From the IMG/VR virus record IMGVR_UViG_3300037804_000252, positions 24,700 to 88,699 of that record: a stretch of DNA of 64,000 bases; one strand, given 5' to 3'. A program made the translations under genes and the position numbers. The DNA is from a virus. The notes under the pieces are model-generated. The model searched no databases. It saw only the letters and a program-made list of their open reading frames with translations, and had not been told where the DNA came from. This document shows positions 1-64,000 of the stretch, piece by piece; position 1 is the stretch's first letter, and every line of letters begins with the position of its first letter.

Positions 1-421
1 CATATTTTTGTTTACCTATTTCTAAATCAATAGAACCACTGTTTACATCAGTTGCACCACCAACACCCGCCAGAGTCCCATATGCGTCTGATATACCTAT
101 AACTGTTGGTAAAAATGAACCTTGTACCAACTTTCCACTATAATTTGTACCGGTTGGGTTTCCTTTTAATGTATCTAAGTTATTTCTAATATTAAACTGA
201 TTTACTTGTGAAGCATATTCTGAAGTTGCTTCTTCAAAACAAGCAAATAAACTTTCATCAACCAATTCTACGTTTTGTACCGGATATCCTAATCTTTTTG
301 CACACCAATTAGCTATCTTAGGTGCATCGGTTTGGAACTCATAATCACTATCATAAGTACCAAAAGGAGTTGAACCCGTAGCAAATGATGATGAACCAGG
401 GTATATGTATTCTACTGCCAT
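1..421 (-). CDS. Putative neck/connector virion protein (3' end outside window)
   Basis: This frame opens with ATG at 421 and runs 140 codons without a stop to the window edge, so the C-terminus is missing. The start has a good ribosome site (GAGAGG) on the coding strand. The N-terminal half contains a Trp-Cys-Ala-Lys-Arg-Leu-Gly segment, then an acidic helix reading VELVDESLFACFEEA. That layout recalls head-tail connector or adaptor proteins, which are helical and bind the portal. It lies directly downstream of the capsid gene but behind the capsid terminator and its own promoter-like box, so it is probably a separate late transcription unit. The structural role comes from context; the family is not firmly recognised. 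Confidence 0.7.
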   Translation of the reverse strand, partial: MAVEYIYPGSSSFATGSTPFGTYDSDYEFQTDAPKIANWCAKRLGYPVQNVELVDESLFACFEEATSEYASQVNQFNIRNNLDTLKGNPTGTNYSGKLVQGSFLPTVIGISDAYGTLAGVGGATDVNSGSIDLEIGKQKY

Positions 422-449
422 AAATTATTCCTCTCTTTAGTATAGTATC

Positions 450-459
450 TATAAATATA
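450..459 (-). promoter_or_regulatory. Late-type promoter box TATATTTATA
   Basis: The coding strand reads TATATTTATA, 28 nt before the start codon at 421 and just after the capsid terminator. It is one of a recurring set of such boxes in this window. Confidence 0.5.
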
Positions 460-492
460 AAAAAATATAAGAATAGTGTTTTTCAAAAAGGC

Positions 493-523
493 AAAAAAAA
501 GAGGGGAACTTTCGAACCCCTCT
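493..523 (-). terminator. Rho-independent terminator after the major capsid gene
   Basis: On the minus strand AGAGGGG and CCCCTCT form a 7-bp GC-rich stem (500-506 with 517-523) around a 10-nt loop, followed directly by eight T residues. It sits about 25 nt past the capsid stop codon. It would stop the very abundant capsid transcript and insulate the next gene. Confidence 0.85.
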
Positions 524-548
524 AATTTAATTTAAGAACTAACTAAGA

Positions 549-2144
549 TTAGATAGATGCTAAATCTTTAACATAAATCTTACCATAGAATTCTGGTCTA
601 ACCATCTTCTTAGCGTATCTTGTCATAACTCCTCTTCTTGGAGTGAAGTTAGTTGGGTCATACACTAATGGAGTCATGATTAATGGTACATAAGGTGCGT
701 AAACTGCTCCTGTTTCTAGGAAGTTTGAACCTCTAAATCCTAACAAGATTTCATTTGAATTCATGTAAGGGTTTTTGTACACAGTATATCTATTTGCTAG
801 AGAACCAACAGTAGTTACACCAGCTGCGAAAGACATTGCATCTTTATCAGCAGAAACTGTAAATCCTGGGATTGATTCTAGAATAGTACACACATCAGGA
901 GAAGCTACTACAAAGTTAGCACCACCTCTTAATGTTAATTGGTGAATCTTATTAGAAACTTTGTTAATCTTAGTTCCTAAAGTTTGGAACCAAGTATTTT
1001 TCTGATAAGCTTGTCCTGCAGTTGCAGCAGTCCATGCAGAGTTTACATACTCTTCACCAATTGTTGCTGACCAGTACTCAGTAGTCAATGCGTTAGAAGC
1101 TAACATATCTAAGATTTCTAAGTCAATCTCTAATGAGATGTAATCAGATAACATAGAAGTTAATTCAGCTTCAGCATCGATTGAGTGGTAAGCGTTAAGG
1201 TCTTGTGCCAACTCAGGAGTCCACACAGCCTTTAGTTTTCTAGTCTTAGCAACGATTGCTTCAGACTTCAATTCTAAGTCTACTTCTGGAATTGCGATAT
1301 CAGCATCGATAGTAGCACCTTTTTGAGGTTTACCAGCTTCGAAGTCACCTCTATCGTAATCAGCAGGTACTCTTGAATAGTTTACTGAAATAGCGTTTTG
1401 GTCAACAGCTACTTGAGAGAATACAAACGCAGTAATGTTTGTTCCATCTTGAGAGTTGAATTGACTAAAGTTTACATCATTAGTAATGTCAGTACCAGAA
1501 ATTCTGAAACTTCTTACTGCATCTAAATCAGCGTTGTCTAATTCAGTTTTAGCGAAAGTTACTTTTTGAACATCACCTGCAGCAACTGAAGCAGAAAGTA
1601 CTGCGTCAAATCCTACATCAGCCCAAGAAGCAGAAGCCCAAGTCTGAGCACCAGTTGCAACTGAAGCAGTGTACTCATTTACAGAGTATCCATAAGAACC
1701 TGACCCGTAAAGACCACCTTGTGCAACATCAGTTGAACCTAAGTCAGCACCAGAACCACCAAATAGTGAACCACCTGATGATTTTCCACCATTAGCAGAA
1801 CCATACTTAAAGTCTAAGTAAAAAATTAGACCTGAAGGTAAGTTCATTGGTTGTACTGAAACGAATTCTTTAGAAGCAATCTCACCAAAGATTCTTCTTA
1901 CTAAAGGTAGAGCAACACCGCTCCACTCTTCAGAGTTACTTGCGACACCAGTTTGTGATGCCTCATCAAGCAATTGTTTTGCTTGGTTTTCTAAAAGAAC
2001 GGCCATTGAGCCTTGTTCTTTTTGTCCTAAACCTTCTAAAAGACCAGTGTTTTCCCACTTAGATTTCAGTTGTCTTGTTTCATTCAACATTACCGACTGC
2101 GGGGTCTTGCCTTCCATTAGTTTAGATAAATCAAAATTTGCCAT
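549..2144 (-). CDS. 23: Major capsid protein (T4 gp23-like)
   Basis: The 531-aa protein is close to the 521 aa of T4 gp23, the HK97-fold subunit of the icosahedral head. The N-terminal segment, with KLMEGKTPQSVMLNE and LLENQAK, resembles the gp23 prohead leader (delta domain) that the prohead protease removes. The following VRRIFGEIASKEFVSVQPMN matches the conserved start of the mature gp23 core. The C-terminal PLVYDPTNFTPRRGVMTRYAKK and RPEFYGKIYV are also gp23-like. A cleavage site probably lies near residues 45-70, but it cannot be fixed from sequence alone. The gene follows gp22 as in T4, and a strong terminator comes right after it. The identification is firm. Confidence 0.96.
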   Translation of the reverse strand: MANFDLSKLMEGKTPQSVMLNETRQLKSKWENTGLLEGLGQKEQGSMAVLLENQAKQLLDEASQTGVASNSEEWSGVALPLVRRIFGEIASKEFVSVQPMNLPSGLIFYLDFKYGSANGGKSSGGSLFGGSGADLGSTDVAQGGLYGSGSYGYSVNEYTASVATGAQTWASASWADVGFDAVLSASVAAGDVQKVTFAKTELDNADLDAVRSFRISGTDITNDVNFSQFNSQDGTNITAFVFSQVAVDQNAISVNYSRVPADYDRGDFEAGKPQKGATIDADIAIPEVDLELKSEAIVAKTRKLKAVWTPELAQDLNAYHSIDAEAELTSMLSDYISLEIDLEILDMLASNALTTEYWSATIGEEYVNSAWTAATAGQAYQKNTWFQTLGTKINKVSNKIHQLTLRGGANFVVASPDVCTILESIPGFTVSADKDAMSFAAGVTTVGSLANRYTVYKNPYMNSNEILLGFRGSNFLETGAVYAPYVPLIMTPLVYDPTNFTPRRGVMTRYAKKMVRPEFYGKIYVKDLASI

Positions 2145-2172
2145 TTTATTTTTCCTTTTTAATGTTAGTTAA

Positions 2173-3324
2173 TTATTTGATATTAGCTAATTGTTTGAAT
2201 CTTTCAGCTAATGCATTTGTGTTCTCAGAAATAATGTTTTTTACTGGAGCAGTTGAAGCAACTGGTTTAGAAGCACCTTCCGATACTACTTTCTTAGTTC
2301 TTTTCTCAGTTCCTGTAAAATTCATAGATTCTGCTAACGTAGCGTAAACTAATTTTACTTCTCTAACAGATGTTGTTCTGTCTAAGTTTTCTACAACTTT
2401 AGATTTTTGCTCGTTTGTTAACGAGTATCCTCTAAACAACTTGTTAGCGTATAATAATTTTGCGTTGAGAAGGTTTACTTCATTGATAGTACCTTGTAGA
2501 GTCTTAATAGTAGCATATGCTTCTTCTAAGTCTTTTCCAAGTTCTTCGTACTTTTCTTCCATGTCTTCTTCTTCAGAGTGAATTTCTTCTTCTTCAGATT
2601 CTTCATTTACATCATTTCCGTATCCCATTTCTCTAAGGATTTCATCTAAGTCGATTTCATCATCCATGTCTTCTTCTTCTTCTTCACCTTCGTGAGAATC
2701 TTCAGAATGCACTTCTTCTTCTTCTTCTTCTTTAACTTCTTCCTCACTAGGTACTTCTTCTTCAGATTCTTCTTCAGAGTGAATTTCTTCTTCTTCTTCA
2801 GAAACTTCTTCATCATCTTCCATACCCATTTCAAGTTCTCTAATGATAGACTCTAAATCTAACTCATCATCTTCTTCAATTTCTTCTTCTTCAGAGTGAA
2901 TTTCTTCTTCTCCTTCTTCTTCAGAAATTTCAGCGTCATCAGCGTTAGTTGGGTCATCATATCCAACTCCATCCACTTCTTCTTCAGATACTTCTTCTTC
3001 AGAGTGGTCACCTTCTTCCAACTCATCACCTACTTCTGCAGTTTCTTCTTCAGATTCAGGTCCAAGTTCGGTGTGTGCGTCTGAAGCGTCTGCTGATGGT
3101 TCAACTGGAGTCTCTTCATCACCATCACCAATATCACTTGAATCTAATTCCTCTTCGATTTCTTCATCATCACCTTCCATTTCAGCTTGTAGCTTCTTTG
3201 ATAGGATTGATTGTAATCTTGGAGTAAATGCTTCCTCAAGTGCAATCTTAGCGTTAGCGATTGCAGTTTCTCTTACAGCTTTAGCATCGGCAATTGCTTC
3301 TTTTAACAATTTTGAATTTGCCAT
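2173..3324 (-). CDS. 22: Prohead core scaffolding protein (T4 gp22-like)
   Basis: The 383-aa protein sits immediately upstream of gp23, where T4 has its core scaffold gp22. The first 45 residues form a Lys/Ala-rich helix. Residues of roughly 50-265 are extremely acidic and contain several copies of an EEEIHSEEE-like unit. The last ~120 residues return to ordinary helical sequence (YEELGKDLEEAYATIKTLQ and a KLLYANKLFRGYSLT segment), which resembles the scaffold end that contacts the shell. Scaffold proteins of this group line the prohead and are degraded by gp21 during maturation. The acidic block is much longer than in T4 gp22 (269 aa in total). It gives TTC-rich repetitive DNA that could vary in copy number between relatives. 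Confidence 0.9.
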   Translation of the reverse strand: MANSKLLKEAIADAKAVRETAIANAKIALEEAFTPRLQSILSKKLQAEMEGDDEEIEEELDSSDIGDGDEETPVEPSADASDAHTELGPESEEETAEVGDELEEGDHSEEEVSEEEVDGVGYDDPTNADDAEISEEEGEEEIHSEEEEIEEDDELDLESIIRELEMGMEDDEEVSEEEEEIHSEEESEEEVPSEEEVKEEEEEEVHSEDSHEGEEEEEDMDDEIDLDEILREMGYGNDVNEESEEEEIHSEEEDMEEKYEELGKDLEEAYATIKTLQGTINEVNLLNAKLLYANKLFRGYSLTNEQKSKVVENLDRTTSVREVKLVYATLAESMNFTGTEKRTKKVVSEGASKPVASTAPVKNIISENTNALAERFKQLANIK

Positions 3325-3524
3325 TTTACTTTTACTTTTTTTAATTTGCTGAAGTTATTTGAGGAACCTCAATATAGAATAGTGTAATTTGGTTGTTCGG
3401 TCACTTCACATTATACGCGAGTATTCATTAACCAACAGAACCCACATAGATTGTGGGTTATTATAGGAATAAATATATAAAAATTTATAAAAACATAAAA
3501 AACTAAAGAAAATATAAGTTTTTA
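3325..3524. other. Non-coding leader between the 176-aa gene and gp22, with hairpin
   Basis: This 200-nt stretch has no convincing gene. It contains a perfect 8-bp hairpin, AACCCACA (3439-3446) with TGTGGGTT (3452-3459), and a smaller one, TGAGG/CCTCA, at 3359-3370. No T-tract follows the main hairpin on the minus strand. It is therefore more likely a 5' leader structure or processing site for the gp22-gp23 transcript than a terminator. TATATATTTATT near 3470 on the coding strand resembles the late box. Confidence 0.5.
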
Positions 3525-4055
3525 TTATCCTTTTTTAATAACAGAATGAGTTTTTGTTGCAATCCACTGACCATCTTTAACACCAGCCATCTTAGCAGCC
3601 TTCTTTATTGCTTCAACAGTGTTTCTTGCTTTAATAGTGTATTTATTTTTTTTAGATAGTTTTACACCACTTAGATTCATATTATCAAATATTACTTCCC
3701 ATGTAGAAAATCCTTCTTTGATGATTGATTCTTTAATTTTGAAATATTTCTTAAATTCTTGTCTAACTATTTCGCCTTGGTCATTTTTAGTTTTGTTTTG
3801 TTTCAAAATAGTCTCCAATCCCTTTTCCATTTTTGGAATATTATTGTTGTATTTTTGTTTTAACATTCTGAAAATGTTTTTTGATTGTATTCTGGTATTT
3901 TCCCATTGGTCTTCGTTTACTGATTCTTTTTCATCATCAGTAGATTCATCCTTACCATCTTTTTTCTCTATTGCTTTTTGAAGTGCTGGTGGTAATTTTT
4001 TCTGAGCATCTGTTAATTCAGAAACTTGTTCTTTCATTATGTCTTTTAGTTTCAT
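3525..4055 (-). CDS. Probable head-associated protein, unknown function
   Basis: This 176-aa Lys-rich protein is one of several unknown genes between gp21 and gp22. Its N-terminal third is charged and ends in KESVNEDQW, a SVNE motif shared with two neighbouring gene products. The C-terminal ~70 residues form a compact domain (STWEVIFDNMNL, then YTIKARNTVEAIKKAAKMAG, ending in KTHSVIKKG). T4 keeps internal head proteins at this kind of location, and gp21 cleaves them after Glu. A role as a proteolytically trimmed internal protein is inferred from context only. RBS AAGGAAA precedes the ATG. Confidence 0.75.
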   Translation of the reverse strand: MKLKDIMKEQVSELTDAQKKLPPALQKAIEKKDGKDESTDDEKESVNEDQWENTRIQSKNIFRMLKQKYNNNIPKMEKGLETILKQNKTKNDQGEIVRQEFKKYFKIKESIIKEGFSTWEVIFDNMNLSGVKLSKKNKYTIKARNTVEAIKKAAKMAGVKDGQWIATKTHSVIKKG

Positions 4056-4067
4056 ATTGTTTTTTCC

Positions 4068-4724
4068 TTATTTATTATTTTTTTGAACATGCTGAACAAT
4101 CTTCTTAGCAAATGCAGGAGAAGTGATTTTAGCTATCTGAATAATAGTTTCTCTTCCATTAGGTCTTACCGATTTTGAACTTGCATGACCTTTCATATCA
4201 GGAAACTTACCATCGAGTGAATATCCATAATCACGAATATCAATTAGGTTGGAATCTTTATCAAAAATAAATCCATATGCACTTATTCTTGAATTGTAAG
4301 TTTTTCTTACGTTAAGTTCGTATCCATTGTTACCTTGTTTATCAGAACCGATAACCATTCCAAATGATTCACCAGTTTTGTTGTTTCTACCTTTGATTAC
4401 TTCGGTTATTGATTTACCACCACATCCACCTGGAGTAGTTCCAGCACACCCACAACCACAATCAGTAGATTCATTTACTGATTCTTCATTCATTTCAGAA
4501 ATAACTTTTTCTCTCATTATCTCTCTTACGATTTTTCTAAGTTGTTCTTTCATCTTTGGTAATCCTTTATGTTTCGTTGCTGCAAAATCTTCAATCTCCT
4601 TTTCACTCATTCTATCAGCTATTCCTTTTATTTCATCTGAAACCTCTGAGGCTGGTATTTCACCTCGTTTGAATGCTAATGCCAATCCAAATAACTTTTG
4701 TTGTTGTTGTGATTGTGCGGGCAT
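4068..4724 (-). CDS. DUF3008-like head-region protein with Cys/Gly-rich linker
   Basis: Residues 1-55 (QQQKLFGLALAFKRGEIPAS, then SEKEIEDFAATKHKGLP) match the pattern of the small DUF3008 family, found in phages and bacteria and of unknown function. A helical Arg/Lys-rich segment follows, then a SVNE motif and a CGCGCAGTTPGGCGG stretch whose clustered cysteines could bind metal. The last ~110 residues look beta-rich. The total is 218 aa, much longer than a lone DUF3008 unit, so this is a multi-domain version. It lies in the capsid operon between gp21 and gp22, close to its neighbours, suggesting a head-internal or assembly role. Confidence 0.78.
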   Translation of the reverse strand: MPAQSQQQQKLFGLALAFKRGEIPASEVSDEIKGIADRMSEKEIEDFAATKHKGLPKMKEQLRKIVREIMREKVISEMNEESVNESTDCGCGCAGTTPGGCGGKSITEVIKGRNNKTGESFGMVIGSDKQGNNGYELNVRKTYNSRISAYGFIFDKDSNLIDIRDYGYSLDGKFPDMKGHASSKSVRPNGRETIIQIAKITSPAFAKKIVQHVQKNNK

Positions 4725-4728
4725 AGTC

Positions 4729-5193
4729 TTATAACAATTTTAATTCTTTATCTTTGTAGGTATCTGCGAAATACCATTTTTTATCTTTTTCATTGTAAAG
4801 GTAAACATATTCAGCACCAGATTGATTACCAGCATTTTTAATATAGTCAGAAACTTTATCAAATTTACCTTTCGTAAATTTTCCACCCTTTTCACCTCTA
4901 TCTCTACCATAGAAAATAGTTTGGTCTTTGCCTGGGGTTTGGAATGTGTGGTCTTCACCACCATCCATTTTTTTATTTAATGAAGAAATACCACCACCTT
5001 TATCAACTTTAAGTAGTTGTTTGATTTTACCACCACCATAATAATTTTTTGCAATTTTACCTACCCCATCAGGATAACCATCGTAATGTACATAAGTAGA
5101 AACAATATTTCCGCTTCTATCAATTACACCAATCTGTGAACGAGTTCCTTCGGTAATTAAATCTTCCGATAATAAGTTTTTTAATTTAATCAT
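4729..5193 (-). CDS. Unknown protein of the capsid operon
   Basis: I chose the ATG at 5193 rather than the in-frame ATG at 5214. The later start follows an AAAAAAGG ribosome site that overlaps the end of the upstream gene, and it gives a clean N-terminus, MIKLKNLLSEDLITEG. The 154-aa product is basic and beta-rich, with YYGGGKIKQLLKVDKGGG, a YGRDRGEKGGKFTKGKFDKV segment and a C-terminal YVYLYNEKDKKWYFADT. The leader resembles those of its neighbours, with a Leu/Ile-x-Thr-Glu-Gly site that a gp21-type protease could cut. It could be a small internal protein of the head. No family is recognised. Confidence 0.72.
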   Translation of the reverse strand: MIKLKNLLSEDLITEGTRSQIGVIDRSGNIVSTYVHYDGYPDGVGKIAKNYYGGGKIKQLLKVDKGGGISSLNKKMDGGEDHTFQTPGKDQTIFYGRDRGEKGGKFTKGKFDKVSDYIKNAGNQSGAEYVYLYNEKDKKWYFADTYKDKELKLL

Positions 5194-5197
5194 AATA

Positions 5198-5749
5198 TTA
5201 CCTTTTTTCTCCAAGTCTTTTTTTCATAGTATCTGGGTCAATATCAGATATTTCATAATATCTACCTAAAATATGTCCCATATCTTCATACAATGAATGT
5301 AACCTTTCATCTAATGCTCTTGCCTCAGATGCAACTTTATCAAATGACTTATCTAATTTATCTAACTCACTCATATTTCTTTTGATGGTTACGGTATCAA
5401 ACCAATCACCAGCTTCAGAAAGAGTCAAAGTTTTTGCTGCCTCAACAACACCACCTAAAGTTTCTGCAACTTGAACAATATCAGATTGTATATTCATTTG
5501 TTCTTGGAATGTTTTATAAGTAGAAATGATTTCTAAGAAATGTTTCTTAACTTCATTCGTTAGAGGTTTATTAGCTTCAATGGATTCTGATAATGAAAAC
5601 TTACCATCAACAATTTTTACTTCGTTAATGTTAGTTTTTCTAATATCATTATATCCTTTAAATACATTAGTTTCTTTTTTGTTCTCAACCTTTAATTCAA
5701 ATTTATTGTTGTGAACGTAATCGTATATGTCAAAGTTTTTCTTACTCAT
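5198..5749 (-). CDS. Unknown helical protein downstream of the prohead protease
   Basis: The 183-aa product is mostly helical and charged. Its middle (VKKHFLEIISTYKTFQEQMN) and end (ASEARALDERLHSLYEDMGH) suggest a helical bundle or coiled coil, and it closes with DPDTMKKRLGEKR. Its ATG shares one base with the stop codon of gp21 (TAATG), so the two are likely translationally coupled. Position and coupling point to a part in prohead assembly or core formation. The sequence gives no catalytic motif and no recognised family. Confidence 0.75.
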   Translation of the reverse strand: MSKKNFDIYDYVHNNKFELKVENKKETNVFKGYNDIRKTNINEVKIVDGKFSLSESIEANKPLTNEVKKHFLEIISTYKTFQEQMNIQSDIVQVAETLGGVVEAAKTLTLSEAGDWFDTVTIKRNMSELDKLDKSFDKVASEARALDERLHSLYEDMGHILGRYYEISDIDPDTMKKRLGEKR

Positions 5750-6336
5750 TATGCTAGTTCCGTTATAATTTCTCTCATTAAGTTTTGTGCTTTACAAAAA
5801 TCTCCACAAACATCAGTACCAATATTCTTTACTACTGATTCGTTCATTGGAGTCATAAATGCACCATGTGTAGATGGATTGGAAACAAAGTCCCAACCTA
5901 TTAGTTCAAAATCTTCACCAACTAAAAGTTTGTTATCTTTTATTGGTTGAGTAGAACCCATACCTCTTGATGAGATACCTAAAAGGATTCCTGCTCTTAA
6001 TAATTCTTTTAGAATATTACCAGAAGGAGTAGGTAAGATTTCCACTGTACCTACCACATCATCACCTTCCCAATGTATTTCTTTAATATTATGTGATACA
6101 TTCTTTAGGTTGATAACCGAAGAGTCTGGGTGGTCTAATTCACCTAATGCTCTTCTTTCTTTAATAAGTGTTTCGTACTTTTTTATTTCTCTTTGTAATA
6201 TTTCTTTTGGGTACACTCTACCATTTTGGTTTTCTGCACTTGCTCTTTGAAGGATACCTTTAACCATAGTTCTCCCTGATGAATCTTCGTTCACCTTTCC
6301 TTCAAATAAGTTTGTTTCTATTAATAGGTTCTTCAT
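5749..6336 (-). CDS. 21: Prohead protease (T4 gp21-like)
   Basis: The 195-aa serine protease matures the prohead by cutting scaffold, capsid leader and internal proteins. The His motif GELDHPDSSVINLKNVSH places the catalytic His at residue 69, and the Ser motif LGISSRGMGS puts the nucleophile at about residue 122-123. Both are diagnostic of the phage prohead protease superfamily that includes T4 gp21. GRVYPKEILQREIKKYE is also typical of the family. An N-terminal LFEG is a plausible self-cleavage site. The length is close to that of T4 gp21 (212 aa). It stands upstream of gp22 and gp23 as in T4, separated from gp22 by four unknown genes. Confidence 0.93.
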   Translation of the reverse strand: MKNLLIETNLFEGKVNEDSSGRTMVKGILQRASAENQNGRVYPKEILQREIKKYETLIKERRALGELDHPDSSVINLKNVSHNIKEIHWEGDDVVGTVEILPTPSGNILKELLRAGILLGISSRGMGSTQPIKDNKLLVGEDFELIGWDFVSNPSTHGAFMTPMNESVVKNIGTDVCGDFCKAQNLMREIITELA

Positions 6337-6347
6337 ATTGGTTATCC

Positions 6348-7427
6348 TTATTTATATTTTTTTAGTAAATCTGCAAATTCCTTCTTCACTCCAGAAGATA
6401 ATCTTTTATGTACACCAACTTTTGCTAACATAGAAATTGCATCTTTCATTTGTGCATTATCAATAGCAATACCAGTTCTTGTTCTTGCTAAAAGAGGTCT
6501 TTGTAAAAACATTCTTAATTCAAATGCTAAATCTTTTGAAATTTTAACTCCTTCAACTCTTGAGGTTTCACCATCTTCAACACTTCTCAATAAATCAACT
6601 TTTCCCAATCTTCTTTCAGAAATTGTTGTTTCTTTAAGAGTTACAGGATAAGTTTTACCATTAAACTCAAATTCGGTTTTACCTTCTTCTTTTGCTTTTC
6701 TTGCAGCTTGCACAAATGCTCTACCTTCGTTTACTGATTCTGCTTTAACTTTTCCAAACTTTTTTTCCATCTCTTCATAGATATCATATAAAGCACTGAA
6801 CCAATTGTTAAATTTTTTGAAATTCTTATTTCCATTCAATCCACTACCACCATCGTTCAAGTAATCTATAATAGAAACATTAGTTGGTAATCCAATCATT
6901 TTTGCAATCTTTGAGTCAAGATATCCCTTTCCATCTATATTATCTCGTATAAATCCTTTGAATATATCAGCTCCTGCGTTTTTTCCATATCCATCTATGA
7001 TTTCAGGATGTGTGTTCCATTGAGACGGTGGTATATTATCGTATAGGTTATATCCTCCTCCAAATAATTTTTTTGATGGAGTATTCCAATACTTTTTGGC
7101 AGATGATGAAAGTTTAAGATTACCTTCGTTTACTGATTCAACTTTATATGTTTTACCATCAACTTCAAATTCATCTTCACCTTTTTCTTTTGCTTTAGTA
7201 ACAGCAGCACCAAAGGCATTACCTTCGTTTTTCTTTTCACCCTTTCCACTCCATGCCTTATCAATTTTATTGAAGAACTCTTTCTTTTCTTCATCTGACA
7301 TTGATGGAATAGATTTACCTGCTTTTTCTAAAGTTTTTCTAAAAAATTTTTGATAGTCAGATTCTTCTGACATAATCTGTCTAAGTGTTTCTTTGATGTC
7401 TTCTCTGGTAATATTCATAATTGCCAA
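6348..7427 (-). CDS. Probable head-internal protein with duplicated GKTY module
   Basis: This 359-aa protein contains two copies of a short module. The first reads NEGNAFGAAVTKAKEKG followed by EFEVDGKTYKV. The second reads NEGRAFVQAARKAKEEG followed by EFEFNGKTYPV. Each module is preceded by Asn-Glu-Gly, and both SVNEG sites resemble the Glu-ended cleavage sites of prohead proteases. The region between the modules (residues ~105-230) looks globular. The C-terminal ~80 residues, containing SRVEGVKISKDLAFELRMFL, are helical. Its place directly upstream of gp21 suggests a packaged internal protein processed during maturation. No known enzyme domain is visible. Confidence 0.78.
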   Translation of the reverse strand: MAIMNITREDIKETLRQIMSEESDYQKFFRKTLEKAGKSIPSMSDEEKKEFFNKIDKAWSGKGEKKNEGNAFGAAVTKAKEKGEDEFEVDGKTYKVESVNEGNLKLSSSAKKYWNTPSKKLFGGGYNLYDNIPPSQWNTHPEIIDGYGKNAGADIFKGFIRDNIDGKGYLDSKIAKMIGLPTNVSIIDYLNDGGSGLNGNKNFKKFNNWFSALYDIYEEMEKKFGKVKAESVNEGRAFVQAARKAKEEGKTEFEFNGKTYPVTLKETTISERRLGKVDLLRSVEDGETSRVEGVKISKDLAFELRMFLQRPLLARTRTGIAIDNAQMKDAISMLAKVGVHKRLSSGVKKEFADLLKKYK

Positions 7428-7434
7428 TCTTGTT

Positions 7435-7872
7435 TTATAGTTCCGATATCGATTTTGATATTCTATTTAACCTTTCTCTTATCTTAAAGAGATGACTTTG
7501 TGTTCGTTTCCATTGGTCTTCGGATTTTAATCCACTTTCTTGTTTAATCTTACCATACCACTTTAGAAATGATTCCATTTCTGAAAGTTGTTTGTTGATT
7601 CCTCTAATCCCTAAACCAATTTTTTGTTTTGGAGTTCCATCAGATTTTCTAAGTTCATTCCAACGATTCTCATTAACTTTAGTATAACCACCACTTACTT
7701 TAATAATATGGTCTACATCAGACTCTGCTTCATCATCAGTCCCATCGGTATCTGTAAATGCATTTGGGGTATTATAACCTGCTACATTACCAGTAGTGGT
7801 TGCCTCATCAACATCTAAGTTTTCTTGCTCTATTTCTGCAATTAAATCTTCAATTAATTCTTTCAGATTCAT
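7435..7872 (-). CDS. Small head-region protein with EATTTGNVAGYNTPNAF motif
   Basis: The 145-aa protein has a helical acidic leader (MNLKELIEDLIAEIEQEN) and then EATTTGNVAGYNTPNAF. I recognise that Glu-Ala-Thr-Thr-Thr-Gly pattern as recurring in capsid-operon proteins of marine T4-like phages. Cutting after its Glu would fit gp21 specificity. The C-terminal half is Lys/Arg-rich and helical, consistent with DNA contact inside the head. It overlaps the upstream gene by 4 nt, indicating coupled translation. A role as an internal or core protein is inferred. Confidence 0.75.
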   Translation of the reverse strand: MNLKELIEDLIAEIEQENLDVDEATTTGNVAGYNTPNAFTDTDGTDDEAESDVDHIIKVSGGYTKVNENRWNELRKSDGTPKQKIGLGIRGINKQLSEMESFLKWYGKIKQESGLKSEDQWKRTQSHLFKIRERLNRISKSISEL

Positions 7873-8732
7873 AGTTTACTCTTCAATTCTTTTATTAATT
7901 CATATGACATCATTATTGATGAAACATGATTATCCGAAACATTTTTACCAATCTTAACTTTAGATAAAACAGAAATAGTTTCCTTTAACTTAATTTTAGT
8001 TACTTTATCGGTAACCTTAGATTCAATTGAGTTTAATTCTTTTATAATAGTTGGAATCTGTTTTGTTACATACGATTTGAATCCAGTTGTATTAGTTAAA
8101 TTATTGATGTACTCTTTTAATAAAGATTTTTGCGATTCATTTAAGTTAGAATATTTTTTATTGAAAGTTTCTACTAAAATTTTATAAGTAAGTAATCTTA
8201 AATCTTTTTCTTGTTTTTTATAAGATTCAACTAATTTATCTTTTTTTAATTGAGTTTTAGTTGCTGTATTAGATGTAATACTTTCAATAAGGGTAATTTT
8301 TGAATTGAATACATCCTTAACATCGTAGTTATTCATCTGTTTAGATTCAAAAATCTTATAGATAGATGCCATCAAACGATAATTAGATATAGGAGAAGAT
8401 AAGAATTCATCCATATTGAATGATTCGTTAATCTTTTTAATTAGATTATACTTCTCTTTATGTAATTGTTTCTGGTCAATACGATTATGAGCTTCGTTAA
8501 CAGTATCAATGAACTTTTCAGCTCTGGATTCTGAACTATACTTTTCCTTCATAAGAAGTTCGTATAATCTCAACTCTTTGTTTAACTCTGTTTTTGGACT
8601 AAAAAACTCACTTACGATTTTTTTAGCTTTTTCCGTGGTATCACCATTAAGAACTTCTAACGTAATTTGTCTTACGAGAAGTTCAAACAGTATACCTGTA
8701 TTCTTAAATTTTGAATGTTTTACCCTCTTCAT
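7869..8732 (-). CDS. Conserved head-region protein between portal and protease
   Basis: The 287-aa product is Lys-rich and almost entirely helical. The N-terminal HSKFKNTGILFELLVRQIT is a segment I recognise from conserved unknown proteins next to portal genes in T4-like phages. In T4 this interval encodes the small core proteins gp67 and gp68. This protein may do a similar job, but it is far larger and no sequence match to those can be claimed. An inverted repeat and a late-type promoter box lie just upstream, so it may start a separate transcript covering the capsid operon. Confidence 0.8.
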   Translation of the reverse strand: MKRVKHSKFKNTGILFELLVRQITLEVLNGDTTEKAKKIVSEFFSPKTELNKELRLYELLMKEKYSSESRAEKFIDTVNEAHNRIDQKQLHKEKYNLIKKINESFNMDEFLSSPISNYRLMASIYKIFESKQMNNYDVKDVFNSKITLIESITSNTATKTQLKKDKLVESYKKQEKDLRLLTYKILVETFNKKYSNLNESQKSLLKEYINNLTNTTGFKSYVTKQIPTIIKELNSIESKVTDKVTKIKLKETISVLSKVKIGKNVSDNHVSSIMMSYELIKELKSKL

Positions 8733-8760
8733 TGTGTTTTTATCCTATAATAATATATGA

Positions 8761-8785
8761 ATATACGATAGCATACATCGTATAT
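8761..8785. repeat. Perfect 9-bp inverted repeat upstream of the 287-aa gene
   Basis: ATATACGAT (8761-8769) and ATCGTATAT (8777-8785) flank AGCATAC. It lies in the 84-nt gap after the portal gene and overlaps a late-type box. Its AT-rich stem has no T-tract, so a regulator site or mRNA 5' hairpin is as likely as a terminator. Confidence 0.6.
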
Positions 8786-8792
8786 AAATATA
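8783..8792 (-). promoter_or_regulatory. Late-type promoter box TATATTTATA
   Basis: TATATTTATA on the coding strand, 50 nt upstream of the start at 8732. Its 3' side enters the 9-bp inverted repeat, which could let a repressor or hairpin control this promoter. Confidence 0.45.
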
Positions 8793-8816
8793 AGTTAATT
8801 TTGATTTCCTAAATTT

Positions 8817-10577
8817 TTATTCATCAATCAAATTTGCGTCATCTAAGAAGTCTCCGTTTTCACTCATCAACCTTCTTTTTGCTGAAACTCCGTTAACGTA
8901 TTCTTTCGCAACTTTTTGCGTAGTTTTACTAACTTTACTTTCAGTTTTCTTTAACGCTTTTTGATTTTCTTTTTTACCAAGTGGGTCTCTCCCAAGTGGA
9001 TGTTTATCTTTTCCATAGGTGTTTCCCTCTCTTGGTCTACCACCTTTGTTTTTTAACTCAGTCTTTAATTCTTCCAATTCATCTTCAATATCAGTAGGTT
9101 CTGCTTCCATTGCAGGGTCGTTACCTTCATCCTCAATTGAACGATATCTGAACCTATCTTTTAGGTCATCAATAAGTTGTTCTTTTTGGGAATCAACTTC
9201 ATCTTCACTAAAGTTAAATATATTTTTATATGTCCAATCTTTAGATACCATATTTAGTTGTTGAATATCAGAAACCAATCTAACCTTTTCACTCCAAAGA
9301 TTTACTTTTTCTTGCTCATAGATTGTAGATGGATTAACTAAGTCTAATTCAAAATCTACCATATCAGTTCCCTCAATACCTTGAGCAGCTAAATGAGTTA
9401 CTGCAATCTTAGTTAATTCTGATATTAAAGTTCTTTGTATTCTTTCGATTGTTCTTGCGAATCTTACATCTTCTGCAGCAAGAGTTGCTTTACCATTTAC
9501 ATTCTCATCATATCCCAAATATGCTTTTGGAATCTTTAGAGCTGCGAATAGTTTATTCTTTAAGTAATCGATATCATCAATAGCAGTATATTCTAAACCA
9601 CCTAATGAATCTATTTGAGTTCCACTATCACCACCCCTAACAGGTAAAAAGAAATCTTCAGTTAGGTTTTGGATATTATATTTTAAGTTGTAATCTCCAG
9701 TTCTTTTATCTACGAATGGAGTTTTTTTCATTTTACTAATAATTTTTTGCATATAGTTATCAACCTCTTGTGGAGGAATGTTACCAATATCAATTTTGAA
9801 AACTCTCTTGTCTGGTGCTCTCATGATTCTATGAATTAACATAGCATCTTCCATAAGAGAAACTTGTTTCCAAATTCTTCTACCATTTTCAATCATTGCT
9901 TTTCCATATGGTAAGAAGTTAGTATCTGATAATAATCTAAAGTGTACTACCTCATAGTTTTCATATTCACCTTTACCTGCGGGGTCATGGTTTAATTTGA
10001 ACTTTACATAGTTTGGATTATTTGGGTCAGTATTTTCCATTCTTTCAAGTTCATAAACAGGAAGTGGTTTTACATTAAGAATACCAACACCTGGTTGAAT
10101 TTCTTGTAGTAAAAAGAAATCACCATACTTTACCATATTTCGTGTCCATGACCATAGGTTAAATTCTATATTCAAAACATCATAGAAAAGGTTTTCTAGT
10201 ATTTCTTTTATTTTTTCGTTTTTTGATTTTATTTGTACAACTTCTCCAAATTCATTTTTAAGTGTACATTCATCTGCGTAGATATCTAATGCTGATGAGA
10301 TAATTGGGTCATTATCCATTGCATCATAATCTCTAAAAAGTTCTCTACGAACTTGATGGTATGCCATTGATTGAGCTGCCATCTGGTCTCCATAAAAAGA
10401 CCTTTGTAGTTTAGTGTACCTATCTCTTATATTCATAAGATTAGTACCACCTTGTTGTCTATCATCAGTATCAACAACTCTCCTTTTTCCATCTTTATCA
10501 ACCTTTACGATTGCTTGAGTAGAAAAAAGTTTTGTTAATCTTTGAAAGAATGAACTATTGTTTTGTGCTTCTGCCAT
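8817..10577 (-). CDS. 20: Portal protein (T4 gp20-like)
   Basis: The 586-aa protein forms the dodecameric vertex ring through which DNA enters the head and to which the neck attaches. Typical gp20 segments are RDYDAMDNDPIISSALDIYA near residue 90, a MVKYGDFFLL strand, RRIWKQVSLMEDAMLIHRIM and APDKRVFKIDIGNIPPQ, and PKAYLGYDENVNGKATLAAE. It is longer than T4 gp20 (524 aa). The extra length is mainly a charged C-terminal tail after residue ~490, with GRPREGNTYGKDKHPLGRDP, possibly disordered. The order gp17 then gp20 then gp21 follows T4, although no sheath and tube genes sit between gp17 and gp20. Confidence 0.95.
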   Translation of the reverse strand: MAEAQNNSSFFQRLTKLFSTQAIVKVDKDGKRRVVDTDDRQQGGTNLMNIRDRYTKLQRSFYGDQMAAQSMAYHQVRRELFRDYDAMDNDPIISSALDIYADECTLKNEFGEVVQIKSKNEKIKEILENLFYDVLNIEFNLWSWTRNMVKYGDFFLLQEIQPGVGILNVKPLPVYELERMENTDPNNPNYVKFKLNHDPAGKGEYENYEVVHFRLLSDTNFLPYGKAMIENGRRIWKQVSLMEDAMLIHRIMRAPDKRVFKIDIGNIPPQEVDNYMQKIISKMKKTPFVDKRTGDYNLKYNIQNLTEDFFLPVRGGDSGTQIDSLGGLEYTAIDDIDYLKNKLFAALKIPKAYLGYDENVNGKATLAAEDVRFARTIERIQRTLISELTKIAVTHLAAQGIEGTDMVDFELDLVNPSTIYEQEKVNLWSEKVRLVSDIQQLNMVSKDWTYKNIFNFSEDEVDSQKEQLIDDLKDRFRYRSIEDEGNDPAMEAEPTDIEDELEELKTELKNKGGRPREGNTYGKDKHPLGRDPLGKKENQKALKKTESKVSKTTQKVAKEYVNGVSAKRRLMSENGDFLDDANLIDE

Positions 10578-10608
10578 TTTATTTTCTTATTTTATAACCT
10601 TTATTTAT

Positions 10609-11016
10609 TTACCATGCTTTACAACTCCAATACCTAGCCTTATGTCTTGGTCCTGGTGTATCACAATTATGTCTTGCTCTAAATGCTTTTTTTCGGTCTG
10701 GATTATCTTTCTTAATCCTCATAGTTTTCTCACCTGCTTTTTTTGCAGATGTTCCACCATGTCCAAAGTTAACCTTCACAACATTTCCTTTTGGATTTTT
10801 AACATACACTTTGAACTTCTTTACATCACCAGCCATCGGTTTGTTTAACTTAATATCTCTACCTTGATATTCTGCTTCAGTAATGTCCTCTTTTATGTTT
10901 TTTAGAAAGTGAACAAACTCTTTCAAATCTTGATAGTTTTCAACATCGTATTCTTCGATAGTTTCATCTATTGATAATTTGAATTCATTATAAAGTTCTT
11001 TAGAATAATTTTTCAT
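10609..11016 (-). CDS. Conserved small phage protein with Cys/His C-terminus
   Basis: The 135-aa protein has an acidic helical N-terminus and a conserved C-terminal domain with KKFKVYVKNPKGNVVKVNFG and KAFRARHNCDTPGPRHKARY ending in WSCKAW. I recognise this tail from many small phage proteins encoded near portal and head genes. Its basic residues, His and two Cys could form a small metal or nucleic-acid site. Its function is not established. It stands alone between terminase and portal with its own late-type box and ribosome site, so it is probably a virion or packaging component. Confidence 0.8.
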   Translation of the reverse strand: MKNYSKELYNEFKLSIDETIEEYDVENYQDLKEFVHFLKNIKEDITEAEYQGRDIKLNKPMAGDVKKFKVYVKNPKGNVVKVNFGHGGTSAKKAGEKTMRIKKDNPDRKKAFRARHNCDTPGPRHKARYWSCKAW

Positions 11017-11042
11017 ACTTAATCCCTATTTAACCTATACTA

Positions 11043-11052
11043 TATAAATATA
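11043..11052 (-). promoter_or_regulatory. Late-type promoter box TATATTTATA
   Basis: TATATTTATA on the coding strand, 26 nt upstream of the start at 11016, in the gap just after the terminase stop codon. Confidence 0.5.
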
Positions 11053-11063
11053 AAACTTTTATT

Positions 11064-12647
11064 TTATAACCATTTAGTTAAGTCCTCTACATTATCCTCA
11101 CCAATTTTCATCTGCCATGGATTTTCATCAACATCAGTTGAACCATATACTCCACTATAAGTATAAGATGAAATACTGTTGATTGCTTGTTTAGTTAAAT
11201 CAATTCCTTCTTGTCTTAATCTAAGTGCGGTATCACGAACCCATAGTGATATTGCTAATGACATTGTTAAGTCATCATTATATCCACGCATTGCTTCTGC
11301 TCTACCATTCATCCATATAAATGTGAATAATTCATCAATAGTTCTAACTGAACGTATTATAATTGATTTCTCTCTTATATACTCCTCTAACTTTGAAATA
11401 ATCAAAGGTCGAGTTCTTGATGTAGTTGAGAATCCTGCAATCATTCCTTTATCTTGTGACCTGTATCTATTCGAATGTTGGTGTTCAACATCTACATATT
11501 TCAAGTCCTTACTCATGTAATATAAGTTAGGATAGTTTCTATCAATCACTTGTTGAATAGTTGCCCAACCAATATTTGCGTTTTCAATTACAAGTAATGC
11601 TTGATTATATTCAGTTGCTAATGCAACTAAAAAATTACCAAAATCTTTTGTATCTAGTTTGCCCCTATACTCAGCAACTTGTTCAGAATCTTCAACATCA
11701 ATTACATGAGCAGCTGAATAATCCGATGAATCTCCTCTAGAAACATCGGCAACAACCATATATGATTTATTGTAATCTGGGAATTGCCATTTCCATAAGT
11801 TTCCATCAAAACCAGTTTTTTCTAAAGGTTCTTGTACATAAGTTTCCTTATAAAATTGAAGTACTTGTGGGTCAATTACCGAATCACCAGAAGATACAAA
11901 ATCACAATCACATTCTTGTGCTGCTCCTTTTGGTCCTAATAGAGTTTCTTGTTCATCTCTCCAATCTTGGTTTCTTTCTGGATGAACTGACCAATGTAGT
12001 CTAATATTATTAAATCCATTAGTACCATCTTCAGAACCTACCCAAGTTTTGTGAAAGAAGTTACCTACACCATTTGGAGTAGATAAAATAATTGCGTTAC
12101 CACCAGTAGATAATGTAGATTGTGCCGATACCCATATCTCTTCAATCTTATCAATGAATGCTGCCTCATCGAATACTAAAAGGGATAGTGCTTCAGAACG
12201 ACCTGCATCTCCTGCTGCTGATGTTGCTTTTATCTGAGACCCATTTGAGTATCTAAGGGATAGTTTATTATCTTCAATAGTTGTTAACTTTAACCAAGAA
12301 GGAAGATAACTATTCATTACTCTAACCTTTGTTACCAAGTTTTTGGCAACTTCTTGTTTTGTTGCAATTACTAAACAATTAAAGTCATCGTTAAACAACA
12401 TTTTCCATAAAGAGAATCCTGCCGTTAAAGTCGATATACCAGTTTGTCTGGATTTAAGAATGATATTATATCTATGGTCTTTGAACTCATTTAGAGTTTC
12501 TTCTTGGAAAGGATATAGGTGAAAAGGAATTTTACCCCTAACAGGATGTTGAATCATACAATATTTACGCATGAAATAGGTTGGGTCAGAAGCACACTTC
12601 TGATACTCAATCTTAATTATTTCTTTTAATGATGATTTCTTAGCCAA
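11064..12647 (-). CDS. 17: Terminase large subunit, packaging ATPase-nuclease (gp17-like)
   Basis: The 527-aa motor protein pumps DNA into the prohead and cuts concatemers. The ATPase domain shows the adenine-binding PFQEETLNEF region, a Walker A-type loop KSRQTGIST at residues 65-73, Walker B LLVFDEAAF with the catalytic Glu at 161, and the coupling motif ILSTPNG near 188-194. The C-terminal RNase H-fold nuclease begins with MVVADVSRGDSSDY (Asp301). Further acidic residues are VIENAN near 355 and DDLTMSLA near 465. The length is somewhat less than T4 gp17 (610 aa). No small terminase gene is recognised in the window, although the gene just upstream is a positional candidate. Confidence 0.95.
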   Translation of the reverse strand: MAKKSSLKEIIKIEYQKCASDPTYFMRKYCMIQHPVRGKIPFHLYPFQEETLNEFKDHRYNIILKSRQTGISTLTAGFSLWKMLFNDDFNCLVIATKQEVAKNLVTKVRVMNSYLPSWLKLTTIEDNKLSLRYSNGSQIKATSAAGDAGRSEALSLLVFDEAAFIDKIEEIWVSAQSTLSTGGNAIILSTPNGVGNFFHKTWVGSEDGTNGFNNIRLHWSVHPERNQDWRDEQETLLGPKGAAQECDCDFVSSGDSVIDPQVLQFYKETYVQEPLEKTGFDGNLWKWQFPDYNKSYMVVADVSRGDSSDYSAAHVIDVEDSEQVAEYRGKLDTKDFGNFLVALATEYNQALLVIENANIGWATIQQVIDRNYPNLYYMSKDLKYVDVEHQHSNRYRSQDKGMIAGFSTTSRTRPLIISKLEEYIREKSIIIRSVRTIDELFTFIWMNGRAEAMRGYNDDLTMSLAISLWVRDTALRLRQEGIDLTKQAINSISSYTYSGVYGSTDVDENPWQMKIGEDNVEDLTKWL

Positions 12648-12654
12648 ACTAAAT

Positions 12655-13344
12655 TTATTTTTTTCCTATTTTCCAATACATACCACCAGTAATAAATGGT
12701 GCTAATTGTGAGGTATTAGAATTATTCTGAATACCTATACCCAATTGATATAAATTATTCTTTTTATTTTTTAGGATTAACCCAGCTCCAACATTACTGA
12801 TTATATCTTCTTTGTTGAAACCACCATTCAATCCCCAATAAAATTCATTCTTTGGTAATTCTTTTACAATTGTTGTGTTATACACAGTTGGGATTTGGAA
12901 GAACCAATCCACATCTCTTGATTGGATTTGGTTTTGTGAAATGATATCAGTTAGGATACCATATCCTAAAGTTGGATTTGGTTTCTTTCCTAATGAATCA
13001 GTAACACCTTTTGGAAAATCATATGTAAGATTAAGTGTATCCTTTACTTCGTACTTTGCGAAATAATCTTCTACAATTTTCAATGTATCAATATCGATAG
13101 GAACTTCAACTTCAACAGTTTCAGTTACTACTTTAGTAATGTACTTTGGTACATATGTTGGAACTTTAACTGTTTTCTCTACAACAATAGTATCAACTTT
13201 TTGTTCTAACAATTCATAATCTTTACCATCTACATTTACTATTTCTTTTTCCCCTTCTTCACCACCACAACTTCTTAATAACAATACCACACATAGTGCC
13301 ATTATCATTATTGTTTTCAAATCAAATTTCTTTAACCAACTCAT
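12655..13344 (-). CDS. Membrane-anchored, possibly lipoprotein-like envelope protein
   Basis: The 229-aa protein has one hydrophobic N-terminal segment, TIMIMALCVVLLLRSCGG (residues 11-28). The Cys at its end could be lipidated, although Arg at -2 is not a classical lipobox. A long extended stretch rich in Val, Thr and Pro follows (EKTVKVPTYVPKYITKVVTE). The C-terminal ~80 residues look like short beta strands of an outer-membrane or surface protein (YWGLNGGF, VGAGLIL, YQLGIGIQN, ITGGMYWKIG). An envelope-spanning protein such as a spanin-type lysis factor is possible but unproven. It overlaps the upstream gene by 23 nt and abuts terminase. Confidence 0.72.
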   Translation of the reverse strand: MSWLKKFDLKTIMIMALCVVLLLRSCGGEEGEKEIVNVDGKDYELLEQKVDTIVVEKTVKVPTYVPKYITKVVTETVEVEVPIDIDTLKIVEDYFAKYEVKDTLNLTYDFPKGVTDSLGKKPNPTLGYGILTDIISQNQIQSRDVDWFFQIPTVYNTTIVKELPKNEFYWGLNGGFNKEDIISNVGAGLILKNKKNNLYQLGIGIQNNSNTSQLAPFITGGMYWKIGKK

Positions 13345-13993
13345 AATTCATAGGTTTTAATTTCTCGTAGGCAGCGTTTCTTTTTTCTATAACTTCGATA
13401 AGTTCTTTTTTACCATTTTCTATATCAGACTCTATTTGTTCTCTTAATACTTTAACATCTTCATTAGATGTCCACTTCTCAATAGAACCATCATCATTTA
13501 CATATTCATGAATATTTTTAACTTCATTCAATGCTTGATTCCACTTTTCTAAAACTTCAGTACCGTGTGCTGCCATATTAGAATATATCTTATACTCATT
13601 ATAAAATTCCCACATACCATCAAGTTTTATTTGTGTTTCTCTACTTGATAAACAAGCTCCACAAAAACCAGTTTTCTTTATTAGTTTTTTATCGGCATCT
13701 GAATATTTTGTGTTTTCACAATTATCCCCCTTACCTTTGGTTTGTTCTTCTAAATATTTTCTAACCTTTGATAACTCCGAAGATGCTTTAGACTGTTTTA
13801 CTCTACCATATGATTTTTGTTCCCAAACTACACCATTTTCTTCCCATATATCACCAACATTTCTTTTTGTTGTTTCTTTGATATTGGATAATGATATTTG
13901 AGTATCTTTATCATACTCACCAGTTTGAATCATGTTAACCAACTTTCTACGAGTTGGGTGCATATATTTTTTATTGAATTTTTTCTCAGTCAT
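13322..13993 (-). CDS. Unknown protein upstream of terminase, candidate small terminase
   Basis: The 223-aa charged protein begins with a basic MHPTRRKLVNMIQTGEY segment and continues with RNVGDIWEENGVVWEQKSYG. A Cys cluster (a single Cys near residue 92, then GFCGACLSSRE near 108-118) could bind a metal. The C-terminal half is helical and probably coiled. Its position two genes upstream of gp17 fits a terminase small subunit (gp16), usually a helical oligomer. Nothing in the sequence proves that, and the Cys cluster is not typical of gp16. It overlaps the next gene and is preceded by a large inverted repeat. Confidence 0.7.
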   Translation of the reverse strand: MTEKKFNKKYMHPTRRKLVNMIQTGEYDKDTQISLSNIKETTKRNVGDIWEENGVVWEQKSYGRVKQSKASSELSKVRKYLEEQTKGKGDNCENTKYSDADKKLIKKTGFCGACLSSRETQIKLDGMWEFYNEYKIYSNMAAHGTEVLEKWNQALNEVKNIHEYVNDDGSIEKWTSNEDVKVLREQIESDIENGKKELIEVIEKRNAAYEKLKPMNYELVKEI

Positions 13994-14003
13994 AAAATCG
14001 TAA

Positions 14004-14025
14004 CTTATATATCTGTATATATAAG
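14004..14025. repeat. Perfect 9-bp inverted repeat upstream of the 223-aa gene
   Basis: CTTATATAT and ATATATAAG surround a 4-nt CTGT centre, filling the short gap between the ligase-fusion gene and the next start codon. A TATATATACAG on the coding strand makes it also promoter-like. Operator or mRNA hairpin are both possible. Confidence 0.55.
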
Positions 14026-14039
14026 TATTAAGTTTTTTA

Positions 14040-17000
14040 CTATTCGTAAAATAAACCGAGAATCTGATTGAGAGGTGCGAATGTTCCTGTTAGTTTGAAT
14101 GTCTTACCACCATATACAAATACGATTCCCTCATTAGGAACTATCTTATCAGTACCACCAATAGCGTTCAACCTTTGTAGTTCTAATTTAAGTTTATTAA
14201 TTTTCTTAACATCACCTGATTTCTTAACATCTTGGATTGTTTTATCCAATCTCTTTTTCATATCCCTAACTGCTTTATCAGGGTTAGCAGCCAATACTGA
14301 ACTCATAAATGAAAGTATATCTGCTCCGATACCTAAGAAGATATCTTCGAATGGTCTAATATTATCTTTAGCCATTTTAGCATGGTCATTCTTATCAATT
14401 CCTTTTGCCCATTCCAAAGTTTTCTCATCACTAAAATTCTTCTTATCTAATCTAAATGATTTATCATAGAATGCCCATCTCTTAACTAATCCCATTAAAG
14501 TTCTATTATCTAACTTAGTTGGAGATTTTTTATTTACAAAATCCATCCAAAATGCTTGATGATAATCAGCAATTCCATCGGTATCTTTTAATTTGAATTT
14601 AGATTGTAATTTTGAAATTTTAGAATTGTAAGGACCTTTTAGTTTTCTTAAATCTTTTGATTTAGGTAATTGATTAATTGGAGGACCAGAAATAGTATAT
14701 GCTGATTGTACATCTGCATTTACTTGTTTAATCATTCCTGCTAACATTCTTGCTGCGTCTTGGTTCTCACCAATAGCAACACCATCTTCATTATACTCCA
14801 TTGTTCCATGGAATACTAATAGTGCTTGTCCATATGGTATTACATTAACAGAAGTTGGATAGATTACTTCCAAATTCATAAAACATGCTCCTCCTTTGAA
14901 AATCTTATCTTTTTGTTTTTCACTCAACTTAGATATTGCTTTCGTTAAATCTTTCATTGCGAAGTTGTATGCCTTTTCCAATTCTCCTCTACCAGCAAAC
15001 TTCATTGCCACACCATTAATATCTAATGCACCTTCTCCTTTGTTTTTCAAATGTCCTTTGTTTCTTGCCGCAACTAATCTTCCATCTCTCCAACTAACTG
15101 CTAATGCTTGACCATCTGTCTTTTCTCTAGCTAAATCTAAGTTTCCTTCTAATGCTTTATTTACAATATCTTTAAGTTGTCCAAAAGTTAAATTTATTTC
15201 GGTATCGAATGGGTGATTCATATGTCCATAAGCACCTCCTTCCAAAATCAATGATTCAGTAATACCACCACCTAATGCGTATGGTACGAGTTCATCCAAT
15301 TCACTATCTCCTAAACCTTTTCTACTTGGAGTTGATTGTATGTTACTCTTAAACATTACATATTCTTTGAGTGAACTATATTTTATAATTAATTCACCCA
15401 AAACCTCAAGTCTACCCATTTCTTCTTGAAAATCAATATCTTTCATATTGAAATTAATTTTTTCATGAGTTTCTTTGAATTCTTCTTTAGCTTGTTCTAA
15501 GTCAAATTTACCATTTGATGCTTTTTCATAGTAAGGAAGTTTTACATCAAAATGATGGTGTGTTAATAGTGAATCGCCACCTTTTTCTTTTGCATTACTA
15601 GAAATTGTTCCAGCTCCATTTCCTCTACCTTTAGCAAAGTCATTAAAGGGACTGTCAGTATCTTTGTTTTCTTTTATATAAAAGAAATCATTCACACCTT
15701 CGAATTTATATTTTGGGTCTGGTGTTTTGAAATCATCTTTTCTCATTATGGTTTTAGCAATCACTTTGTTTGCTTGTTTCATAAATGGAATGTTAAGGTT
15801 TGTTCTATTATCTTTTGCTACAATCTGTCCATACAAATTAAGAAAGTTTAAGAAATCTTTTTTCTTTTTTCCTAACCTCTTAAAGAATCCGATTAATTCG
15901 GCTTGGGATATTTCTTTTTTATTTCTTGGGTCAGTTAATCTATCGAAGAAATGTTTATCAGTCAGAACCACATCTACTGGATTAAGTTGTTTGTCAGCAT
16001 ACTGGTCAATCTTTTGTAAATCAGCCATAGGGATTTCATCTAACTGAACTTGTATACCTTCTTTTAAGATTCTGAAGTTTACAACTTTTCTACCATTGAT
16101 TGTTGGCATTCCATGTTCATCCTTACCAATAGTTTTAACAACTGTCTTTTTATTCTTAAATCTACCTGTTAGAATAGTATCACCAACATTTACTGGAAGT
16201 TTAATGTCTTCATTAATATTGTTTGATTTTTTCCATGCTTCAAATTTTTCCAAATCATACTCTTTTGATTGATTGTCAAATCCACAATTGTGGCATAAAT
16301 ATTTCTGAGTATCATTTGTTTCTATTTCCCACTGATGGTCGCATTTTTCACAGTTAATTGAAGTATCATTATTTTCTGTTTTTTCATAAGACTCTCCCAC
16401 TACATTAGTTACTTCTTCTTTTTCTTTATCTAAATCTCGTAATGACTCATCTCTTTCATCTGCCAATTCAATAAAGTCAACTAATGAATATCCAACTAAC
16501 CCAGATATTCTTGTCACATGCTTGAACCATTTATCATATGCATCTGAACCGTAAAAATCTTTTTGGTTGGTTGCGGTTGTTTTACCAGCAACACCTGCTG
16601 GGAATGGAGTTACTGCTTTTACAGGTCCATCGGGATAAATTGGATGTGGGTCTATATCGGTAAGGTCATCACTCATAATTTGTGATAAAACAGTGTATCC
16701 TATTTCTTCTGCTCGTTTTTGAGAAACTCTATCGAATGTTGTATAAGATGGAAATAAAAAGTTTGGACCATCATCAACTTCAGATGAACCTAAAACTTGT
16801 GAGGCTTCTTTAATTAAATCACTACCCTCAATTATTAACCAATTTTGTAATAGTTCTTCCGAAATACTAAATTCTTCGTTTAATGTATTTGTTATAAAAT
16901 CAAATATCTTTTTATCAAATTTTGGATATGCTCTTTTTGAAAAGAAATCTTTCTTATCTTCATCTGAACCTGCTGATAATCCATTACGAACTTCAGTTCC

Positions 17001-17477
17001 ACTTATAGGATTAGATTGTTGGGGAGCGATGTAAACATATCCCTTATCTTCATATCCTTCGAAATCTAAGTTATCTTTATAAGGTGTAAAGAACTTACCC
17101 CCACTACCTAATCTACCAGCGTCTTTCTTACCTACAACAGTAATAAACGCAGTTGTATCTTTATCAAACTTCGTTAGTACCTCAGTTGGTACATAAGGAT
17201 TTTTTACTTGAAAAATTTTGTTTTTTGGAATCCCAAACATTTTGGTAATAATCATTACCTTTTCTTTGAAGTTGAATGGGGATTTATCATTATCGGTTTT
17301 ATTGGATGTACCGATATACACATTATTCTTTCCGAACTTTTTTACTAAGTGGGAATAGGTTGCGTAATGACCTTTATGAAAAGGTTGAAAACGACCAGCA
17401 TAGACTACAACTTTGTTGTCTACACTGCTCGTTTCTCCTAAAATACTTTCTATTAAGAATTGAGATAATTCGTTCAT
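14040..17477 (-). CDS. NMN adenylyltransferase-like / nucleic-acid ligase-like fusion
   Basis: The 1145-aa polypeptide joins two nucleotidyl-transfer domains. Residues ~20-200 form an HxGH-type nucleotidyltransferase, with GRFQPFHKGH at 28-37 and ISGTEVR at 158-164. Both are typical of NadM/NadR-type NMN adenylyltransferases that make NAD from NMN and ATP. Near residues 378-402 is a CxxC...CxxC zinc ribbon. The C-terminal part has a covalent nucleotidyltransferase signature: REKTDGQALAVSW with candidate AMP-lysine K786, RNKG downstream, NLEVIYP as a motif III-like strand, EGIVFVYGG near 1112 and a terminal KLTG. That pattern fits DNA or RNA ligases. The middle (~450-740) is unassigned. It lies upstream of the terminase genes and has its own late-type box. 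Confidence 0.85.
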   Translation of the reverse strand: MNELSQFLIESILGETSSVDNKVVVYAGRFQPFHKGHYATYSHLVKKFGKNNVYIGTSNKTDNDKSPFNFKEKVMIITKMFGIPKNKIFQVKNPYVPTEVLTKFDKDTTAFITVVGKKDAGRLGSGGKFFTPYKDNLDFEGYEDKGYVYIAPQQSNPISGTEVRNGLSAGSDEDKKDFFSKRAYPKFDKKIFDFITNTLNEEFSISEELLQNWLIIEGSDLIKEASQVLGSSEVDDGPNFLFPSYTTFDRVSQKRAEEIGYTVLSQIMSDDLTDIDPHPIYPDGPVKAVTPFPAGVAGKTTATNQKDFYGSDAYDKWFKHVTRISGLVGYSLVDFIELADERDESLRDLDKEKEEVTNVVGESYEKTENNDTSINCEKCDHQWEIETNDTQKYLCHNCGFDNQSKEYDLEKFEAWKKSNNINEDIKLPVNVGDTILTGRFKNKKTVVKTIGKDEHGMPTINGRKVVNFRILKEGIQVQLDEIPMADLQKIDQYADKQLNPVDVVLTDKHFFDRLTDPRNKKEISQAELIGFFKRLGKKKKDFLNFLNLYGQIVAKDNRTNLNIPFMKQANKVIAKTIMRKDDFKTPDPKYKFEGVNDFFYIKENKDTDSPFNDFAKGRGNGAGTISSNAKEKGGDSLLTHHHFDVKLPYYEKASNGKFDLEQAKEEFKETHEKINFNMKDIDFQEEMGRLEVLGELIIKYSSLKEYVMFKSNIQSTPSRKGLGDSELDELVPYALGGGITESLILEGGAYGHMNHPFDTEINLTFGQLKDIVNKALEGNLDLAREKTDGQALAVSWRDGRLVAARNKGHLKNKGEGALDINGVAMKFAGRGELEKAYNFAMKDLTKAISKLSEKQKDKIFKGGACFMNLEVIYPTSVNVIPYGQALLVFHGTMEYNEDGVAIGENQDAARMLAGMIKQVNADVQSAYTISGPPINQLPKSKDLRKLKGPYNSKISKLQSKFKLKDTDGIADYHQAFWMDFVNKKSPTKLDNRTLMGLVKRWAFYDKSFRLDKKNFSDEKTLEWAKGIDKNDHAKMAKDNIRPFEDIFLGIGADILSFMSSVLAANPDKAVRDMKKRLDKTIQDVKKSGDVKKINKLKLELQRLNAIGGTDKIVPNEGIVFVYGGKTFKLTGTFAPLNQILGLFYE

Positions 17478-17505
17478 CTGATATAGTACTATTTCCTTTG
17501 TACTA

Positions 17506-17515
17506 TATAAATATA
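17506..17515 (-). promoter_or_regulatory. Late-type promoter box TATATTTATA
   Basis: TATATTTATA on the coding strand, 28 nt before the start of the ligase-fusion gene at 17477; an AAAGGAAA sequence lies between them. Confidence 0.5.
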
Positions 17516-17520
17516 GAGTT

Positions 17521-17892
17521 TTATTCTTTTGGTAATTCAGTTGCTGGAATATCTTGATTCTTTAGTTGTTCCTTCATTTGTTCCAACACTGCAGGGTTAT
17601 ATGTAATAGTGCCCTTTTGTAAATCTAATTGTCCTCTTGGATATTCTTTCTCAAGTGCTGCAATCATCTTTCTCATTTCTTGATTGTCAGATTTGAAGTC
17701 ATTTTCAAGTTTATCTCTGTCAGAGTGTAATAATTCCAATTCTTCACCTAACTCCTTTTCACGGATGTATAATTGACCGAAACTATTTACTGCTTGATTT
17801 AGTTTATTATTTTGGTCTACAATCGGTTTAATAACACCTTCATCTAAGGTAACTGTTACTAATTCAATTTGTTGTTTTTCTTCGTTTGCCAT
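17521..17892 (-). CDS. Coiled-coil protein, paralogue of the one at 22474
   Basis: The 123-aa protein is helical and heptad-rich between residues ~25 and 85 (REKELGEELELLHSDRDKLE). It ends in a short conserved signature, KEYPRGQLDLQKGTITYNP. The gene at 22474-22746 ends with the matching KKYPNGQIDLEKGIIIF, so the two are paralogues. Together they bracket the four-gene sugar cassette. No enzymatic motif is present. A structural or scaffold role, for example oligomerisation of a virion or enzyme complex, is only a guess. It has its own late-type promoter box. Confidence 0.8.
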   Translation of the reverse strand: MANEEKQQIELVTVTLDEGVIKPIVDQNNKLNQAVNSFGQLYIREKELGEELELLHSDRDKLENDFKSDNQEMRKMIAALEKEYPRGQLDLQKGTITYNPAVLEQMKEQLKNQDIPATELPKE

Positions 17893-17933
17893 ATTACTAT
17901 AAATTAATTAATTTTTGTTTTTGAATATTCGTA

Positions 17934-17943
17934 TATAAATATA
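17934..17943 (-). promoter_or_regulatory. Late-type promoter box TATATTTATA
   Basis: TATATTTATA on the coding strand, 41 nt before the start at 17892, just after the stop codon of the heptose kinase gene. Confidence 0.45.
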
Positions 17944-17947
17944 TAAA

Positions 17948-18703
17948 TTATAAGTTTTCGTAATCTATTGTTGTAACACCTCGTTTTTGTACAACTTGTG
18001 CTGAACATCGATTTCCGAATTGTATTGATTTTGGAATATCGTTAGTATCTAAGAACTCTTTCACAAATCCTGCTACAAATGTATCACCAGCCCCTGAGAT
18101 ATCCATAATCTCTACTTGTTCGGTTGGATATACTATATCATGATACATACATCCATCTTTATCTAATGTAACTATTAATTTTTCTACCAACCACCCATTG
18201 TCATTAATATATTCTATACTATTTTGAAATTCTGAACGGTTCTGTTTTATAAATCGTAAATTTTCACACCAATCCCCTAATTGTTTTTTCGTATCACAAA
18301 TTACATTTGGGTGTCTGAATGAGATAAAACTAATAACTTCTTCCGTTAAAAACCCTTTATTATAATCAGAGATTACAACCATATCATAATCAGAATAATT
18401 AATAGAAAGAAGTTGTGCATCGGTTATTCTATCTATTCGTTCTTCCTCATCTATTCTTAGTAGTAAACTGTTTGATGCTTCATGAATGTGTCTTGTCTTT
18501 TTTATAGTAGATTCATGTGTAATAAAGTCAACTTCTAATTTTAGTGATGTAAGATTACTCAATACATTCAATCCCATTCCACCATTACTAACTGTCCTTA
18601 AAGGAATAAATACAGGAGCAGGTCCTTCTGGTGATAACCTTGGTGTATCTCCATAAATGAAGATATCATCACATTGTTCTCCTATTAATAAAACCTTATT
18701 CAT
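17948..18703 (-). CDS. PfkB-type sugar kinase, HldE kinase-domain-like
   Basis: The 251-aa ribokinase-family protein ends with the family signature DISGAGDTFVAGF, whose Asp is the catalytic base and whose Gly-Ala-Gly forms the anion hole. An N-terminal GEQCDDIFIYGDTPRLSPEGPAPVF resembles the substrate loop of the HldE kinase domain (D-glycero-beta-D-manno-heptose 7-phosphate kinase). VVISDYNKGFLT is the corresponding DYxKG motif. It is shorter than the ~310-aa bacterial domain. Its ATG overlaps the stop of the next upstream gene, the HldE adenylyltransferase half, so the two would be made together. This supports phosphorylation of a heptose 7-phosphate as step one of ADP-heptose synthesis; another sugar is possible. 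Confidence 0.86.
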   Translation of the reverse strand: MNKVLLIGEQCDDIFIYGDTPRLSPEGPAPVFIPLRTVSNGGMGLNVLSNLTSLKLEVDFITHESTIKKTRHIHEASNSLLLRIDEEERIDRITDAQLLSINYSDYDMVVISDYNKGFLTEEVISFISFRHPNVICDTKKQLGDWCENLRFIKQNRSEFQNSIEYINDNGWLVEKLIVTLDKDGCMYHDIVYPTEQVEIMDISGAGDTFVAGFVKEFLDTNDIPKSIQFGNRCSAQVVQKRGVTTIDYENL

Positions 18704-19085
18704 TGTTTAATATTTTTGTTGTACTAAAATTATCTATTCTATTAAAATAAACAATTGATTTTGCGTATTGTCCACCTATTATAGATTTATTTTTATAATC
18801 AGAACCAATTACAAAGACATCTGGTTCAAATGTTTTTATTAATTGTTCTAGCATTTCAGATGAATCAAATATCACAACTCGTTTAACACCCTTTATTCTT
18901 TCTAAGTTGTACTTTCTTTCCTCTTGTGAGTGAAAGGGTCTATCATCACCTTTAAGTTCTTTAACTCGTTTATCAGAGTCTATTCCTACTACCAATAGTT
19001 CACCAAAACTAGCTGCGTGTTCTAATAATCTAAAATGAGCATGATGTAAGACATCAAAACAACCATTCACCCAAACTTTTTTCAT
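18696..19085 (-). CDS. Cytidylyltransferase-like, HldE adenylyltransferase-domain-like
   Basis: The 129-aa protein is a single nucleotidyltransferase domain. The HxGH-type loop is VNGCFDVLHHAHF, with Ala in place of the usual Gly of HxGH. Other HldE domain-II-like motifs are VVGIDSDKRVKELKGDDRP, VFVIGSDYKNKSIIGG and a C-terminal FSTTKIL. In bacteria this domain converts heptose 1-phosphate to ADP-heptose. The Gly to Ala change in the active-site loop is unusual. The gene overlaps both neighbours (4 and 8 nt), marking a translationally coupled operon with the kinase and the heptosyltransferase. A related specificity such as glycerol-3-phosphate cytidylyltransferase is less likely, given the partner kinase. 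Confidence 0.86.
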   Translation of the reverse strand: MKKVWVNGCFDVLHHAHFRLLEHAASFGELLVVGIDSDKRVKELKGDDRPFHSQEERKYNLERIKGVKRVVIFDSSEMLEQLIKTFEPDVFVIGSDYKNKSIIGGQYAKSIVYFNRIDNFSTTKILNNE

Positions 19086-20236
19086 AAGAACTTTTTTAAT
19101 TCAGTAATTACCATATTAGAAGTTATTGATTTAGTACACTCAAAATGTCTTTCTGTTCCTTTATGTTCTGGACACCAATTCCAATCTCCTGCATCTAACC
19201 TATGTTTATTAAAACACCCACCACATTTATCTTTAGGTGCACCGATTCTTATACAATCTTGCATTTCTGCCCATTTTTCTGAAAACCCACTGATTAAAAC
19301 TGTCTTTGTTCCTAATGCCCAACTTAACCAACTTAATCCACTACCAATACCAATAAATGCTTTAGATTTTTCCATTTGATTCATAACCGATTGTAAACTT
19401 CCCTCTGGGTGTTTTTTGATACCATCTGGGTGGTAGTTACCCATATATCCACTCTCTTCTCGTGAAAGTAATTTTACTTTATACCCTTTATCATTTAACC
19501 AATCTACCACATCTTGCCAACCAGTTGGATTATTCCAATATTTTGGTTGTGCAGTTCCATGAAAAGCAATCGTAATTAACTTATCATCTTTTTTAATTTT
19601 TTTATTTGAGATTTTAGGTTTTATTTCTACATAATCAAGTCCTAAAATATCAGACCCCATTTTTTGTAAAGGTTGTTCTAAAAAGTTATTTGGATTTAAT
19701 AAAGGGTTTGGATTATTATTATCAGTATAATAAATTCCTAACTTGTACATAGCATATAGGTTATGTACGGTTGAACCAGGATTTACAAACTTTAGTGTTG
19801 GGTAGTGTTCTTCAAATAAATAATTATGAAAAGTTGATACAATTAATTCACAATTATGCTTTTTTCTAAAAGTTTCTATATATGGAAACCATGCTAATGT
19901 ATCACCAAGTGCTTTTGAATCAAATGCAATAAATACTTTTTTATTTTTTAGATTAATTTTGTGAGTATGAACCAAATCATCACCATGGTAAATATCAATT
20001 TTCCAATCTATAAAATATTCATAATTTGATTTAGCCCAATGACCTGCCTTTAATTTGTTTTCGTATAAAGTTTGTCCATTTTTTTGATTTACAAATTTTA
20101 CTAAATATTCGTTATCACTATTACCAACAACCTCTACATATGGACCATTTACAAAATGAATGTTAAATGTATCACCATCTACACTTGGTAGTTGTTTAAT
20201 ATTATTTTTATTTATTTTTATATTATCGTAAATCAT
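19082..20236 (-). CDS. TibC-like protein O-heptosyltransferase (GT9-related)
   Basis: The 384-aa protein matches the bacterial autotransporter heptosyltransferase type. An N-terminal beta-rich region (~1-95) is followed by a GT-B fold with FIAFDSKALGDTLAWFPYIE, a sugar-nucleotide half with LITIAFHGTAQPKYW, and FIGIGSGLSWLSWALGTKTVL. The C-terminal cysteine finger has C338, C341, C355 and C367 in CGGCFNKHRL and NWCPEHKG context; TibC-family enzymes bind iron with four such cysteines. Those enzymes move heptose from ADP-heptose to Ser residues of surface adhesins. Beside HldE-like genes this gives a coherent pathway. The acceptor is unknown: a phage tail protein or a host surface protein are both conceivable. 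Confidence 0.85.
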   Translation of the reverse strand: MIYDNIKINKNNIKQLPSVDGDTFNIHFVNGPYVEVVGNSDNEYLVKFVNQKNGQTLYENKLKAGHWAKSNYEYFIDWKIDIYHGDDLVHTHKINLKNKKVFIAFDSKALGDTLAWFPYIETFRKKHNCELIVSTFHNYLFEEHYPTLKFVNPGSTVHNLYAMYKLGIYYTDNNNPNPLLNPNNFLEQPLQKMGSDILGLDYVEIKPKISNKKIKKDDKLITIAFHGTAQPKYWNNPTGWQDVVDWLNDKGYKVKLLSREESGYMGNYHPDGIKKHPEGSLQSVMNQMEKSKAFIGIGSGLSWLSWALGTKTVLISGFSEKWAEMQDCIRIGAPKDKCGGCFNKHRLDAGDWNWCPEHKGTERHFECTKSITSNMVITELKKFL

Positions 20237-22402
20237 TTATGACCATTTTTTATCGTATAAATCTAAAAGAGAAAAACCATCTGCTTGAAGTGAATATACT
20301 TTATTTGTAGTGTATCTTGGTCTTGGGTGTGTGTAAAAAACATGATTAAACCAAAGGTCACCAACATCCCACTCACAATCGTTTATTCTATCAACCCACC
20401 AACTTTTTTCTCTATTTGGTATCAGATAACAATGAGCAAGATTTTGATTATGACCTGTCTTTGTAAATAAATCATCTATCACTTCTTTATATTGAGACCC
20501 ATTATTTGCAAAAGATAAAAAAGGAACTTTATCTCTTTCTGAAATAAAACATGCCTTGTGTACAATATTAGTAAATTCTTCAAGTCCAACACTCAAGTAT
20601 CCATCTGCTTCAAATATTAATGTATAATCAAAATTTTCAGTATCTATTGTTTCTATTGCGGTTTTATGAGCAAGATAACAACCATAATGTCTACCAGTAA
20701 TCCAACCCAAACCAGCACCTGGATAAAGTTCACCTGGTTTATTATCTTTACTGAGATGGTCTGGTCTTCTACAAAATTCTTTTGGTGCGAATCCATCATA
20801 GACTTCATTTATAATTGGTTCGTAAACCATACCATATCTTTCTAATTGTTTTAATGAGTTATGTGATATAGTTTCTCGTAAGTCATCAGGTCTTGTTAAT
20901 AAGTGTTTAACTTGAATTCTTGGTTTTCTTCTCATATAAGAATGACCATCAATTGCAACTTGATTATAAAAAAACGTTTCAACTGATTTATTGACCTCAT
21001 TAAATACATTAAAATCATCACCTGCTATAATTCCACCTGGTTTTATTTTATGATACCATATATTCAGATTTTCTTCTGTTGATTGATAATCAGAATCTAT
21101 CATCATAAAATCAATAGAGTTATTTTCAAATAATTTTACTGAACTTTCTGAGGTGTCTTTTATAACATTAAATGAATCTTTGTTGTTTGAAATTAATGTG
21201 TTATCTATAAAATCACAATAAATGTCTCCATCAAAATCATTTACAATACTTTGTTTAGAGTTTTCTTTATATTCAGAAAAAGTATCAATAGTAGTAAAAT
21301 TAATATTTTTTTTAGATTTTTTAATTAACTCTGCCATTTTGTTTGATGACTTACCCATCCAAGAACCAAGTTCAACAAATGTAGAATTGTCATTAAACTC
21401 ATTGACCATTCTTTTGTACACCTTTTCATATGAAAACCAACCAGGAATTTCATTAAACTCTGGTTTAAGTATTTCTATAATTGTCTTTTTTGTTTTTAAT
21501 AAATCATCATCAATGTAAGTAACCAATGGATTATTATCGTAAGTATCTAAATAAGTCTCTAACTTTCTAAATATTGATTTTAATGAATACTCCAACGCTT
21601 CTTTAACTGATAGTGGGTTTAGTTCTAATGTTGAACTAAAATAAAATAAATCGGCTGCTTCGTAAAAACTACTAACATCATCTCGTTCTCCCCAAACAAT
21701 ACAATTATTTGGTTTATTATCCATTAGGGGTTTCCAATAATGTTCAAAGTTTCCTGCTTGGTTACCAATGAAATGAAATTTTATTTTATACTTTTCTAAC
21801 TGTCTTGCTATTCTAAAAATTTCACTTTGGTTTTTACCAGGTGTAAATAAACCAACCATGATTACATGCTTCCAATCATGCTCAAGATTTAATTCTTTTT
21901 TTGCTTTAGATTGATTTTTTTTCTTTTTTATAATTGGATATTCCCAAACATCGGTGTCTATATTCAAATGTTCAAATTGTCTTCTACTCCACTCAGACAC
22001 TAAAACATATTTGTCTGCATGAAATCTTATTTCATTTGGATTTGTTTTTGAACCATGTGTGGTTACAACTATTTTATAATCTCTTTTTTTATTATTAAAT
22101 ATTTTTTCTAAAGAGTTATGTGGAAGATAATGTTCTGGTATTTCTTGAAAATGAATAATGTCTGGAGTTTGACTTTCTATAATAGATTCTATTTCAGATT
22201 TGTCATCACCCAACGTATGTAATTTAACCAAACTATTTATTTGATTTTTTTGAACTACAAACGTATTTCCCGAATGATTGTTGACTTCTACTACTTGTAT
22301 ATGAAAATCATCTACAAAGTTTTCTATTTGTCTTAAAAGATATTGTGGCATCCCTCCCGTAGATAAATGGGGGGCAATATATAGTAACTTTTTTTTATCC
22401 AT
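20237..22402 (-). CDS. Glycosyltransferase-methyltransferase-glycosyltransferase fusion
   Basis: The 721-aa protein has three apparent domains. Residues 1-320 are a GT-B glycosyltransferase (LLYIAPHLSTGGMPQYLLRQ, VLVSEWSRRQF, VIMVGLFTPGKNQ, and an acidic LELNPLSVKEALEY sugar-binding motif). Residues ~325-500 form a class I methyltransferase resembling the Methyltransf_24 group (FVELGSWMGKSS as the SAM loop, FMMIDSDYQS, GGIIAGDDF). The last ~200 residues contain GCYLAHKTAIE and DYTLIFEADGY, similar to GT25-type transferases, with an ExD in place of the common EDD. It heads the heptose operon behind a Bacteroidota-type promoter and a palindromic operator. It probably extends or caps a glycan that includes heptose. 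Confidence 0.85.
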   Translation of the reverse strand: MDKKKLLYIAPHLSTGGMPQYLLRQIENFVDDFHIQVVEVNNHSGNTFVVQKNQINSLVKLHTLGDDKSEIESIIESQTPDIIHFQEIPEHYLPHNSLEKIFNNKKRDYKIVVTTHGSKTNPNEIRFHADKYVLVSEWSRRQFEHLNIDTDVWEYPIIKKKKNQSKAKKELNLEHDWKHVIMVGLFTPGKNQSEIFRIARQLEKYKIKFHFIGNQAGNFEHYWKPLMDNKPNNCIVWGERDDVSSFYEAADLFYFSSTLELNPLSVKEALEYSLKSIFRKLETYLDTYDNNPLVTYIDDDLLKTKKTIIEILKPEFNEIPGWFSYEKVYKRMVNEFNDNSTFVELGSWMGKSSNKMAELIKKSKKNINFTTIDTFSEYKENSKQSIVNDFDGDIYCDFIDNTLISNNKDSFNVIKDTSESSVKLFENNSIDFMMIDSDYQSTEENLNIWYHKIKPGGIIAGDDFNVFNEVNKSVETFFYNQVAIDGHSYMRRKPRIQVKHLLTRPDDLRETISHNSLKQLERYGMVYEPIINEVYDGFAPKEFCRRPDHLSKDNKPGELYPGAGLGWITGRHYGCYLAHKTAIETIDTENFDYTLIFEADGYLSVGLEEFTNIVHKACFISERDKVPFLSFANNGSQYKEVIDDLFTKTGHNQNLAHCYLIPNREKSWWVDRINDCEWDVGDLWFNHVFYTHPRPRYTTNKVYSLQADGFSLLDLYDKKWS

Positions 22403-22416
22403 AACAAATTTATTTA

Positions 22417-22432
22417 TAGTGTAAATACACTA
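22417..22432. promoter_or_regulatory. Palindromic operator candidate TAGTGTA-AA-TACACTA
   Basis: A perfect 16-bp palindrome (7-bp arms, 2-bp centre) lies between the promoter's TATATTTG box and the start codon at 22402, so it would cover the transcription start. It has the same geometry as the palindrome at 32749-32764, which makes repression of the sugar cassette plausible. Confidence 0.6.
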
Positions 22433-22437
22433 CAATA

Positions 22438-22469
22438 CAAATATAAGAAAAAATTATTTGAATACCAAA
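22438..22469 (-). promoter_or_regulatory. Bacteroidota-type promoter TTTG-N20-TATATTTG
   Basis: On the coding strand TTTG (22466-22469) and TATATTTG (22438-22445) are 20 bp apart, matching the -33 TTTG and -7 TAnnTTTG elements of Bacteroidota primary sigma factors. It drives the four-gene sugar operon. Confidence 0.65.
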
Positions 22470-22473
22470 TATT

Positions 22474-22746
22474 TTAGAAAATAATAATTCCTTTTTCTAA
22501 ATCAATTTGTCCATTAGGATATTTTTTATCAATCTCACCTAATTCAAGATTCATTTCGTTGATTGACTTATCTAATCTTAATCCAAATTCATCTTCCTTT
22601 GAATCCAACTCATCAAGACTTTTTTCAAATTGTCTTCTCTGAACTGCTAATTGACCTAGTGCAATTACAAGATTGTTTTGTTCATCTTGAATTCCTTTTA
22701 GTTTTTCAACTAATGATTGTTCTAATTGTTCTGTTTTTTGTTCCAT
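22474..22746 (-). CDS. Coiled-coil protein, paralogue of the one at 17521
   Basis: The 90-aa protein is almost entirely a heptad-patterned helix, with QLEQSLVEKLKGIQDEQNNL followed by RRQFEKSLDELDSKEDEFGL. It ends in KKYPNGQIDLEKGIIIF, which matches the end of the protein at 17521-17892. It sits between the tail chaperone and the sugar cassette, and overlaps no neighbour. An oligomerising structural role is possible. The function is not recognised. Confidence 0.78.
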   Translation of the reverse strand: MEQKTEQLEQSLVEKLKGIQDEQNNLVIALGQLAVQRRQFEKSLDELDSKEDEFGLRLDKSINEMNLELGEIDKKYPNGQIDLEKGIIIF

Positions 22747-22803
22747 GTTAAATCCACTTTATGTATACATATATAAGTATATACTTTTTTTATTTAACGA
22801 AAA

Positions 22804-23196
22804 TTATTCTGGTTTTGTTGGGAGTGTATATGGTGGAGTTTGTGAAGTTATATCTCTCAAGTCTTGTCTATATTGAACCCACTCATCTAATTTAGAACCA
22901 GTAATAGGAGAATGAGGAAGTACTACCCAATCACTATCATTCAATAATGAGTTTCGTGTATTTCTAATACCAAGTAATTGTTCAGCGTTTATTTCATCGG
23001 TAGTAAATGGTACTTCGGTGTGAACACCATCAATTACTCTGTATCTAATATTACTTCTAGCTTCTATCCATTCCTCTTTAGTTAGTTCTATATTTGGAGT
23101 TGGTATAGAATCATAGTCAGTCCATATATCAGTTGGATGATAACTTTTGTAATCACCACTACCAGTATCATAATGTGCGAAATATTGTATTGCCAT
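22804..23196 (-). CDS. Tail fibre assembly chaperone (Phage_tail_APC-like)
   Basis: The 130-aa protein has a C-terminal half of the kind seen in small proteins encoded directly after tail fibre genes: RNTRNSLLNDSDWVVLPHSP, then YRQDLRDIT and a Pro-rich tail PPYTLPTKPE. That R-x2-R-x2-LL-x3-DW pattern is typical of the Phage_tail_APC family, which helps fibres fold or trimerise. The N-terminal part (MAIQYFAHYDTGSGDYKSYH) is variable. It lies 14 nt downstream of the 3162-aa tail protein gene and is its likely partner. Confidence 0.83.
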   Translation of the reverse strand: MAIQYFAHYDTGSGDYKSYHPTDIWTDYDSIPTPNIELTKEEWIEARSNIRYRVIDGVHTEVPFTTDEINAEQLLGIRNTRNSLLNDSDWVVLPHSPITGSKLDEWVQYRQDLRDITSQTPPYTLPTKPE

Positions 23197-23210
23197 AATT
23201 TATTTTTTTA

Positions 23211-26200
23211 TTAATGTCCTATTGCTATCCAAAACCCAGATGTTCCATCTAATATGATATCCATTCCATTCCTATCCACATTAGATACATGATTAAATCC
23301 ACTTCCACCTGCTGAGTTTCTTAGAGTAGAACAAACAGCTGCACTTATTGAGGTTGGGAATTCAGTTGGAAATCCAACATTCTTTATACCATAAGAAGTA
23401 CCTTGATTAACACTTCCCCATTGTATTATTACACCACCAGGAAGTTTTACATAACTATCTTTATTATTAACGACTGTTGTTTGACCCGTGGTTCCTGTTA
23501 TAGAATTGACAAGTGAAACTGCCAGTCCACTAATATCTATACCATTTAGATATTTCCATCTATTTCCATCTTTACCTAATGCAAATGGTCTATAAACTCC
23601 ACCAGTTGCACTTATACTATTAGTACTAGCTACATCAGGGTTCATTGGTAATATGTTACCCATTGCAAATATTGCTTGTGCATTAGTATCATCGTAGGCT
23701 GAAGCTGCTGGGTCAACAGCAAATGCTCTTGATGTAATTTCTAAATGACCATCACCTACTTCTAATAATTTTGTGGCAGTATCAATCAATTCTCTTCTAA
23801 AAATTCTTACAAATCTATCGTTATTAGATACAACTTGTATTCCTGCTGGTCTTATTTCTACAAAGTTATTTTCTGCTTGAACTGTAATATCCTGGTCCCA
23901 ACCTCCATAACTATAACCACCATTACTAAAAAACTCTTCAGTATAATTTGATGTAGAGGTATTTGTTTTGAATGTTGTAGTATGAACGTTCCAAGGTCCA
24001 GCCGTAAACCCACCACCTGATGTAACAGAAAAACTCTGTCCAGAAGCAGATGCAACTTCCCATCTATATCTAAGTCTAGCAGGTCCACTTTCTTGAATAG
24101 AGATACTTTTTTCAACCGTTTCTGAAGATGAAGATTTATTACCTCCACCTGAAGATGCTCCGTCAATTATTTGATATACCCATTCTAAAGTATCCCCACC
24201 GATGATGTTGTGAGAAATAATACCATTTGAAAGATAGTTTACATAGTGAGGTACACTAAAGGTTATTACCTCTTCTTCTTTTTCAATTATTTCAACTTTG
24301 CTTATTTTAACTGCTTTTATAGAGTCACCATCTTTAATACGAACATGGTAACCATCTTCTTCTAGTAAATCAGTATGATTTTTATAAACATCATATAAAT
24401 TAGTTACTTTTACCTTTCCACTGTTTAATTGTGTACCAAATAACCAAAAACAGTGATTTTTGGAAACTTCAATCTCTTTTCCATCAGTAGTTGTTACTTT
24501 ATAGACTTTAGATACATCTCTTTTATGAATTTTAGATAATTTAGCAGATACCCATTTTTTATTTATATCATCCCATGCTAAAATCGTATCATTGATGGTA
24601 ATATATTTTGCTAACTTCGTAGTACCATCCGATAAAGTTATCTTAGTATCACCCACTACCGAAAGCTGACCACCACCACCAAATGTTTCCTCTGCCTGAT
24701 AATTGGAATATGAATTTGTTGGACCGTAAGTGTAAAGAGTTTTTAGTAATGTCTCTCCAATTACCACATCATCATTATTAATAACTTCTAGATAAACCGA
24801 ACCTCTTCGTTGTTGAGGAGATGGGTATGCTTGTATCCCCCCATGTATCTCACCTGAAAAGACCGGGTCATTGGAAGGTTGAGCAATTGTTGGATTTTGC
24901 GGTGATGTCATTCCAGTTTGTTTTAACTGAAGATATGGTATGGTAATATCCTTAAATGTTTTTACACCCGCTGAGATTGTTATAGGAGTGTTTGATGGTA
25001 TTGAAGTTCCTGTTGTTTTCGCAAAAGTTTTACCATTACTAGTAGAGGTTGCGGATATATTACTTCGAAGACCTCCAACAGAGGTTGCTGCGGAACCAGA
25101 CCATGTAAAACTTGTGTTTAGTGCTGCTGTTGATGAGAAATCCGAAACCGAATCTATTCGTATTTGTTCTCTACTTGATACCGGAATCAACTCTGATGGG
25201 TTCGAACCTGCTTCATATAATTGAACAGGTGCCCCATAACCAGTTGCATTTTCATTATAATAATAGAAATTGGTTGACGGTCTAGATGCTCCTAATACTG
25301 GTGAATTACCAAAAAGGTCAAAACTTTCAGATGGAAATATCGTAAGATATGCACCCGCATTACCTGGTAATGCACTTGAGGTTTGGATTAAGAATGGTTG
25401 GTTTTCAATGTTACTTGTATCTAAAGTTGTTGGTCTATTATACCTACCACCATATGTACCAATACCATCTTCTCTAACTGAGAAACTAAATAACTGATTT
25501 AACATTGATGGGTGAGATAAATCAAAGTAATAACTACCACCATTATCTGTTGCAGGGGCCTGTTGCTCCAGTCGGGTTTGGGTTGGAGTAAATGGTAAAA
25601 ACTCTGACATGATTAAGTTAAGAGAAGCTTTGGATTCAGTGACATCAGAACTAAGACCTATGGCGAACGCATTATTCTCAACAAATACAGACATACTTCT
25701 AGGTGCACTTGTATCCACTTCTTCATATGACTGACTAAATATTTTTATACTAGGTGGTATCCCTATGTCAGCATCACCTGGATTTAATATAATTTCATTA
25801 CCATCATCTCTAAGTGTATTTGTTGTCTCATCAATAATCCATTCACCAATTTTACCAGAACTTGCTTGAACCGTACCTGCTATATTTGCGTCTGATGCCG
25901 AAACAATTCCAAGTATATCAACAGTAAATCTATATTCATTTGTATTTGGTCCAGTTTCTCCTATGAATAGTGATGGTCCTATAATTGCAGAACCAGTACC
26001 AGTAAATGATGCATCTGATAATGTAATTGCTCCATCTTTATATCTTAAAAATCTAGAACCAGTAGACATTGACAAAACAGGTAAACTTCCCGTGTATCCT
26101 AAGTATATTCCATCTTCTCCAAAATCTTGAACTACCTGCCCAATAGATATAAATGGATTTTCGTTATTGTTACTTGCGTCAGCATTTAATGCAATTGTTG

Positions 26201-29200
26201 GAGTTCCTGTATTATCTGCACCAATGTTAATTGTTTGGTCTACATAAACTTCTTGAGCTAGAAGAATATCAGTTGCAACTGAACTAAACTGAGCTCCAAA
26301 TGATGTCCAATCACTACCACCAACTGGATTATCCCAAGTATCTAATCCATTTTTATTTGAATTATCAACTATATAGTAATTACCATCACTACCCTCTACA
26401 ACATCAGTTCTCTCAGTAGATTGAAAGTAAAGTTTAGTTGAATCATAAACTCCTCTGAATACTACTCCTGCTCCAGGTGCTCCAGGTGCACCAGTTGCTC
26501 CAGAGGAACCAGCAGTTCCAGCAGTTCCCGAAGTACCATCGACACCAGCATTTGCTCGTGTAAATGATTGTTTCTTAACAAGTCTAACAATATCACCATT
26601 TGCTTTTTTATGTTTTAGTACATGATTGATAAATCCATTGGCTGTACTAAAGTTTGTTAAATTTCCTATTGTACCCGTTGTAGTACCACCTCCACCAATT
26701 GTTGGAAATTGTCCACCTGTAAATCCTTTATATAATGATGCTTCAATTGTGAATTCAGAATTATTCAATGCTGAAGGATTACTTGTACGAATTTGATAAT
26801 CACTATCACCATCAAATGCACAAAAATCAAATAAGATACCAGATGCACCTTGTCCACTAATTTCGTATTCATCTGAAAGTACTACTTCCCAATTTGTACC
26901 ACTTGTATTATTGATAGCTTTAACTTTTGCGTAATCGAATCCACTTTGTACATCAACTCCCTCGGATTGAAAACCACCATCAACATTCACATCATGTACC
27001 CAAAGAATTCCTAACTCCGCAAGAATTTGCATCAGTTGAAGCATCGATGCTTGTCCTGAACTTATATCACTTTCACTAAATGTAATTACCGCATCTCCTT
27101 GACCTTCGTTTCCAGGACCCTGTATTTCAAAATTAACATTAATATCAATATTTTGGTCTGGGTTTTTGAAAGTTAATGGAGTTGTTCCTTCATATGCATT
27201 TATTTCAGTTCCACTATCTGAAAAGTTGGTTATAGTTCCAGTAGAATTTGCTTGGAATGTGTGAGATTCATTTGATAATACGGATGTGATTGCATTAGAA
27301 CCATCTGTGAGTCTAACAACAGTTATTTCATCAGATTTACCACCAGCAGTAGCAGTAACAGTAACTGCGGTGTTTGTACCAAAATCTCCTTTTCTCAAAT
27401 AAACAGTATCACCAGTTGTGGTTGAACTACCACCAGTTGATGCATCATAAAGAGTTACCGATGGTGAAGTTGTCCAAGATGTTGCAGTTCCTATATTTTC
27501 TTTATTAGCAGTAAACTCAATAAAATCAGGAGTTAGTACACCATTTGTTCCTTCTACAAAAGATTGACCATCTGTGGTTAATCTTAATGTTTTTGCTGCC
27601 AAATTGGATTCTTGCCAATATGTTGTGTATGAAGAACCTACACCAGGTTCATCGTTACCAACACCCTTATCATGAACTAAGATACATTCCCAAGTTATAC
27701 CATTATTAGATGTTGTATCTCCTACTATAAAAGAAAACCCACTTACGAGAGTACTCCATGCTGCAAGAATTCTGCTTTCTACCTCACCTTCAGGTGTTTG
27801 TCTAAGTGCACCTCTGATAGTTAGTGTTTCACCATTCCATTCTAACGATTTATACTTTCCACTAACGGTGTTACTTTTCATTGACATCTTTGGAAGGATA
27901 CTTGTTCCCGCATCCCCTGCCGAATTGGACATACCCATCCAAATTCCTTGTTCTTGGAATCCGATAGTACCCGTTTGTCCTACTGCAATATAAGGTTCAT
28001 CAGTACCACCTGCAATTGTAATTTGTGGATTGACTGCGTATGAAGTTGGTGGTGTACCAACATTAAGTGTATTTTTTACAAATGACTCTTCAAATATTGC
28101 TAACTTTGCTGCTACGAAGAATTCTTCTTGACCAAGTGATACCCAATAATCAGTATTTACTTCTCTACCACCACTACCATCATCTCTTGTTGGTGCTTGA
28201 GCGTCTCCTGCACCAGGTGATGAATCATTAGGAGTTATAAAAGAAGAACCACTGTCTTTTGTTGCGTAATAGGTATCATATGGTTCATTACCACTTTCAG
28301 AATAAAGTACAGAATCTCTTCGTTTAGATTCTTTGTTATAGATATATTCTATTGAACCAGTCCAAGGCCCTCTAAACACAAGACCAGGACCCACATCACC
28401 CTCTTTTGTTGATGCTATTGATTGTGATAAGAAATAAGTTGCTCTACCATTTTCAATATCAACTTTGTAAATTACAGTTGCAGTTGGATTGTCTTGTGGT
28501 AAAGTCCAATCAGTTAATGGTCCTACTGACGCAGGGTTTCCTTGTGGGAAACTTGGTTGAGTAATGTATGTATCTAAGTTAAATATAGATGAAGAAAACT
28601 CACCAAGTGTACCAATAGGGTCACCTACATTATCAAGTTGTTGACTAGAGTAGTTCTGAACATTAGTTAGTTCTTGAGTACCCTTAAATGCTTTTATCTG
28701 AGTACCAGTTGTACTTAAATCAAGTTCTCCATCAACCTTAACTGTAATTGTTGGTGATGGGTTAGTTAAAAATACCTGATAATTATTTGCTCCACTTTGT
28801 ACACCCGATATAGTTACTTCCTTACTTGCGAATACTGGTCCACTTATTGAACCATCTCGTAAATCAACTCTATACGTTGTAGTTGTACCAGGTGCAGGTA
28901 AATCACCAGACCCAACTTCAAACTGATTGTTTGTACCAGGAAAAGTAACTGCGAATCCTTCTTGAAAGAATTCATAATATGCTTGAGATGATGTTATATT
29001 AAATGGTGTTGCTGTAAGAAATATAGATGTTGGTTCTAAAGATGATGCGTCTACTGGTGATGTTATAATACCATCCTTATCATAATTTGCTACCTCGGTT
29101 GTGGTTGATAGTTCAACACTTCTTGCTCGTATACCTTCTTTATTTTTTGAAAATAGTTGTTTTCTATTTACGGTTTGAGACCCACTTAATATTCCACTTG

Positions 29201-32200
29201 TAATTGAGAATGGATATATTTTAATTTGGTAATCAACACTACCACTATCAGTTAAAAAGTTATTAAAGTCTCTAAAATGTAGTGTATCATCTAAATTTCT
29301 TTCAGTTGAATTATCATTTGAAGATGAGAATGTACCAATTGATATTTGGTTTGGAGAAAGAGACGCACTAAATGTACCAGGTAAAACTAAAGAAGATGTA
29401 CTAAACTCCATGTAAGTATCACCCTGTTTAACTCTCAATGTTGTATTTGCAGAACTAAAGTCAACTATTCCTCCGTTTTCTTCTGCATCTATTGTTACTG
29501 ACACTGGGTCTAATTCTATATTGATTGCATCTGCACCTTCTAGTGTTTTCTTAAACTGTTGAACAAAACTTTGTGTATAAAATGAACCCGTAAAGTATGG
29601 ATGGATTTCCAAATCATATGTAACACTTGCTGTTAGGTCTGTCATTCTTCGGAAACCACTTAAAGACATTGTTGCGTCTCCAAGAATTTCATCAAAAGTT
29701 GTATACTCAATCCCTAAAGGAGTTATTGATGATGTAGTAAATGTACCAGGTTTTTTTGTATCATCAAATATAAGTGGTAATCTACCTTGTGTTACAGTAA
29801 TTGTTGTATCTGCATTTGAATAGTTAAATACATTTCCTCGTTGGTCTGCATTAAGAACTACTGGTCTTGGGTCTATATCAACTATAATAGAATCTACACC
29901 AGGTAATCCATCAGGTACAGAAAAAAATGTTTTATCTACTGAAATCGATGCTGATGTGATATCCTCAGTATATGTAAATGTTGTAGTTAATTGTTTTCGT
30001 TCTATTGGTACGAAATATGAAACTTCCTCACCAGGTCTACCACTATCTACAATGTTGTTGTCTTTATCAGTTACTACAATATCGATTCTTCTATCAAACG
30101 AATCAGTAACGTAGAACATATAATAAAATGGTTCTTTTGTCTCAGGGTCAACCGACATTGATGGGTAGATATCTAAAGTACCACTAATTGGACTTGAGTT
30201 AGTTCCTCTTAAATAGAAAGAACCAGTAACTCTACCAATCTCTGGAGTGAAAACTCTTTCATCTCTCGGTTTTATTCCAAATTGTTCTGCATCAAAACTA
30301 ATAAATCCACTTGCAAGACCATCTTGTAAATCATTTAGAATAATAGAAGTTAATATAGATTCAGAAGTAGGTCCATCCATTAAATAAACCGTAAGTTCTT
30401 TATCTATTGAATCTCTGTTAAAAGTTGCGTTATAATCTATTTCACCACTACCAGTTGTACCCGCAGTTAAACCTCTTATAAATCCACTTGTCTGTACTTC
30501 AGATAATAAAAAATATGATGATGATACATCAGATGTGATTGGGTCAATTGATGAGGATAATACCCTAAGTTTGGCATCTGAAAATCCTGTCTGAGGTAAT
30601 CCATCCTTTAACTCAATTCTATTTATACCATCAATACGATATGCTTGTATTTCTAAATCTTTATCAGAATTATTTTTTATCGATGTTCCTCTAAATGGTG
30701 TTATTTCAAAATTTACACCACCCTTTCCATCTTGAACCCGTGTAATAACAACTTCATCTGATATACCTTCTGCGAATCCAGTAAATCTAATATATTGAAC
30801 TACGATATCACTTCTTGAACCAGTAAAATCTGCAACATTAAGAACAGGTGTTCTTGTATCTATATTTCTTAATAATCCAGGATATTGTCCTCCTGCGTAT
30901 TCTGACGCAGATAGGAAGTTCCCAAACTCATCGTATGCACCAGATGTAAATGATATGGAACCTGTCAATAAACTTGTTTCAATATCAAATATTATTGATG
31001 TTGGTGGCATTGGATTTGCTGGAAGCGATGCCGAATCAAATGTAAAATATAAATTAGATGGAGTTATTTCAAGTTCTTTATCAAATAAGTTTAAGTTACC
31101 ACCATCAAACCTTTTTGTTGCTTCTACTAAAACAGGAATGTAGTTGTTATTGATATCATAAAATTCAAACCTATAATCAAATGTTTCAACTGCTAATGTC
31201 TTTGGAACATTTTGAATAAATGTTATGACATCAGGTGAAAATGATGTTTCTTGAGATGCTTTCAGACTTAAATTGTTTATATACCAATTAGAGCCATTTA
31301 CATCAAAGTATAGTTGTGCAGAATCAAATTCATCTGCTATAAAATTTTCATTAAAGTTTGTTTTTTGAAAAAGTCCATTAGAAGAAGGTATCTCGATTAT
31401 CGTTTGAGACTTTGCTACATTATTTAGAGAACCACTCAAAAACACAGTTAGTTTTTCTCCTGCTACTAAACTTCCAGAAAGTCTTGTATTAAAGTCAAGT
31501 GAGTATTCAATATCATTTTCAATATCTAAACTTTTTGTTGTAAAAAATAAATTATCACCTGTTGAGTTTAACCTTGCTGAATTATATAAAAAGTTTTGGT
31601 TAAGGGAAACACTTAAATCATTAGATGATGTTACCCAATACTCTTCTATTATAGGTTCAGTAAAAAACCCGTAAAGTTCTTCTGGTGCTGAAAAGGTTTC
31701 AATGTCTCGTAGTAACTCATTTGATTCTAATTGTATTTCTTGTACAAATTCGAAATCGGTTACATTGGATTGAGACCTTCTAAATATTTTTACTCTCGCA
31801 GCATCTCCTACGAAAGTTTTCATATCAGTTATTTTTATTTTTGCGAAAGAACCAGTTAATGCAGTTGCTAAGTCATTAATACCCTCTAAATATGGGAACG
31901 TTACTGAATAGTTTTCATTGGTAAGTGATTTTACCAAACCATTTTCGGAATATGGTGGAGTTACTATTAACTCAGTTTCATTTACAACTTCTTCAACTAT
32001 TGGATTATAGTTTATATTATCAAAATTTATAGGGTCTCCTTCAATAGAGCCTGTCCAATTATTTCCTGTTTTAATTTTTAATCTATATGAAGTTGGTAAA
32101 CTAAAATTAGATAAATTTGTATTTTCAATCGGAACTAATGGAATACCATCAACAGTACCAGTTTGAGTAACTAATCTTGAATTATTGCTAAAAATTGGTT

Positions 32201-32699
32201 TGTTTATCTCATCAATAGTAACTTCGGGTCTTCTATAAAACCTAACTCTATCTTCATTCGATATATTTTTATTTACTTGAAAAGTTCTTTCCCACTTAAC
32301 ATTATAAACACCCTCCCATTGGTCTGGTACAACTCTTTTAACTCCCTCATCATCATACTCCTTTAGTTCACCTAAAACAGTAATCTTACCCAATCCAATT
32401 GGAGTATCATTATAAATGTAAACAGCTATTAGTTTAGATATACCTTCGTAGTATTCCGGAATACCATTACCTGGTTCAAAGTAGATTGGGTCTCCATTAA
32501 CATCTAAAAGTTCAATCTTTATTTCGGTTGATTCTTTTAGATATTCTGAACCCTCTATAAGAAATCCATTCTTACCACCAGTAAACGTATCCTTAAATTC
32601 GGTTATTCTAAAGTAATCTGAATTTGGATTTTCATCATTTATAAATGTTTGAAATGATGATAAATTTTGAAGTGGTGAATATTTTTTAATTCTTGCCAT
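23211..32699 (-). CDS. Giant tail / receptor-binding protein with Hint domain
   Basis: At 3162 aa this is the largest product in the window. The N-terminal two-thirds is a series of Ig-like beta domains with recurring DG-x-x-G linkers and related strands (for example TTITVTQGRLPL and TTLRVKQGDTYM). A collagen-like Gly-x-y stretch occurs near residues 2054-2078. Residues 2680-2831 are an intein-like Hint domain. The C-terminus, VKLPGGVIIQWGSVNQGTS through a final FWIAIGH, resembles receptor-binding tips of tail fibres. An APC-type chaperone gene follows. The protein probably forms the long adhesive device of the tail. Its Ser/Thr-rich composition makes it a possible acceptor for the nearby heptosyltransferase; that is inference. 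Confidence 0.88.
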   Translation of the reverse strand: MARIKKYSPLQNLSSFQTFINDENPNSDYFRITEFKDTFTGGKNGFLIEGSEYLKESTEIKIELLDVNGDPIYFEPGNGIPEYYEGISKLIAVYIYNDTPIGLGKITVLGELKEYDDEGVKRVVPDQWEGVYNVKWERTFQVNKNISNEDRVRFYRRPEVTIDEINKPIFSNNSRLVTQTGTVDGIPLVPIENTNLSNFSLPTSYRLKIKTGNNWTGSIEGDPINFDNINYNPIVEEVVNETELIVTPPYSENGLVKSLTNENYSVTFPYLEGINDLATALTGSFAKIKITDMKTFVGDAARVKIFRRSQSNVTDFEFVQEIQLESNELLRDIETFSAPEELYGFFTEPIIEEYWVTSSNDLSVSLNQNFLYNSARLNSTGDNLFFTTKSLDIENDIEYSLDFNTRLSGSLVAGEKLTVFLSGSLNNVAKSQTIIEIPSSNGLFQKTNFNENFIADEFDSAQLYFDVNGSNWYINNLSLKASQETSFSPDVITFIQNVPKTLAVETFDYRFEFYDINNNYIPVLVEATKRFDGGNLNLFDKELEITPSNLYFTFDSASLPANPMPPTSIIFDIETSLLTGSISFTSGAYDEFGNFLSASEYAGGQYPGLLRNIDTRTPVLNVADFTGSRSDIVVQYIRFTGFAEGISDEVVITRVQDGKGGVNFEITPFRGTSIKNNSDKDLEIQAYRIDGINRIELKDGLPQTGFSDAKLRVLSSSIDPITSDVSSSYFLLSEVQTSGFIRGLTAGTTGSGEIDYNATFNRDSIDKELTVYLMDGPTSESILTSIILNDLQDGLASGFISFDAEQFGIKPRDERVFTPEIGRVTGSFYLRGTNSSPISGTLDIYPSMSVDPETKEPFYYMFYVTDSFDRRIDIVVTDKDNNIVDSGRPGEEVSYFVPIERKQLTTTFTYTEDITSASISVDKTFFSVPDGLPGVDSIIVDIDPRPVVLNADQRGNVFNYSNADTTITVTQGRLPLIFDDTKKPGTFTTSSITPLGIEYTTFDEILGDATMSLSGFRRMTDLTASVTYDLEIHPYFTGSFYTQSFVQQFKKTLEGADAINIELDPVSVTIDAEENGGIVDFSSANTTLRVKQGDTYMEFSTSSLVLPGTFSASLSPNQISIGTFSSSNDNSTERNLDDTLHFRDFNNFLTDSGSVDYQIKIYPFSITSGILSGSQTVNRKQLFSKNKEGIRARSVELSTTTEVANYDKDGIITSPVDASSLEPTSIFLTATPFNITSSQAYYEFFQEGFAVTFPGTNNQFEVGSGDLPAPGTTTTYRVDLRDGSISGPVFASKEVTISGVQSGANNYQVFLTNPSPTITVKVDGELDLSTTGTQIKAFKGTQELTNVQNYSSQQLDNVGDPIGTLGEFSSSIFNLDTYITQPSFPQGNPASVGPLTDWTLPQDNPTATVIYKVDIENGRATYFLSQSIASTKEGDVGPGLVFRGPWTGSIEYIYNKESKRRDSVLYSESGNEPYDTYYATKDSGSSFITPNDSSPGAGDAQAPTRDDGSGGREVNTDYWVSLGQEEFFVAAKLAIFEESFVKNTLNVGTPPTSYAVNPQITIAGGTDEPYIAVGQTGTIGFQEQGIWMGMSNSAGDAGTSILPKMSMKSNTVSGKYKSLEWNGETLTIRGALRQTPEGEVESRILAAWSTLVSGFSFIVGDTTSNNGITWECILVHDKGVGNDEPGVGSSYTTYWQESNLAAKTLRLTTDGQSFVEGTNGVLTPDFIEFTANKENIGTATSWTTSPSVTLYDASTGGSSTTTGDTVYLRKGDFGTNTAVTVTATAGGKSDEITVVRLTDGSNAITSVLSNESHTFQANSTGTITNFSDSGTEINAYEGTTPLTFKNPDQNIDINVNFEIQGPGNEGQGDAVITFSESDISSGQASMLQLMQILAELGILWVHDVNVDGGFQSEGVDVQSGFDYAKVKAINNTSGTNWEVVLSDEYEISGQGASGILFDFCAFDGDSDYQIRTSNPSALNNSEFTIEASLYKGFTGGQFPTIGGGGTTTGTIGNLTNFSTANGFINHVLKHKKANGDIVRLVKKQSFTRANAGVDGTSGTAGTAGSSGATGAPGAPGAGVVFRGVYDSTKLYFQSTERTDVVEGSDGNYYIVDNSNKNGLDTWDNPVGGSDWTSFGAQFSSVATDILLAQEVYVDQTINIGADNTGTPTIALNADASNNNENPFISIGQVVQDFGEDGIYLGYTGSLPVLSMSTGSRFLRYKDGAITLSDASFTGTGSAIIGPSLFIGETGPNTNEYRFTVDILGIVSASDANIAGTVQASSGKIGEWIIDETTNTLRDDGNEIILNPGDADIGIPPSIKIFSQSYEEVDTSAPRSMSVFVENNAFAIGLSSDVTESKASLNLIMSEFLPFTPTQTRLEQQAPATDNGGSYYFDLSHPSMLNQLFSFSVREDGIGTYGGRYNRPTTLDTSNIENQPFLIQTSSALPGNAGAYLTIFPSESFDLFGNSPVLGASRPSTNFYYYNENATGYGAPVQLYEAGSNPSELIPVSSREQIRIDSVSDFSSTAALNTSFTWSGSAATSVGGLRSNISATSTSNGKTFAKTTGTSIPSNTPITISAGVKTFKDITIPYLQLKQTGMTSPQNPTIAQPSNDPVFSGEIHGGIQAYPSPQQRRGSVYLEVINNDDVVIGETLLKTLYTYGPTNSYSNYQAEETFGGGGQLSVVGDTKITLSDGTTKLAKYITINDTILAWDDINKKWVSAKLSKIHKRDVSKVYKVTTTDGKEIEVSKNHCFWLFGTQLNSGKVKVTNLYDVYKNHTDLLEEDGYHVRIKDGDSIKAVKISKVEIIEKEEEVITFSVPHYVNYLSNGIISHNIIGGDTLEWVYQIIDGASSGGGNKSSSSETVEKSISIQESGPARLRYRWEVASASGQSFSVTSGGGFTAGPWNVHTTTFKTNTSTSNYTEEFFSNGGYSYGGWDQDITVQAENNFVEIRPAGIQVVSNNDRFVRIFRRELIDTATKLLEVGDGHLEITSRAFAVDPAASAYDDTNAQAIFAMGNILPMNPDVASTNSISATGGVYRPFALGKDGNRWKYLNGIDISGLAVSLVNSITGTTGQTTVVNNKDSYVKLPGGVIIQWGSVNQGTSYGIKNVGFPTEFPTSISAAVCSTLRNSAGGSGFNHVSNVDRNGMDIILDGTSGFWIAIGH
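24207..24662 (-). other. Hint (intein-like) domain inside the giant tail protein
   Basis: Residues 2680-2831 of the host protein are about 152 aa, the size of a mini-intein without homing endonuclease. Block A is SVVGDTKITLSDGTTKLAKY with a leading Ser. Block B is VTTTDGKEIEVSKNHCFWL. The end is VNYLSNGIISHN, with the terminal His-Asn of inteins. The residue after HN is Ile, not Cys, Ser or Thr, so ordinary splicing lacks its C-extein nucleophile. Self-cleavage, as in bacterial intein-like domains, or a purely structural remnant are the alternatives. Confidence 0.8.
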
Positions 32700-32724
32700 T
32701 AAGTAATAGTTCCTTTAATTCCAG

Positions 32725-32732
32725 TATAAATA
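32725..32732 (-). promoter_or_regulatory. Late-type promoter box TATTTATA
   Basis: TATTTATA on the coding strand, 25 nt before the giant tail gene's start at 32699, in the divergent gap shared with the regulator gene. Confidence 0.45.
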
Positions 32733-32748
32733 TTTCAAAAATATAATT

Positions 32749-32764
32749 TAGAATATTTATTCTA
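32749..32764. promoter_or_regulatory. Palindromic operator candidate TAGAATA-TT-TATTCTA
   Basis: A perfect 16-bp palindrome with 7-bp arms and a 2-bp centre, in the divergent gap between the giant tail gene and the RHH regulator. It has the same geometry and outer TAG/CTA bases as the palindrome in front of the sugar cassette. Confidence 0.6.
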
Positions 32765-32788
32765 AAGAAAACTAAAGAGTTCTAAAGA
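32762..32788 (+). repeat. Three CTAAAGA iterons at 10-bp spacing
   Basis: CTAAAGA occurs at 32762-32768, 32772-32778 and 32782-32788, exactly one helical turn apart, ending just before the regulator's ATG. Tandem short sites in helical phase are typical of ribbon-helix-helix operators, so autoregulation is likely. Confidence 0.65.
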
Positions 32789-32789
32789 A

Positions 32790-32957
32790 ATGAATAAAAA
32801 ATATGCAATGTTACAAATTGATGCTGAGGTTCATCAATTATTAAAGTCTTTTTGTAAAGAAAAGGGATATAAGATGAATGGATTAGTAGAGTCTCTTATA
32901 AAAGAAAAAGTATCACCGAAACAAACTCAACCACAAAACATTTTAAGGTCTAACTAA
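32790..32957 (+). CDS. Ribbon-helix-helix DNA-binding regulator (Arc/CopG type)
   Basis: This 55-aa gene is the only convincing plus-strand gene. The N-terminus KYAMLQIDAEVH fits the DNA-contacting beta strand of an RHH fold. It is followed by helix one (HQLLKSFCKEKGY) and helix two (MNGLVESLIKEKV), then a short polar tail. The size and the strand-helix-helix pattern match Arc/CopG/MetJ-like dimers, which repress transcription. It sits behind three helically phased CTAAAGA sites and a 16-bp palindrome. It is divergent from the giant tail gene and its last 8 nt overlap the end of the UDP-glucose dehydrogenase gene. Likely targets are its own promoter, the tail gene and perhaps the sugar operon. 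Confidence 0.85.
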   Translation: MNKKYAMLQIDAEVHQLLKSFCKEKGYKMNGLVESLIKEKVSPKQTQPQNILRSN

Positions 32958-33771
32958 CTGCTCTACCTTTCATCTGTTCCCAATCTCTATTCTTCCTAAC
33001 CGAATCATTTGTTTTTTGGGTTGCGGATAAAACATTATTTGTTGTTCCCATAATTTGAGTAATGTAAAGTAGTGCCGATAAATCTTTTGGAAAACAATGT
33101 CCACCGAATCCAAAATCACCATCATGACCAGGTACGTTCCAATGTGAGTTACCCAATCGGTCATCATGAGTTGCATATTCAACAACTTTATCATAGTCAA
33201 TATTCAAACCTTCACATAACTGATATATCTCATTCGCGAAAGAAACCTTTACCGATAAGAATGTATTAGTTAGATACTTTACCATTTCAGCATGAGTTGA
33301 ATCGGTTTTGATTATATTTGCTTTAGGAAATACTTTTGAAAATATCCTTTTTAGATTTGTTGTTGATGGTCTTGGTCCTCCTAAAATAATTCTATTTTGA
33401 TTATTATAATCTTCTATCGCATTCCTTTCAGTTAAAAACTCTGGGTTAAATACAATCTGTAAAGATGGAAACTTTTTATTTAATCTTTCGGTAGTTCCTG
33501 GTGGAATAGTTGATTTAATAACAACAGTTTTGGTTACACCAAATTCAAAACATCTTTTAACTGCATATTCTACAATTGAGGTATTACATCTACCAACCTC
33601 ATCCATTGGAGTTGGTAAACAAATAAATACAATTTCATTATCTAATGTTTTTTGTTCTGATGAATTACTTTTAGATGAGTCTAAATCATAAGTACTTATA
33701 TTGTAATACTTTTTGAATTTTTGATAAACTGCATTTCCTACAAAACCTTGACCTATTATTCCTATACCCAT
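32950..33771 (-). CDS. UDP-glucose 6-dehydrogenase-like, lacking C-terminal domain
   Basis: The 273-aa protein has the Rossmann NAD loop GIIGQGFVGNAV (GxGxxG at residues 7-12), FICLPTPMDEVG, STIPPGTTERL, FNPEFLTERNAIEDY and the catalytic cysteine in FGFGGHCFPKD (C226). These are hallmarks of the UDP-glucose/GDP-mannose dehydrogenase family, which oxidises UDP-glucose to UDP-glucuronate. Bacterial members are ~390-440 aa. This one stops soon after the dimerisation helix and lacks the C-terminal UDP-binding domain. Either the UDP-sugar site is formed differently or the substrate differs. The product would feed the same glycan chemistry as the sugar cassette. It follows the nuclease gene by 3 nt. 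Confidence 0.88.
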   Translation of the reverse strand: MGIGIIGQGFVGNAVYQKFKKYYNISTYDLDSSKSNSSEQKTLDNEIVFICLPTPMDEVGRCNTSIVEYAVKRCFEFGVTKTVVIKSTIPPGTTERLNKKFPSLQIVFNPEFLTERNAIEDYNNQNRIILGGPRPSTTNLKRIFSKVFPKANIIKTDSTHAEMVKYLTNTFLSVKVSFANEIYQLCEGLNIDYDKVVEYATHDDRLGNSHWNVPGHDGDFGFGGHCFPKDLSALLYITQIMGTTNNVLSATQKTNDSVRKNRDWEQMKGRAVS

Positions 33772-33774
33772 TTA

Positions 33775-36700
33775 TTAAAATTTAATGTTACTGAATCCAT
33801 TTACTTTTTTAATTTCCATAAGAGAGTCTACCACATCTCTCATTGAATCAATATGTGATATAATCATTACAAAATCAAATTGTGTTTTTAGATATGCAAA
33901 CAACATATACAAAGATGTTAGGTTCTCATTATCTAATGTTCCAAATCCTTCATCAATTACTAAGAAGTTTGGTCTTGGTAAGTTACATACGTTGATTAGA
34001 GCGATTCTAATTGCCAATCCACTAATAAACTTCTCCATACCACTACACATCTCTAAACTCCACTTCTGGTCATCATAGACAATGTTAGCATTAATATTCT
34101 TACCATCCATTTCTAATTGTAAACCAAACTCTACGATTTGACCCAAGATGTTATTTACTTCACCCTCAATCATTGGTAGTGCTTTAGAAATTAATTCATA
34201 AGATACACCATCTTTTCCTAATGAGTTTAGGTAGTATTCAAACAAACCATGTTGTTCTTCCAACTGAGATACCTCCTCAATTCTATCTTCTATTGTTTTC
34301 TTTTGATTCTTCAAAGAAGATACTGAACCATTTAGAACTAAGATGTCTGATTCACTATTTAACAAGATTTGTTTTGATTTGCCCAAGTCATGTCTTACAT
34401 CTACAATCTCATCTCTAAGTTCTTTATTAATTTTTATTTGCTTCTCATTCTCTAAATAATCATCTATAATTTGTGTAACTTGAATAAGTTCACTATTTAG
34501 TTTGATTTCTTGAGTTTCGAATGTTGATAACTTGTTGATAAGTATGTTAATATCTCTACTTACTTTGTTTTCATCTTCTTTAAGTTTTTTCAACTTTTCA
34601 TACTCTGCTTGAAATGGTGCTAACTCGTTTCGTTTAGATACCAACTCCGATTGTTTGTTTTCTAAATCACTTAGTTCTGATTTGATGGTTTCTAATTCAC
34701 TCTCTACCTTTTCTTTTTGTTCTAAGATAGTTTGTGAGTTCTCCATACAAATATCACACTCTTCATTGTATTTATGGGAATCCAAATGTTGTTTTCTCTC
34801 ATTAAAGGATTCACTCTTTATAAGATGTTTCTCAATATTGTTTTCAACCAATGTAAGGTCATATCCCAACTCAGTATATTCGGTTAGACCCTTATCGATT
34901 TTATCCTCATCATATGAATCAATTTTTTCCTCTAATTCAATTTGAGTTTCTTCTAACTTACCAATCTTAGATTGTGTCTTATCTCTTTGAGATAGCAATT
35001 CGGTTAATGAAGTTTCCGAAGTCGATTTTTTATTTTCTAGGTCGGTCAAAGAATAATTGTCGGATTTAACTTTTACAATCTTTTCGTTGAGGGAGATTAA
35101 TTTCTGATTGTGCTTCTCCACCTTTTCTTTAGCAGTTTTTAGATGTACCTCCTCCAACTTATACTCTGCTTCTGCTCTTTTTAAGTCAGTTTGAATATCT
35201 GCCAACTTTTGAGTAAAGTCATCTTGTTTGAACTTTCGTATTAAAGAAGCATTATCTCTATTTTCTTCTTGAGCATGTGAATACAATTTATCAAAGATGT
35301 CCACACCCATAAATTGTGCTAAGATTTCTTTTCTTTCACTTTGTGATTTATCAATAAAGAGAGTGTTGTTTCCTTGTAAAGAAAGAGTAGTTAAAACAAA
35401 ATCTTCATACGTTCCTAAGTATTGTTGAATGATGGAGTTGGTATCCCTTCTCTGCTCTCCGTTCAGTGAATGAATACCACTCTCATCTTCTTTCCAGAAG
35501 GATACATCTACTTTTAGATTTTTCCCCCTATTAATTAATTTAGCCCTTCTCTCAATAAAGTAATCTACATCTTGTATTTGAAAGTGTAGTTTACAATAAA
35601 AGTTAGACTTTCTATTATTAAGAATATTCTTTGCTATATAGGTTCTACTTGTTTTATCAAATATACAAAAGGATAGTGCATCGAATAAAGATGATTTACC
35701 TGAAGCATTTGGTGCGAATATACCCACTATACCATTTGCATTATTAAATCGTATCTTATTGTTCTCACCATATGAAAACATATTAGAGAATTCGAATTGT
35801 TTAGGAACCCACTGTATATTAGGTGTTACATCATCATCAACCAACTTTGTGTTGATTTGTCTATTGATTTGTTTTATCTTATCAATAGTTACATCATCTG
35901 CAAGATATTGTCTTTCCAAATAATCTTTAATCAATTCGTTTTGGAATTCAATATCTTTAACGTTTCCAATTGCTAATCTATCATCGAAGTTACCAGTCTT
36001 TTGTTTAGATAAGGTATCCATTCGAGTAACAGTGAACTCTTGTACTTTATATTGTTTTTTAATTTTTGTTAATGCCTTTTTAATCTGAGAAGGGTCAGTA
36101 TTCGAAACTCTAACTCTTAATCTAGGTTTCTTTGGCATATTAGTAACTGTTGGAACTATACCATCGTTTACATCTAAAGTATAGAAACCATAATCATTAG
36201 GAATATCAACTTCCTCAAAAGTTCTACTTTCAACATCCCATAATAGATAACCATGCTTCTCTAATGATTCTCCGTGGTTTTGTTGAATCATAGAACCAGC
36301 ATATGCTATTGTTGGAGTTCCTAATGTTTGTCTTTTGTGTATATCACCTAACATCACCATATCAAATCCATCGAACATATCAGTTGTGAATGAATTAGAT
36401 GATACAGTATATCCTATATCGGTTTGTGCTAAGTTAACAGGTCCGTGGAATAAACAAATAGTATTCTCACCTTCTACCAATTCTCCCTTTGGCCAATTCT
36501 CTTGGTTATCGAGTATCGAATATACCACAAAAGTAAGATTATGGAAGGGATACACACCAGTGTCTTTAAGATAATGGATTCTATCATTTTCTAAGTTTTC
36601 TACAATTGGAGTAAGTACATCCAATCTATAATTATTGTTTAAGTTACAATCGTGATTACCTGTAATTAAGAATGTGTGTTTTCTATTTGCACATTCAGTT

Positions 36701-36906
36701 AAGAACCAACTGATTTCTCTGATTAACTCAGGACTCATTTCAGTTTTTGCGTGTGCGATATCACCAGCTAAATAGATAACTGAATTCTCAATGTTATCTT
36801 TATCTACGTTGTTTAAGAATTTTTGGAATACTTCTCTATATTCCTTATGTCTTTTTAGATTACGAATATGTAAATCTGCTAAATGGTAGATTTTTTCTAC
36901 TATCAT
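33775..36906 (-). CDS. Fused Mre11-Rad50-type recombination nuclease (gp47-gp46)
   Basis: One 1043-aa chain holds both subunits that T4 and most bacteria encode separately. Residues ~1-340 are the calcineurin-like exonuclease (LADLHIR with D11/H13, AGDIAH with D49, TGNHD at 82-86, MLGDIHKRQT). Residues ~365-1043 are the SMC-like ATPase: Walker A APNASGKSS near 397, long coiled coils around a zinc hook CDIC near 714, an ABC signature region near EMCSGMEKFISGLAIRIAL, and Walker B FLVIDEGFGTLDNENL near 980. T4 gp46/gp47 process DNA ends for recombination-dependent replication and degrade host DNA. The start overlaps the primase stop by 4 nt, linking replication and recombination in one operon. 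Confidence 0.93.
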   Translation of the reverse strand: MIVEKIYHLADLHIRNLKRHKEYREVFQKFLNNVDKDNIENSVIYLAGDIAHAKTEMSPELIREISWFLTECANRKHTFLITGNHDCNLNNNYRLDVLTPIVENLENDRIHYLKDTGVYPFHNLTFVVYSILDNQENWPKGELVEGENTICLFHGPVNLAQTDIGYTVSSNSFTTDMFDGFDMVMLGDIHKRQTLGTPTIAYAGSMIQQNHGESLEKHGYLLWDVESRTFEEVDIPNDYGFYTLDVNDGIVPTVTNMPKKPRLRVRVSNTDPSQIKKALTKIKKQYKVQEFTVTRMDTLSKQKTGNFDDRLAIGNVKDIEFQNELIKDYLERQYLADDVTIDKIKQINRQINTKLVDDDVTPNIQWVPKQFEFSNMFSYGENNKIRFNNANGIVGIFAPNASGKSSLFDALSFCIFDKTSRTYIAKNILNNRKSNFYCKLHFQIQDVDYFIERRAKLINRGKNLKVDVSFWKEDESGIHSLNGEQRRDTNSIIQQYLGTYEDFVLTTLSLQGNNTLFIDKSQSERKEILAQFMGVDIFDKLYSHAQEENRDNASLIRKFKQDDFTQKLADIQTDLKRAEAEYKLEEVHLKTAKEKVEKHNQKLISLNEKIVKVKSDNYSLTDLENKKSTSETSLTELLSQRDKTQSKIGKLEETQIELEEKIDSYDEDKIDKGLTEYTELGYDLTLVENNIEKHLIKSESFNERKQHLDSHKYNEECDICMENSQTILEQKEKVESELETIKSELSDLENKQSELVSKRNELAPFQAEYEKLKKLKEDENKVSRDINILINKLSTFETQEIKLNSELIQVTQIIDDYLENEKQIKINKELRDEIVDVRHDLGKSKQILLNSESDILVLNGSVSSLKNQKKTIEDRIEEVSQLEEQHGLFEYYLNSLGKDGVSYELISKALPMIEGEVNNILGQIVEFGLQLEMDGKNINANIVYDDQKWSLEMCSGMEKFISGLAIRIALINVCNLPRPNFLVIDEGFGTLDNENLTSLYMLFAYLKTQFDFVMIISHIDSMRDVVDSLMEIKKVNGFSNIKF

Positions 36907-37841
36907 ATATTATTTAGTTTTGAAAGGATTAAATCATCCCAACCGGTTTCTTCGGTTTCTTTTAACAAGTTATTTATTTTATCAAATCCCAATTCACCAG
37001 CATCACCACCTTCAGGTATAACATTCTTTACCTTTATACCATTTTTGATAAAATAGTTTGCATGCTTAGTAGAATCATCTATTGCATCGGAATCTAACAA
37101 TATGTTGATTTCCTTTACACCCTTCTCTTTAATTTTGTTTTGTAAACTTCGAGGTATAAACTTTCCTAAAATAGGAATAACATTTCTCTTAACTGAGAAT
37201 GAATCAAAAACACCTTCTACTAATGTAATAGGTTCTTTCCAATCAATTTGATTATCAAATACAATTACATTCCTACTGACAGGTGGATTCTTATATTTCA
37301 TCTTTTCATCTTCATAAAAAGAACGAGCAATGAAATAATTTAATTCACCATCTTCATTATAAGATGGAATAATTATTCTACCACTATATAATCCTTCCTC
37401 ACAATAACCAATGTTATATTTCAAAACCTCATCCATAGAAATACTTCTTTGTTTGAGATAATGAATTGCTTGATTATAACTTGGATTAATTGATTTTGGT
37501 TTTTTAGAAAGTGTTTTGAATTCCTTTGGAAGTCTGAGAACTATCTTCTCAACTTCTACTTCGTTTCGTTTTGGTTTATACTCACCATATATAGAATGAA
37601 TTCTTGCTAATTCACTCTTATCAAGATTTAGTTTATAAAGTAAGGATTGAATACTCCTACCCTTAGAGTCACATACCCAACAATGCCAATATTGAGATTC
37701 TAAATTTATTTGGAGTTTTTTCTTATGGTGATGGCAAAAAGGACAATGATGTGCTTGTTCATTTCCTTTCATTGATGTACCAACACCTAATGCAGAATCC
37801 AATACGTTTATAACAACTAACTTATTTCTTGCGGAGAGCAT
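36903..37841 (-). CDS. 61: DNA primase, DnaG-like (T4 gp61-like)
   Basis: The 312-aa primase makes RNA primers for lagging-strand synthesis. The N-terminal zinc-binding domain has C33-x2-C36 and C54-x2-C57 in CPFCHHHKKK and WHCWVCD context, which selects the start site on DNA. The catalytic part includes GRIIIPSYNEDGELNYFIAR, a TOPRIM Glu in LVEGVFDSF (E209), and the metal-binding ILLDSDAID (D250/D252). It is close in length to T4 gp61 (342 aa). No helicase domain is fused, so a separate gp41-type helicase is expected elsewhere in the genome. It has a Bacteroidota-type promoter 15 nt upstream and is coupled to the fused nuclease gene. Confidence 0.92.
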   Translation of the reverse strand: MLSARNKLVVINVLDSALGVGTSMKGNEQAHHCPFCHHHKKKLQINLESQYWHCWVCDSKGRSIQSLLYKLNLDKSELARIHSIYGEYKPKRNEVEVEKIVLRLPKEFKTLSKKPKSINPSYNQAIHYLKQRSISMDEVLKYNIGYCEEGLYSGRIIIPSYNEDGELNYFIARSFYEDEKMKYKNPPVSRNVIVFDNQIDWKEPITLVEGVFDSFSVKRNVIPILGKFIPRSLQNKIKEKGVKEINILLDSDAIDDSTKHANYFIKNGIKVKNVIPEGGDAGELGFDKINNLLKETEETGWDDLILSKLNNI

Positions 37842-37856
37842 AAATTAAATTTTATA

Positions 37857-37888
37857 CAAATATACGAAAAATATTTGGATTTACCAAA
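37857..37888 (-). promoter_or_regulatory. Bacteroidota-type promoter TTTG-N20-TATATTTG
   Basis: On the coding strand TTTG (37885-37888) and TATATTTG (37857-37864) are separated by 20 bp, 15 nt before the primase start. This suggests early or middle transcription by unmodified host RNA polymerase. Confidence 0.65.
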
Positions 37889-37892
37889 TTAT

Positions 37893-38096
37893 TTATGTAA
37901 GACTTGAATCAGATACATCAAATAGGAATTCTCCTAGTTTTTTTATATCATTTATGGTTTGGGGGTCAGTTTTTCTTTTTTCAAGAATAGGAATCAACTG
38001 TTGAATTGATTTTACTGCTATTTTTAATCCATCATCCTTTGCATTCAAAGAATTTGGATTTATACCATGTTTTTTTGCTATTTGGTCTAAAGTCAT
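37893..38096 (-). CDS. Small helical protein, unknown
   Basis: I take the ATG at 38096, giving MTLDQIAKKHGINPNSLNAK and 67 aa. The longer in-frame start at 38132 would place the first 12 codons in the promoter region. The first 20 residues read like the start of a helix-turn-helix (LDQIAKKHGI), but the rest (IKVAVKSIQQLIPI-type helices) does not complete a recognisable domain. It comes just upstream of primase and downstream of a Bacteroidota-type promoter, so it may be a small early replication or regulatory protein. Confidence 0.65.
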   Translation of the reverse strand: MTLDQIAKKHGINPNSLNAKDDGLKIAVKSIQQLIPILEKRKTDPQTINDIKKLGEFLFDVSDSSLT

Positions 38097-38129
38097 AATA
38101 TTATTTTTTGTGTATATACAATTAATAAA

Positions 38130-38161
38130 CAAATATACGAATAATATTTTAATTATCCAAA
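38130..38161 (-). promoter_or_regulatory. Bacteroidota-type promoter TTTG-N20-TATATTTG
   Basis: On the coding strand TTTG (38158-38161) and TATATTTG (38130-38137) are again 20 bp apart, 33 nt upstream of the start at 38096. The TTTG box overlaps the end of the GIY-YIG-like gene. Confidence 0.65.
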
Positions 38162-38613
38162 TCTTTTTTATAAAATTTTCCTAATATATTACCATTTAGA
38201 CAATTATCATCTGAAAGTACATCATATTTGAATTGATAATGTACTTCATAATAAGATAATGATTTTTTTGAATAGCAGAATTGTAATACACTTCGTTTGA
38301 ACTCTTCTTCTTTACCTTCTGAGATTTGTTCTTTAATCCAATCGTTTGATGAGTAGTATTTCTGCCAGTCAGAAGATTTTCTAACTTTTTTCTTTTTGGG
38401 TAGTGAACCTCGTACACCTTTTAACTTTCGTTCTTCTTTGATACGTTGTAATTCTCTAACTCCGATTTTTACATTACGAACACTTTGTAATGATTTTTTA
38501 CCAATGTAGTATTTACCAGAAGGAATATGTTCTATTTTGTAAACAAATCCTACGGCATTTTCAGGTATAACATCTTCGGTAACATCGTTACCATTCCATA
38601 ACCAATTGACCAT
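38149..38613 (-). CDS. GIY-YIG-like putative endonuclease
   Basis: The 154-aa protein begins MVNWLWNGNDVTEDVIPENA and then shows VGFVYKIEHIPSGKYYIGKK. There VYKI (24-27) and YYIGK (35-39) stand in for the two strands of the GIY-YIG nuclease core. A basic middle (KLKGVRGSLPKKKKVRKSSD) and LNGNILGKFYKKDL at the end complete a layout I know from small T4-like phage proteins annotated as putative GIY-YIG endonucleases. These may nick DNA or act as homing or host-DNA-degrading enzymes. The biochemical role of this subgroup is not established. It lies between the tail region and primase. Confidence 0.78.
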   Translation of the reverse strand: MVNWLWNGNDVTEDVIPENAVGFVYKIEHIPSGKYYIGKKSLQSVRNVKIGVRELQRIKEERKLKGVRGSLPKKKKVRKSSDWQKYYSSNDWIKEQISEGKEEEFKRSVLQFCYSKKSLSYYEVHYQFKYDVLSDDNCLNGNILGKFYKKDLDN

Positions 38614-38621
38614 AAATTATT

Positions 38622-38804
38622 TTATTTGTGAGAATCTGTATAAGGTTTGGTATTTAATTTACCACCCCTTGCTTGTTTTAGTGCACTTTCATTTTTAGAA
38701 AGGTCTAAACCACCATCTGCTTCTAATTTAGTTTTGTCCCCACCTTTAAGGTTTGCTTTTGATACTGCTGGAGGAGTTTGTGCTAATCTTTCTTCTAAAG
38801 TCAT
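38622..38804 (-). CDS. Small conserved-looking protein, unknown
   Basis: The 60-aa product (MTLEERLAQTPPAVSKANLK, then GGLDLSKNESALKQARGGK) is polar and probably disordered. It fills the gap between two minus-strand genes and has a clear ribosome site (AAAGGAAAA) and a late-type box 20 nt upstream. These support translation over the overlapping plus-strand frame. The function is unknown; a minor virion or assembly factor would suit its position. Confidence 0.7.
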   Translation of the reverse strand: MTLEERLAQTPPAVSKANLKGGDKTKLEADGGLDLSKNESALKQARGGKLNTKPYTDSHK

Positions 38805-38824
38805 AATTGTTTTCCTTTATATAT

Positions 38825-38834
38825 TATAAATATA
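38825..38834 (-). promoter_or_regulatory. Late-type promoter box TATATTTATA
   Basis: TATATTTATA on the coding strand, 20 nt before the start at 38804 and just past the stop of the 347-aa structural gene. Confidence 0.5.
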
Positions 38835-38837
38835 ACC

Positions 38838-39881
38838 TTATGTATCGAAACGAACAATGAAATTTACAGGATAATCTGGTAATGATTTGATTGCTTTTGG
38901 TAGTTTTGCTACTGCAACCATATTATTATCATTATCATATAAACCTATTGTTGTAATAAATGGTGCTATGTAAGAACCTGTTGGGTCTACCGAAGATGAT
39001 ATCATATAGTCATCAAAACTACCAACACTTGAATTCAAAGATGATACAAATGGATGTGATGAGTTTTTAATATATCTTGCACCAGGTTGATAAAATGATG
39101 CGGTGTAAAATTCATTTGATGAAAGTGGTCTATCTCTTCTATTTGCTAAGATACTTAATTTCTGTCCTCCAACTTCATGTATTGCTGTTGGATTTTGTGA
39201 TACATTAAATTCGTTTTCTAATACCGAAAGAAATATTTCATTTTCGTAAATAGTCATTGTAGAACGATATGTAACTGTATATTGTGTTAATTCAGAATTA
39301 TCTTCATCAACATCATGCATTACAATTAAACCCCTATCGTAAAATATGTTACCATAAATTTCATTACCATCAATAGTATTATCAACATCAGTTCTAATTA
39401 AGTTAGAGTTACCATCATCAGTATAAGTAATATTGTTAACATTATCTACTAATGTCACTGAACCTATTTTTACTCCTTCACCATAATATTCTTGAGGAAT
39501 TGCTAAAACCCAAATAGTATCATATGGGTTTGTGGTTTGTAAATAATTTCCATCGGAGTCTGTTAAGTTATTACCACTATCATCTGTTAGGTAAATATCT
39601 GGAAACAATTGTCTTTCGTATCGTGAAGTATAGTTTTCTCGATTACCAACTTCAGTTAAAACCGATGCTGTCATTGGACTTGTATAGAATTGTGCTTTGA
39701 TTGAATCAAATACCAATCTTTTATAAAGTCCATTACTCTTGGGGTCAGTATCTACATCAAATAAAGAGTTCTCTATTCTTTGACCAATTACAGGTGTAAC
39801 ATCAGTTTCATCCAAAGTCCACTCTTTGTAAACTTTGAACGGTCTAACTACTACATCAGATTTTGGAATTTCTTTAATCAT
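38838..39881 (-). CDS. Structural tail protein, paralogue of the 401-aa protein
   Basis: The 347-aa protein is beta-rich. Its C-terminus (ITTIGLYDNDNNMVAVAKLP, then PDYPVNFIVRFDT) is nearly the same as that of the protein at 43597-44802 (TTVGLYNDSNELIAVAKTSQ, then DREVLIKVKLSF). Both also share a preceding IVLNP/LIVMHD-type strand region and an FYTAS/FFVRA segment. The pair therefore arose by duplication and flanks the S74 fibre gene. Such proteins are probably fibre adaptors or baseplate decorations. It has its own late-type box and ends the tail cluster. Confidence 0.8.
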   Translation of the reverse strand: MIKEIPKSDVVVRPFKVYKEWTLDETDVTPVIGQRIENSLFDVDTDPKSNGLYKRLVFDSIKAQFYTSPMTASVLTEVGNRENYTSRYERQLFPDIYLTDDSGNNLTDSDGNYLQTTNPYDTIWVLAIPQEYYGEGVKIGSVTLVDNVNNITYTDDGNSNLIRTDVDNTIDGNEIYGNIFYDRGLIVMHDVDEDNSELTQYTVTYRSTMTIYENEIFLSVLENEFNVSQNPTAIHEVGGQKLSILANRRDRPLSSNEFYTASFYQPGARYIKNSSHPFVSSLNSSVGSFDDYMISSSVDPTGSYIAPFITTIGLYDNDNNMVAVAKLPKAIKSLPDYPVNFIVRFDT

Positions 39882-39900
39882 TCTTTGTGATACACTTTTG

Positions 39901-39908
39901 TATAAATA
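39901..39908 (-). promoter_or_regulatory. Late-type promoter box TATTTATA
   Basis: TATTTATA on the coding strand, 19 nt before the start at 39881, directly after the terminator of the fibre gene. Confidence 0.45.
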
Positions 39909-39917
39909 TTAGAAAAG

Positions 39918-39943
39918 AAAAAACCTCCTATTTTAGAGGTTTT
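39918..39943 (-). terminator. Rho-independent terminator after the S74 fibre gene
   Basis: On the minus strand AAAACCTC and GAGGTTTT form an 8-bp stem (39936-39943 with 39920-39927) around an 8-nt loop. The stem ends in a run of T residues, TTTTTTC. It begins 7 nt past the stop codon of the fibre gene. Confidence 0.75.
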
Positions 39944-39950
39944 GTTAATA

Positions 39951-42900
39951 TTATGAATTCTCCAAAGTTTCTATTCGAGACTTCAAATCATCAATGATAC
40001 TTTGTTGTTCTTTTATAGCAGAAACAAGAACTGGTATCATTTCAGTATATCTAATACCTTTATATCCAAACTTATCTTCAGAAATCATTTCTGGATAGTG
40101 TTGTTCTACATCTTGTGCAATAAGACCTATGAAGTTTTTATCAGTTGAACCAGATACCCAAGAATAGTTTACTGCTCTGATATCTTCTAAATTTTCTAAA
40201 CTACCTGTTAGTTCGTAATTAATAGTTTTTAACCTTTCATCAGAAGTACCCGTCCAAGAAGTTGCTGCATCATCTATATAAACACCATCATCGTTATCGT
40301 TGATTATACTTAATCTATTATTTGAATTTACATCAAAGTTCCAATACTCACCTGTATTTGCAGAAGTTGCTCGTAAGAATATATGATTACCAGTTTTCTC
40401 AATACTTAATCCATTAGCATTAACAGTATATTCATTACCAATTCTAACTTCTCCTGCTGCTGTTATTTTCATTCTCGCATCAGTATCTGCTAAACTAGCG
40501 TTATTACCATTAACCTCATTATTATTTAGAAAAACTAAATCTCCTCTACCCTGAGTGGAGGTTCTTTCGAAATATAGTCCTCCTTTTACAAAAGTATTAT
40601 TATCTAACATACTAAATGCAATACCAGCTGCATCCCCATCAGTATCATTTAGGTTAGATAATAGTAAGTTTTGTTGTAAACCAGCTGCATCTTTAGAAAT
40701 TTTAACTGTTCCCGAAAACTTATTATCTCCTGTTCCTGTTTGTGTAAGTTTACCACCTAAATCAACATCATCTATAAAGGTAGCAGAACCACCATTTGAC
40801 ATATCTAAGGTTAAAGCAGTAATATCAGTAGCATCATCTTTTCCTACAAATGATATATCTTTATCAGATGTAATATTTTTTATAATTAGATTTTGACTAT
40901 CATTTGATAATCTACCATATTCATCACCATTGTTTCCTTTTAATACTATATCATTTCCACCAGCTGTTAATCTTAAATCATCAACTGAAATAATATCAAA
41001 ATCACCATTTCCACTTTCTGTAAGTGTTGCTCCATTTGAACCATCACCAGAAATCCCTAATGAACCTGTTATGTGTATTCCTTCTGCACTTACTCTAGCT
41101 CTTTCAGAATTTGCTTTGGTAGGTGATGTCCCAATACCAAATATTATGCTCCCATCATTGTTGGTACTCTGTATAGTCATACCATCTAGGGTATTATTAG
41201 CTAAAACTAGTGCTCTACTTTTGTATAAATCAAAAGCATAAGTTGAACCACCAAAGCCAAATGCTGCAAGTTCATCATCAACACCCACAACATCCATTAA
41301 TGTAAGTTGGTCTTGAGTCGTACCTTCCTCTAGTCGTATTCTATTTGTTAGTCCTGTTCCTTTGGCGTGAATAATATAATCTGCCGAACCCGTTCCAATT
41401 GATAAATTACCTTTTAATTCGGTACTTGTAATATCATCATTGCCAATAACAACAGTATTTGAACCATTACCAATAGAACCACTACCTATTACTATTGAGT
41501 TATAATCATCGGAGTTTTGAAATCCTGAATAAGAACCTAATATAGTGTTACCAGAACCGTCAATTAATGCAGTGCCGGAACCAAGGACACCATTACCAGA
41601 TTGGTTACCTATAATTATGTTCTTGTTACCGGTGGTTAGGGATGACGCTGCCTGTGTTCCTACAACGGTGTTGTCTGAGCCATTTGTAAGTTCGGTTGCT
41701 GAAGCCTTTCCTATTCCGATATTGTCATGGCCATTTACAATCTTTTGAAGGGCCCAACTACCAACTGCGGTGTTACTGTAGCCAATTCCTGCATTAATGG
41801 TTCCTGCACCACCCAATGCTTGATATCCTAAACCTGTGTTTGCAGCAGCTGTATTAACTACTCCATATCCTACTCTATACCCAATACCTACAAATCTATG
41901 CGTATTTGGCAGGCCTGCGGTAATTACTATACCACCAGCCCCATCGTTAAGTTCTAACTTGCTACCAGTGATTGTATTAAAAGTTACATCATCAGATGAA
42001 CCTAATCCTACATGGGCTGCGGTTACACCACCTACTGTACCTGTAAAGGTTGGTGAAGTAAACATTGTTGCTTTACTTTCGTTTGTTACGTTTCCTAAAC
42101 TTAAATCGGTTGCGGTTAGTGTTCTTGTTGCAACAGTACCATTGGCATCTGTTACTAAACCACTTGTATTTGTTGTTATGTTAATATCTAAATCAGATAT
42201 TACAGTTGCTCCAGTTAATGGAGTTGTATCTATATCTATATCATCACCAGCTAAGTTAGTTGGTAATACATAGTTTACTGTTCCTGCTGCATCAACACCT
42301 AAGTTTGTTCTAGCAGTTGCGGCATCTTGTAAATCCGATAAGTTACTTGCTTTTGCTAATTTTGTTCCTACTGTTGTTGTTAGTGTTGAAAGTGAACCAG
42401 AATCTTCGGCTAATGAAGCAGATAGTTCTCCTAATGTATCTAATGTTGAACCAGCATTACCAATTATATTAGTAATTCTAGCTTGTACGAATTCAGTTGT
42501 TGCTAATTTAGTAGAATCATCAGTACCAGTTTGTGTTGGTGCAGTTGGATTAGTTGTAAACGCAGGAGAAGTAAACATTGTTGCTTTACTCTCATTTGTT
42601 ACATTACCTAAACCTACATGAGTAGAAGTTACACCAGCAACTGTTCCTGTAAATGTAGGAGAAGCAAACATTGTTGCTTTACTCTCATTTGTTACATTAC
42701 CTAAACCTACATCAGCAGCAGTTGTTGATTGTGCTCTTAAACCAGAATAAGTTCCACTTTGTGAGAATGCCTCAACATCAGAAATATCTGATGCAGAAAT
42801 TCCTAAGAATGTTTTTACTTGTGAATTAGAACCACTAACTACATCTTCTGCAGTTAATTTGGTTTTAACTCTTACATCAGTATAATACTTGTTTGAAGAA

Positions 42901-43577
42901 TCTTCAGTAACATCAGCAGTAGTTAAACTATTGATTGTAGAATCAAACGCAGATGATACTGCCGTTAATTCAGAATCCGATGCAAATGTATTATCTAATG
43001 AAGATGAAAATGATTCTATTGCAGTTACTCTAGTAGCAATAGCATTATCAGTAGATTGTAATGAAGAACTAAGTGTTGTAAACCCAGTTGTATCTGTAAT
43101 TGTTATTTGTGATGAACCAGAAACAACTTGTTCTATATTCATCTTAGTTAAAACACCACCACTAAATGTAGATGAGTCTGTGTCTAATTCTATTTGGTCT
43201 GCGTTTACAACAATACCATTATTATCAGATACAATATTAATTGTTCTATCAGAAGAAATATCACCACCACCAGTTAAACCTGCTCCTGCTATAATAGAAA
43301 CCGATGTGTGGTCTATATGTTCGTTGGCAACAAAGTTGGTTGTAGAATCATGGTCTACTTGAGCAGAACCACTAAAGGTTCCCTCACCAAATTGGTCTAA
43401 GAAATCATCTTGGAGTTCACCAACAAGGTAATCTAAATCTACCAAGTCAGATTTTAATATTGTCTTTATAGCATTACCGTCAGAAGAATCTAATATTGTT
43501 AATTTATCAGAATCTCCTGCTGCACCGCCTTTAGAACTTAGAGCTAATAAATAATCTCTTAGTTTTATTGTTGCCAT
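39951..43577 (-). CDS. Tail fibre with C-terminal S74 intramolecular chaperone
   Basis: The 1208-aa fibre starts with a short conserved adaptor region (KLRDYLLALSSKGGAAGDSD) and contains several near-identical repeats of the type FTGTVAGVTSTHVGLGNVTN. A middle part has left-handed helix-like Gly/Asn repeats (NTAVGSWALQKI, NIGIGKASATEL, NTVVGTQAAS). The last ~110 residues are a Peptidase_S74 chaperone: SDERLKTINYELTG with the catalytic Ser-Asp dyad region, then NFIGLIAQDVEQHYPEMI and a terminal coiled coil. S74 domains trimerise fibres and then cut themselves off. A terminator follows the gene. It is a probable side fibre or spike. Confidence 0.9.
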   Translation of the reverse strand: MATIKLRDYLLALSSKGGAAGDSDKLTILDSSDGNAIKTILKSDLVDLDYLVGELQDDFLDQFGEGTFSGSAQVDHDSTTNFVANEHIDHTSVSIIAGAGLTGGGDISSDRTINIVSDNNGIVVNADQIELDTDSSTFSGGVLTKMNIEQVVSGSSQITITDTTGFTTLSSSLQSTDNAIATRVTAIESFSSSLDNTFASDSELTAVSSAFDSTINSLTTADVTEDSSNKYYTDVRVKTKLTAEDVVSGSNSQVKTFLGISASDISDVEAFSQSGTYSGLRAQSTTAADVGLGNVTNESKATMFASPTFTGTVAGVTSTHVGLGNVTNESKATMFTSPAFTTNPTAPTQTGTDDSTKLATTEFVQARITNIIGNAGSTLDTLGELSASLAEDSGSLSTLTTTVGTKLAKASNLSDLQDAATARTNLGVDAAGTVNYVLPTNLAGDDIDIDTTPLTGATVISDLDINITTNTSGLVTDANGTVATRTLTATDLSLGNVTNESKATMFTSPTFTGTVGGVTAAHVGLGSSDDVTFNTITGSKLELNDGAGGIVITAGLPNTHRFVGIGYRVGYGVVNTAAANTGLGYQALGGAGTINAGIGYSNTAVGSWALQKIVNGHDNIGIGKASATELTNGSDNTVVGTQAASSLTTGNKNIIIGNQSGNGVLGSGTALIDGSGNTILGSYSGFQNSDDYNSIVIGSGSIGNGSNTVVIGNDDITSTELKGNLSIGTGSADYIIHAKGTGLTNRIRLEEGTTQDQLTLMDVVGVDDELAAFGFGGSTYAFDLYKSRALVLANNTLDGMTIQSTNNDGSIIFGIGTSPTKANSERARVSAEGIHITGSLGISGDGSNGATLTESGNGDFDIISVDDLRLTAGGNDIVLKGNNGDEYGRLSNDSQNLIIKNITSDKDISFVGKDDATDITALTLDMSNGGSATFIDDVDLGGKLTQTGTGDNKFSGTVKISKDAAGLQQNLLLSNLNDTDGDAAGIAFSMLDNNTFVKGGLYFERTSTQGRGDLVFLNNNEVNGNNASLADTDARMKITAAGEVRIGNEYTVNANGLSIEKTGNHIFLRATSANTGEYWNFDVNSNNRLSIINDNDDGVYIDDAATSWTGTSDERLKTINYELTGSLENLEDIRAVNYSWVSGSTDKNFIGLIAQDVEQHYPEMISEDKFGYKGIRYTEMIPVLVSAIKEQQSIIDDLKSRIETLENS

Positions 43578-43596
43578 AATTTGTTAAGAGTTAAAG

Positions 43597-44802
43597 TTAA
43601 AATGAAAGTTTAACTTTAATCAAAACTTCTCTATCAAATGACTTTTCAATTGGTTGTGATGTTTTTGCAACAGCAATCAATTCGTTAGAGTCATTGTATA
43701 GTCCAACAGTTGTAATATATGTTTTAGGGTCAGTTTCGAATGATGATTCGACAAATTTACCAGAACCAGTTACATATGTTGGGTTATTTGAATAGTTAAA
43801 CTCTCTGTTTGTTGCTCTAACAAAGAAATGTTGTGTTGAAACATTTTCTGTTCTTCTTGCTTCAAAGTCTCCACCATTTTCAATTGCTTGAACGAGTAAC
43901 TTATGATTTTGTTGTTCTACTGATACTGATAACGAACCACTAACCGATTGAGCTGCTCCGCCCCATGGTTTTACATCACCAATAGTATCTGCAATTGCAG
44001 TTGGGTTTAGAACAATAATACCTCTATCAGGATAGAATAGTCCATATCCCTCATCATTAGATGCAACCGTTGTTTTTATTGTTGCTTCATTTTCAGTTCC
44101 TAAGTTTAGTGAACCAGAAACTACTTTGAATACTCTACCTGCTTTTCCAAGTGTGTCTCCAAACTTTTTACCACTATCATCTATAAAATGGAATACACCA
44201 TTAGAACCAGATAAAGTTAGTTTCCAGTTTCCTGCATCCATTTTCTCTCTATATCTTGCTCTATTTAGATTGATAGCATAAATATCATTTGAATCGTTTG
44301 CTACCCCACTTCCATTTTCAAAAGAAAATTTAGTATCAGTTGGTTCTAAAAGAACTGACTTATATTGAGCATAAGTTGCTTTAGAAGCAAGTAGTGCGTC
44401 ATCTGAATTTGATAATGATACTGAACCACTTCCATTTACATGACCATATGCAACTGCGTATTGTGCTTCTGCTGATGAATCTGTTAGTGGGTTAGTTGAA
44501 TATACATTGTAGTAGTAATCTCCACTATTACCTACTTGGGTTGAAGAGGTAAAGAATGTAGTTAAAGAACCAGCATCTCCAGTCCAAAGACCAGTTGTTA
44601 CTACTTCTACTTTTGCATTTACTTTATCAAATGTTCCAAATGGTTTGTAAATACCACTTGCAATACCTACACCTGCTTGTAATTGTTGTCCAGCGGGTAG
44701 TGCTGCGTTCAAAAGGGCTACAACATCATTACTGTCGATTACTCCTCCTCCTGCTAAATCTTGCAGTTGGGAGGTTATATTTGGGTCGTTTATAATTGCC
44801 AT
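43597..44802 (-). CDS. Structural tail protein, paralogue of the 347-aa protein
   Basis: The 401-aa product is Ser/Gly-rich and beta-structured. The C-terminal GLYNDSNELIAVAKTSQPIE region matches the protein at 38838-39881. The N-terminal third (SQLQDLAGGGVIDSNDVVAL) resembles an attachment domain. It lies directly upstream of the S74 fibre gene and downstream of a 209-aa structural protein with close spacing. A role as a fibre-connecting or baseplate-peripheral protein is inferred. No enzymatic motif is seen. Confidence 0.8.
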   Translation of the reverse strand: MAIINDPNITSQLQDLAGGGVIDSNDVVALLNAALPAGQQLQAGVGIASGIYKPFGTFDKVNAKVEVVTTGLWTGDAGSLTTFFTSSTQVGNSGDYYYNVYSTNPLTDSSAEAQYAVAYGHVNGSGSVSLSNSDDALLASKATYAQYKSVLLEPTDTKFSFENGSGVANDSNDIYAINLNRARYREKMDAGNWKLTLSGSNGVFHFIDDSGKKFGDTLGKAGRVFKVVSGSLNLGTENEATIKTTVASNDEGYGLFYPDRGIIVLNPTAIADTIGDVKPWGGAAQSVSGSLSVSVEQQNHKLLVQAIENGGDFEARRTENVSTQHFFVRATNREFNYSNNPTYVTGSGKFVESSFETDPKTYITTVGLYNDSNELIAVAKTSQPIEKSFDREVLIKVKLSF

Positions 44803-44817
44803 ATCTAATATCCTTTA

Positions 44818-45447
44818 TTAATTGTTACTTCTATAAGTTACAGTTACAGGAATGGTTTGTGAACCACCCGTCTCGTTTCCATATACAGTTATAGTAGTAG
44901 AAATGTTTGTAGTTAACGAAGGATTAGGAGTAAATGAGAATCCTAAACCACTAACAACTTGTGCCGTAGTTGTAATTTCCTCTCCTAAGAATACTGGTAT
45001 TGTACCAGTTGCCGAAGCTCCTTGTGTTACCGATAACGTTCCTGCTCTCTGGTCTGCTAATACAACAGTGTATCCTGCACCAGTATTTCCTTGTGGTGAA
45101 GTTGTAGGTGAAAGTGCTACTTGACCCTCATCTTGATTAACTCCGATTGAAGAAATACCCAATGCCACTACTGGAATTTGAGTTGTACCTTTTGGTAATG
45201 TAACTAACTTGTATCTTAATACTTGTGTTTCATCTGGACTTGCTTCCAGAATTGGTATCGCCTTAATTGCCGAATCATAATAAGCACTTCCCTTCGGATG
45301 TGCTGGTTCGTACAATGTATAATCAATCTCATCATCACCCAATGCGAACTTGGAAATGTTGAGGGACTGACCAGATGCCAACTTCTGTCTACCTTTTTTG
45401 GTTAGGATGGCATCGACTGTTATTGATGTGTTGTCTAAATATCCCAT
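44818..45447 (-). CDS. Structural protein with tail-collar-like N-terminus
   Basis: The 209-aa protein begins MGYLDNTSITVDAILTKKGR followed by QKLASGQSLNISKFALGDDE. I recognise this start as common in phage virion proteins that sit near the baseplate or fibres. The rest is a beta-sandwich-like sequence rich in Thr, Val and Pro, ending SQTIPVTVTYRSNN. The precise place in the particle is unknown. A weaker late-type box (one mismatch, 45484-45493) lies 36 nt upstream, so it may start the fibre transcript. Confidence 0.8.
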   Translation of the reverse strand: MGYLDNTSITVDAILTKKGRQKLASGQSLNISKFALGDDEIDYTLYEPAHPKGSAYYDSAIKAIPILEASPDETQVLRYKLVTLPKGTTQIPVVALGISSIGVNQDEGQVALSPTTSPQGNTGAGYTVVLADQRAGTLSVTQGASATGTIPVFLGEEITTTAQVVSGLGFSFTPNPSLTTNISTTITVYGNETGGSQTIPVTVTYRSNN

Positions 45448-45510
45448 AATTTTTTTTAATTTGCCCTTTTTGTATTATGTACTAATAAATATAACTATTT
45501 TGAAATTTAA

Positions 45511-48500
45511 TTAATCTACCTCTAAGATTGGTTCCCCACTTCCTCTACCAGTATCCGCAACTCTAAGAATATTTGGATTAGTAGTAAATGTTTCAACTGG
45601 GTCTAACCCATCAGGGGTAGTTGTTGCAGTTTGTTGTGAACCATTAAAGAATGAATTTTTCAATCCTTGTGATAAATTATTTTTATATCTGTAATGTGTT
45701 GGGAAGTAACCATTCAATGGTGTAACTTCTACAATATCATTACCTATCAATGGTGGTGTATTACCAACCGGTATTCTTGATACTTTGTATCTATATTTTA
45801 TAACATCTTGCAATTCATATTCAACTTGTTCGTTATTTGAAGTTGCAGGATATCCTTTTGTTTGAATTTGAACCTTTTCAATGTATTGTTCTTTTATTAA
45901 ATATATTTGTTCTCTTGTTCTAAATAAGTTTCCAAAAATATCTAACTTGGTTACCGAACCAGTTGCAGGTAAGGATGCGTATAAACCATATCCAGCATTT
46001 GAAAGAGAATCTCTTTCCATACCGATTTGTTCAAACTCAAAACCTTGTATTGTTGCTCCTAAAGTAGGTTCACTAACACCACTATCAATAGATACTTCAT
46101 ATGTTGGATAATTACTTTCTAAAGAAATATCTTCATTTACATATATACTAGATTCATATTGAGGATTTGTTGATATTAATACCACATTAGAATCTCCATC
46201 AATATTGACCTCATAGTTATCATATTGATGTGATAGATTTACATCTGCTTCAGCATCTATGTTTACATCAAACTGATTATTATCACCAACTAATTTTGTA
46301 TCATCATTAACATCTATATTAGTTTCGTAATCTCCTTTTTCTGATGTTGCTTTTTTCCATCTAGTTTTACTTCTTTCTAAGTAATGTGGTTCAATCAATA
46401 AACCTTTAGAAACCTTTGCTCTAGCAGGTACTAAATCTTCTAATACATCGAATAGAGATTTGTCAATGTATCTAACTAATCTGATGTATTCATAAATATC
46501 TCTATTTAATCTTTGGAAATAATATTCTCTTAAATTAGATAGTTCTCTGTATTCATCTTTGTATTCATCGGATGGGTCACCAATGTAATTATCTATATTA
46601 AAGTTACCAAATGATTTGATAATATCCATATTCAACTCTTTGATTGGTGAGAAGAATAATCCTAATCTAGATGAATCAACAGGTGCTTGGTCTAGTGATT
46701 TTTTAGTTGCTCTAACTTTATGAGATAAATCACTAACTAAAGTTTGTGTTTCAAATCTAATTTTATCTGCTTGATTAAATCCTAATGAAGGAACTTTTGC
46801 AGTTATTCTTCTTTCATATGGAGTATATTGATATGGGTATGCCGATGAAGAAGGAAACCCTACGGTAGTTCCGTATGTTAATGTATATTCTTCACTAAGA
46901 GCAACATTTAATAAATTATTATCATTTGTTCTGTCTTTTGGATATTCAAAATCAAATCTAACCCAAAGGTCTTCTGATGATGCGGTGTGGTTGTTTCCTG
47001 CTATTGAATCTGGTTGTAATGTGTGTATTTCAACTATACCATCTTCAAGTGGAGTTTTCCACAATCTAAATTCATCTACTGACCCAGTTAGTCCATAACC
47101 CAAATAAAGTAAACTACCACTATCCCATTTTGTTTGTCCACTTACTTGTAATTCTGTTGAAGATACATCATTTCTGATTCTACCATCAAATGCTTCTTTA
47201 GCAATTACTTGGAATGATGAAGTTGAATTTGTTTCAGTTCTATTTACAACAATTTGTGTATACTCATCATTAAATACTTTGAATTGAGGTGTTGATGCTG
47301 AATATATTTGGTTAACCTCACTACCACTAACATATAAGTGAACTTTACCAAAAGAACCTTGTGTTTGTTCTACCGATAGTCTCCAGTTTTCATCTTGTCC
47401 ATTATTTGAGTCTAGTGTAAATCCACCAACTTTTACTAAGTTATAATCACCAGGATTTTGTAAATTAACTGTTAGTTCAACCGAGTTTGGTTTTGTACCA
47501 TCGATTGTTTGCCAATCCATTGAAACATATTCACTATTATTAGTAAAGTTTATTGCTGCCGTTCTATCTTCGAAGGTAAATGGTTGACTACCACCATCAG
47601 TTGGGTCAGTTGGTCCACCAAACTCCATAATTGTAAGGAGTGAATTTGGAATACCATATGATGCCATTACTGCTTTTAATGAACGAGCAGTACCTTTGTG
47701 TTTTAATAAGTAAGGTAGGTTGTTAAGAAGTCTTCTCCAAACCTCTTCGTTTGCAGATTTAAGTGATTGTTGATTCTTAGTAGTACCATCTTTGTATTGA
47801 CCAAATGCGTATTCCCATAAGAATTGAGAATCAAATGCTTTTCTACCATCCCATCCTAAAGATTCTAATAAGTTGTACACAAGGTCATTTGCAAATCCAC
47901 GAGTTGCGTGTTGGTTTAAGTTTTTAACTTTTGTTAATGCATTAATATGTACCCAAAGAATATCAAAGTGTTGTCCTATCATGTCCATAAACAACATGAA
48001 GTCTTCATTTTGAAAATCTTCTTTTATAAATTCTGGAAGATTATTATTTAAGTAGTTTGTATTGTTTTTGTCAAAAGTTGATGCTTTGTTAATTGTAGAA
48101 TTATACCAAGATATTGCTTCAGAGTCACTAGTTGCAACTATTGTATTCCCACTCTTTGGATATGATAATGAAGAACTATATTCCGTATCAGTATATAACC
48201 AATACTCAAATCCATCAAACGAACCAATTACTTCATTTATTTTATCTAATTGTTTTTTACCCTCTACTGTTCCTGCTGCTGTTTGGAATACTGCTTCTAA
48301 AGCTATTGATTCTGATGCTTCTGTTACAATTATGAAATCATCATATGAACCACCCTCTGCTAAAACATATCCTAGTTGAACATCAGTTGTACTTGATAGT
48401 GAGTTATACTTTGCTTGATAACCCTCTATTAATTGAATTTTATACCAAAAGTTTTTAAGTCGTTCTTCTGCTGAACCAAAGTGTGAGAAATTATCAAAGT

Positions 48501-49683
48501 TAAAAACTGGTACACTTGTTGAACCAGAGGCATAATCTATATTAAGTTTTCTTGTATCAATATCACTTCTTGTTACATACTCTTGTATTAAAGAAGTTGT
48601 AGTTACAGAACCACTACCTAATAAATCATCATATACTTGAAATCCAATTCCATTGTCTGGTTCTAGTGTGAAATTAGGACCTAGTAATGGTGGACAATAA
48701 TCAACACCATCACCAACCAAAGTTACCGTTTCAATTAATGGGTCTGTTTGTAGTTTTGATATGAATACCTTATCGTTTGTTCCAACCGACACTGGTAGAG
48801 GTTCGTATAATTTAAGAATTAATGATGATGCATCTGCTCCACTATCGGTTGATTCTTTAAGTCCTCTCCAAGTTGTAATTATTTTATTTTCACCATCACC
48901 TAAATGAAGTAGGTGTGTTAAGAAATTTGTATCATCAAATGCACATCTTTCAAATTGAGAAATAAAGCCTTCTGCTATTCTATTAATCGCAACTGAACGA
49001 GGTATGTCTATATCTCCTTTATCAAATATGATTGGGATTTGTTCAATAGGACCTTCTACTACTTCTCTATACTCTTCATTAACTGGTATTAGTTTTAGTG
49101 GGATTTTTATTTTATCTCCCTCATCATAAGTTTCTAAACCATATTTCTCTAGTATTTCTTTTACATTAAAAGATTGTTTTCCTTTTGGTGATAGTCTTAC
49201 AAAATCAGTTGAGTTACCAATAAACAACTTAACAAAAGTTGTGTTTACCGAATTCCACTGTATATTGAAGTCAGTATCGTACCCAACAAAATCTGCACCC
49301 CTTACTATCTTTGGATATGTTATTTCAACAACATCTGGTACAGGAATACTTACTTTATCAACTACATTAATTAATAAGTCAATTGACCTTGATTCTACAT
49401 CTATTGTTTCTACATCAGAAACACCTTCATCTATTTTTTCAAATAAAGTTTTATCAGGTATATCAGATAAAGATACCTTTGGTAAATTGGTTTTTAATCC
49501 CAATTTATTTTTTTTGTTTTTAGGAAAGTTAATGGGGTTTACTGGTTTTTTTATTGAACCACCCCCTCCACCGAATTGAAATCCTGACAAGTCTCCAAAT
49601 CGAGCATTAGAATTTTTGTTTGAAATATCGTTTGATATATCAAATGGTAAAAATCCTGGTATGTCGTTGTATTTATATGCCAT
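45511..49683 (-). CDS. Large baseplate/tail protein with LamG-like region
   Basis: This 1390-aa protein has three visible parts. Near residues 660-680 is LLKHKGTARSLKAVMASYGI, a conserved motif I know from large phage baseplate or tail proteins. Residues ~705-890 resemble a concanavalin/LamG sandwich (WRLSVEQTQGSFGKVHLYVS, VDEFRLWKTPL), which could bind sugar. Residues ~1119-1203 hold about five imperfect ~20-aa repeats of the type YEVNIDGDSNV. Together with the gp6/gp25 genes upstream in the operon it probably belongs to the baseplate periphery, in a role like T4 gp7 or a short-fibre base; direct homology to gp7 is not shown. Confidence 0.84.
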   Translation of the reverse strand: MAYKYNDIPGFLPFDISNDISNKNSNARFGDLSGFQFGGGGGSIKKPVNPINFPKNKKNKLGLKTNLPKVSLSDIPDKTLFEKIDEGVSDVETIDVESRSIDLLINVVDKVSIPVPDVVEITYPKIVRGADFVGYDTDFNIQWNSVNTTFVKLFIGNSTDFVRLSPKGKQSFNVKEILEKYGLETYDEGDKIKIPLKLIPVNEEYREVVEGPIEQIPIIFDKGDIDIPRSVAINRIAEGFISQFERCAFDDTNFLTHLLHLGDGENKIITTWRGLKESTDSGADASSLILKLYEPLPVSVGTNDKVFISKLQTDPLIETVTLVGDGVDYCPPLLGPNFTLEPDNGIGFQVYDDLLGSGSVTTTSLIQEYVTRSDIDTRKLNIDYASGSTSVPVFNFDNFSHFGSAEERLKNFWYKIQLIEGYQAKYNSLSSTTDVQLGYVLAEGGSYDDFIIVTEASESIALEAVFQTAAGTVEGKKQLDKINEVIGSFDGFEYWLYTDTEYSSSLSYPKSGNTIVATSDSEAISWYNSTINKASTFDKNNTNYLNNNLPEFIKEDFQNEDFMLFMDMIGQHFDILWVHINALTKVKNLNQHATRGFANDLVYNLLESLGWDGRKAFDSQFLWEYAFGQYKDGTTKNQQSLKSANEEVWRRLLNNLPYLLKHKGTARSLKAVMASYGIPNSLLTIMEFGGPTDPTDGGSQPFTFEDRTAAINFTNNSEYVSMDWQTIDGTKPNSVELTVNLQNPGDYNLVKVGGFTLDSNNGQDENWRLSVEQTQGSFGKVHLYVSGSEVNQIYSASTPQFKVFNDEYTQIVVNRTETNSTSSFQVIAKEAFDGRIRNDVSSTELQVSGQTKWDSGSLLYLGYGLTGSVDEFRLWKTPLEDGIVEIHTLQPDSIAGNNHTASSEDLWVRFDFEYPKDRTNDNNLLNVALSEEYTLTYGTTVGFPSSSAYPYQYTPYERRITAKVPSLGFNQADKIRFETQTLVSDLSHKVRATKKSLDQAPVDSSRLGLFFSPIKELNMDIIKSFGNFNIDNYIGDPSDEYKDEYRELSNLREYYFQRLNRDIYEYIRLVRYIDKSLFDVLEDLVPARAKVSKGLLIEPHYLERSKTRWKKATSEKGDYETNIDVNDDTKLVGDNNQFDVNIDAEADVNLSHQYDNYEVNIDGDSNVVLISTNPQYESSIYVNEDISLESNYPTYEVSIDSGVSEPTLGATIQGFEFEQIGMERDSLSNAGYGLYASLPATGSVTKLDIFGNLFRTREQIYLIKEQYIEKVQIQTKGYPATSNNEQVEYELQDVIKYRYKVSRIPVGNTPPLIGNDIVEVTPLNGYFPTHYRYKNNLSQGLKNSFFNGSQQTATTTPDGLDPVETFTTNPNILRVADTGRGSGEPILEVD

Positions 49684-49686
49684 TAC

Positions 49687-51069
49687 TTATAGGAACTCTT
49701 GTCTGTTATTATCATTAATTTGTTGAGATTCAAAATCTATTCTATTTTGAAAATTAGTAAATCTTCCAAATGGGTTTGGTATTCCCCTATAACCACCACT
49801 TGATTTTAATGAAATGGGTTTGTATTTGTTATACTTATCATCAAACTTAATTTGTGGTAATTCTAATTTTTCCTTAATCTTTGTTTTTGGTACAACTTCT
49901 TTTGGTATAACAACCTCTGCTTCTTCTGGAGGTCTTACTTGGTTTTCATAATCTTCAAATGAGAAAGGATATAATTTAACATTATATTTTCCAATCTTAG
50001 AAAATGATTCATGTGGTATTGTTATACCTATAACATCTGCGTCATCTAAATTATCAAACTCATGTATATCATCACCAACGATAACTGTTATTGTTTGTAC
50101 ATCACTATTTTTTCTAATCATAATAGGAACACCAACTTTATCGTTTATATTATATTCTCTTGGGTCTGTTTTTACTAAAGATATTTGTGGGTCTAAACCA
50201 TCATTACCTTGAAATATTTCTTCTGTAATAAGGTCAATAGTATAATTTTGAGTTAACTCTAATTGTATATCTAAACTTTCACCATCTTCTGCATTAAGTT
50301 CTTTTGGTTGATTATTATTAGTTGATATTACAGCAGTTTTAAGTCTATATAGTGATAAATCAGATGACCTAATTTTATAAAACGTACCTTCAGTATCTTC
50401 ATATAAACTTTTTCCAACTTCAGGAAAAAATTCTGCTTTTTGATTTCCATTTTTGACAACACTAACAGGTGAACCTGTACCAGATATTAAAAATCTAACC
50501 GAGTAAGATTTAGGTTCTTCATATTCATCACCACCACTTTTGGTTAATGTAAAAATTAAATCATTTGAGGATTTTTGTAATATAGATATCGGTAACCCCT
50601 CTACTTCATTAAAATTATATTTTGTTAATACAATATCTTTTGTATCGATTCCTAGAATTCTTTCACTTATTAAATTATTTTTAATAAGAGGTATTCCATC
50701 ATCTACCATTTCAACTATGAAATATTCTGAACCCTTATACCCATTTTTTGATATTGTTATTTTTTTATTTTCCGTTAATAGAGATTCTTTTGTAATTGTA
50801 ATTCTTTTACTATCAGCAGCAGTTTTACCATTTACTGAAGTTGAGAAATTAGGTACATTACATTTTATATTAAAGATAAACAAATTAGGTGTAGTGTTAA
50901 CACTAACTGTACTACTTCCACCAGAGGATGAACCACTTCCACCTCCACTACCTCCAGCGTCAATGAAGTCATCTCCACCACCAGTAATACCACCACCACC
51001 AAAATTTTCATTTTGATTTTGGTCACCATAACCTTGTTGTTCATCAAATTCTTTTATTCTTACTGGCAT
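49687..51069 (-). CDS. Structural protein with Gly-rich linker and beta domains
   Basis: The 460-aa protein starts with a short charged head, followed by a Gly/Ser-rich linker (residues ~22-52, with GGGGITGGGDDF and GGSGGGSGSSSGG). Several Ig-like beta domains come next (FIFNIKCNVPNFSTSVNG; TVIVGDDIHEFDNL). The C-terminus is polar and ends in SQQINDNNRQEFL. It sits in the baseplate operon between the large LamG protein and a 386-aa protein, with 1-nt overlap upstream. Its role is probably structural; the family is not recognised. Confidence 0.78.
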   Translation of the reverse strand: MPVRIKEFDEQQGYGDQNQNENFGGGGITGGGDDFIDAGGSGGGSGSSSGGSSTVSVNTTPNLFIFNIKCNVPNFSTSVNGKTAADSKRITITKESLLTENKKITISKNGYKGSEYFIVEMVDDGIPLIKNNLISERILGIDTKDIVLTKYNFNEVEGLPISILQKSSNDLIFTLTKSGGDEYEEPKSYSVRFLISGTGSPVSVVKNGNQKAEFFPEVGKSLYEDTEGTFYKIRSSDLSLYRLKTAVISTNNNQPKELNAEDGESLDIQLELTQNYTIDLITEEIFQGNDGLDPQISLVKTDPREYNINDKVGVPIMIRKNSDVQTITVIVGDDIHEFDNLDDADVIGITIPHESFSKIGKYNVKLYPFSFEDYENQVRPPEEAEVVIPKEVVPKTKIKEKLELPQIKFDDKYNKYKPISLKSSGGYRGIPNPFGRFTNFQNRIDFESQQINDNNRQEFL

Positions 51070-52229
51070 TATAATCCTGTTTTAATTCTTGATGCTCTTT
51101 GTTTTCTTGCTCTAAACCTTGATAAAACCCCTCGTTTTTTTGTTTTCTTAGGATTTGGTTTTTTGAAAGTTGGAATAACTTCTTCTCTTGGAACTTCACC
51201 TTTTATTTTAATATCTAAAATAACTTCTTCTGGTTTTGTTTCTTTTGTTTTTGTTACCATTACTTCACCTCGTTTAGGGTTAATAGTAACATCACTTGTT
51301 CTATTACTTATTACACTACCAACTTTGTCAAAACTTTCATCAAACACATTGTCTACCTCTGTTTGAGTTTGTATTGTTCGTGTAGGTAAATATCTTTCAA
51401 TACACTCTATTAATATTTTTTGTGCTATTTTGAATACATCTTGTTTGTTATATCCAGTAGATGCAGGTGTTTGTTTTGGTTTTCCAAAGTTAACATCATT
51501 TATAGAAGAGACTCTATTTGAAAATTCATTTTTCATCGCTTCAGAAAATTTACTATAAAGTTGTGACATCAATCTATCGAATTCAGATATTCCAAATTCT
51601 GCTGTCATCTTGTTATACCACTTTTCACTATATGTATTTTTAATAAATAGGTCTATTTCCGAGGGTTTTATACTTTCGATGAATCTACCAATGGTTGAGA
51701 CAACATCATCTCTAAAACCTCTCCCATTTACAAATATATTAAATCGTTCTAATAAGTCTGTTTGTTTTGATGCTTTATTTTGAATTGGTAATAACTTTAC
51801 CTCAAGTCTTGATGGTGATATTTCTTTAATCCAAAGTTTTTCAGATTGACTATCATAACCAACTCTTTTATTTAACAAAGTTATTTGAGTTTTGAAAATA
51901 CCATTATTATATCCAGATTCTTTTATAAGTCTTTCAATATCAATAAAATACTCTTTTGGAAATTCTAATGCTTGAAATAGAGTTCCTTCGGGTATTAAAA
52001 TATAATCTCTAATATTATCGGATGATAGTTTTATATATCTTACCAACTTACCATCATTTCCTTGTGGTAGTTGATTATCATTTACATCATATAATATAAA
52101 CTCTATCATGTCAGAATCAGAAAACCCAAAAAATGATTGTAAGTTTCCCTTCTGAAAGATGTCTCTGTCTTTCGAGTTGATACGATATCCTTTATTATCT
52201 ATTATTTCCTTAAATGTTTTAATTGCCAT
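51069..52229 (-). CDS. Baseplate-region structural protein, unknown
   Basis: The 386-aa protein has an N-terminal domain with YRINSKDRDIFQKGNLQSFF and FILYDVNDNQLPQG, and a middle containing YNNGIFKTQITLLNKRVG. The helical part spans about 165-290, and a very basic C-terminal tail follows, with KKPNPKKTKKRGVLSRFRAR. The basic tail suggests contact with nucleic acid or acidic partners. The gene overlaps both neighbours by one base, so its expression is tied to the other wedge genes. It may be a wedge component, but no T4 counterpart can be named with confidence. Confidence 0.78.
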   Translation of the reverse strand: MAIKTFKEIIDNKGYRINSKDRDIFQKGNLQSFFGFSDSDMIEFILYDVNDNQLPQGNDGKLVRYIKLSSDNIRDYILIPEGTLFQALEFPKEYFIDIERLIKESGYNNGIFKTQITLLNKRVGYDSQSEKLWIKEISPSRLEVKLLPIQNKASKQTDLLERFNIFVNGRGFRDDVVSTIGRFIESIKPSEIDLFIKNTYSEKWYNKMTAEFGISEFDRLMSQLYSKFSEAMKNEFSNRVSSINDVNFGKPKQTPASTGYNKQDVFKIAQKILIECIERYLPTRTIQTQTEVDNVFDESFDKVGSVISNRTSDVTINPKRGEVMVTKTKETKPEEVILDIKIKGEVPREEVIPTFKKPNPKKTKKRGVLSRFRARKQRASRIKTGL

Positions 52230-53308
52230 TATCCACCAGTTTTATCTTCACCTACAAATGCTTTAGCTACACCTTTACTACCCCACTTGTCTTTTCTTTT
52301 AACTTCTTTTCTATAATATGCTTTAAGTGATAACTTATCACCAGATGATGTGTTAATTGTAACAGTACCTTCCATTACTTTCTTTCTTGGTTTTGTTTTA
52401 CCAACAGCACTTACTTTATAAGTTACAGTTGTTACACCTGCACTTTGTTCAGTCCTTGCTGGTACTTTGAAAGAAGATGGAAATTCAATCCAATCTATAC
52501 CTTCCGATATTGTAAAAGTTTGTTCTTCGGTTGAGAAGTTAAAGAACGCAACACCCTTTTCACCATTCTTCCACTCAAAGTCATCATCGTTTTCAACATT
52601 AAAATAAATACCCTTTCTACCTTCATCTTTTACATCATTTGCTGATATCTTCCAACCACTATTTTCAGTTTGTTGAAAGAATCCATTTAATCCTTCTAAT
52701 GCGTTTTGTGCAGCGTTTTGTTTTTCTCTTTCTTCAGTTAATTCTTTTTGTACTCTGAACGATTCTTGTAATGCTTCAATTCTAGCAGTTAAAGAAACTC
52801 TTTCGATTGCTTCATTGATTGAGTTTTGTACTGCGTTTTGTAAATCAATTGTTGTTGTTGCAACTTGAGCATTAGCAATAGTTGCTTGTTCATCTGCAAC
52901 ATTTGCTTTTAATTTTTCATTATCTGCTTCTATTTTCAAAGATTCACTAACTATTTCTAATTCTGATACTTTAGCAGACAAATCATTGACCTCTACATTT
53001 AATTTTTGAACTTCTGCTGTTAAATCTTGAACCGATTGAGTTACTACATTATAAACTGAACGTAGTACTGTGTCTGGTCCTTGTACTGGTGTATTCGGTA
53101 TTAATTCAAATATACTTGTATCAATTGATTTTTTTAATTCTGATATGTCGTAGTTTGGTCTTGTCAGTTTTCCACTAATAACACCGTCACTCATATCTGA
53201 TTCTTTGAACAGACGCACTCCAGCAGAGTTTTTCTCGGTAATCACCAGAGAACCACTCTTCAAAATATCACCTACAAGGGCTTCATTTTTTAGACCAGTG
53301 TTTTTCAT
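52229..53308 (-). CDS. Coiled-coil plus Ig-like structural protein
   Basis: The 359-aa protein has a long heptad-rich helix between residues ~75 and 205 (VQDLTAEVQKLNVEVNDLSA onwards), which suggests a trimeric stalk. A beta domain follows (GVAFFNFSTEEQTFTISEGI, VTTVTYKVSAVGKTKPRKKV). It resembles a fibre or whisker-like element attached to the baseplate. Its stop and start overlaps with neighbours place it inside the wedge operon. No known family is recognised. Confidence 0.78.
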   Translation of the reverse strand: MKNTGLKNEALVGDILKSGSLVITEKNSAGVRLFKESDMSDGVISGKLTRPNYDISELKKSIDTSIFELIPNTPVQGPDTVLRSVYNVVTQSVQDLTAEVQKLNVEVNDLSAKVSELEIVSESLKIEADNEKLKANVADEQATIANAQVATTTIDLQNAVQNSINEAIERVSLTARIEALQESFRVQKELTEEREKQNAAQNALEGLNGFFQQTENSGWKISANDVKDEGRKGIYFNVENDDDFEWKNGEKGVAFFNFSTEEQTFTISEGIDWIEFPSSFKVPARTEQSAGVTTVTYKVSAVGKTKPRKKVMEGTVTINTSSGDKLSLKAYYRKEVKRKDKWGSKGVAKAFVGEDKTGG

Positions 53309-53309
53309 A

Positions 53310-54377
53310 TTAACTTACTATCATAAAGGTGTAGTCATCATCAAAATAGTGCGATACACCACTAACAACGACCTTAAACATAATTTTGTATACTCTATCT
53401 ACCTCCCAATTACTAAGGTTCAAATTAAAATAGTTCCCATTGGAGTCACAACTAATTTTAGTGTAATCACTAAATGGAACTATAACATCATCACTATGAT
53501 AATCTGAAATTTGGTAGTATGTTGTTTCTGGTAGTACATTACTTAATGTGTATTGTGCTGTTGAACTAAATGTTTTTATTGGATATAATTCTCTACCAAC
53601 TACTCTTATTTTAGGGGTTGTGTTTACCTTGTATTCTTTCTTAAAATTTTTAATTCCTACTTTTAGTTCTTCGGTATCTAATACAGACAAAGAACCTGTT
53701 GAGAAACTTGCATCATCCCAACCTACTCTTATCTTTGGTTGGTGAATTGTATTTGTTTCTTTACTGAATAATCTTAATATACCGTAATCATTTGTGTCAG
53801 TTTCTTTATCAAACGGAAACTTCAATATTATTCCATCGTTTGGAATAGAACCACTAATCCAATCATCCATTATATCTTTTATATCCATGTGTACATCATT
53901 CGTTTTGTATTCGAATAATTGAGTTGAATATACATTAGAATAAAATGTTCCACCCTTTCCTTCGTAAGAACCAGTTGAATTAGATTCAAATGAATTGTTA
54001 GGTAACCATCTTAGTGTTGAGTCACCCTCTCTATTGTTCCAAGTTACACCAGATGTTGTAATATCATCAAACCGAGTACCATTACCCATTTCCCAACTTT
54101 GTGAAATTGGATATGCTTGTAATGTAAATTCTAATGGTAGTTCTTCTGATTCAGTTTCCTTTAATATAAGGGTTGCGTCTGACATTGATACTGCTCCATT
54201 AGAGATACTCTCAGATAATGGTTCTATATCGAATTTAAGGAGTGTTCTCGACACATCCTTAACATTACCATAGTAAACCTTACTAACCTCTAATACCTCA
54301 TCTAAACCACAATTTTGGTTGGGTTGTTGTAAGTACACCGATGCATCTTTTGATGCTGTTAAAAAATAGTATGCCAT
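53310..54377 (-). CDS. DNRLRE-like beta-sandwich structural protein
   Basis: The 355-aa protein starts MAYYFLTASKDASVYLQQPN and continues with Asn-x-Gly, then VSRTLLKFDIEPL and an ATLILKETE strand. That is the order typical of DNRLRE carbohydrate-surface domains. QSWEMGNGTRFDDITTSGVT followed by WNNREG is the expected second signature. Such domains occur in surface and virion proteins and may bind glycans. A second beta domain makes up the last ~130 residues. It shares one base with the end of the gp6 gene, so it belongs to the wedge operon. Confidence 0.78.
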   Translation of the reverse strand: MAYYFLTASKDASVYLQQPNQNCGLDEVLEVSKVYYGNVKDVSRTLLKFDIEPLSESISNGAVSMSDATLILKETESEELPLEFTLQAYPISQSWEMGNGTRFDDITTSGVTWNNREGDSTLRWLPNNSFESNSTGSYEGKGGTFYSNVYSTQLFEYKTNDVHMDIKDIMDDWISGSIPNDGIILKFPFDKETDTNDYGILRLFSKETNTIHQPKIRVGWDDASFSTGSLSVLDTEELKVGIKNFKKEYKVNTTPKIRVVGRELYPIKTFSSTAQYTLSNVLPETTYYQISDYHSDDVIVPFSDYTKISCDSNGNYFNLNLSNWEVDRVYKIMFKVVVSGVSHYFDDDYTFMIVS

Positions 54378-56410
54378 TATCTTGCCCTCCCTTTTATATC
54401 CACATCTGGAAATTTAACTTCAAAAACTGATGGGTCTAAAGATGGATATACAATCTTATCTTTAGTTGCCGATTCTATGTTGTATGAATTTGGTGCGTAT
54501 CTACCACCACACTTATTTACAATCTTTAATTTTGGTACTGAACTAACTCCCTCTACATTTGCTACTACAAGTTCTAGTTCAGAAATATTAATAGTATTAT
54601 TAAAAGTCCAATCATCTATTTGAAAGTAATTTTTTAATTCAGAAATACAATCAGATAATACCTCACTTTTATTGTAGTCTTTGTAAGTAATAATTTCAAA
54701 CTCAACTCCTACGTTTATAACGAACCCATCTAAAATGTTTATTCCATCGGTTAGGATTTTATATTCATTCAAATATGTTTTAAGATTTTCTTTAACTGCT
54801 CTATTAAGAGAGGTAAGTCTTTTTGAATCATCATATCCTAGTAAATATAAGTTAATAGCAAATGGATTATTTTTTTCATTATCGTTTGATGTCTTACCAA
54901 TTAAAAATTGTCTAATTTCTTCTTGTATACTTTCTCTGTTTGGTTCTTCCTCATCTGGTTTGTCTACAAATGATTGTACTAAATCGGTAAATTCATTTAA
55001 TGCGTTTGGTGATGCAAGAATTGATGATGGTGAATTATTATCTAAACTACCATCAGATGTTGCATATGCTTTTGTAATCGAACCATACTTGACCGGCATA
55101 GATAATGTTCTAATTTGATAATCTTTAGCAGTTACTGCTCTATTTTGTGAACCAAAGTTTGCTAATGCGTTTTGTCTTATTTCTTCAACCGTTTCTCCGT
55201 CTCTACCACCACTACCAGGAATTTCATTATCAACTGCGATAGAAGTTTTTGCACTATTATAAATTGACAATTCAACAGGACTAAATAATTGAGTATCTTC
55301 TTCAAACTCAACCGAAGAAATGTTTGTTAGTACTCCTTTTTTAACATTTGACTCTACACCCCCTCCAACTAAATACTTTACGGTAATAGTTGTATTAGAT
55401 GGTGATGTTCCATATGTTTTAGTTTTTAAGAAGTTAGTTGAATCAAATGATGCTTCTAATTTAGAAATAGAATTGGGTAATCCTAATCCAACATTTTTTA
55501 AGGTTGGTATTAATGTTTCATCACTTGCTGATGGGTCACCACTACCAAACTGAATTGTTGTTGTACTATCACCATTTATTTTTTTAACAAATCGTTTTGG
55601 TGTCTTCAATGTAGTTAAGACATAAGGTACAGTTGTTTTGAATTGATATAAGTCAGGGTCATTGTTTTCTGTATTTGGATAATCGGTAAATATCATTTCT
55701 TGTCCAAGGTAAGGAACTTCATACCATTTATTTCCATTAGAATCTCTAACATCATATATGTCAATTACATCTGTATCAGAAATTTCTATTGTTCTAAATG
55801 GAGAATATCCACCAAACGAAAATTCTGCTGTTCTTACTTCTGCGGAAATTGCTTCAACATATTTTTTAACTAAATAAAAAGAAACTTCACCAGTCGTATT
55901 GTCAGTAGAATAAATTGTTACTTCTCTATCCGATGGGTCTGAAAAATCCACAACATCTTGTGTTATAAAATTATTTTCATTTTCATCTCTAACCTGCATT
56001 CCTTCTTTTATTTTTAGTAAATAATTTGAATCCACTGTGTTATCCACACCAGTTCCAATAGATGGAACTAATTGATAAACAGAAAGAGTTGTTACCGAAG
56101 GAGATGTTACTTTTGGTTTGTATCCTAAATATTGTGAAAGTGATATTACATTTTCAATATCTTCTGCGTGAACCATTAATGATTCTTTCAGTGTATCATC
56201 AATGTAGTAAGATAGTGAGTCACCAATATAAGATGCCATTTCTATGAACATCATACCTGGTGATGATTCATTAAAGTCAGAATAGGTAGTTGGGAAATAA
56301 GTTTTAGCAAACTCAATTAGATTTCCTCTAAATTGAGCAAAATCTTTATTAAGATACTTAATATCTTTACCCCTATTCTTAAAGTTTTTTGTTGATTTTG
56401 TTATTGCCAT
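54377..56410 (-). CDS. 6: Baseplate wedge protein (T4 gp6-like)
   Basis: The 677-aa protein is close to T4 gp6 (660 aa), the dimer that clamps wedges together around the hub. Characteristic segments are IKYLNKDFAQFRGNLIEFAK, YSDFNESSPGMMFIEMASYI, DSLSYYIDDTLKESLMVHAE and LSQYLGYKPKVTSPS near the N-terminus. Further features are NALANFGSQNRAVTAKDYQI, typical of the gpJ/gp6 family, and a C-terminal gpJ-like domain ending in KFPDVDIKGRAR. It follows the gp25 gene with a 5-nt gap and is the best-recognised wedge gene here. Confidence 0.93.
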   Translation of the reverse strand: MAITKSTKNFKNRGKDIKYLNKDFAQFRGNLIEFAKTYFPTTYSDFNESSPGMMFIEMASYIGDSLSYYIDDTLKESLMVHAEDIENVISLSQYLGYKPKVTSPSVTTLSVYQLVPSIGTGVDNTVDSNYLLKIKEGMQVRDENENNFITQDVVDFSDPSDREVTIYSTDNTTGEVSFYLVKKYVEAISAEVRTAEFSFGGYSPFRTIEISDTDVIDIYDVRDSNGNKWYEVPYLGQEMIFTDYPNTENNDPDLYQFKTTVPYVLTTLKTPKRFVKKINGDSTTTIQFGSGDPSASDETLIPTLKNVGLGLPNSISKLEASFDSTNFLKTKTYGTSPSNTTITVKYLVGGGVESNVKKGVLTNISSVEFEEDTQLFSPVELSIYNSAKTSIAVDNEIPGSGGRDGETVEEIRQNALANFGSQNRAVTAKDYQIRTLSMPVKYGSITKAYATSDGSLDNNSPSSILASPNALNEFTDLVQSFVDKPDEEEPNRESIQEEIRQFLIGKTSNDNEKNNPFAINLYLLGYDDSKRLTSLNRAVKENLKTYLNEYKILTDGINILDGFVINVGVEFEIITYKDYNKSEVLSDCISELKNYFQIDDWTFNNTINISELELVVANVEGVSSVPKLKIVNKCGGRYAPNSYNIESATKDKIVYPSLDPSVFEVKFPDVDIKGRAR

Positions 56411-56415
56411 AATTA

Positions 56416-56844
56416 TTACCCCTGTGTAGTGAATGTTACTTCATTCAAATCTATTGAGTTTCCTACTCTAAATTTTATTGAAACATTTACTTTATTACTA
56501 TCTTTAAGTTCATCCGTTTGTTCAATGTCTATTTCATCTATATTAACAAATGGTAACCATTGAGAAATACTATCTTCTATTGTTGATTGTATCTTTTCTT
56601 CTAAGTCATCTACATTTTGTTCAAATAATAATTCTTGCAGTCCACTTCCAAATTGAGGTTGCATAATTCGTTCACCTCGTTTAGTAAGAAGTAAATTTTT
56701 TATATTAGATTTAACTTGCTCAAATGTTGTAAAGGTTTGTTGAAAAGCAGTATTACCAATTTGTATTGGTAATGATATACCAATAGCATAATTACTATAC
56801 TCTTTAGTATCTTTTACTATTTTTGAACCTAACTCTATTGCCAT
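56416..56844 (-). CDS. 25: Baseplate wedge protein gp25 (GPW/gp25 family)
   Basis: The 142-aa protein has the family core VKSNIKNLLLTKRGERIMQP followed by QFGSGLQELLFEQN, and ends with a beta strand region. GPW/gp25 proteins start sheath assembly on the wedge and share a fold with sheath C-termini. The length matches T4 gp25 (132 aa). Its neighbours, with gp6 downstream, confirm the assignment. Confidence 0.92.
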   Translation of the reverse strand: MAIELGSKIVKDTKEYSNYAIGISLPIQIGNTAFQQTFTTFEQVKSNIKNLLLTKRGERIMQPQFGSGLQELLFEQNVDDLEEKIQSTIEDSISQWLPFVNIDEIDIEQTDELKDSNKVNVSIKFRVGNSIDLNEVTFTTQG

Positions 56845-56850
56845 GATATA

Positions 56851-57384
56851 TTACATTCCTGGTCTCCATGGACCTTTCTTTTTTTCCATTGCTTTAATAA
56901 GTTCTGAATTATCTCTATTCAAAACTCTATCCAAACCTGCTAATCCAGTTGTAACTCCTAAACCTTGCTTTTTAGGTCCTCCTGGTTGCATATCCCCATA
57001 TCCCATTTTTTGTGCTATACTTTGAGCACCTAATGTGTGTGTTGATGATGTGTCAAACTTCATTGTACCAGATGATACTTCAGTTGGTGCACCAGTATAT
57101 GTTTGTGCGTCTGAAGTACTAAATGGTTTTGTTTGTTGTAACACTTCATTCAATACAGGATTGTTGCTTAACTTTTTATTTGTATGAATTGGTTGTTCTG
57201 AAACTTCCTCTTCCATAAATGTTGGTTGTTTTGGTGTTGAAATTGCTTGTTTAAGTTGTTTGTTTTCTTTTAACAACTTTGCCATTTCTTTCTTTACACC
57301 TTCCTTAACCAGTTTAGGAATAATCGTTTTGATTTCTTCCTTAACTATAATTTGTATTGCTTTAACTAATTTATCAGTATCCAT
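56851..57384 (-). CDS. Unknown baseplate-operon protein
   Basis: The 177-aa protein has an amphipathic Lys-rich helix of about 50 residues (LVKAIQIIVKEEIKTIIPKL onwards), then a polar middle. It ends in a Gly-rich signature with MGYGDMQPGGPKKQG and LAGLDRVLNRDNSELI, closing KKKGPWRPGM. It is probably an accessory of the wedge or hub. No family is recognised. A late-type box and an AAAGGAAAA ribosome site precede the start. Confidence 0.75.
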   Translation of the reverse strand: MDTDKLVKAIQIIVKEEIKTIIPKLVKEGVKKEMAKLLKENKQLKQAISTPKQPTFMEEEVSEQPIHTNKKLSNNPVLNEVLQQTKPFSTSDAQTYTGAPTEVSSGTMKFDTSSTHTLGAQSIAQKMGYGDMQPGGPKKQGLGVTTGLAGLDRVLNRDNSELIKAMEKKKGPWRPGM

Positions 57385-57407
57385 CGTATAAAATGTTTTC
57401 CTTTCTA

Positions 57408-57415
57408 TATAAATA
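57408..57415 (-). promoter_or_regulatory. Late-type promoter box TATTTATA
   Basis: TATTTATA on the coding strand, 23 nt before the start at 57384. It could begin the gp25-gp6 wedge transcript. Confidence 0.5.
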
Positions 57416-57437
57416 TTTGTTTTAGGTTTTTTCGTTT

Positions 57438-58292
57438 TTAATCACAATGTACATCTTCTGCTATTAGTTGTCTTCTAAAGTCATTGATGTACTGGTCTAC
57501 ATTAAATGCATAAAGTTCATCATCTGGTAGTGATGCTTTTACTACATTTTGTAATGAGGTATCTCCACTGAGTAAATCGGTTACACTATCATCTTCTACA
57601 TATTCAGTTTGTGTATTTGATAATTGATTCAATTCAGAAACAACATCACTATCCGATTGTTGGATTACAGGTGGTTCACTTCCATCTTGAGATGGAAAGT
57701 TTATATTTGGAATAGGAATAGATGGTGGTACTATATACCCACTCCACACTATAACACCAGGTGATGGTATTGGTGATGGTACTGATGGGTATAATGATGT
57801 TGTTTGTATAATTCCACTAATTGAAAACAAGTGTACAATTGCTGCTAATACAAACATATTAACCATTATAATTTGTTTACTAGCAGGTTTAATTGGTGGA
57901 TATATAGGCCAAACACCTGGTGATGTTACGATATTAGAGTTTACTTGTAAATTTTGTATCGAACCTGGAGCAGGTATTAGTGGTATTGGGAATGGTCTCA
58001 TTTGTGCTCCTGACCAATATGCTTTGACCCCATTACCAAATTCGTTTACCAAAGAAAACGGGGCACCAGGTGGAGAGGTTACTCCCTTTAACAATGCTGC
58101 TCTAAAAAGAGTTTTCATTATTTCTAAATTACCTGTTTGAATTGATTCTAAATTAATAAAATCCTTTCCTCGTTTTACTGCGGCATCATATTCAGTTGCC
58201 CAAACAGTTGCAACCTCATTTATATCCAATGAGGGGTTTCTGTTTGGATTAGTTTTTCGTAGTACATTCCGTGTGAATAAAGACCAAGACAT
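57438..58292 (-). CDS. Pro-rich hydrophobic structural protein, unknown
   Basis: The 284-aa protein has a helical N-terminal part (YDAAVKRGKDFINLESIQTG; IMKTLFRAALLKG). A central Pro-rich region follows, with one strongly hydrophobic segment, IIMVNMFVLAAIVHLFSISG (about residues 142-161). The C-terminus is acidic, ending in FRRQLIAEDVHCD. The hydrophobic segment could enter the host membrane during DNA injection or be buried in the hub. It lies between hub and wedge genes with close spacing. Confidence 0.75.
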   Translation of the reverse strand: MSWSLFTRNVLRKTNPNRNPSLDINEVATVWATEYDAAVKRGKDFINLESIQTGNLEIMKTLFRAALLKGVTSPPGAPFSLVNEFGNGVKAYWSGAQMRPFPIPLIPAPGSIQNLQVNSNIVTSPGVWPIYPPIKPASKQIIMVNMFVLAAIVHLFSISGIIQTTSLYPSVPSPIPSPGVIVWSGYIVPPSIPIPNINFPSQDGSEPPVIQQSDSDVVSELNQLSNTQTEYVEDDSVTDLLSGDTSLQNVVKASLPDDELYAFNVDQYINDFRRQLIAEDVHCD

Positions 58293-58297
58293 TTTTT

Positions 58298-58714
58298 TTA
58301 ATTTATTAAATCTGTTGGGTTTGGTACTTCAGGTATTGGAGGTAAATCTGGAATATTTGGTATACTCGGAATCTCCGGTATTGGTGGTAAGTTAGGTGGG
58401 GTTGGTGGTTTTGGTAACCCCTTTTTCTTTTTAGGATTTTCGGGTGGAGTTTCCACCTTTTGTTTTCTTCGTTTAGGAAAACTAGGTAAAGGTATTTTAG
58501 GTAACTTTGGTAACTTAGGTTTTTGTATTTTAGGTAACTCAGGAACCTCAGGTAGTGTGGTGGGTATTGAACTTACAACATCACCAACTTGTCCTGTTAC
58601 ACCAGATATATCACTAATTACATTACCTGCTGCACCAGTAGCAGCATCAGTAATACCACCAGTGGTTTCTCTTACTGAACCCAATCTTCCCTTTAAGTCA
58701 TCGTTTATTGCCAT
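58298..58714 (-). CDS. Proline-rich small protein of the hub region
   Basis: The 138-aa protein begins with a helical Gly/Ala/Ser region and then becomes a run of Pro-Lys and Pro-x-Ile-Pro repeats (LPKLPKIPLPSFPKRRKQK, then PPIPEIPSIPNIPDLPPIP). This should form an extended, rigid polyproline helix. It directly follows the gp5-like gene with a 1-nt gap. A tape, plug or linker role in the tail hub is possible. There is no recognised family. Confidence 0.75.
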   Translation of the reverse strand: MAINDDLKGRLGSVRETTGGITDAATGAAGNVISDISGVTGQVGDVVSSIPTTLPEVPELPKIQKPKLPKLPKIPLPSFPKRRKQKVETPPENPKKKKGLPKPPTPPNLPPIPEIPSIPNIPDLPPIPEVPNPTDLIN

Positions 58715-58715
58715 A

Positions 58716-59939
58716 CTATTTTAATTGTACTGTCTTACTTAGTGCGTTGTTTAATTCTAGAATTAGTGAATTTAATCGTGTTTTATTAGTTGCACCAGGT
58801 GCAGTTTGTCCTGCGGGAGTAATCATTATTTGTTGACCTACTATTTCCATAAACTCCCTAAGAATATCCAATAGAACATTTCCCTTTAATGCAAAATCTA
58901 ATTCACCATCAGTTCCTAAATTAATTTTACCATTACCAATGTCAATACTAAATACTCTATCTTTGGTATCAACGAATATGTTGTTATCTGTGGTTATATT
59001 AATACCATTAGTTGCGTCTAAAGAAAGTTTCCCATCGGTTATCATTCCAATGTTTCTTTTTCCAACAATAATCATATCTTCGGTTTTTGCTGAAAGTATA
59101 ACTCTATCCGAATTTAATAATATTTGATTTCCTATCAACTCAGATGGGTAATCGTAAAATGATTCAAATACGTTGGTAGTTGGTAATGTGTAATTTAACT
59201 TTTTTTCTCCACTACTTAATGCAATTATACTACCATCAGTATTGATATCTTCTTCAGTAGAACTTGAAACTGCTTTTTTAAGAGATTCTGGGTTTTCACC
59301 ATTTCTAATTATAATACTCGGAGAAAATGTATTCTTGGAATTATTAAATCCACTGAGTCTAATTGATTGACCAAAACGAGATTCCATTAAACTATCTCCT
59401 TCATACAATCTTAGTTTGTGTATTATACTCCCTTTTGGTAAAGTGGTAAAATAATCACCATAACCATCATAAGAAGTTTGATTATTAGTTCCAGATGCTC
59501 TTGGGATTTTTGTCTTTTGAACGTTACTATAATTTTTAGAATTTGAAGTACCCTTAGAATCACCAGAGGGAAATTTTGTACTAATTAAATTTGGTATTGC
59601 ATTTACAAGTGGAGTTGCTTCATCAGCAAGTCTTGTATAATAGTAATCTCCAGAATTTTCGTAAATAAAAACCTGCTCGTTTCGTGTAGGAACAGTATTA
59701 ACATTTTTATTTACAGGATATGCGATTGGAAGTAGTGCATCGGGTGTTGTTTTATCAGTAAGTAATCTAAATTGAACTGCTCCGATAGCAAAAGTTCCTT
59801 GTATATGTTTAGACCTTAGTAGTTCATCCGTTTCTTCTAATATAACTTTATAAACCACACCTTGATTAGAAACTGGTTTAGGAGTTATATTGGTTGATAG
59901 TGTATTAGATGTTGATATTCTTCCAGCTGCTAACCCCAT
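58716..59939 (-). CDS. Baseplate hub/needle protein, gp5/VgrG-like without lysozyme
   Basis: The 407-aa protein resembles the needle part of T4 gp5. An OB-fold-like region includes VPTRNEQVFIYENSGDYYYT, and YEGDSLMESRFGQSIRLSG is a motif I associate with such hub proteins in T4-like phages. From ~270 a series of short beta strands follows (VILSAKTEDMIIVGKRNIGM; INITTDNNIFVDTKD; KINLGTDGELDF), as expected for a triple-stranded beta-helix tip. No lysozyme domain is present, unlike T4 gp5 (575 aa). The cell-wall enzyme must be elsewhere or absent. It leads the hub and wedge genes. Confidence 0.82.
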   Translation of the reverse strand: MGLAAGRISTSNTLSTNITPKPVSNQGVVYKVILEETDELLRSKHIQGTFAIGAVQFRLLTDKTTPDALLPIAYPVNKNVNTVPTRNEQVFIYENSGDYYYTRLADEATPLVNAIPNLISTKFPSGDSKGTSNSKNYSNVQKTKIPRASGTNNQTSYDGYGDYFTTLPKGSIIHKLRLYEGDSLMESRFGQSIRLSGFNNSKNTFSPSIIIRNGENPESLKKAVSSSTEEDINTDGSIIALSSGEKKLNYTLPTTNVFESFYDYPSELIGNQILLNSDRVILSAKTEDMIIVGKRNIGMITDGKLSLDATNGINITTDNNIFVDTKDRVFSIDIGNGKINLGTDGELDFALKGNVLLDILREFMEIVGQQIMITPAGQTAPGATNKTRLNSLILELNNALSKTVQLK

Positions 59940-59940
59940 C

Positions 59941-60336
59941 TTAACTTTCTATTTTTTGTTTTACTTCCTCTATTTCATTTTGAATATCATCGATTTTTGC
60001 AACTTCATCTTGAACTTGTTCAATCTCTGAAAGTAATTGTTCTCTTTCGGCATCCGTAAGATATCCAGTATCTCCTTCTGATTTTTGATTGGATGCAATA
60101 ATTCTTTGTGCGATAGTTGCTAACTTAACCAACTGGTCATCGTTACGAACTGATGTATCAATTAAGTCTTTGATGACTGGACCTAAGATTCCCATATCAC
60201 CATTATGCCTAATCATTTTTCTGATTTCAAAAATTACTTCTGAAATGTGTTTCTTTTTATTTATTTGATTGTTGTAGATATCCTCAAACAACCCACTAAG
60301 GTTTTTTCCTGGGAATAATTCGAAATCTGTTGCCAT
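59941..60336 (-). CDS. Small coiled-coil protein upstream of the hub gene
   Basis: The 131-aa protein contains a conserved-looking helical core (HISEVIFEIRKMIRHNGDMG; IKDLIDTSVRNDDQLVKLAT) and a C-terminal coiled coil (REQLLSEIEQVQDEVAKIDD). It sits 1 nt before the gp5-like gene and has a late-type box 28 nt upstream. An assembly chaperone or hub accessory is a reasonable guess; the family is not recognised. Confidence 0.76.
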   Translation of the reverse strand: MATDFELFPGKNLSGLFEDIYNNQINKKKHISEVIFEIRKMIRHNGDMGILGPVIKDLIDTSVRNDDQLVKLATIAQRIIASNQKSEGDTGYLTDAEREQLLSEIEQVQDEVAKIDDIQNEIEEVKQKIES

Positions 60337-60364
60337 AATTAGTTTATCAATATTGTGTTCAATA

Positions 60365-60372
60365 TATAAATA
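60365..60372 (-). promoter_or_regulatory. Late-type promoter box TATTTATA
   Basis: TATTTATA on the coding strand, 28 nt before the start at 60336, in the gap after the 176-aa gene. It could start the hub transcript. Confidence 0.5.
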
Positions 60373-60394
60373 TCAATAAACAAAAAAGTGGGTT

Positions 60395-60925
60395 TTATTT
60401 GTTCTTATAGAAGTACTCAAGAATATCCTTTTCCAACATATAATCCATTACAAAGTTATCACCATACATAATACTGGTAAATGTTCCTGTACCTTCTTCG
60501 GTAATTTCAATTACATAGTCTACCTCATTATAAGTAACCTCATAACTTTCGGATTTTCTAACTCGTTTAATACTCCTATGTTCATCGGTTCTTTCAATAA
60601 CTTCCCTATCACTTAAATCGGGAACATTAATAAGTTTGGTTACACACTTAGCATAATTCGTTTTAAGAGTGTCTACGAAGAAGATATCATTCATACTACT
60701 CATTAGATACAATCGTTGTTTAGAATCCAAACCACCTGCCTTAAAATTACCTGTGAACTGAACGATGGGTAGTTTTAATAAAAAGTTTTGTGTATCTTCT
60801 CGTAGGGTATTAAAATCTACGATAGAACTGATATGATGTGGTTCTGATACTTCTCTATCAAATGGTATGGATAATACATCATAGTAAGTTTCCACACTAA
60901 CTTTATCTATGATTTGAGAACTCAT
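60395..60925 (-). CDS. Unknown alpha/beta protein
   Basis: The 176-aa protein is soluble-looking, with VETYYDVLSIPFDREVSEPH near the start and a middle containing KAGGLDSKQRLYLMSSMNDI. The C-terminal half has alternating strands (YEVTYNEVDYVIEITEEGTG) and ends in YMLEKDILEYFYKNK. It could be the T4 gp26/gp51-type hub helper by position, but there is no sequence evidence. It follows the coiled-coil membrane protein by 2 nt. Confidence 0.74.
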   Translation of the reverse strand: MSSQIIDKVSVETYYDVLSIPFDREVSEPHHISSIVDFNTLREDTQNFLLKLPIVQFTGNFKAGGLDSKQRLYLMSSMNDIFFVDTLKTNYAKCVTKLINVPDLSDREVIERTDEHRSIKRVRKSESYEVTYNEVDYVIEITEEGTGTFTSIMYGDNFVMDYMLEKDILEYFYKNK

Positions 60926-60927
60926 CT

Positions 60928-61500
60928 TTATTCTTTTTCAGTTGCGTACTTTACACCCATAATCGTACCAACGATTGAGAATGCGTTAGTTAAGAGAATA
61001 CCGAACATATTACTCCAAGTAGAACCTATGATTTGTGTATCAGTACCAGAAATTAATGCTAAACCATACATAACAGTTGTAAGAACACCAACACCAACAA
61101 TTACATAAAGTGCAACTTTTACAATTGTACTGATTAACTCAAATTGTGTTTTCTTTTGCATTAGTTCCAAATCTTCTAATGCTTTATCCTTTCCTTCTTC
61201 GGCTTCTTCTTTCAGTTGGTTTGCTTCTTCCAATGCTACTTTGAGTTCTTCCATCAAAGCATCATTTTCTTCTTGTTTAGCAACTAACTCTTTGTTTTGT
61301 TTTTGAACTTGTTTGGTAACTTGTAATCTTTTTCTACGAGCAGTAGAATCCTTTTCTTTACATAATTTAAGGTATTCCTCAAACTCGGTATCCCCATCGG
61401 GTGCTTTTAAGAGTTTAAGGAAATTTCCTTCAACATAAACTTTCTTTTTCTTAACAACACCTAATAGGATATCTCTGGTATGTTTCGTAACCTCAATCAT
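60928..61500 (-). CDS. Coiled-coil membrane protein with two C-terminal TM segments
   Basis: The 190-aa protein has a short N-terminal domain (TRDILLGVVKKKKVYVEGNF), then a long charged coiled coil (~55-115). Two hydrophobic segments follow: STIVKVALYVIVGVGVLTTV and the stretch from SNMFGILLTNAFSIVGTIMG. Membrane proteins of this size in phages include holins and superinfection-exclusion factors, but the coiled coil is unusual for a holin. Its position just downstream of the histidine kinase and receiver genes makes a role in the same membrane-linked process possible. Confidence 0.78.
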   Translation of the reverse strand: MIEVTKHTRDILLGVVKKKKVYVEGNFLKLLKAPDGDTEFEEYLKLCKEKDSTARRKRLQVTKQVQKQNKELVAKQEENDALMEELKVALEEANQLKEEAEEGKDKALEDLELMQKKTQFELISTIVKVALYVIVGVGVLTTVMYGLALISGTDTQIIGSTWSNMFGILLTNAFSIVGTIMGVKYATEKE

Positions 61501-61508
61501 TGTAAAAC

Positions 61509-61955
61509 TTATTTATAAATTTTGAATGGAGCGGTTCGGTTTAGATATCCTTCATAATCTTTTCTGAATTCTTCTAATCGAGGTTCAATATCATCCGATT
61601 TAATAATCCAAAATTGTGCACCTGCCGATTTTGCTTTTACAATTTCTTGATTATCATCTGATGATGAGATGATACCAATTACACATCCGTTACCATATTC
61701 AAAATTGATTTTACGAATAAGTTCAATACCATCATATGAAGAACCGATAATATTCAAATCTACGAATACACATTCGGGTCTTTCATCTGCAGGGTTTTCA
61801 GGAAACCATTGTTTGAATTTTTCATCTGCTTCATCAGATGAATTTAGTGCCTCTAAAGATAGAGTGATATCCAAGATACTACAAGCATCTTCAAATACCA
61901 AGTGGAATAAGTCCTCATCATCCACTAACAAGATTGAGTTAATCATTGTGTTCAT
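61509..61955 (-). CDS. CheY-like response regulator receiver
   Basis: The 148-aa protein is a lone receiver domain. ILLVDDED supplies the acidic pocket (D12, D13), VFVDLNI holds the phospho-accepting Asp (D66), IISSSDD gives the Thr/Ser switch (~97-99), and WIIKSDD contains the conserved Lys (K119). There is no output domain, so it would act by binding a partner, as CheY and Spo0F do. Its ATG overlaps the stop of the histidine kinase gene by 4 nt, so the two are a cognate pair. Receiver-only proteins are common in Bacteroidota but rare in phages. Confidence 0.93.
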   Translation of the reverse strand: MNTMINSILLVDDEDLFHLVFEDACSILDITLSLEALNSSDEADEKFKQWFPENPADERPECVFVDLNIIGSSYDGIELIRKINFEYGNGCVIGIISSSDDNQEIVKAKSAGAQFWIIKSDDIEPRLEEFRKDYEGYLNRTAPFKIYK

Positions 61956-63184
61956 TTTAATTTAATTTTTAATTTTGTACCAGAGTCTAACTTCTCTGCA
62001 GTTATCTTAAAACCATGTTCTTTCAAAATTGCGATACAAATGTTTAATCCCAATCCTGAACCTCCTTCTTTTTGTCCTTCTTTTCTTGTATATGGTTTAG
62101 ATAACGTAATGAACTCTTCATTAGTAATACCTCTACCATTATCTTCCACACAAATTGTAGAATCATTTTCCATATAAATTTTAACCATCTTTGTACTACT
62201 ATCATTATACTTTAATCCATTTCTGATTAAGTTATCTATTGCTGTACAAAAGAGTGGTTCGTTTACTTCAGTAAATGGTAACCTCTCTATTTTAACTTGT
62301 GAAACATAAGATGTAGAGGATAAGTAATTTCTCAGTATTTCTGATAAGTTACATTCCTTCATATCTAATTGTGCATCTTCTTTAACTAAGTTTGTAAATT
62401 CTTTAACACCAGCGTAAACCTTTTGTGTGTGTTTCAATCCTTCTGCTAACATCCTTAGTGGAGCATCAATTTTTAATTGTTTAATTTTTTCTTCAGATAA
62501 TCTTCTTTGTAGTGATGATAATCCTCTTGGCATATATGTGTTGATACCACTATGCATATCATGTCGGAGAATCTTTGCAGCGTGTTCTAAGTAAGAGTTT
62601 TTCTGATTAACTTCTACTTCTGCTAGGTGTTGTAATGTTGTATCGGTTGCTATCTTTAGAACTTTATCGTAACCACCCTTTATACCCTTAATAGGAGTAT
62701 AGTTACCAAATAACCAACGAGATGTTCCATCCTTTGCTATTCGTTCAAATTCACCACTTATATTTTCTCCTCTTTTTAATCTCTGCCAAAACTCTCTATA
62801 TTCCAAACTTTCCCCATATTGCTTTGGAACCATATTCTTATGTGCCTTATGTTTTAATTCCTTTTCGGTAAACTTAAACGTATTACGAAACTTTGAATTG
62901 GATTCTATTATATATCCATCCATATCCAACATTACAACTAAGTTTGATTTATCAATTGCTGCTAATTGTAAATCAATATTCTTTTCTTTGAGTTTTGTAC
63001 TTTTGATGAAATTATATATGACATAAGAAAATGGTGGTATAAATAGAATTATACAACCATATCCAAATTCGGCTAAAAGATAAGAAGGTTCAAGCCATCT
63101 AAATATAATACAAGTTTGTACTATAAAAAAGATGAATATAATAGAACCTGCTATGCCTAAACATATTTTTGCGAACTTATTCAT
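61952..63184 (-). CDS. Membrane PAS-domain sensor histidine kinase
   Basis: The 410-aa protein has two membrane helices (about residues 6-28 and 40-60) with little between them, so sensing is likely cytoplasmic or within the membrane. A PAS domain covers ~75-190 (LDMDGYIIESNSKFRNTFKF; RIAKDGTSRWLFGNYTPIKG). The dimerisation/phosphoacceptor helix has ILRHDMHSGINTY (H208). The ATP-binding domain has the N-box DNLIRNGLKYND, G1 DNGRGI (348-353) and G2 GSGLGLNI (375-382). All catalytic motifs are intact. It is followed by an overlapping receiver gene and preceded by a terminator and a late-type box, so it forms its own unit. Confidence 0.94.
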   Translation of the reverse strand: MNKFAKICLGIAGSIIFIFFIVQTCIIFRWLEPSYLLAEFGYGCIILFIPPFSYVIYNFIKSTKLKEKNIDLQLAAIDKSNLVVMLDMDGYIIESNSKFRNTFKFTEKELKHKAHKNMVPKQYGESLEYREFWQRLKRGENISGEFERIAKDGTSRWLFGNYTPIKGIKGGYDKVLKIATDTTLQHLAEVEVNQKNSYLEHAAKILRHDMHSGINTYMPRGLSSLQRRLSEEKIKQLKIDAPLRMLAEGLKHTQKVYAGVKEFTNLVKEDAQLDMKECNLSEILRNYLSSTSYVSQVKIERLPFTEVNEPLFCTAIDNLIRNGLKYNDSSTKMVKIYMENDSTICVEDNGRGITNEEFITLSKPYTRKEGQKEGGSGLGLNICIAILKEHGFKITAEKLDSGTKLKIKLK

Positions 63185-63209
63185 AAATGATTTATAATTC
63201 TTTAATGAT

Positions 63210-63219
63210 TATAAATATA
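63210..63219 (-). promoter_or_regulatory. Late-type promoter box TATATTTATA
   Basis: TATATTTATA on the coding strand, 25 nt before the histidine kinase start at 63184. It follows directly on the T-tract of the preceding terminator. Confidence 0.5.
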
Positions 63220-63244
63220 AAAAAAGGAGCGCTAATGCGCTCCT
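63219..63244 (-). terminator. Rho-independent terminator before the histidine kinase
   Basis: On the minus strand AGGAGCGC and GCGCTCCT pair perfectly (8 bp, 63237-63244 with 63225-63232) around a 4-nt loop, followed by a run of T residues. It lies 36 nt past the stop of the small basic gene and is the strongest terminator in the window. Confidence 0.9.
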
Positions 63245-63279
63245 GTCTATATAAAATTCCCCTAAGGTGGGAGTTAAAT

Positions 63280-63492
63280 TTACTTTTTAATTGCTCCCTT
63301 AGACATGCCACTAGTTCGCGGTTTTCTTTTTTTAGGAGTAGAAACTGCTGCCTTAGAATTTCCACTTTTAGTAAAAGTTGATTTTGAAGAGCCACTTCCT
63401 TTTTTAGTCTTTGGAGTTTTCTTTACAATTTTTTCACTTACTAATTCCTTGGGTGAAAATAGGCTTTTTAACCAGTTAATAATTTTTTTCAT
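63280..63492 (-). CDS. Small Lys-rich basic protein
   Basis: The 70-aa protein opens with an amphipathic MKKIINWLKSLFSPKELVSE and continues as a Lys/Ser/Thr/Gly-rich tail (KTPKTKKGSGSSKSTFTKSG). The tail resembles histone-like or nucleic-acid-condensing proteins. A terminator ends the gene and a late-type box lies 23 nt upstream. A head-packaged DNA-binding protein is possible. No family is recognised, but translation is well supported by context. Confidence 0.72.
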   Translation of the reverse strand: MKKIINWLKSLFSPKELVSEKIVKKTPKTKKGSGSSKSTFTKSGNSKAAVSTPKKRKPRTSGMSKGAIKK

Positions 63493-63515
63493 GTTAATTA
63501 ATGATTGTTATATGT

Positions 63516-63523
63516 TATAAATA
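63516..63523 (-). promoter_or_regulatory. Late-type promoter box TATTTATA
   Basis: TATTTATA on the coding strand, 23 nt before the small basic protein's start at 63492. Confidence 0.45.
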
Positions 63524-64000
63524 TTATTGAGGAGCGTAAGATAACCAAGTAGTTACAATATACTTGTTATCTGATAAGGGAGTGTGGCCTTTATGGACAA
63601 ATGGGAATGACGCAGGGTGAATTAATAATTGACCTTTTTTAGGTTTTACTTTTAATCCTGTATATAACATTTCGGTTTCTCCACCTTCTTCAACATCATT
63701 TAGGTATAAAATAAATACAAACAACCTACGTGACATTTCAAATGTTCCGGTTTCGGCATGCCATCCATTATAATGACCCTTGTTTTTATCATACTTTTGG
63801 ATTTGCATTAATTCGTAAAAAGTAGTATTATAAAATAATTCACCTTTTCCAAATTCTTCTTGATAAGGAAGTTGACCTAAAAACTCTTCTGAGAGGATTT
63901 CATTAAATGCATTATTAATTACATCAACATATGTTCCCATTACTTCAGGGAATTCATACATATTAAGATCTGTAGTTAATTTAACATTATTATCAACACC
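63524..64000 (-). CDS. 2OG-Fe(II) oxygenase, prolyl-hydroxylase-like (5' end outside window)
   Basis: The reading frame stays open to the window edge, 13 codons beyond the first ATG (63961), so the true start probably lies outside. The core reads GWHAETGTFEMSRRLFVFIL, where His-Ala-Glu replaces the usual HxD iron motif. Then come LYLNDVEEGGETEML and KPKKGQLLIHPASFPFVHKG, with the distal His and the following strand. This layout fits the small PKHD/P4H-type oxygenases found in many T4-like and marine phages. They hydroxylate proteins or other substrates using 2-oxoglutarate and O2; the substrate here is unknown. Confidence 0.84.
   Translation of the reverse strand, partial: GVDNNVKLTTDLNMYEFPEVMGTYVDVINNAFNEILSEEFLGQLPYQEEFGKGELFYNTTFYELMQIQKYDKNKGHYNGWHAETGTFEMSRRLFVFILYLNDVEEGGETEMLYTGLKVKPKKGQLLIHPASFPFVHKGHTPLSDNKYIVTTWLSYAPQ

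What the first reader, a model, noticed from the sequence alone, without database searches (positions are those of the whole stretch)
17948..22402. Phage-encoded ADP-heptose synthesis and O-heptosyltransfer operon
Seen: four overlapping or abutting genes encode an HldE-like kinase, an HldE-like nucleotidyltransferase, a heptosyltransferase with a CxxC...C...C finger, and a multi-domain glycosyltransferase. Known: in bacteria HldE makes ADP-heptose, and TibC-type enzymes put heptose on Ser of autotransporters. Inferred: the phage makes its own ADP-heptose and glycosylates a protein, perhaps its Ser/Thr-rich 3162-aa tail protein, or alters the host surface after infection.
Basis: partly seen in the sequence, partly recalled or inferred. 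Interest (0 to 1): 0.87.

Follow-up and report, generated by a model that had tools for sequence, protein, structure and literature searches.

The report
Phage cassette sugar-coating collagen-like tail fibres
A water-dwelling T4-like phage carries a late gene cassette that probably activates a seven-carbon sugar (heptose) and attaches it, with further sugars, to serines and threonines in its own proteins; the best-supported target is collagen-like Gly-Thr-Ser repeats in its giant tail fibres, a pairing also found next to the same enzyme in bacteria.

Summary
All four genes are real and placed as described. The 384-aa protein is a strong homologue of TibC-type protein heptosyltransferases (TIGR04414, 273 bits, cut-off 200): catalytic Asp, donor-binding Thr/Lys/Trp and the four-Cys iron finger are kept. 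Upstream is GT4 + methyltransferase + GT25-fold; downstream are a split, shortened HldE-like kinase and nucleotidyltransferase, both below the curated HldE cut-offs. No GmhA or GmhB was found in phage records up to 385 kb, so the host must supply those steps. The cassette sits among tail/terminase genes and is conserved across this phage group; the kinase/nucleotidyltransferase pair is optional. New here: this heptosyltransferase branch, outside the TibC clade, is genomically tied to Thr/Ser-rich collagen-like (Gly-Thr/Ser-Ser)n proteins: 16/19 bacterial loci against 0/20 random regions; 44-116 bp away in all six Methylococcales cases but absent beside four TibC-type enzymes; 19/50 against 1/44 phage contigs. 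The window's own record ends inside such a tract, and a sister phage carries 3929- and 3994-aa proteins full of them. Proposed: O-heptosylation, then extension, of collagen-like tail-fibre tracts. Viral ADP-heptose synthesis is already published; the heptosyltransferase-collagen link appears unreported in the library searched. Acceptor and activity are inferred.

The parts
17948..18703 (-). Short HldE-domain-I-like (PfkB) heptose-7-phosphate kinase homologue, 251 aa
   Evidence: TIGR02198 1.2e-33 but 117 bits against cut-off 345; phrog_8133; RLSPEGPAPVF, SDYNKG and GAGDT motifs conserved in viral set; PDB HldA 4e84 by profile
18696..19085 (-). HldE-domain-II-like heptose-1-phosphate nucleotidyltransferase homologue, 129 aa
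   Evidence: TIGR02199 2.3e-31, 109 bits against cut-off 181.5; phrog_7878; STTR5-type Arg
19082..20236 (-). TibC-like protein O-heptosyltransferase (BAHT), 384 aa; D112, T228, K232, W303, C338/C341/C355/C367
   Evidence: TIGR04414 273 bits, cut-off 200; TibC 4rb4/4rap 4e-49; residue mapping
20237..22402 (-). GT4 - methyltransferase_24 - GT25-fold protein, 721 aa
   Evidence: Pfam; AF2 model pLDDT 83.5; N-terminal GT4 fold, BshA best
21443..22402 (-). GT4 domain (aa 1-320)
21011..21376 (-). Methyltransf_24 domain (aa 343-464), absent in some relatives (L012, L014, L038)
20279..20941 (-). GT25-fold domain (aa 488-708); closest solved folds are collagen galactosyltransferase COLGALT1 and mimivirus R655
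   Evidence: model pLDDT 85.9; Foldseek 3e-8, TMq 0.61
17521..17892 (-). Small coiled-coil protein flanking the cassette, similar to the one at 22474
22474..22746 (-). Second small coiled-coil protein flanking the cassette
22804..23196 (-). Tail fibre assembly chaperone (Phage_tail_APC), marks the structural-gene setting
23211..32699 (-). 3162-aa tail protein, minor candidate acceptor
26466..26546 (-). Short collagen-like tract GVDGTSGTAGTAGSSGATGAPGAPGAG (aa 2052-2078) in the tail protein; a longer tract lies outside the window at the left end of the record (G000:C1 about 1-170)

Best explanation
The cassette is a late-expressed protein O-glycosylation module. Host enzymes make D-glycero-manno-heptose phosphates; the phage kinase and nucleotidyltransferase push them to nucleotide-activated heptose (ADP-, possibly CDP/UDP-heptose). 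The TibC-like enzyme moves heptose onto Ser/Thr hydroxyls of the phage's own virion proteins, most likely the (Gly-Thr/Ser-Ser)n collagen-like tracts of its giant tail fibres. The GT4-methyltransferase-GT25 protein then extends and caps the heptose. The coat would stiffen, hydrate or shield the fibres. Shown: gene content, conservation, catalytic residues, genomic association with the tracts. Inferred: activity, late expression (from gene position), donor nucleotide, acceptor, order of transfer, benefit.
For: Heptosyltransferase: TIGR04414 above cut-off; TibC 4e-49; D110/T226/K230/W305 equivalents and four Cys invariant in 73 viral sequences (residues from PMC4358343). Setting: between tail and terminase genes in all clade loci that reach it. 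Acceptor: Thr/Ser GXY tract in 16/19 bacterial loci of this branch against 0/20 random regions, p 2.6e-8; all six viral-type Methylococcales loci have it 44-116 bp away and four TibC-type loci have none; the single collagen-like hit in a 5-Mb genome is the neighbour gene; TIGR04414 and collagen co-occur in 9/9 against 50/142 Methylococcales genomes, p 1.4e-4; phage contigs picked for GTS tracts carry the enzyme in 19/50 against 1/44 picked for GPx tracts, p 1e-5. The window's own record and sister phage G011 carry tracts. The GT25-fold domain is closest to COLGALT1. TibC-type enzymes form one separate clade, 100/97.
Against: No biochemistry. Association is not proof of an enzyme-substrate pair. 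31/50 GTS contigs show no heptosyltransferase (many are fragments). The GPx control differs in composition and probably taxonomy. In the window's close clade the tract-bearing proteins are not adjacent to the cassette, most cassette-side tail proteins have few or no strict triplets, and records G003, G008, G284 and G285 show no tract. A small TerL-chosen set gave only 2/4 against 1/17. TibC's Arg286 is Val here, and kinase and NT fall below HldE cut-offs. GT25 folds also make bacterial surface sugars. The tracts have not been shown to fold as collagen.
Confidence: 0.55

Rival explanations
1. Host-surface remodelling: the genes alter the host's LPS or capsule after infection, blocking superinfection.
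For: HldE-like genes in cyanophages P-SSM2 and S-SM2 lie in clusters with LPS-type sugar genes; GT4 and GT9 families commonly build surface glycans; a UDP-sugar dehydrogenase lies nearby.
Against: The transferase scores as the protein-acting TIGR04414 (273 bits), far above LPS heptosyltransferase I (27 bits); the cassette sits in the late structural block, and its bacterial relatives neighbour collagen-like genes.
Confidence: 0.13
2. Classical BAHT action on a beta-stranded tail protein (the neighbouring 3162-aa protein) or on a host autotransporter.
For: Adjacent large Ser/Thr-rich tail protein; family named for autotransporter targets.
Against: No SLS target repeat (TIGR04415) in the three large window proteins scanned; the branch lies outside the TibC clade, and it is the TibC-type loci, not this branch, that lack collagen-like neighbours.
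Confidence: 0.17
3. The transferase uses another activated sugar or other nucleotide-heptose, and the HldE-like pair serves a different purpose such as a second pathway.
For: Arg286 adenine contact lost in 72/73 viral homologues; kinase/NT absent in 17 and partial in 4 of 50 loci; STTR5-type residue; no GmhA/GmhB.
Against: Heptose-contact Trp305 and Lys230 equivalents invariant; kinase/NT sit directly downstream with overlapping genes when present.
Confidence: 0.12

Closest known systems
TibC / AAH bacterial autotransporter heptosyltransferases (BAHT; PMC4358343, PDB 4RAP/4RB4)
   Same: Family score above cut-off; catalytic Asp, Thr226, Lys230, Trp305, four-Cys iron finger and hydrophobic thumb positions
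   Different: Arg286 to Val, Pro300 to Gly; separate branch; phage-encoded, often fused or paired with GT4; genomic partner is collagen-like, not an autotransporter
Viral NDP-heptose biosynthetic enzymes (Tang et al. 2024, as reported in PMC11461863) and cyanophage P-SSM2 / S-SM2 clusters
   Same: Split kinase and nucleotidyltransferase; phosphatase absent from viruses
   Different: Here tied to a protein heptosyltransferase; the short phosphoheptose isomerase annotated in P-SSM2 has no GmhA-domain counterpart found here
Collagen glycosylation by COLGALT1 and mimivirus collagen-modifying enzymes
   Same: GT25-like fold; collagen-like acceptor proposed
   Different: Those systems modify hydroxylysine with galactose or glucose; here Ser/Thr and heptose are proposed
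BclA-type glycosylated bacterial collagen-like proteins (review PMC8968730)
   Same: Sugars on Gly-X-Y tracts rich in Thr
   Different: Spore proteins, not phage fibres; no heptose mentioned in the review
Microcystis phage Mel-JY01 (PP395634)
   Same: Related terminase (59%) and gene neighbourhood; heptosyltransferase domain; GTS tract upstream
   Different: GT4 and heptosyltransferase fused in one 1226-aa protein annotated as FkbM; no kinase or NT next to it

Membership tests
BAHT / TIGR04414 (TibC-type) | Score above curated equivalog cut-off | tested here: met
   273.3 bits against 200
BAHT / TIGR04414 (TibC-type) | Catalytic Asp110 and donor residues Thr226, Lys230, Trp305 | tested here: met
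   D112, T228, K232, W303; invariant in 73 viral homologues
BAHT / TIGR04414 (TibC-type) | Adenine contact Arg286 | tested here: not met
   Val284; R in 1/73 viral and 7/19 bacterial homologues
BAHT / TIGR04414 (TibC-type) | Four-Cys iron finger | tested here: met
   C338, C341, C355, C367
BAHT / TIGR04414 (TibC-type) | Partner is a strand-loop-strand autotransporter | tested here: not met
   No TIGR04415 in three large window proteins; bacterial relatives neighbour GXY proteins. It works like a BAHT but is filed as a sister branch
BAHT / TIGR04414 (TibC-type) | Dodecamer and heptosyl transfer to protein | not testable with these tools
   Needs protein work
HldE domain I (heptose-7-P kinase) | Score above equivalog cut-off TIGR02198 (345) | tested here: not met
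   116.7 bits; about 60 residues shorter than the model
HldE domain I (heptose-7-P kinase) | RxSPExPxPV substrate motif and GAGD catalytic motif | tested here: met
   Conserved in alignment A2 and aligned to HldA 4e84
HldE domain II (heptose-1-P nucleotidyltransferase) | Score above equivalog cut-off TIGR02199 (181.5) | tested here: not met
   108.6 bits, still the best family
Complete ADP-heptose pathway | GmhA and GmhB encoded with HldE parts | tested here: not met
   None in 12 phage records each; records may be fragments
GT25 (collagen galactosyltransferase/LgtB) | GT25 sequence family match | tested here: not met
   No PF01755 hit
GT25 (collagen galactosyltransferase/LgtB) | GT25-like fold | tested here: met
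   COLGALT1 top fold match, TMq 0.61, 13% identity

The most novel reading that the evidence does not exclude
A whole branch of TibC-like enzymes, spread over aquatic phages and several bacterial phyla, O-heptosylates Ser/Thr in collagen-like (Gly-Thr/Ser-Ser)n proteins: a glycosylation system for prokaryotic and viral collagens, extended by GT4, methyltransferase and GT25-fold domains.
Probability: 0.5. Interest if true: 0.85.

Novelty: new variant of a known kind. Interest (0 to 1): 0.72.

Why it matters
Viral heptose synthesis has been reported without a known use; a dedicated protein heptosyltransferase gives it one. The genomic tie to Thr/Ser-rich collagen-like proteins points to a substrate class for an enzyme family thought to serve autotransporters, and suggests that giant phage tail fibres are glycoproteins. 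Both are directly testable in laboratory E. coli with a synthetic repeat.

Tried and rejected
Looked for SLS target repeats in the 3162-, 1043- and 1208-aa proteins: none. Looked for GmhA, GmhB and HldD: no GmhA or GmhB; only sub-cut-off sugar epimerases for HldD. Considered LPS heptosyltransferase I: only 27 bits. Considered glycerol-3-phosphate cytidylyltransferase for the NT: weaker in NCBIfam (74 against 109 bits) although it is among the best PDB matches. Searched literature for phage BAHT, collagen plus heptose, and viral hldE: no report of a phage BAHT or collagen heptosylation found in the held library. A TerL-chosen test set proved too small and fragmentary to decide. My regex also matched ORFs on strands that conflict with annotation in Mel-JY01, so that locus is weaker evidence. 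One self-comparison of the kinase profile was uninformative.

Full report
OBSERVATION. The four minus-strand ORFs lie at 17948-22402 as described, overlapping by 8 and 4 bp or abutting. The window is bases 24700-88699 of an 88,699-bp IMG/VR virus record with T4-like portal, terminase, capsid and baseplate genes. The nearest cultured relatives by terminase are Microcystis phage Mel-JY01 and Flavobacterium phage immuto (both about 59%); the host is unknown.

THE ENZYMES. The 384-aa protein passes the curated cut-off of TIGR04414 (273 against 200 bits) and matches TibC at 4e-49. Residues shown by mutagenesis in TibC (PMC4358343) were mapped on 73 viral and 19 bacterial homologues: Asp110, Lys230, Trp305 and the four iron-finger Cys are invariant, Thr226 is kept in all viral sequences, and the thumb is Tyr-Met instead of Phe-Val. 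Two differ: Arg286, the adenine contact, is Val in 62/73 viral sequences, and Pro300, the stereoselectivity residue, is mostly Gly. The 721-aa protein is GT4, methyltransferase 24 and a C-terminal domain whose predicted fold (pLDDT 86) is closest to collagen galactosyltransferase COLGALT1 and mimivirus R655; this is fold-level similarity at 11-17% identity and does not fix the acceptor.

THE DONOR GENES. Kinase and NT are best matched by HldE domains I and II but fall below those cut-offs. The kinase is a shortened form shared with cyanophages (phrog_8133). P-SSM2 and S-SM2 carry comparable split genes, and functional viral heptose enzymes, without the phosphatase, are already published (Tang et al. 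2024 as summarised in PMC11461863). In 50 distinct cassette loci, 29 have NT and kinase, 4 NT only, 17 neither, and none kinase alone. No GmhA or GmhB was found in 12 phage records each, up to 385 kb. So the phage boosts two of four steps and depends on the host. The NT has Arg at the STTR5 position (Lys or Arg in all 14 examined), reported to allow CDP/UDP use, which fits the loss of the adenine contact; ADP-heptose is therefore likely but not certain.

CONSERVATION. At least 569 viral stretches encode relatives. In the window's clade the order tail protein - small coiled coil - GT4/MT/GT25 - heptosyltransferase - (NT - kinase) - small coiled coil - NMNAT-like - terminase - portal is constant; all 24 terminase-chosen loci that reach the spot have the heptosyltransferase, NT and kinase. 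In distant phages the enzyme is fused to GT4 or methyltransferase domains. The pair heptosyltransferase plus GT4 is the core; donor synthesis is the accessory.

THE ACCEPTOR LEAD. Bacterial relatives were fetched by enzyme motif only. In 16 of 19 loci an ORF in the locus, usually the neighbour, carries a Thr/Ser-rich Gly-X-Y tract (GTSGTSGSS...), with PF01391 collagen hits in those scanned; 20 random 17-kb regions from four Methylococcales genomes gave none (Fisher p 2.6e-8). In Methylobacter luteus the only collagen-like hit in 5 Mb is the gene next door. In 151 Methylococcales genomes all nine with TIGR04414 above cut-off have collagen-like hits, against 50 of 142 others (p 1.4e-4). The six genomes with the viral-type enzyme (304-327 bits) have the tract ORF 44-116 bp away, whereas the four TibC-type enzymes (654-663 bits) have none within the 1-6 kb or more of flank read on each side. 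TibC types form one clade (100/97).

IN PHAGES. Of 50 contigs chosen only for a GTS-tract DNA pattern, 19 encode the enzyme; of 44 chosen for a GPx collagen pattern, one does (p 1e-5). The control differs in composition and probably in taxonomy, so this is supportive, not decisive. The window's own record ends inside a GTS/GSS tract in a 2313-aa open frame (record positions about 1-170, outside the window), a typical place for an assembly break, and seven pattern matches were counted in it. Sister phage G011, with the same cassette, has 3929- and 3994-aa open frames with hundreds of such triplets. The 3162-aa neighbour has a single nine-triplet tract at 26466-26546. Some clade records show no tract.

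MECHANISM. Most likely: host-made heptose phosphate is activated by the phage pair, the TibC-like enzyme puts heptose on Ser/Thr of tail-fibre tracts, and the GT4/MT/GT25 protein extends it. Enzyme identity is well supported; protein heptosylation is likely (about 0.75); the collagen-like acceptor about 0.55. It works like a BAHT, but because the autotransporter partner and Arg286 tests were not met it is filed as a sister branch rather than as a TibC orthologue.

NOVELTY. Phage heptose genes are known; BAHTs are known; glycosylated prokaryotic collagens are known. The combination, and the enzyme-to-collagen genomic link, were not found in the papers searched, which exclude most subscription journals and preprints.

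Noticed in passing
window 24195-24668 (-), inside the 3162-aa tail protein, aa about 2680-2835: Intein/Hint-like module (TIGR01445 above cut-off) ending in SHN but followed by Ile and without an obvious Cys start, so splicing is doubtful; also present in the tail protein of L010.
   Followed up: partly
window 61509-63184 (-): A PAS-domain histidine kinase with membrane-like N-terminus next to a response-regulator receiver: an apparent phage-encoded two-component pair.
   Followed up: partly
window 17521-17892 and 22474-22746 (-): Two homologous small coiled-coil genes flank the cassette in nearly all clade loci, as if duplicated around an inserted module; could be partners of the fibres or enzymes.
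   Followed up: partly
window 14040-17477 (-): 1145-aa protein with an N-terminal nucleotidyltransferase (NMNAT-like) domain, always between cassette and terminase, length varying from about 780 to 1490 aa among complete-looking relatives.
   Followed up: no
window 63524-63961 (-): 2OG-Fe(II) oxygenase (PF13640); a prolyl-hydroxylase-like role on collagen-like tracts is an untested thought.
   Followed up: no
window 33775-36906 (-): Single 1043-aa ORF joining an SbcD-like phosphoesterase to an SbcC/Rad50-like ATPase.
   Followed up: no
window 32950-33771 (-): UDP-glucose/GDP-mannose dehydrogenase-like protein that appears to lack the C-terminal domain.
   Followed up: no
L002 (PP395634.1) 1-3052: Deposited minus-strand genes of Mel-JY01 overlap a long plus-strand frame rich in GTS repeats; the annotation may be on the wrong strand.
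   Followed up: no
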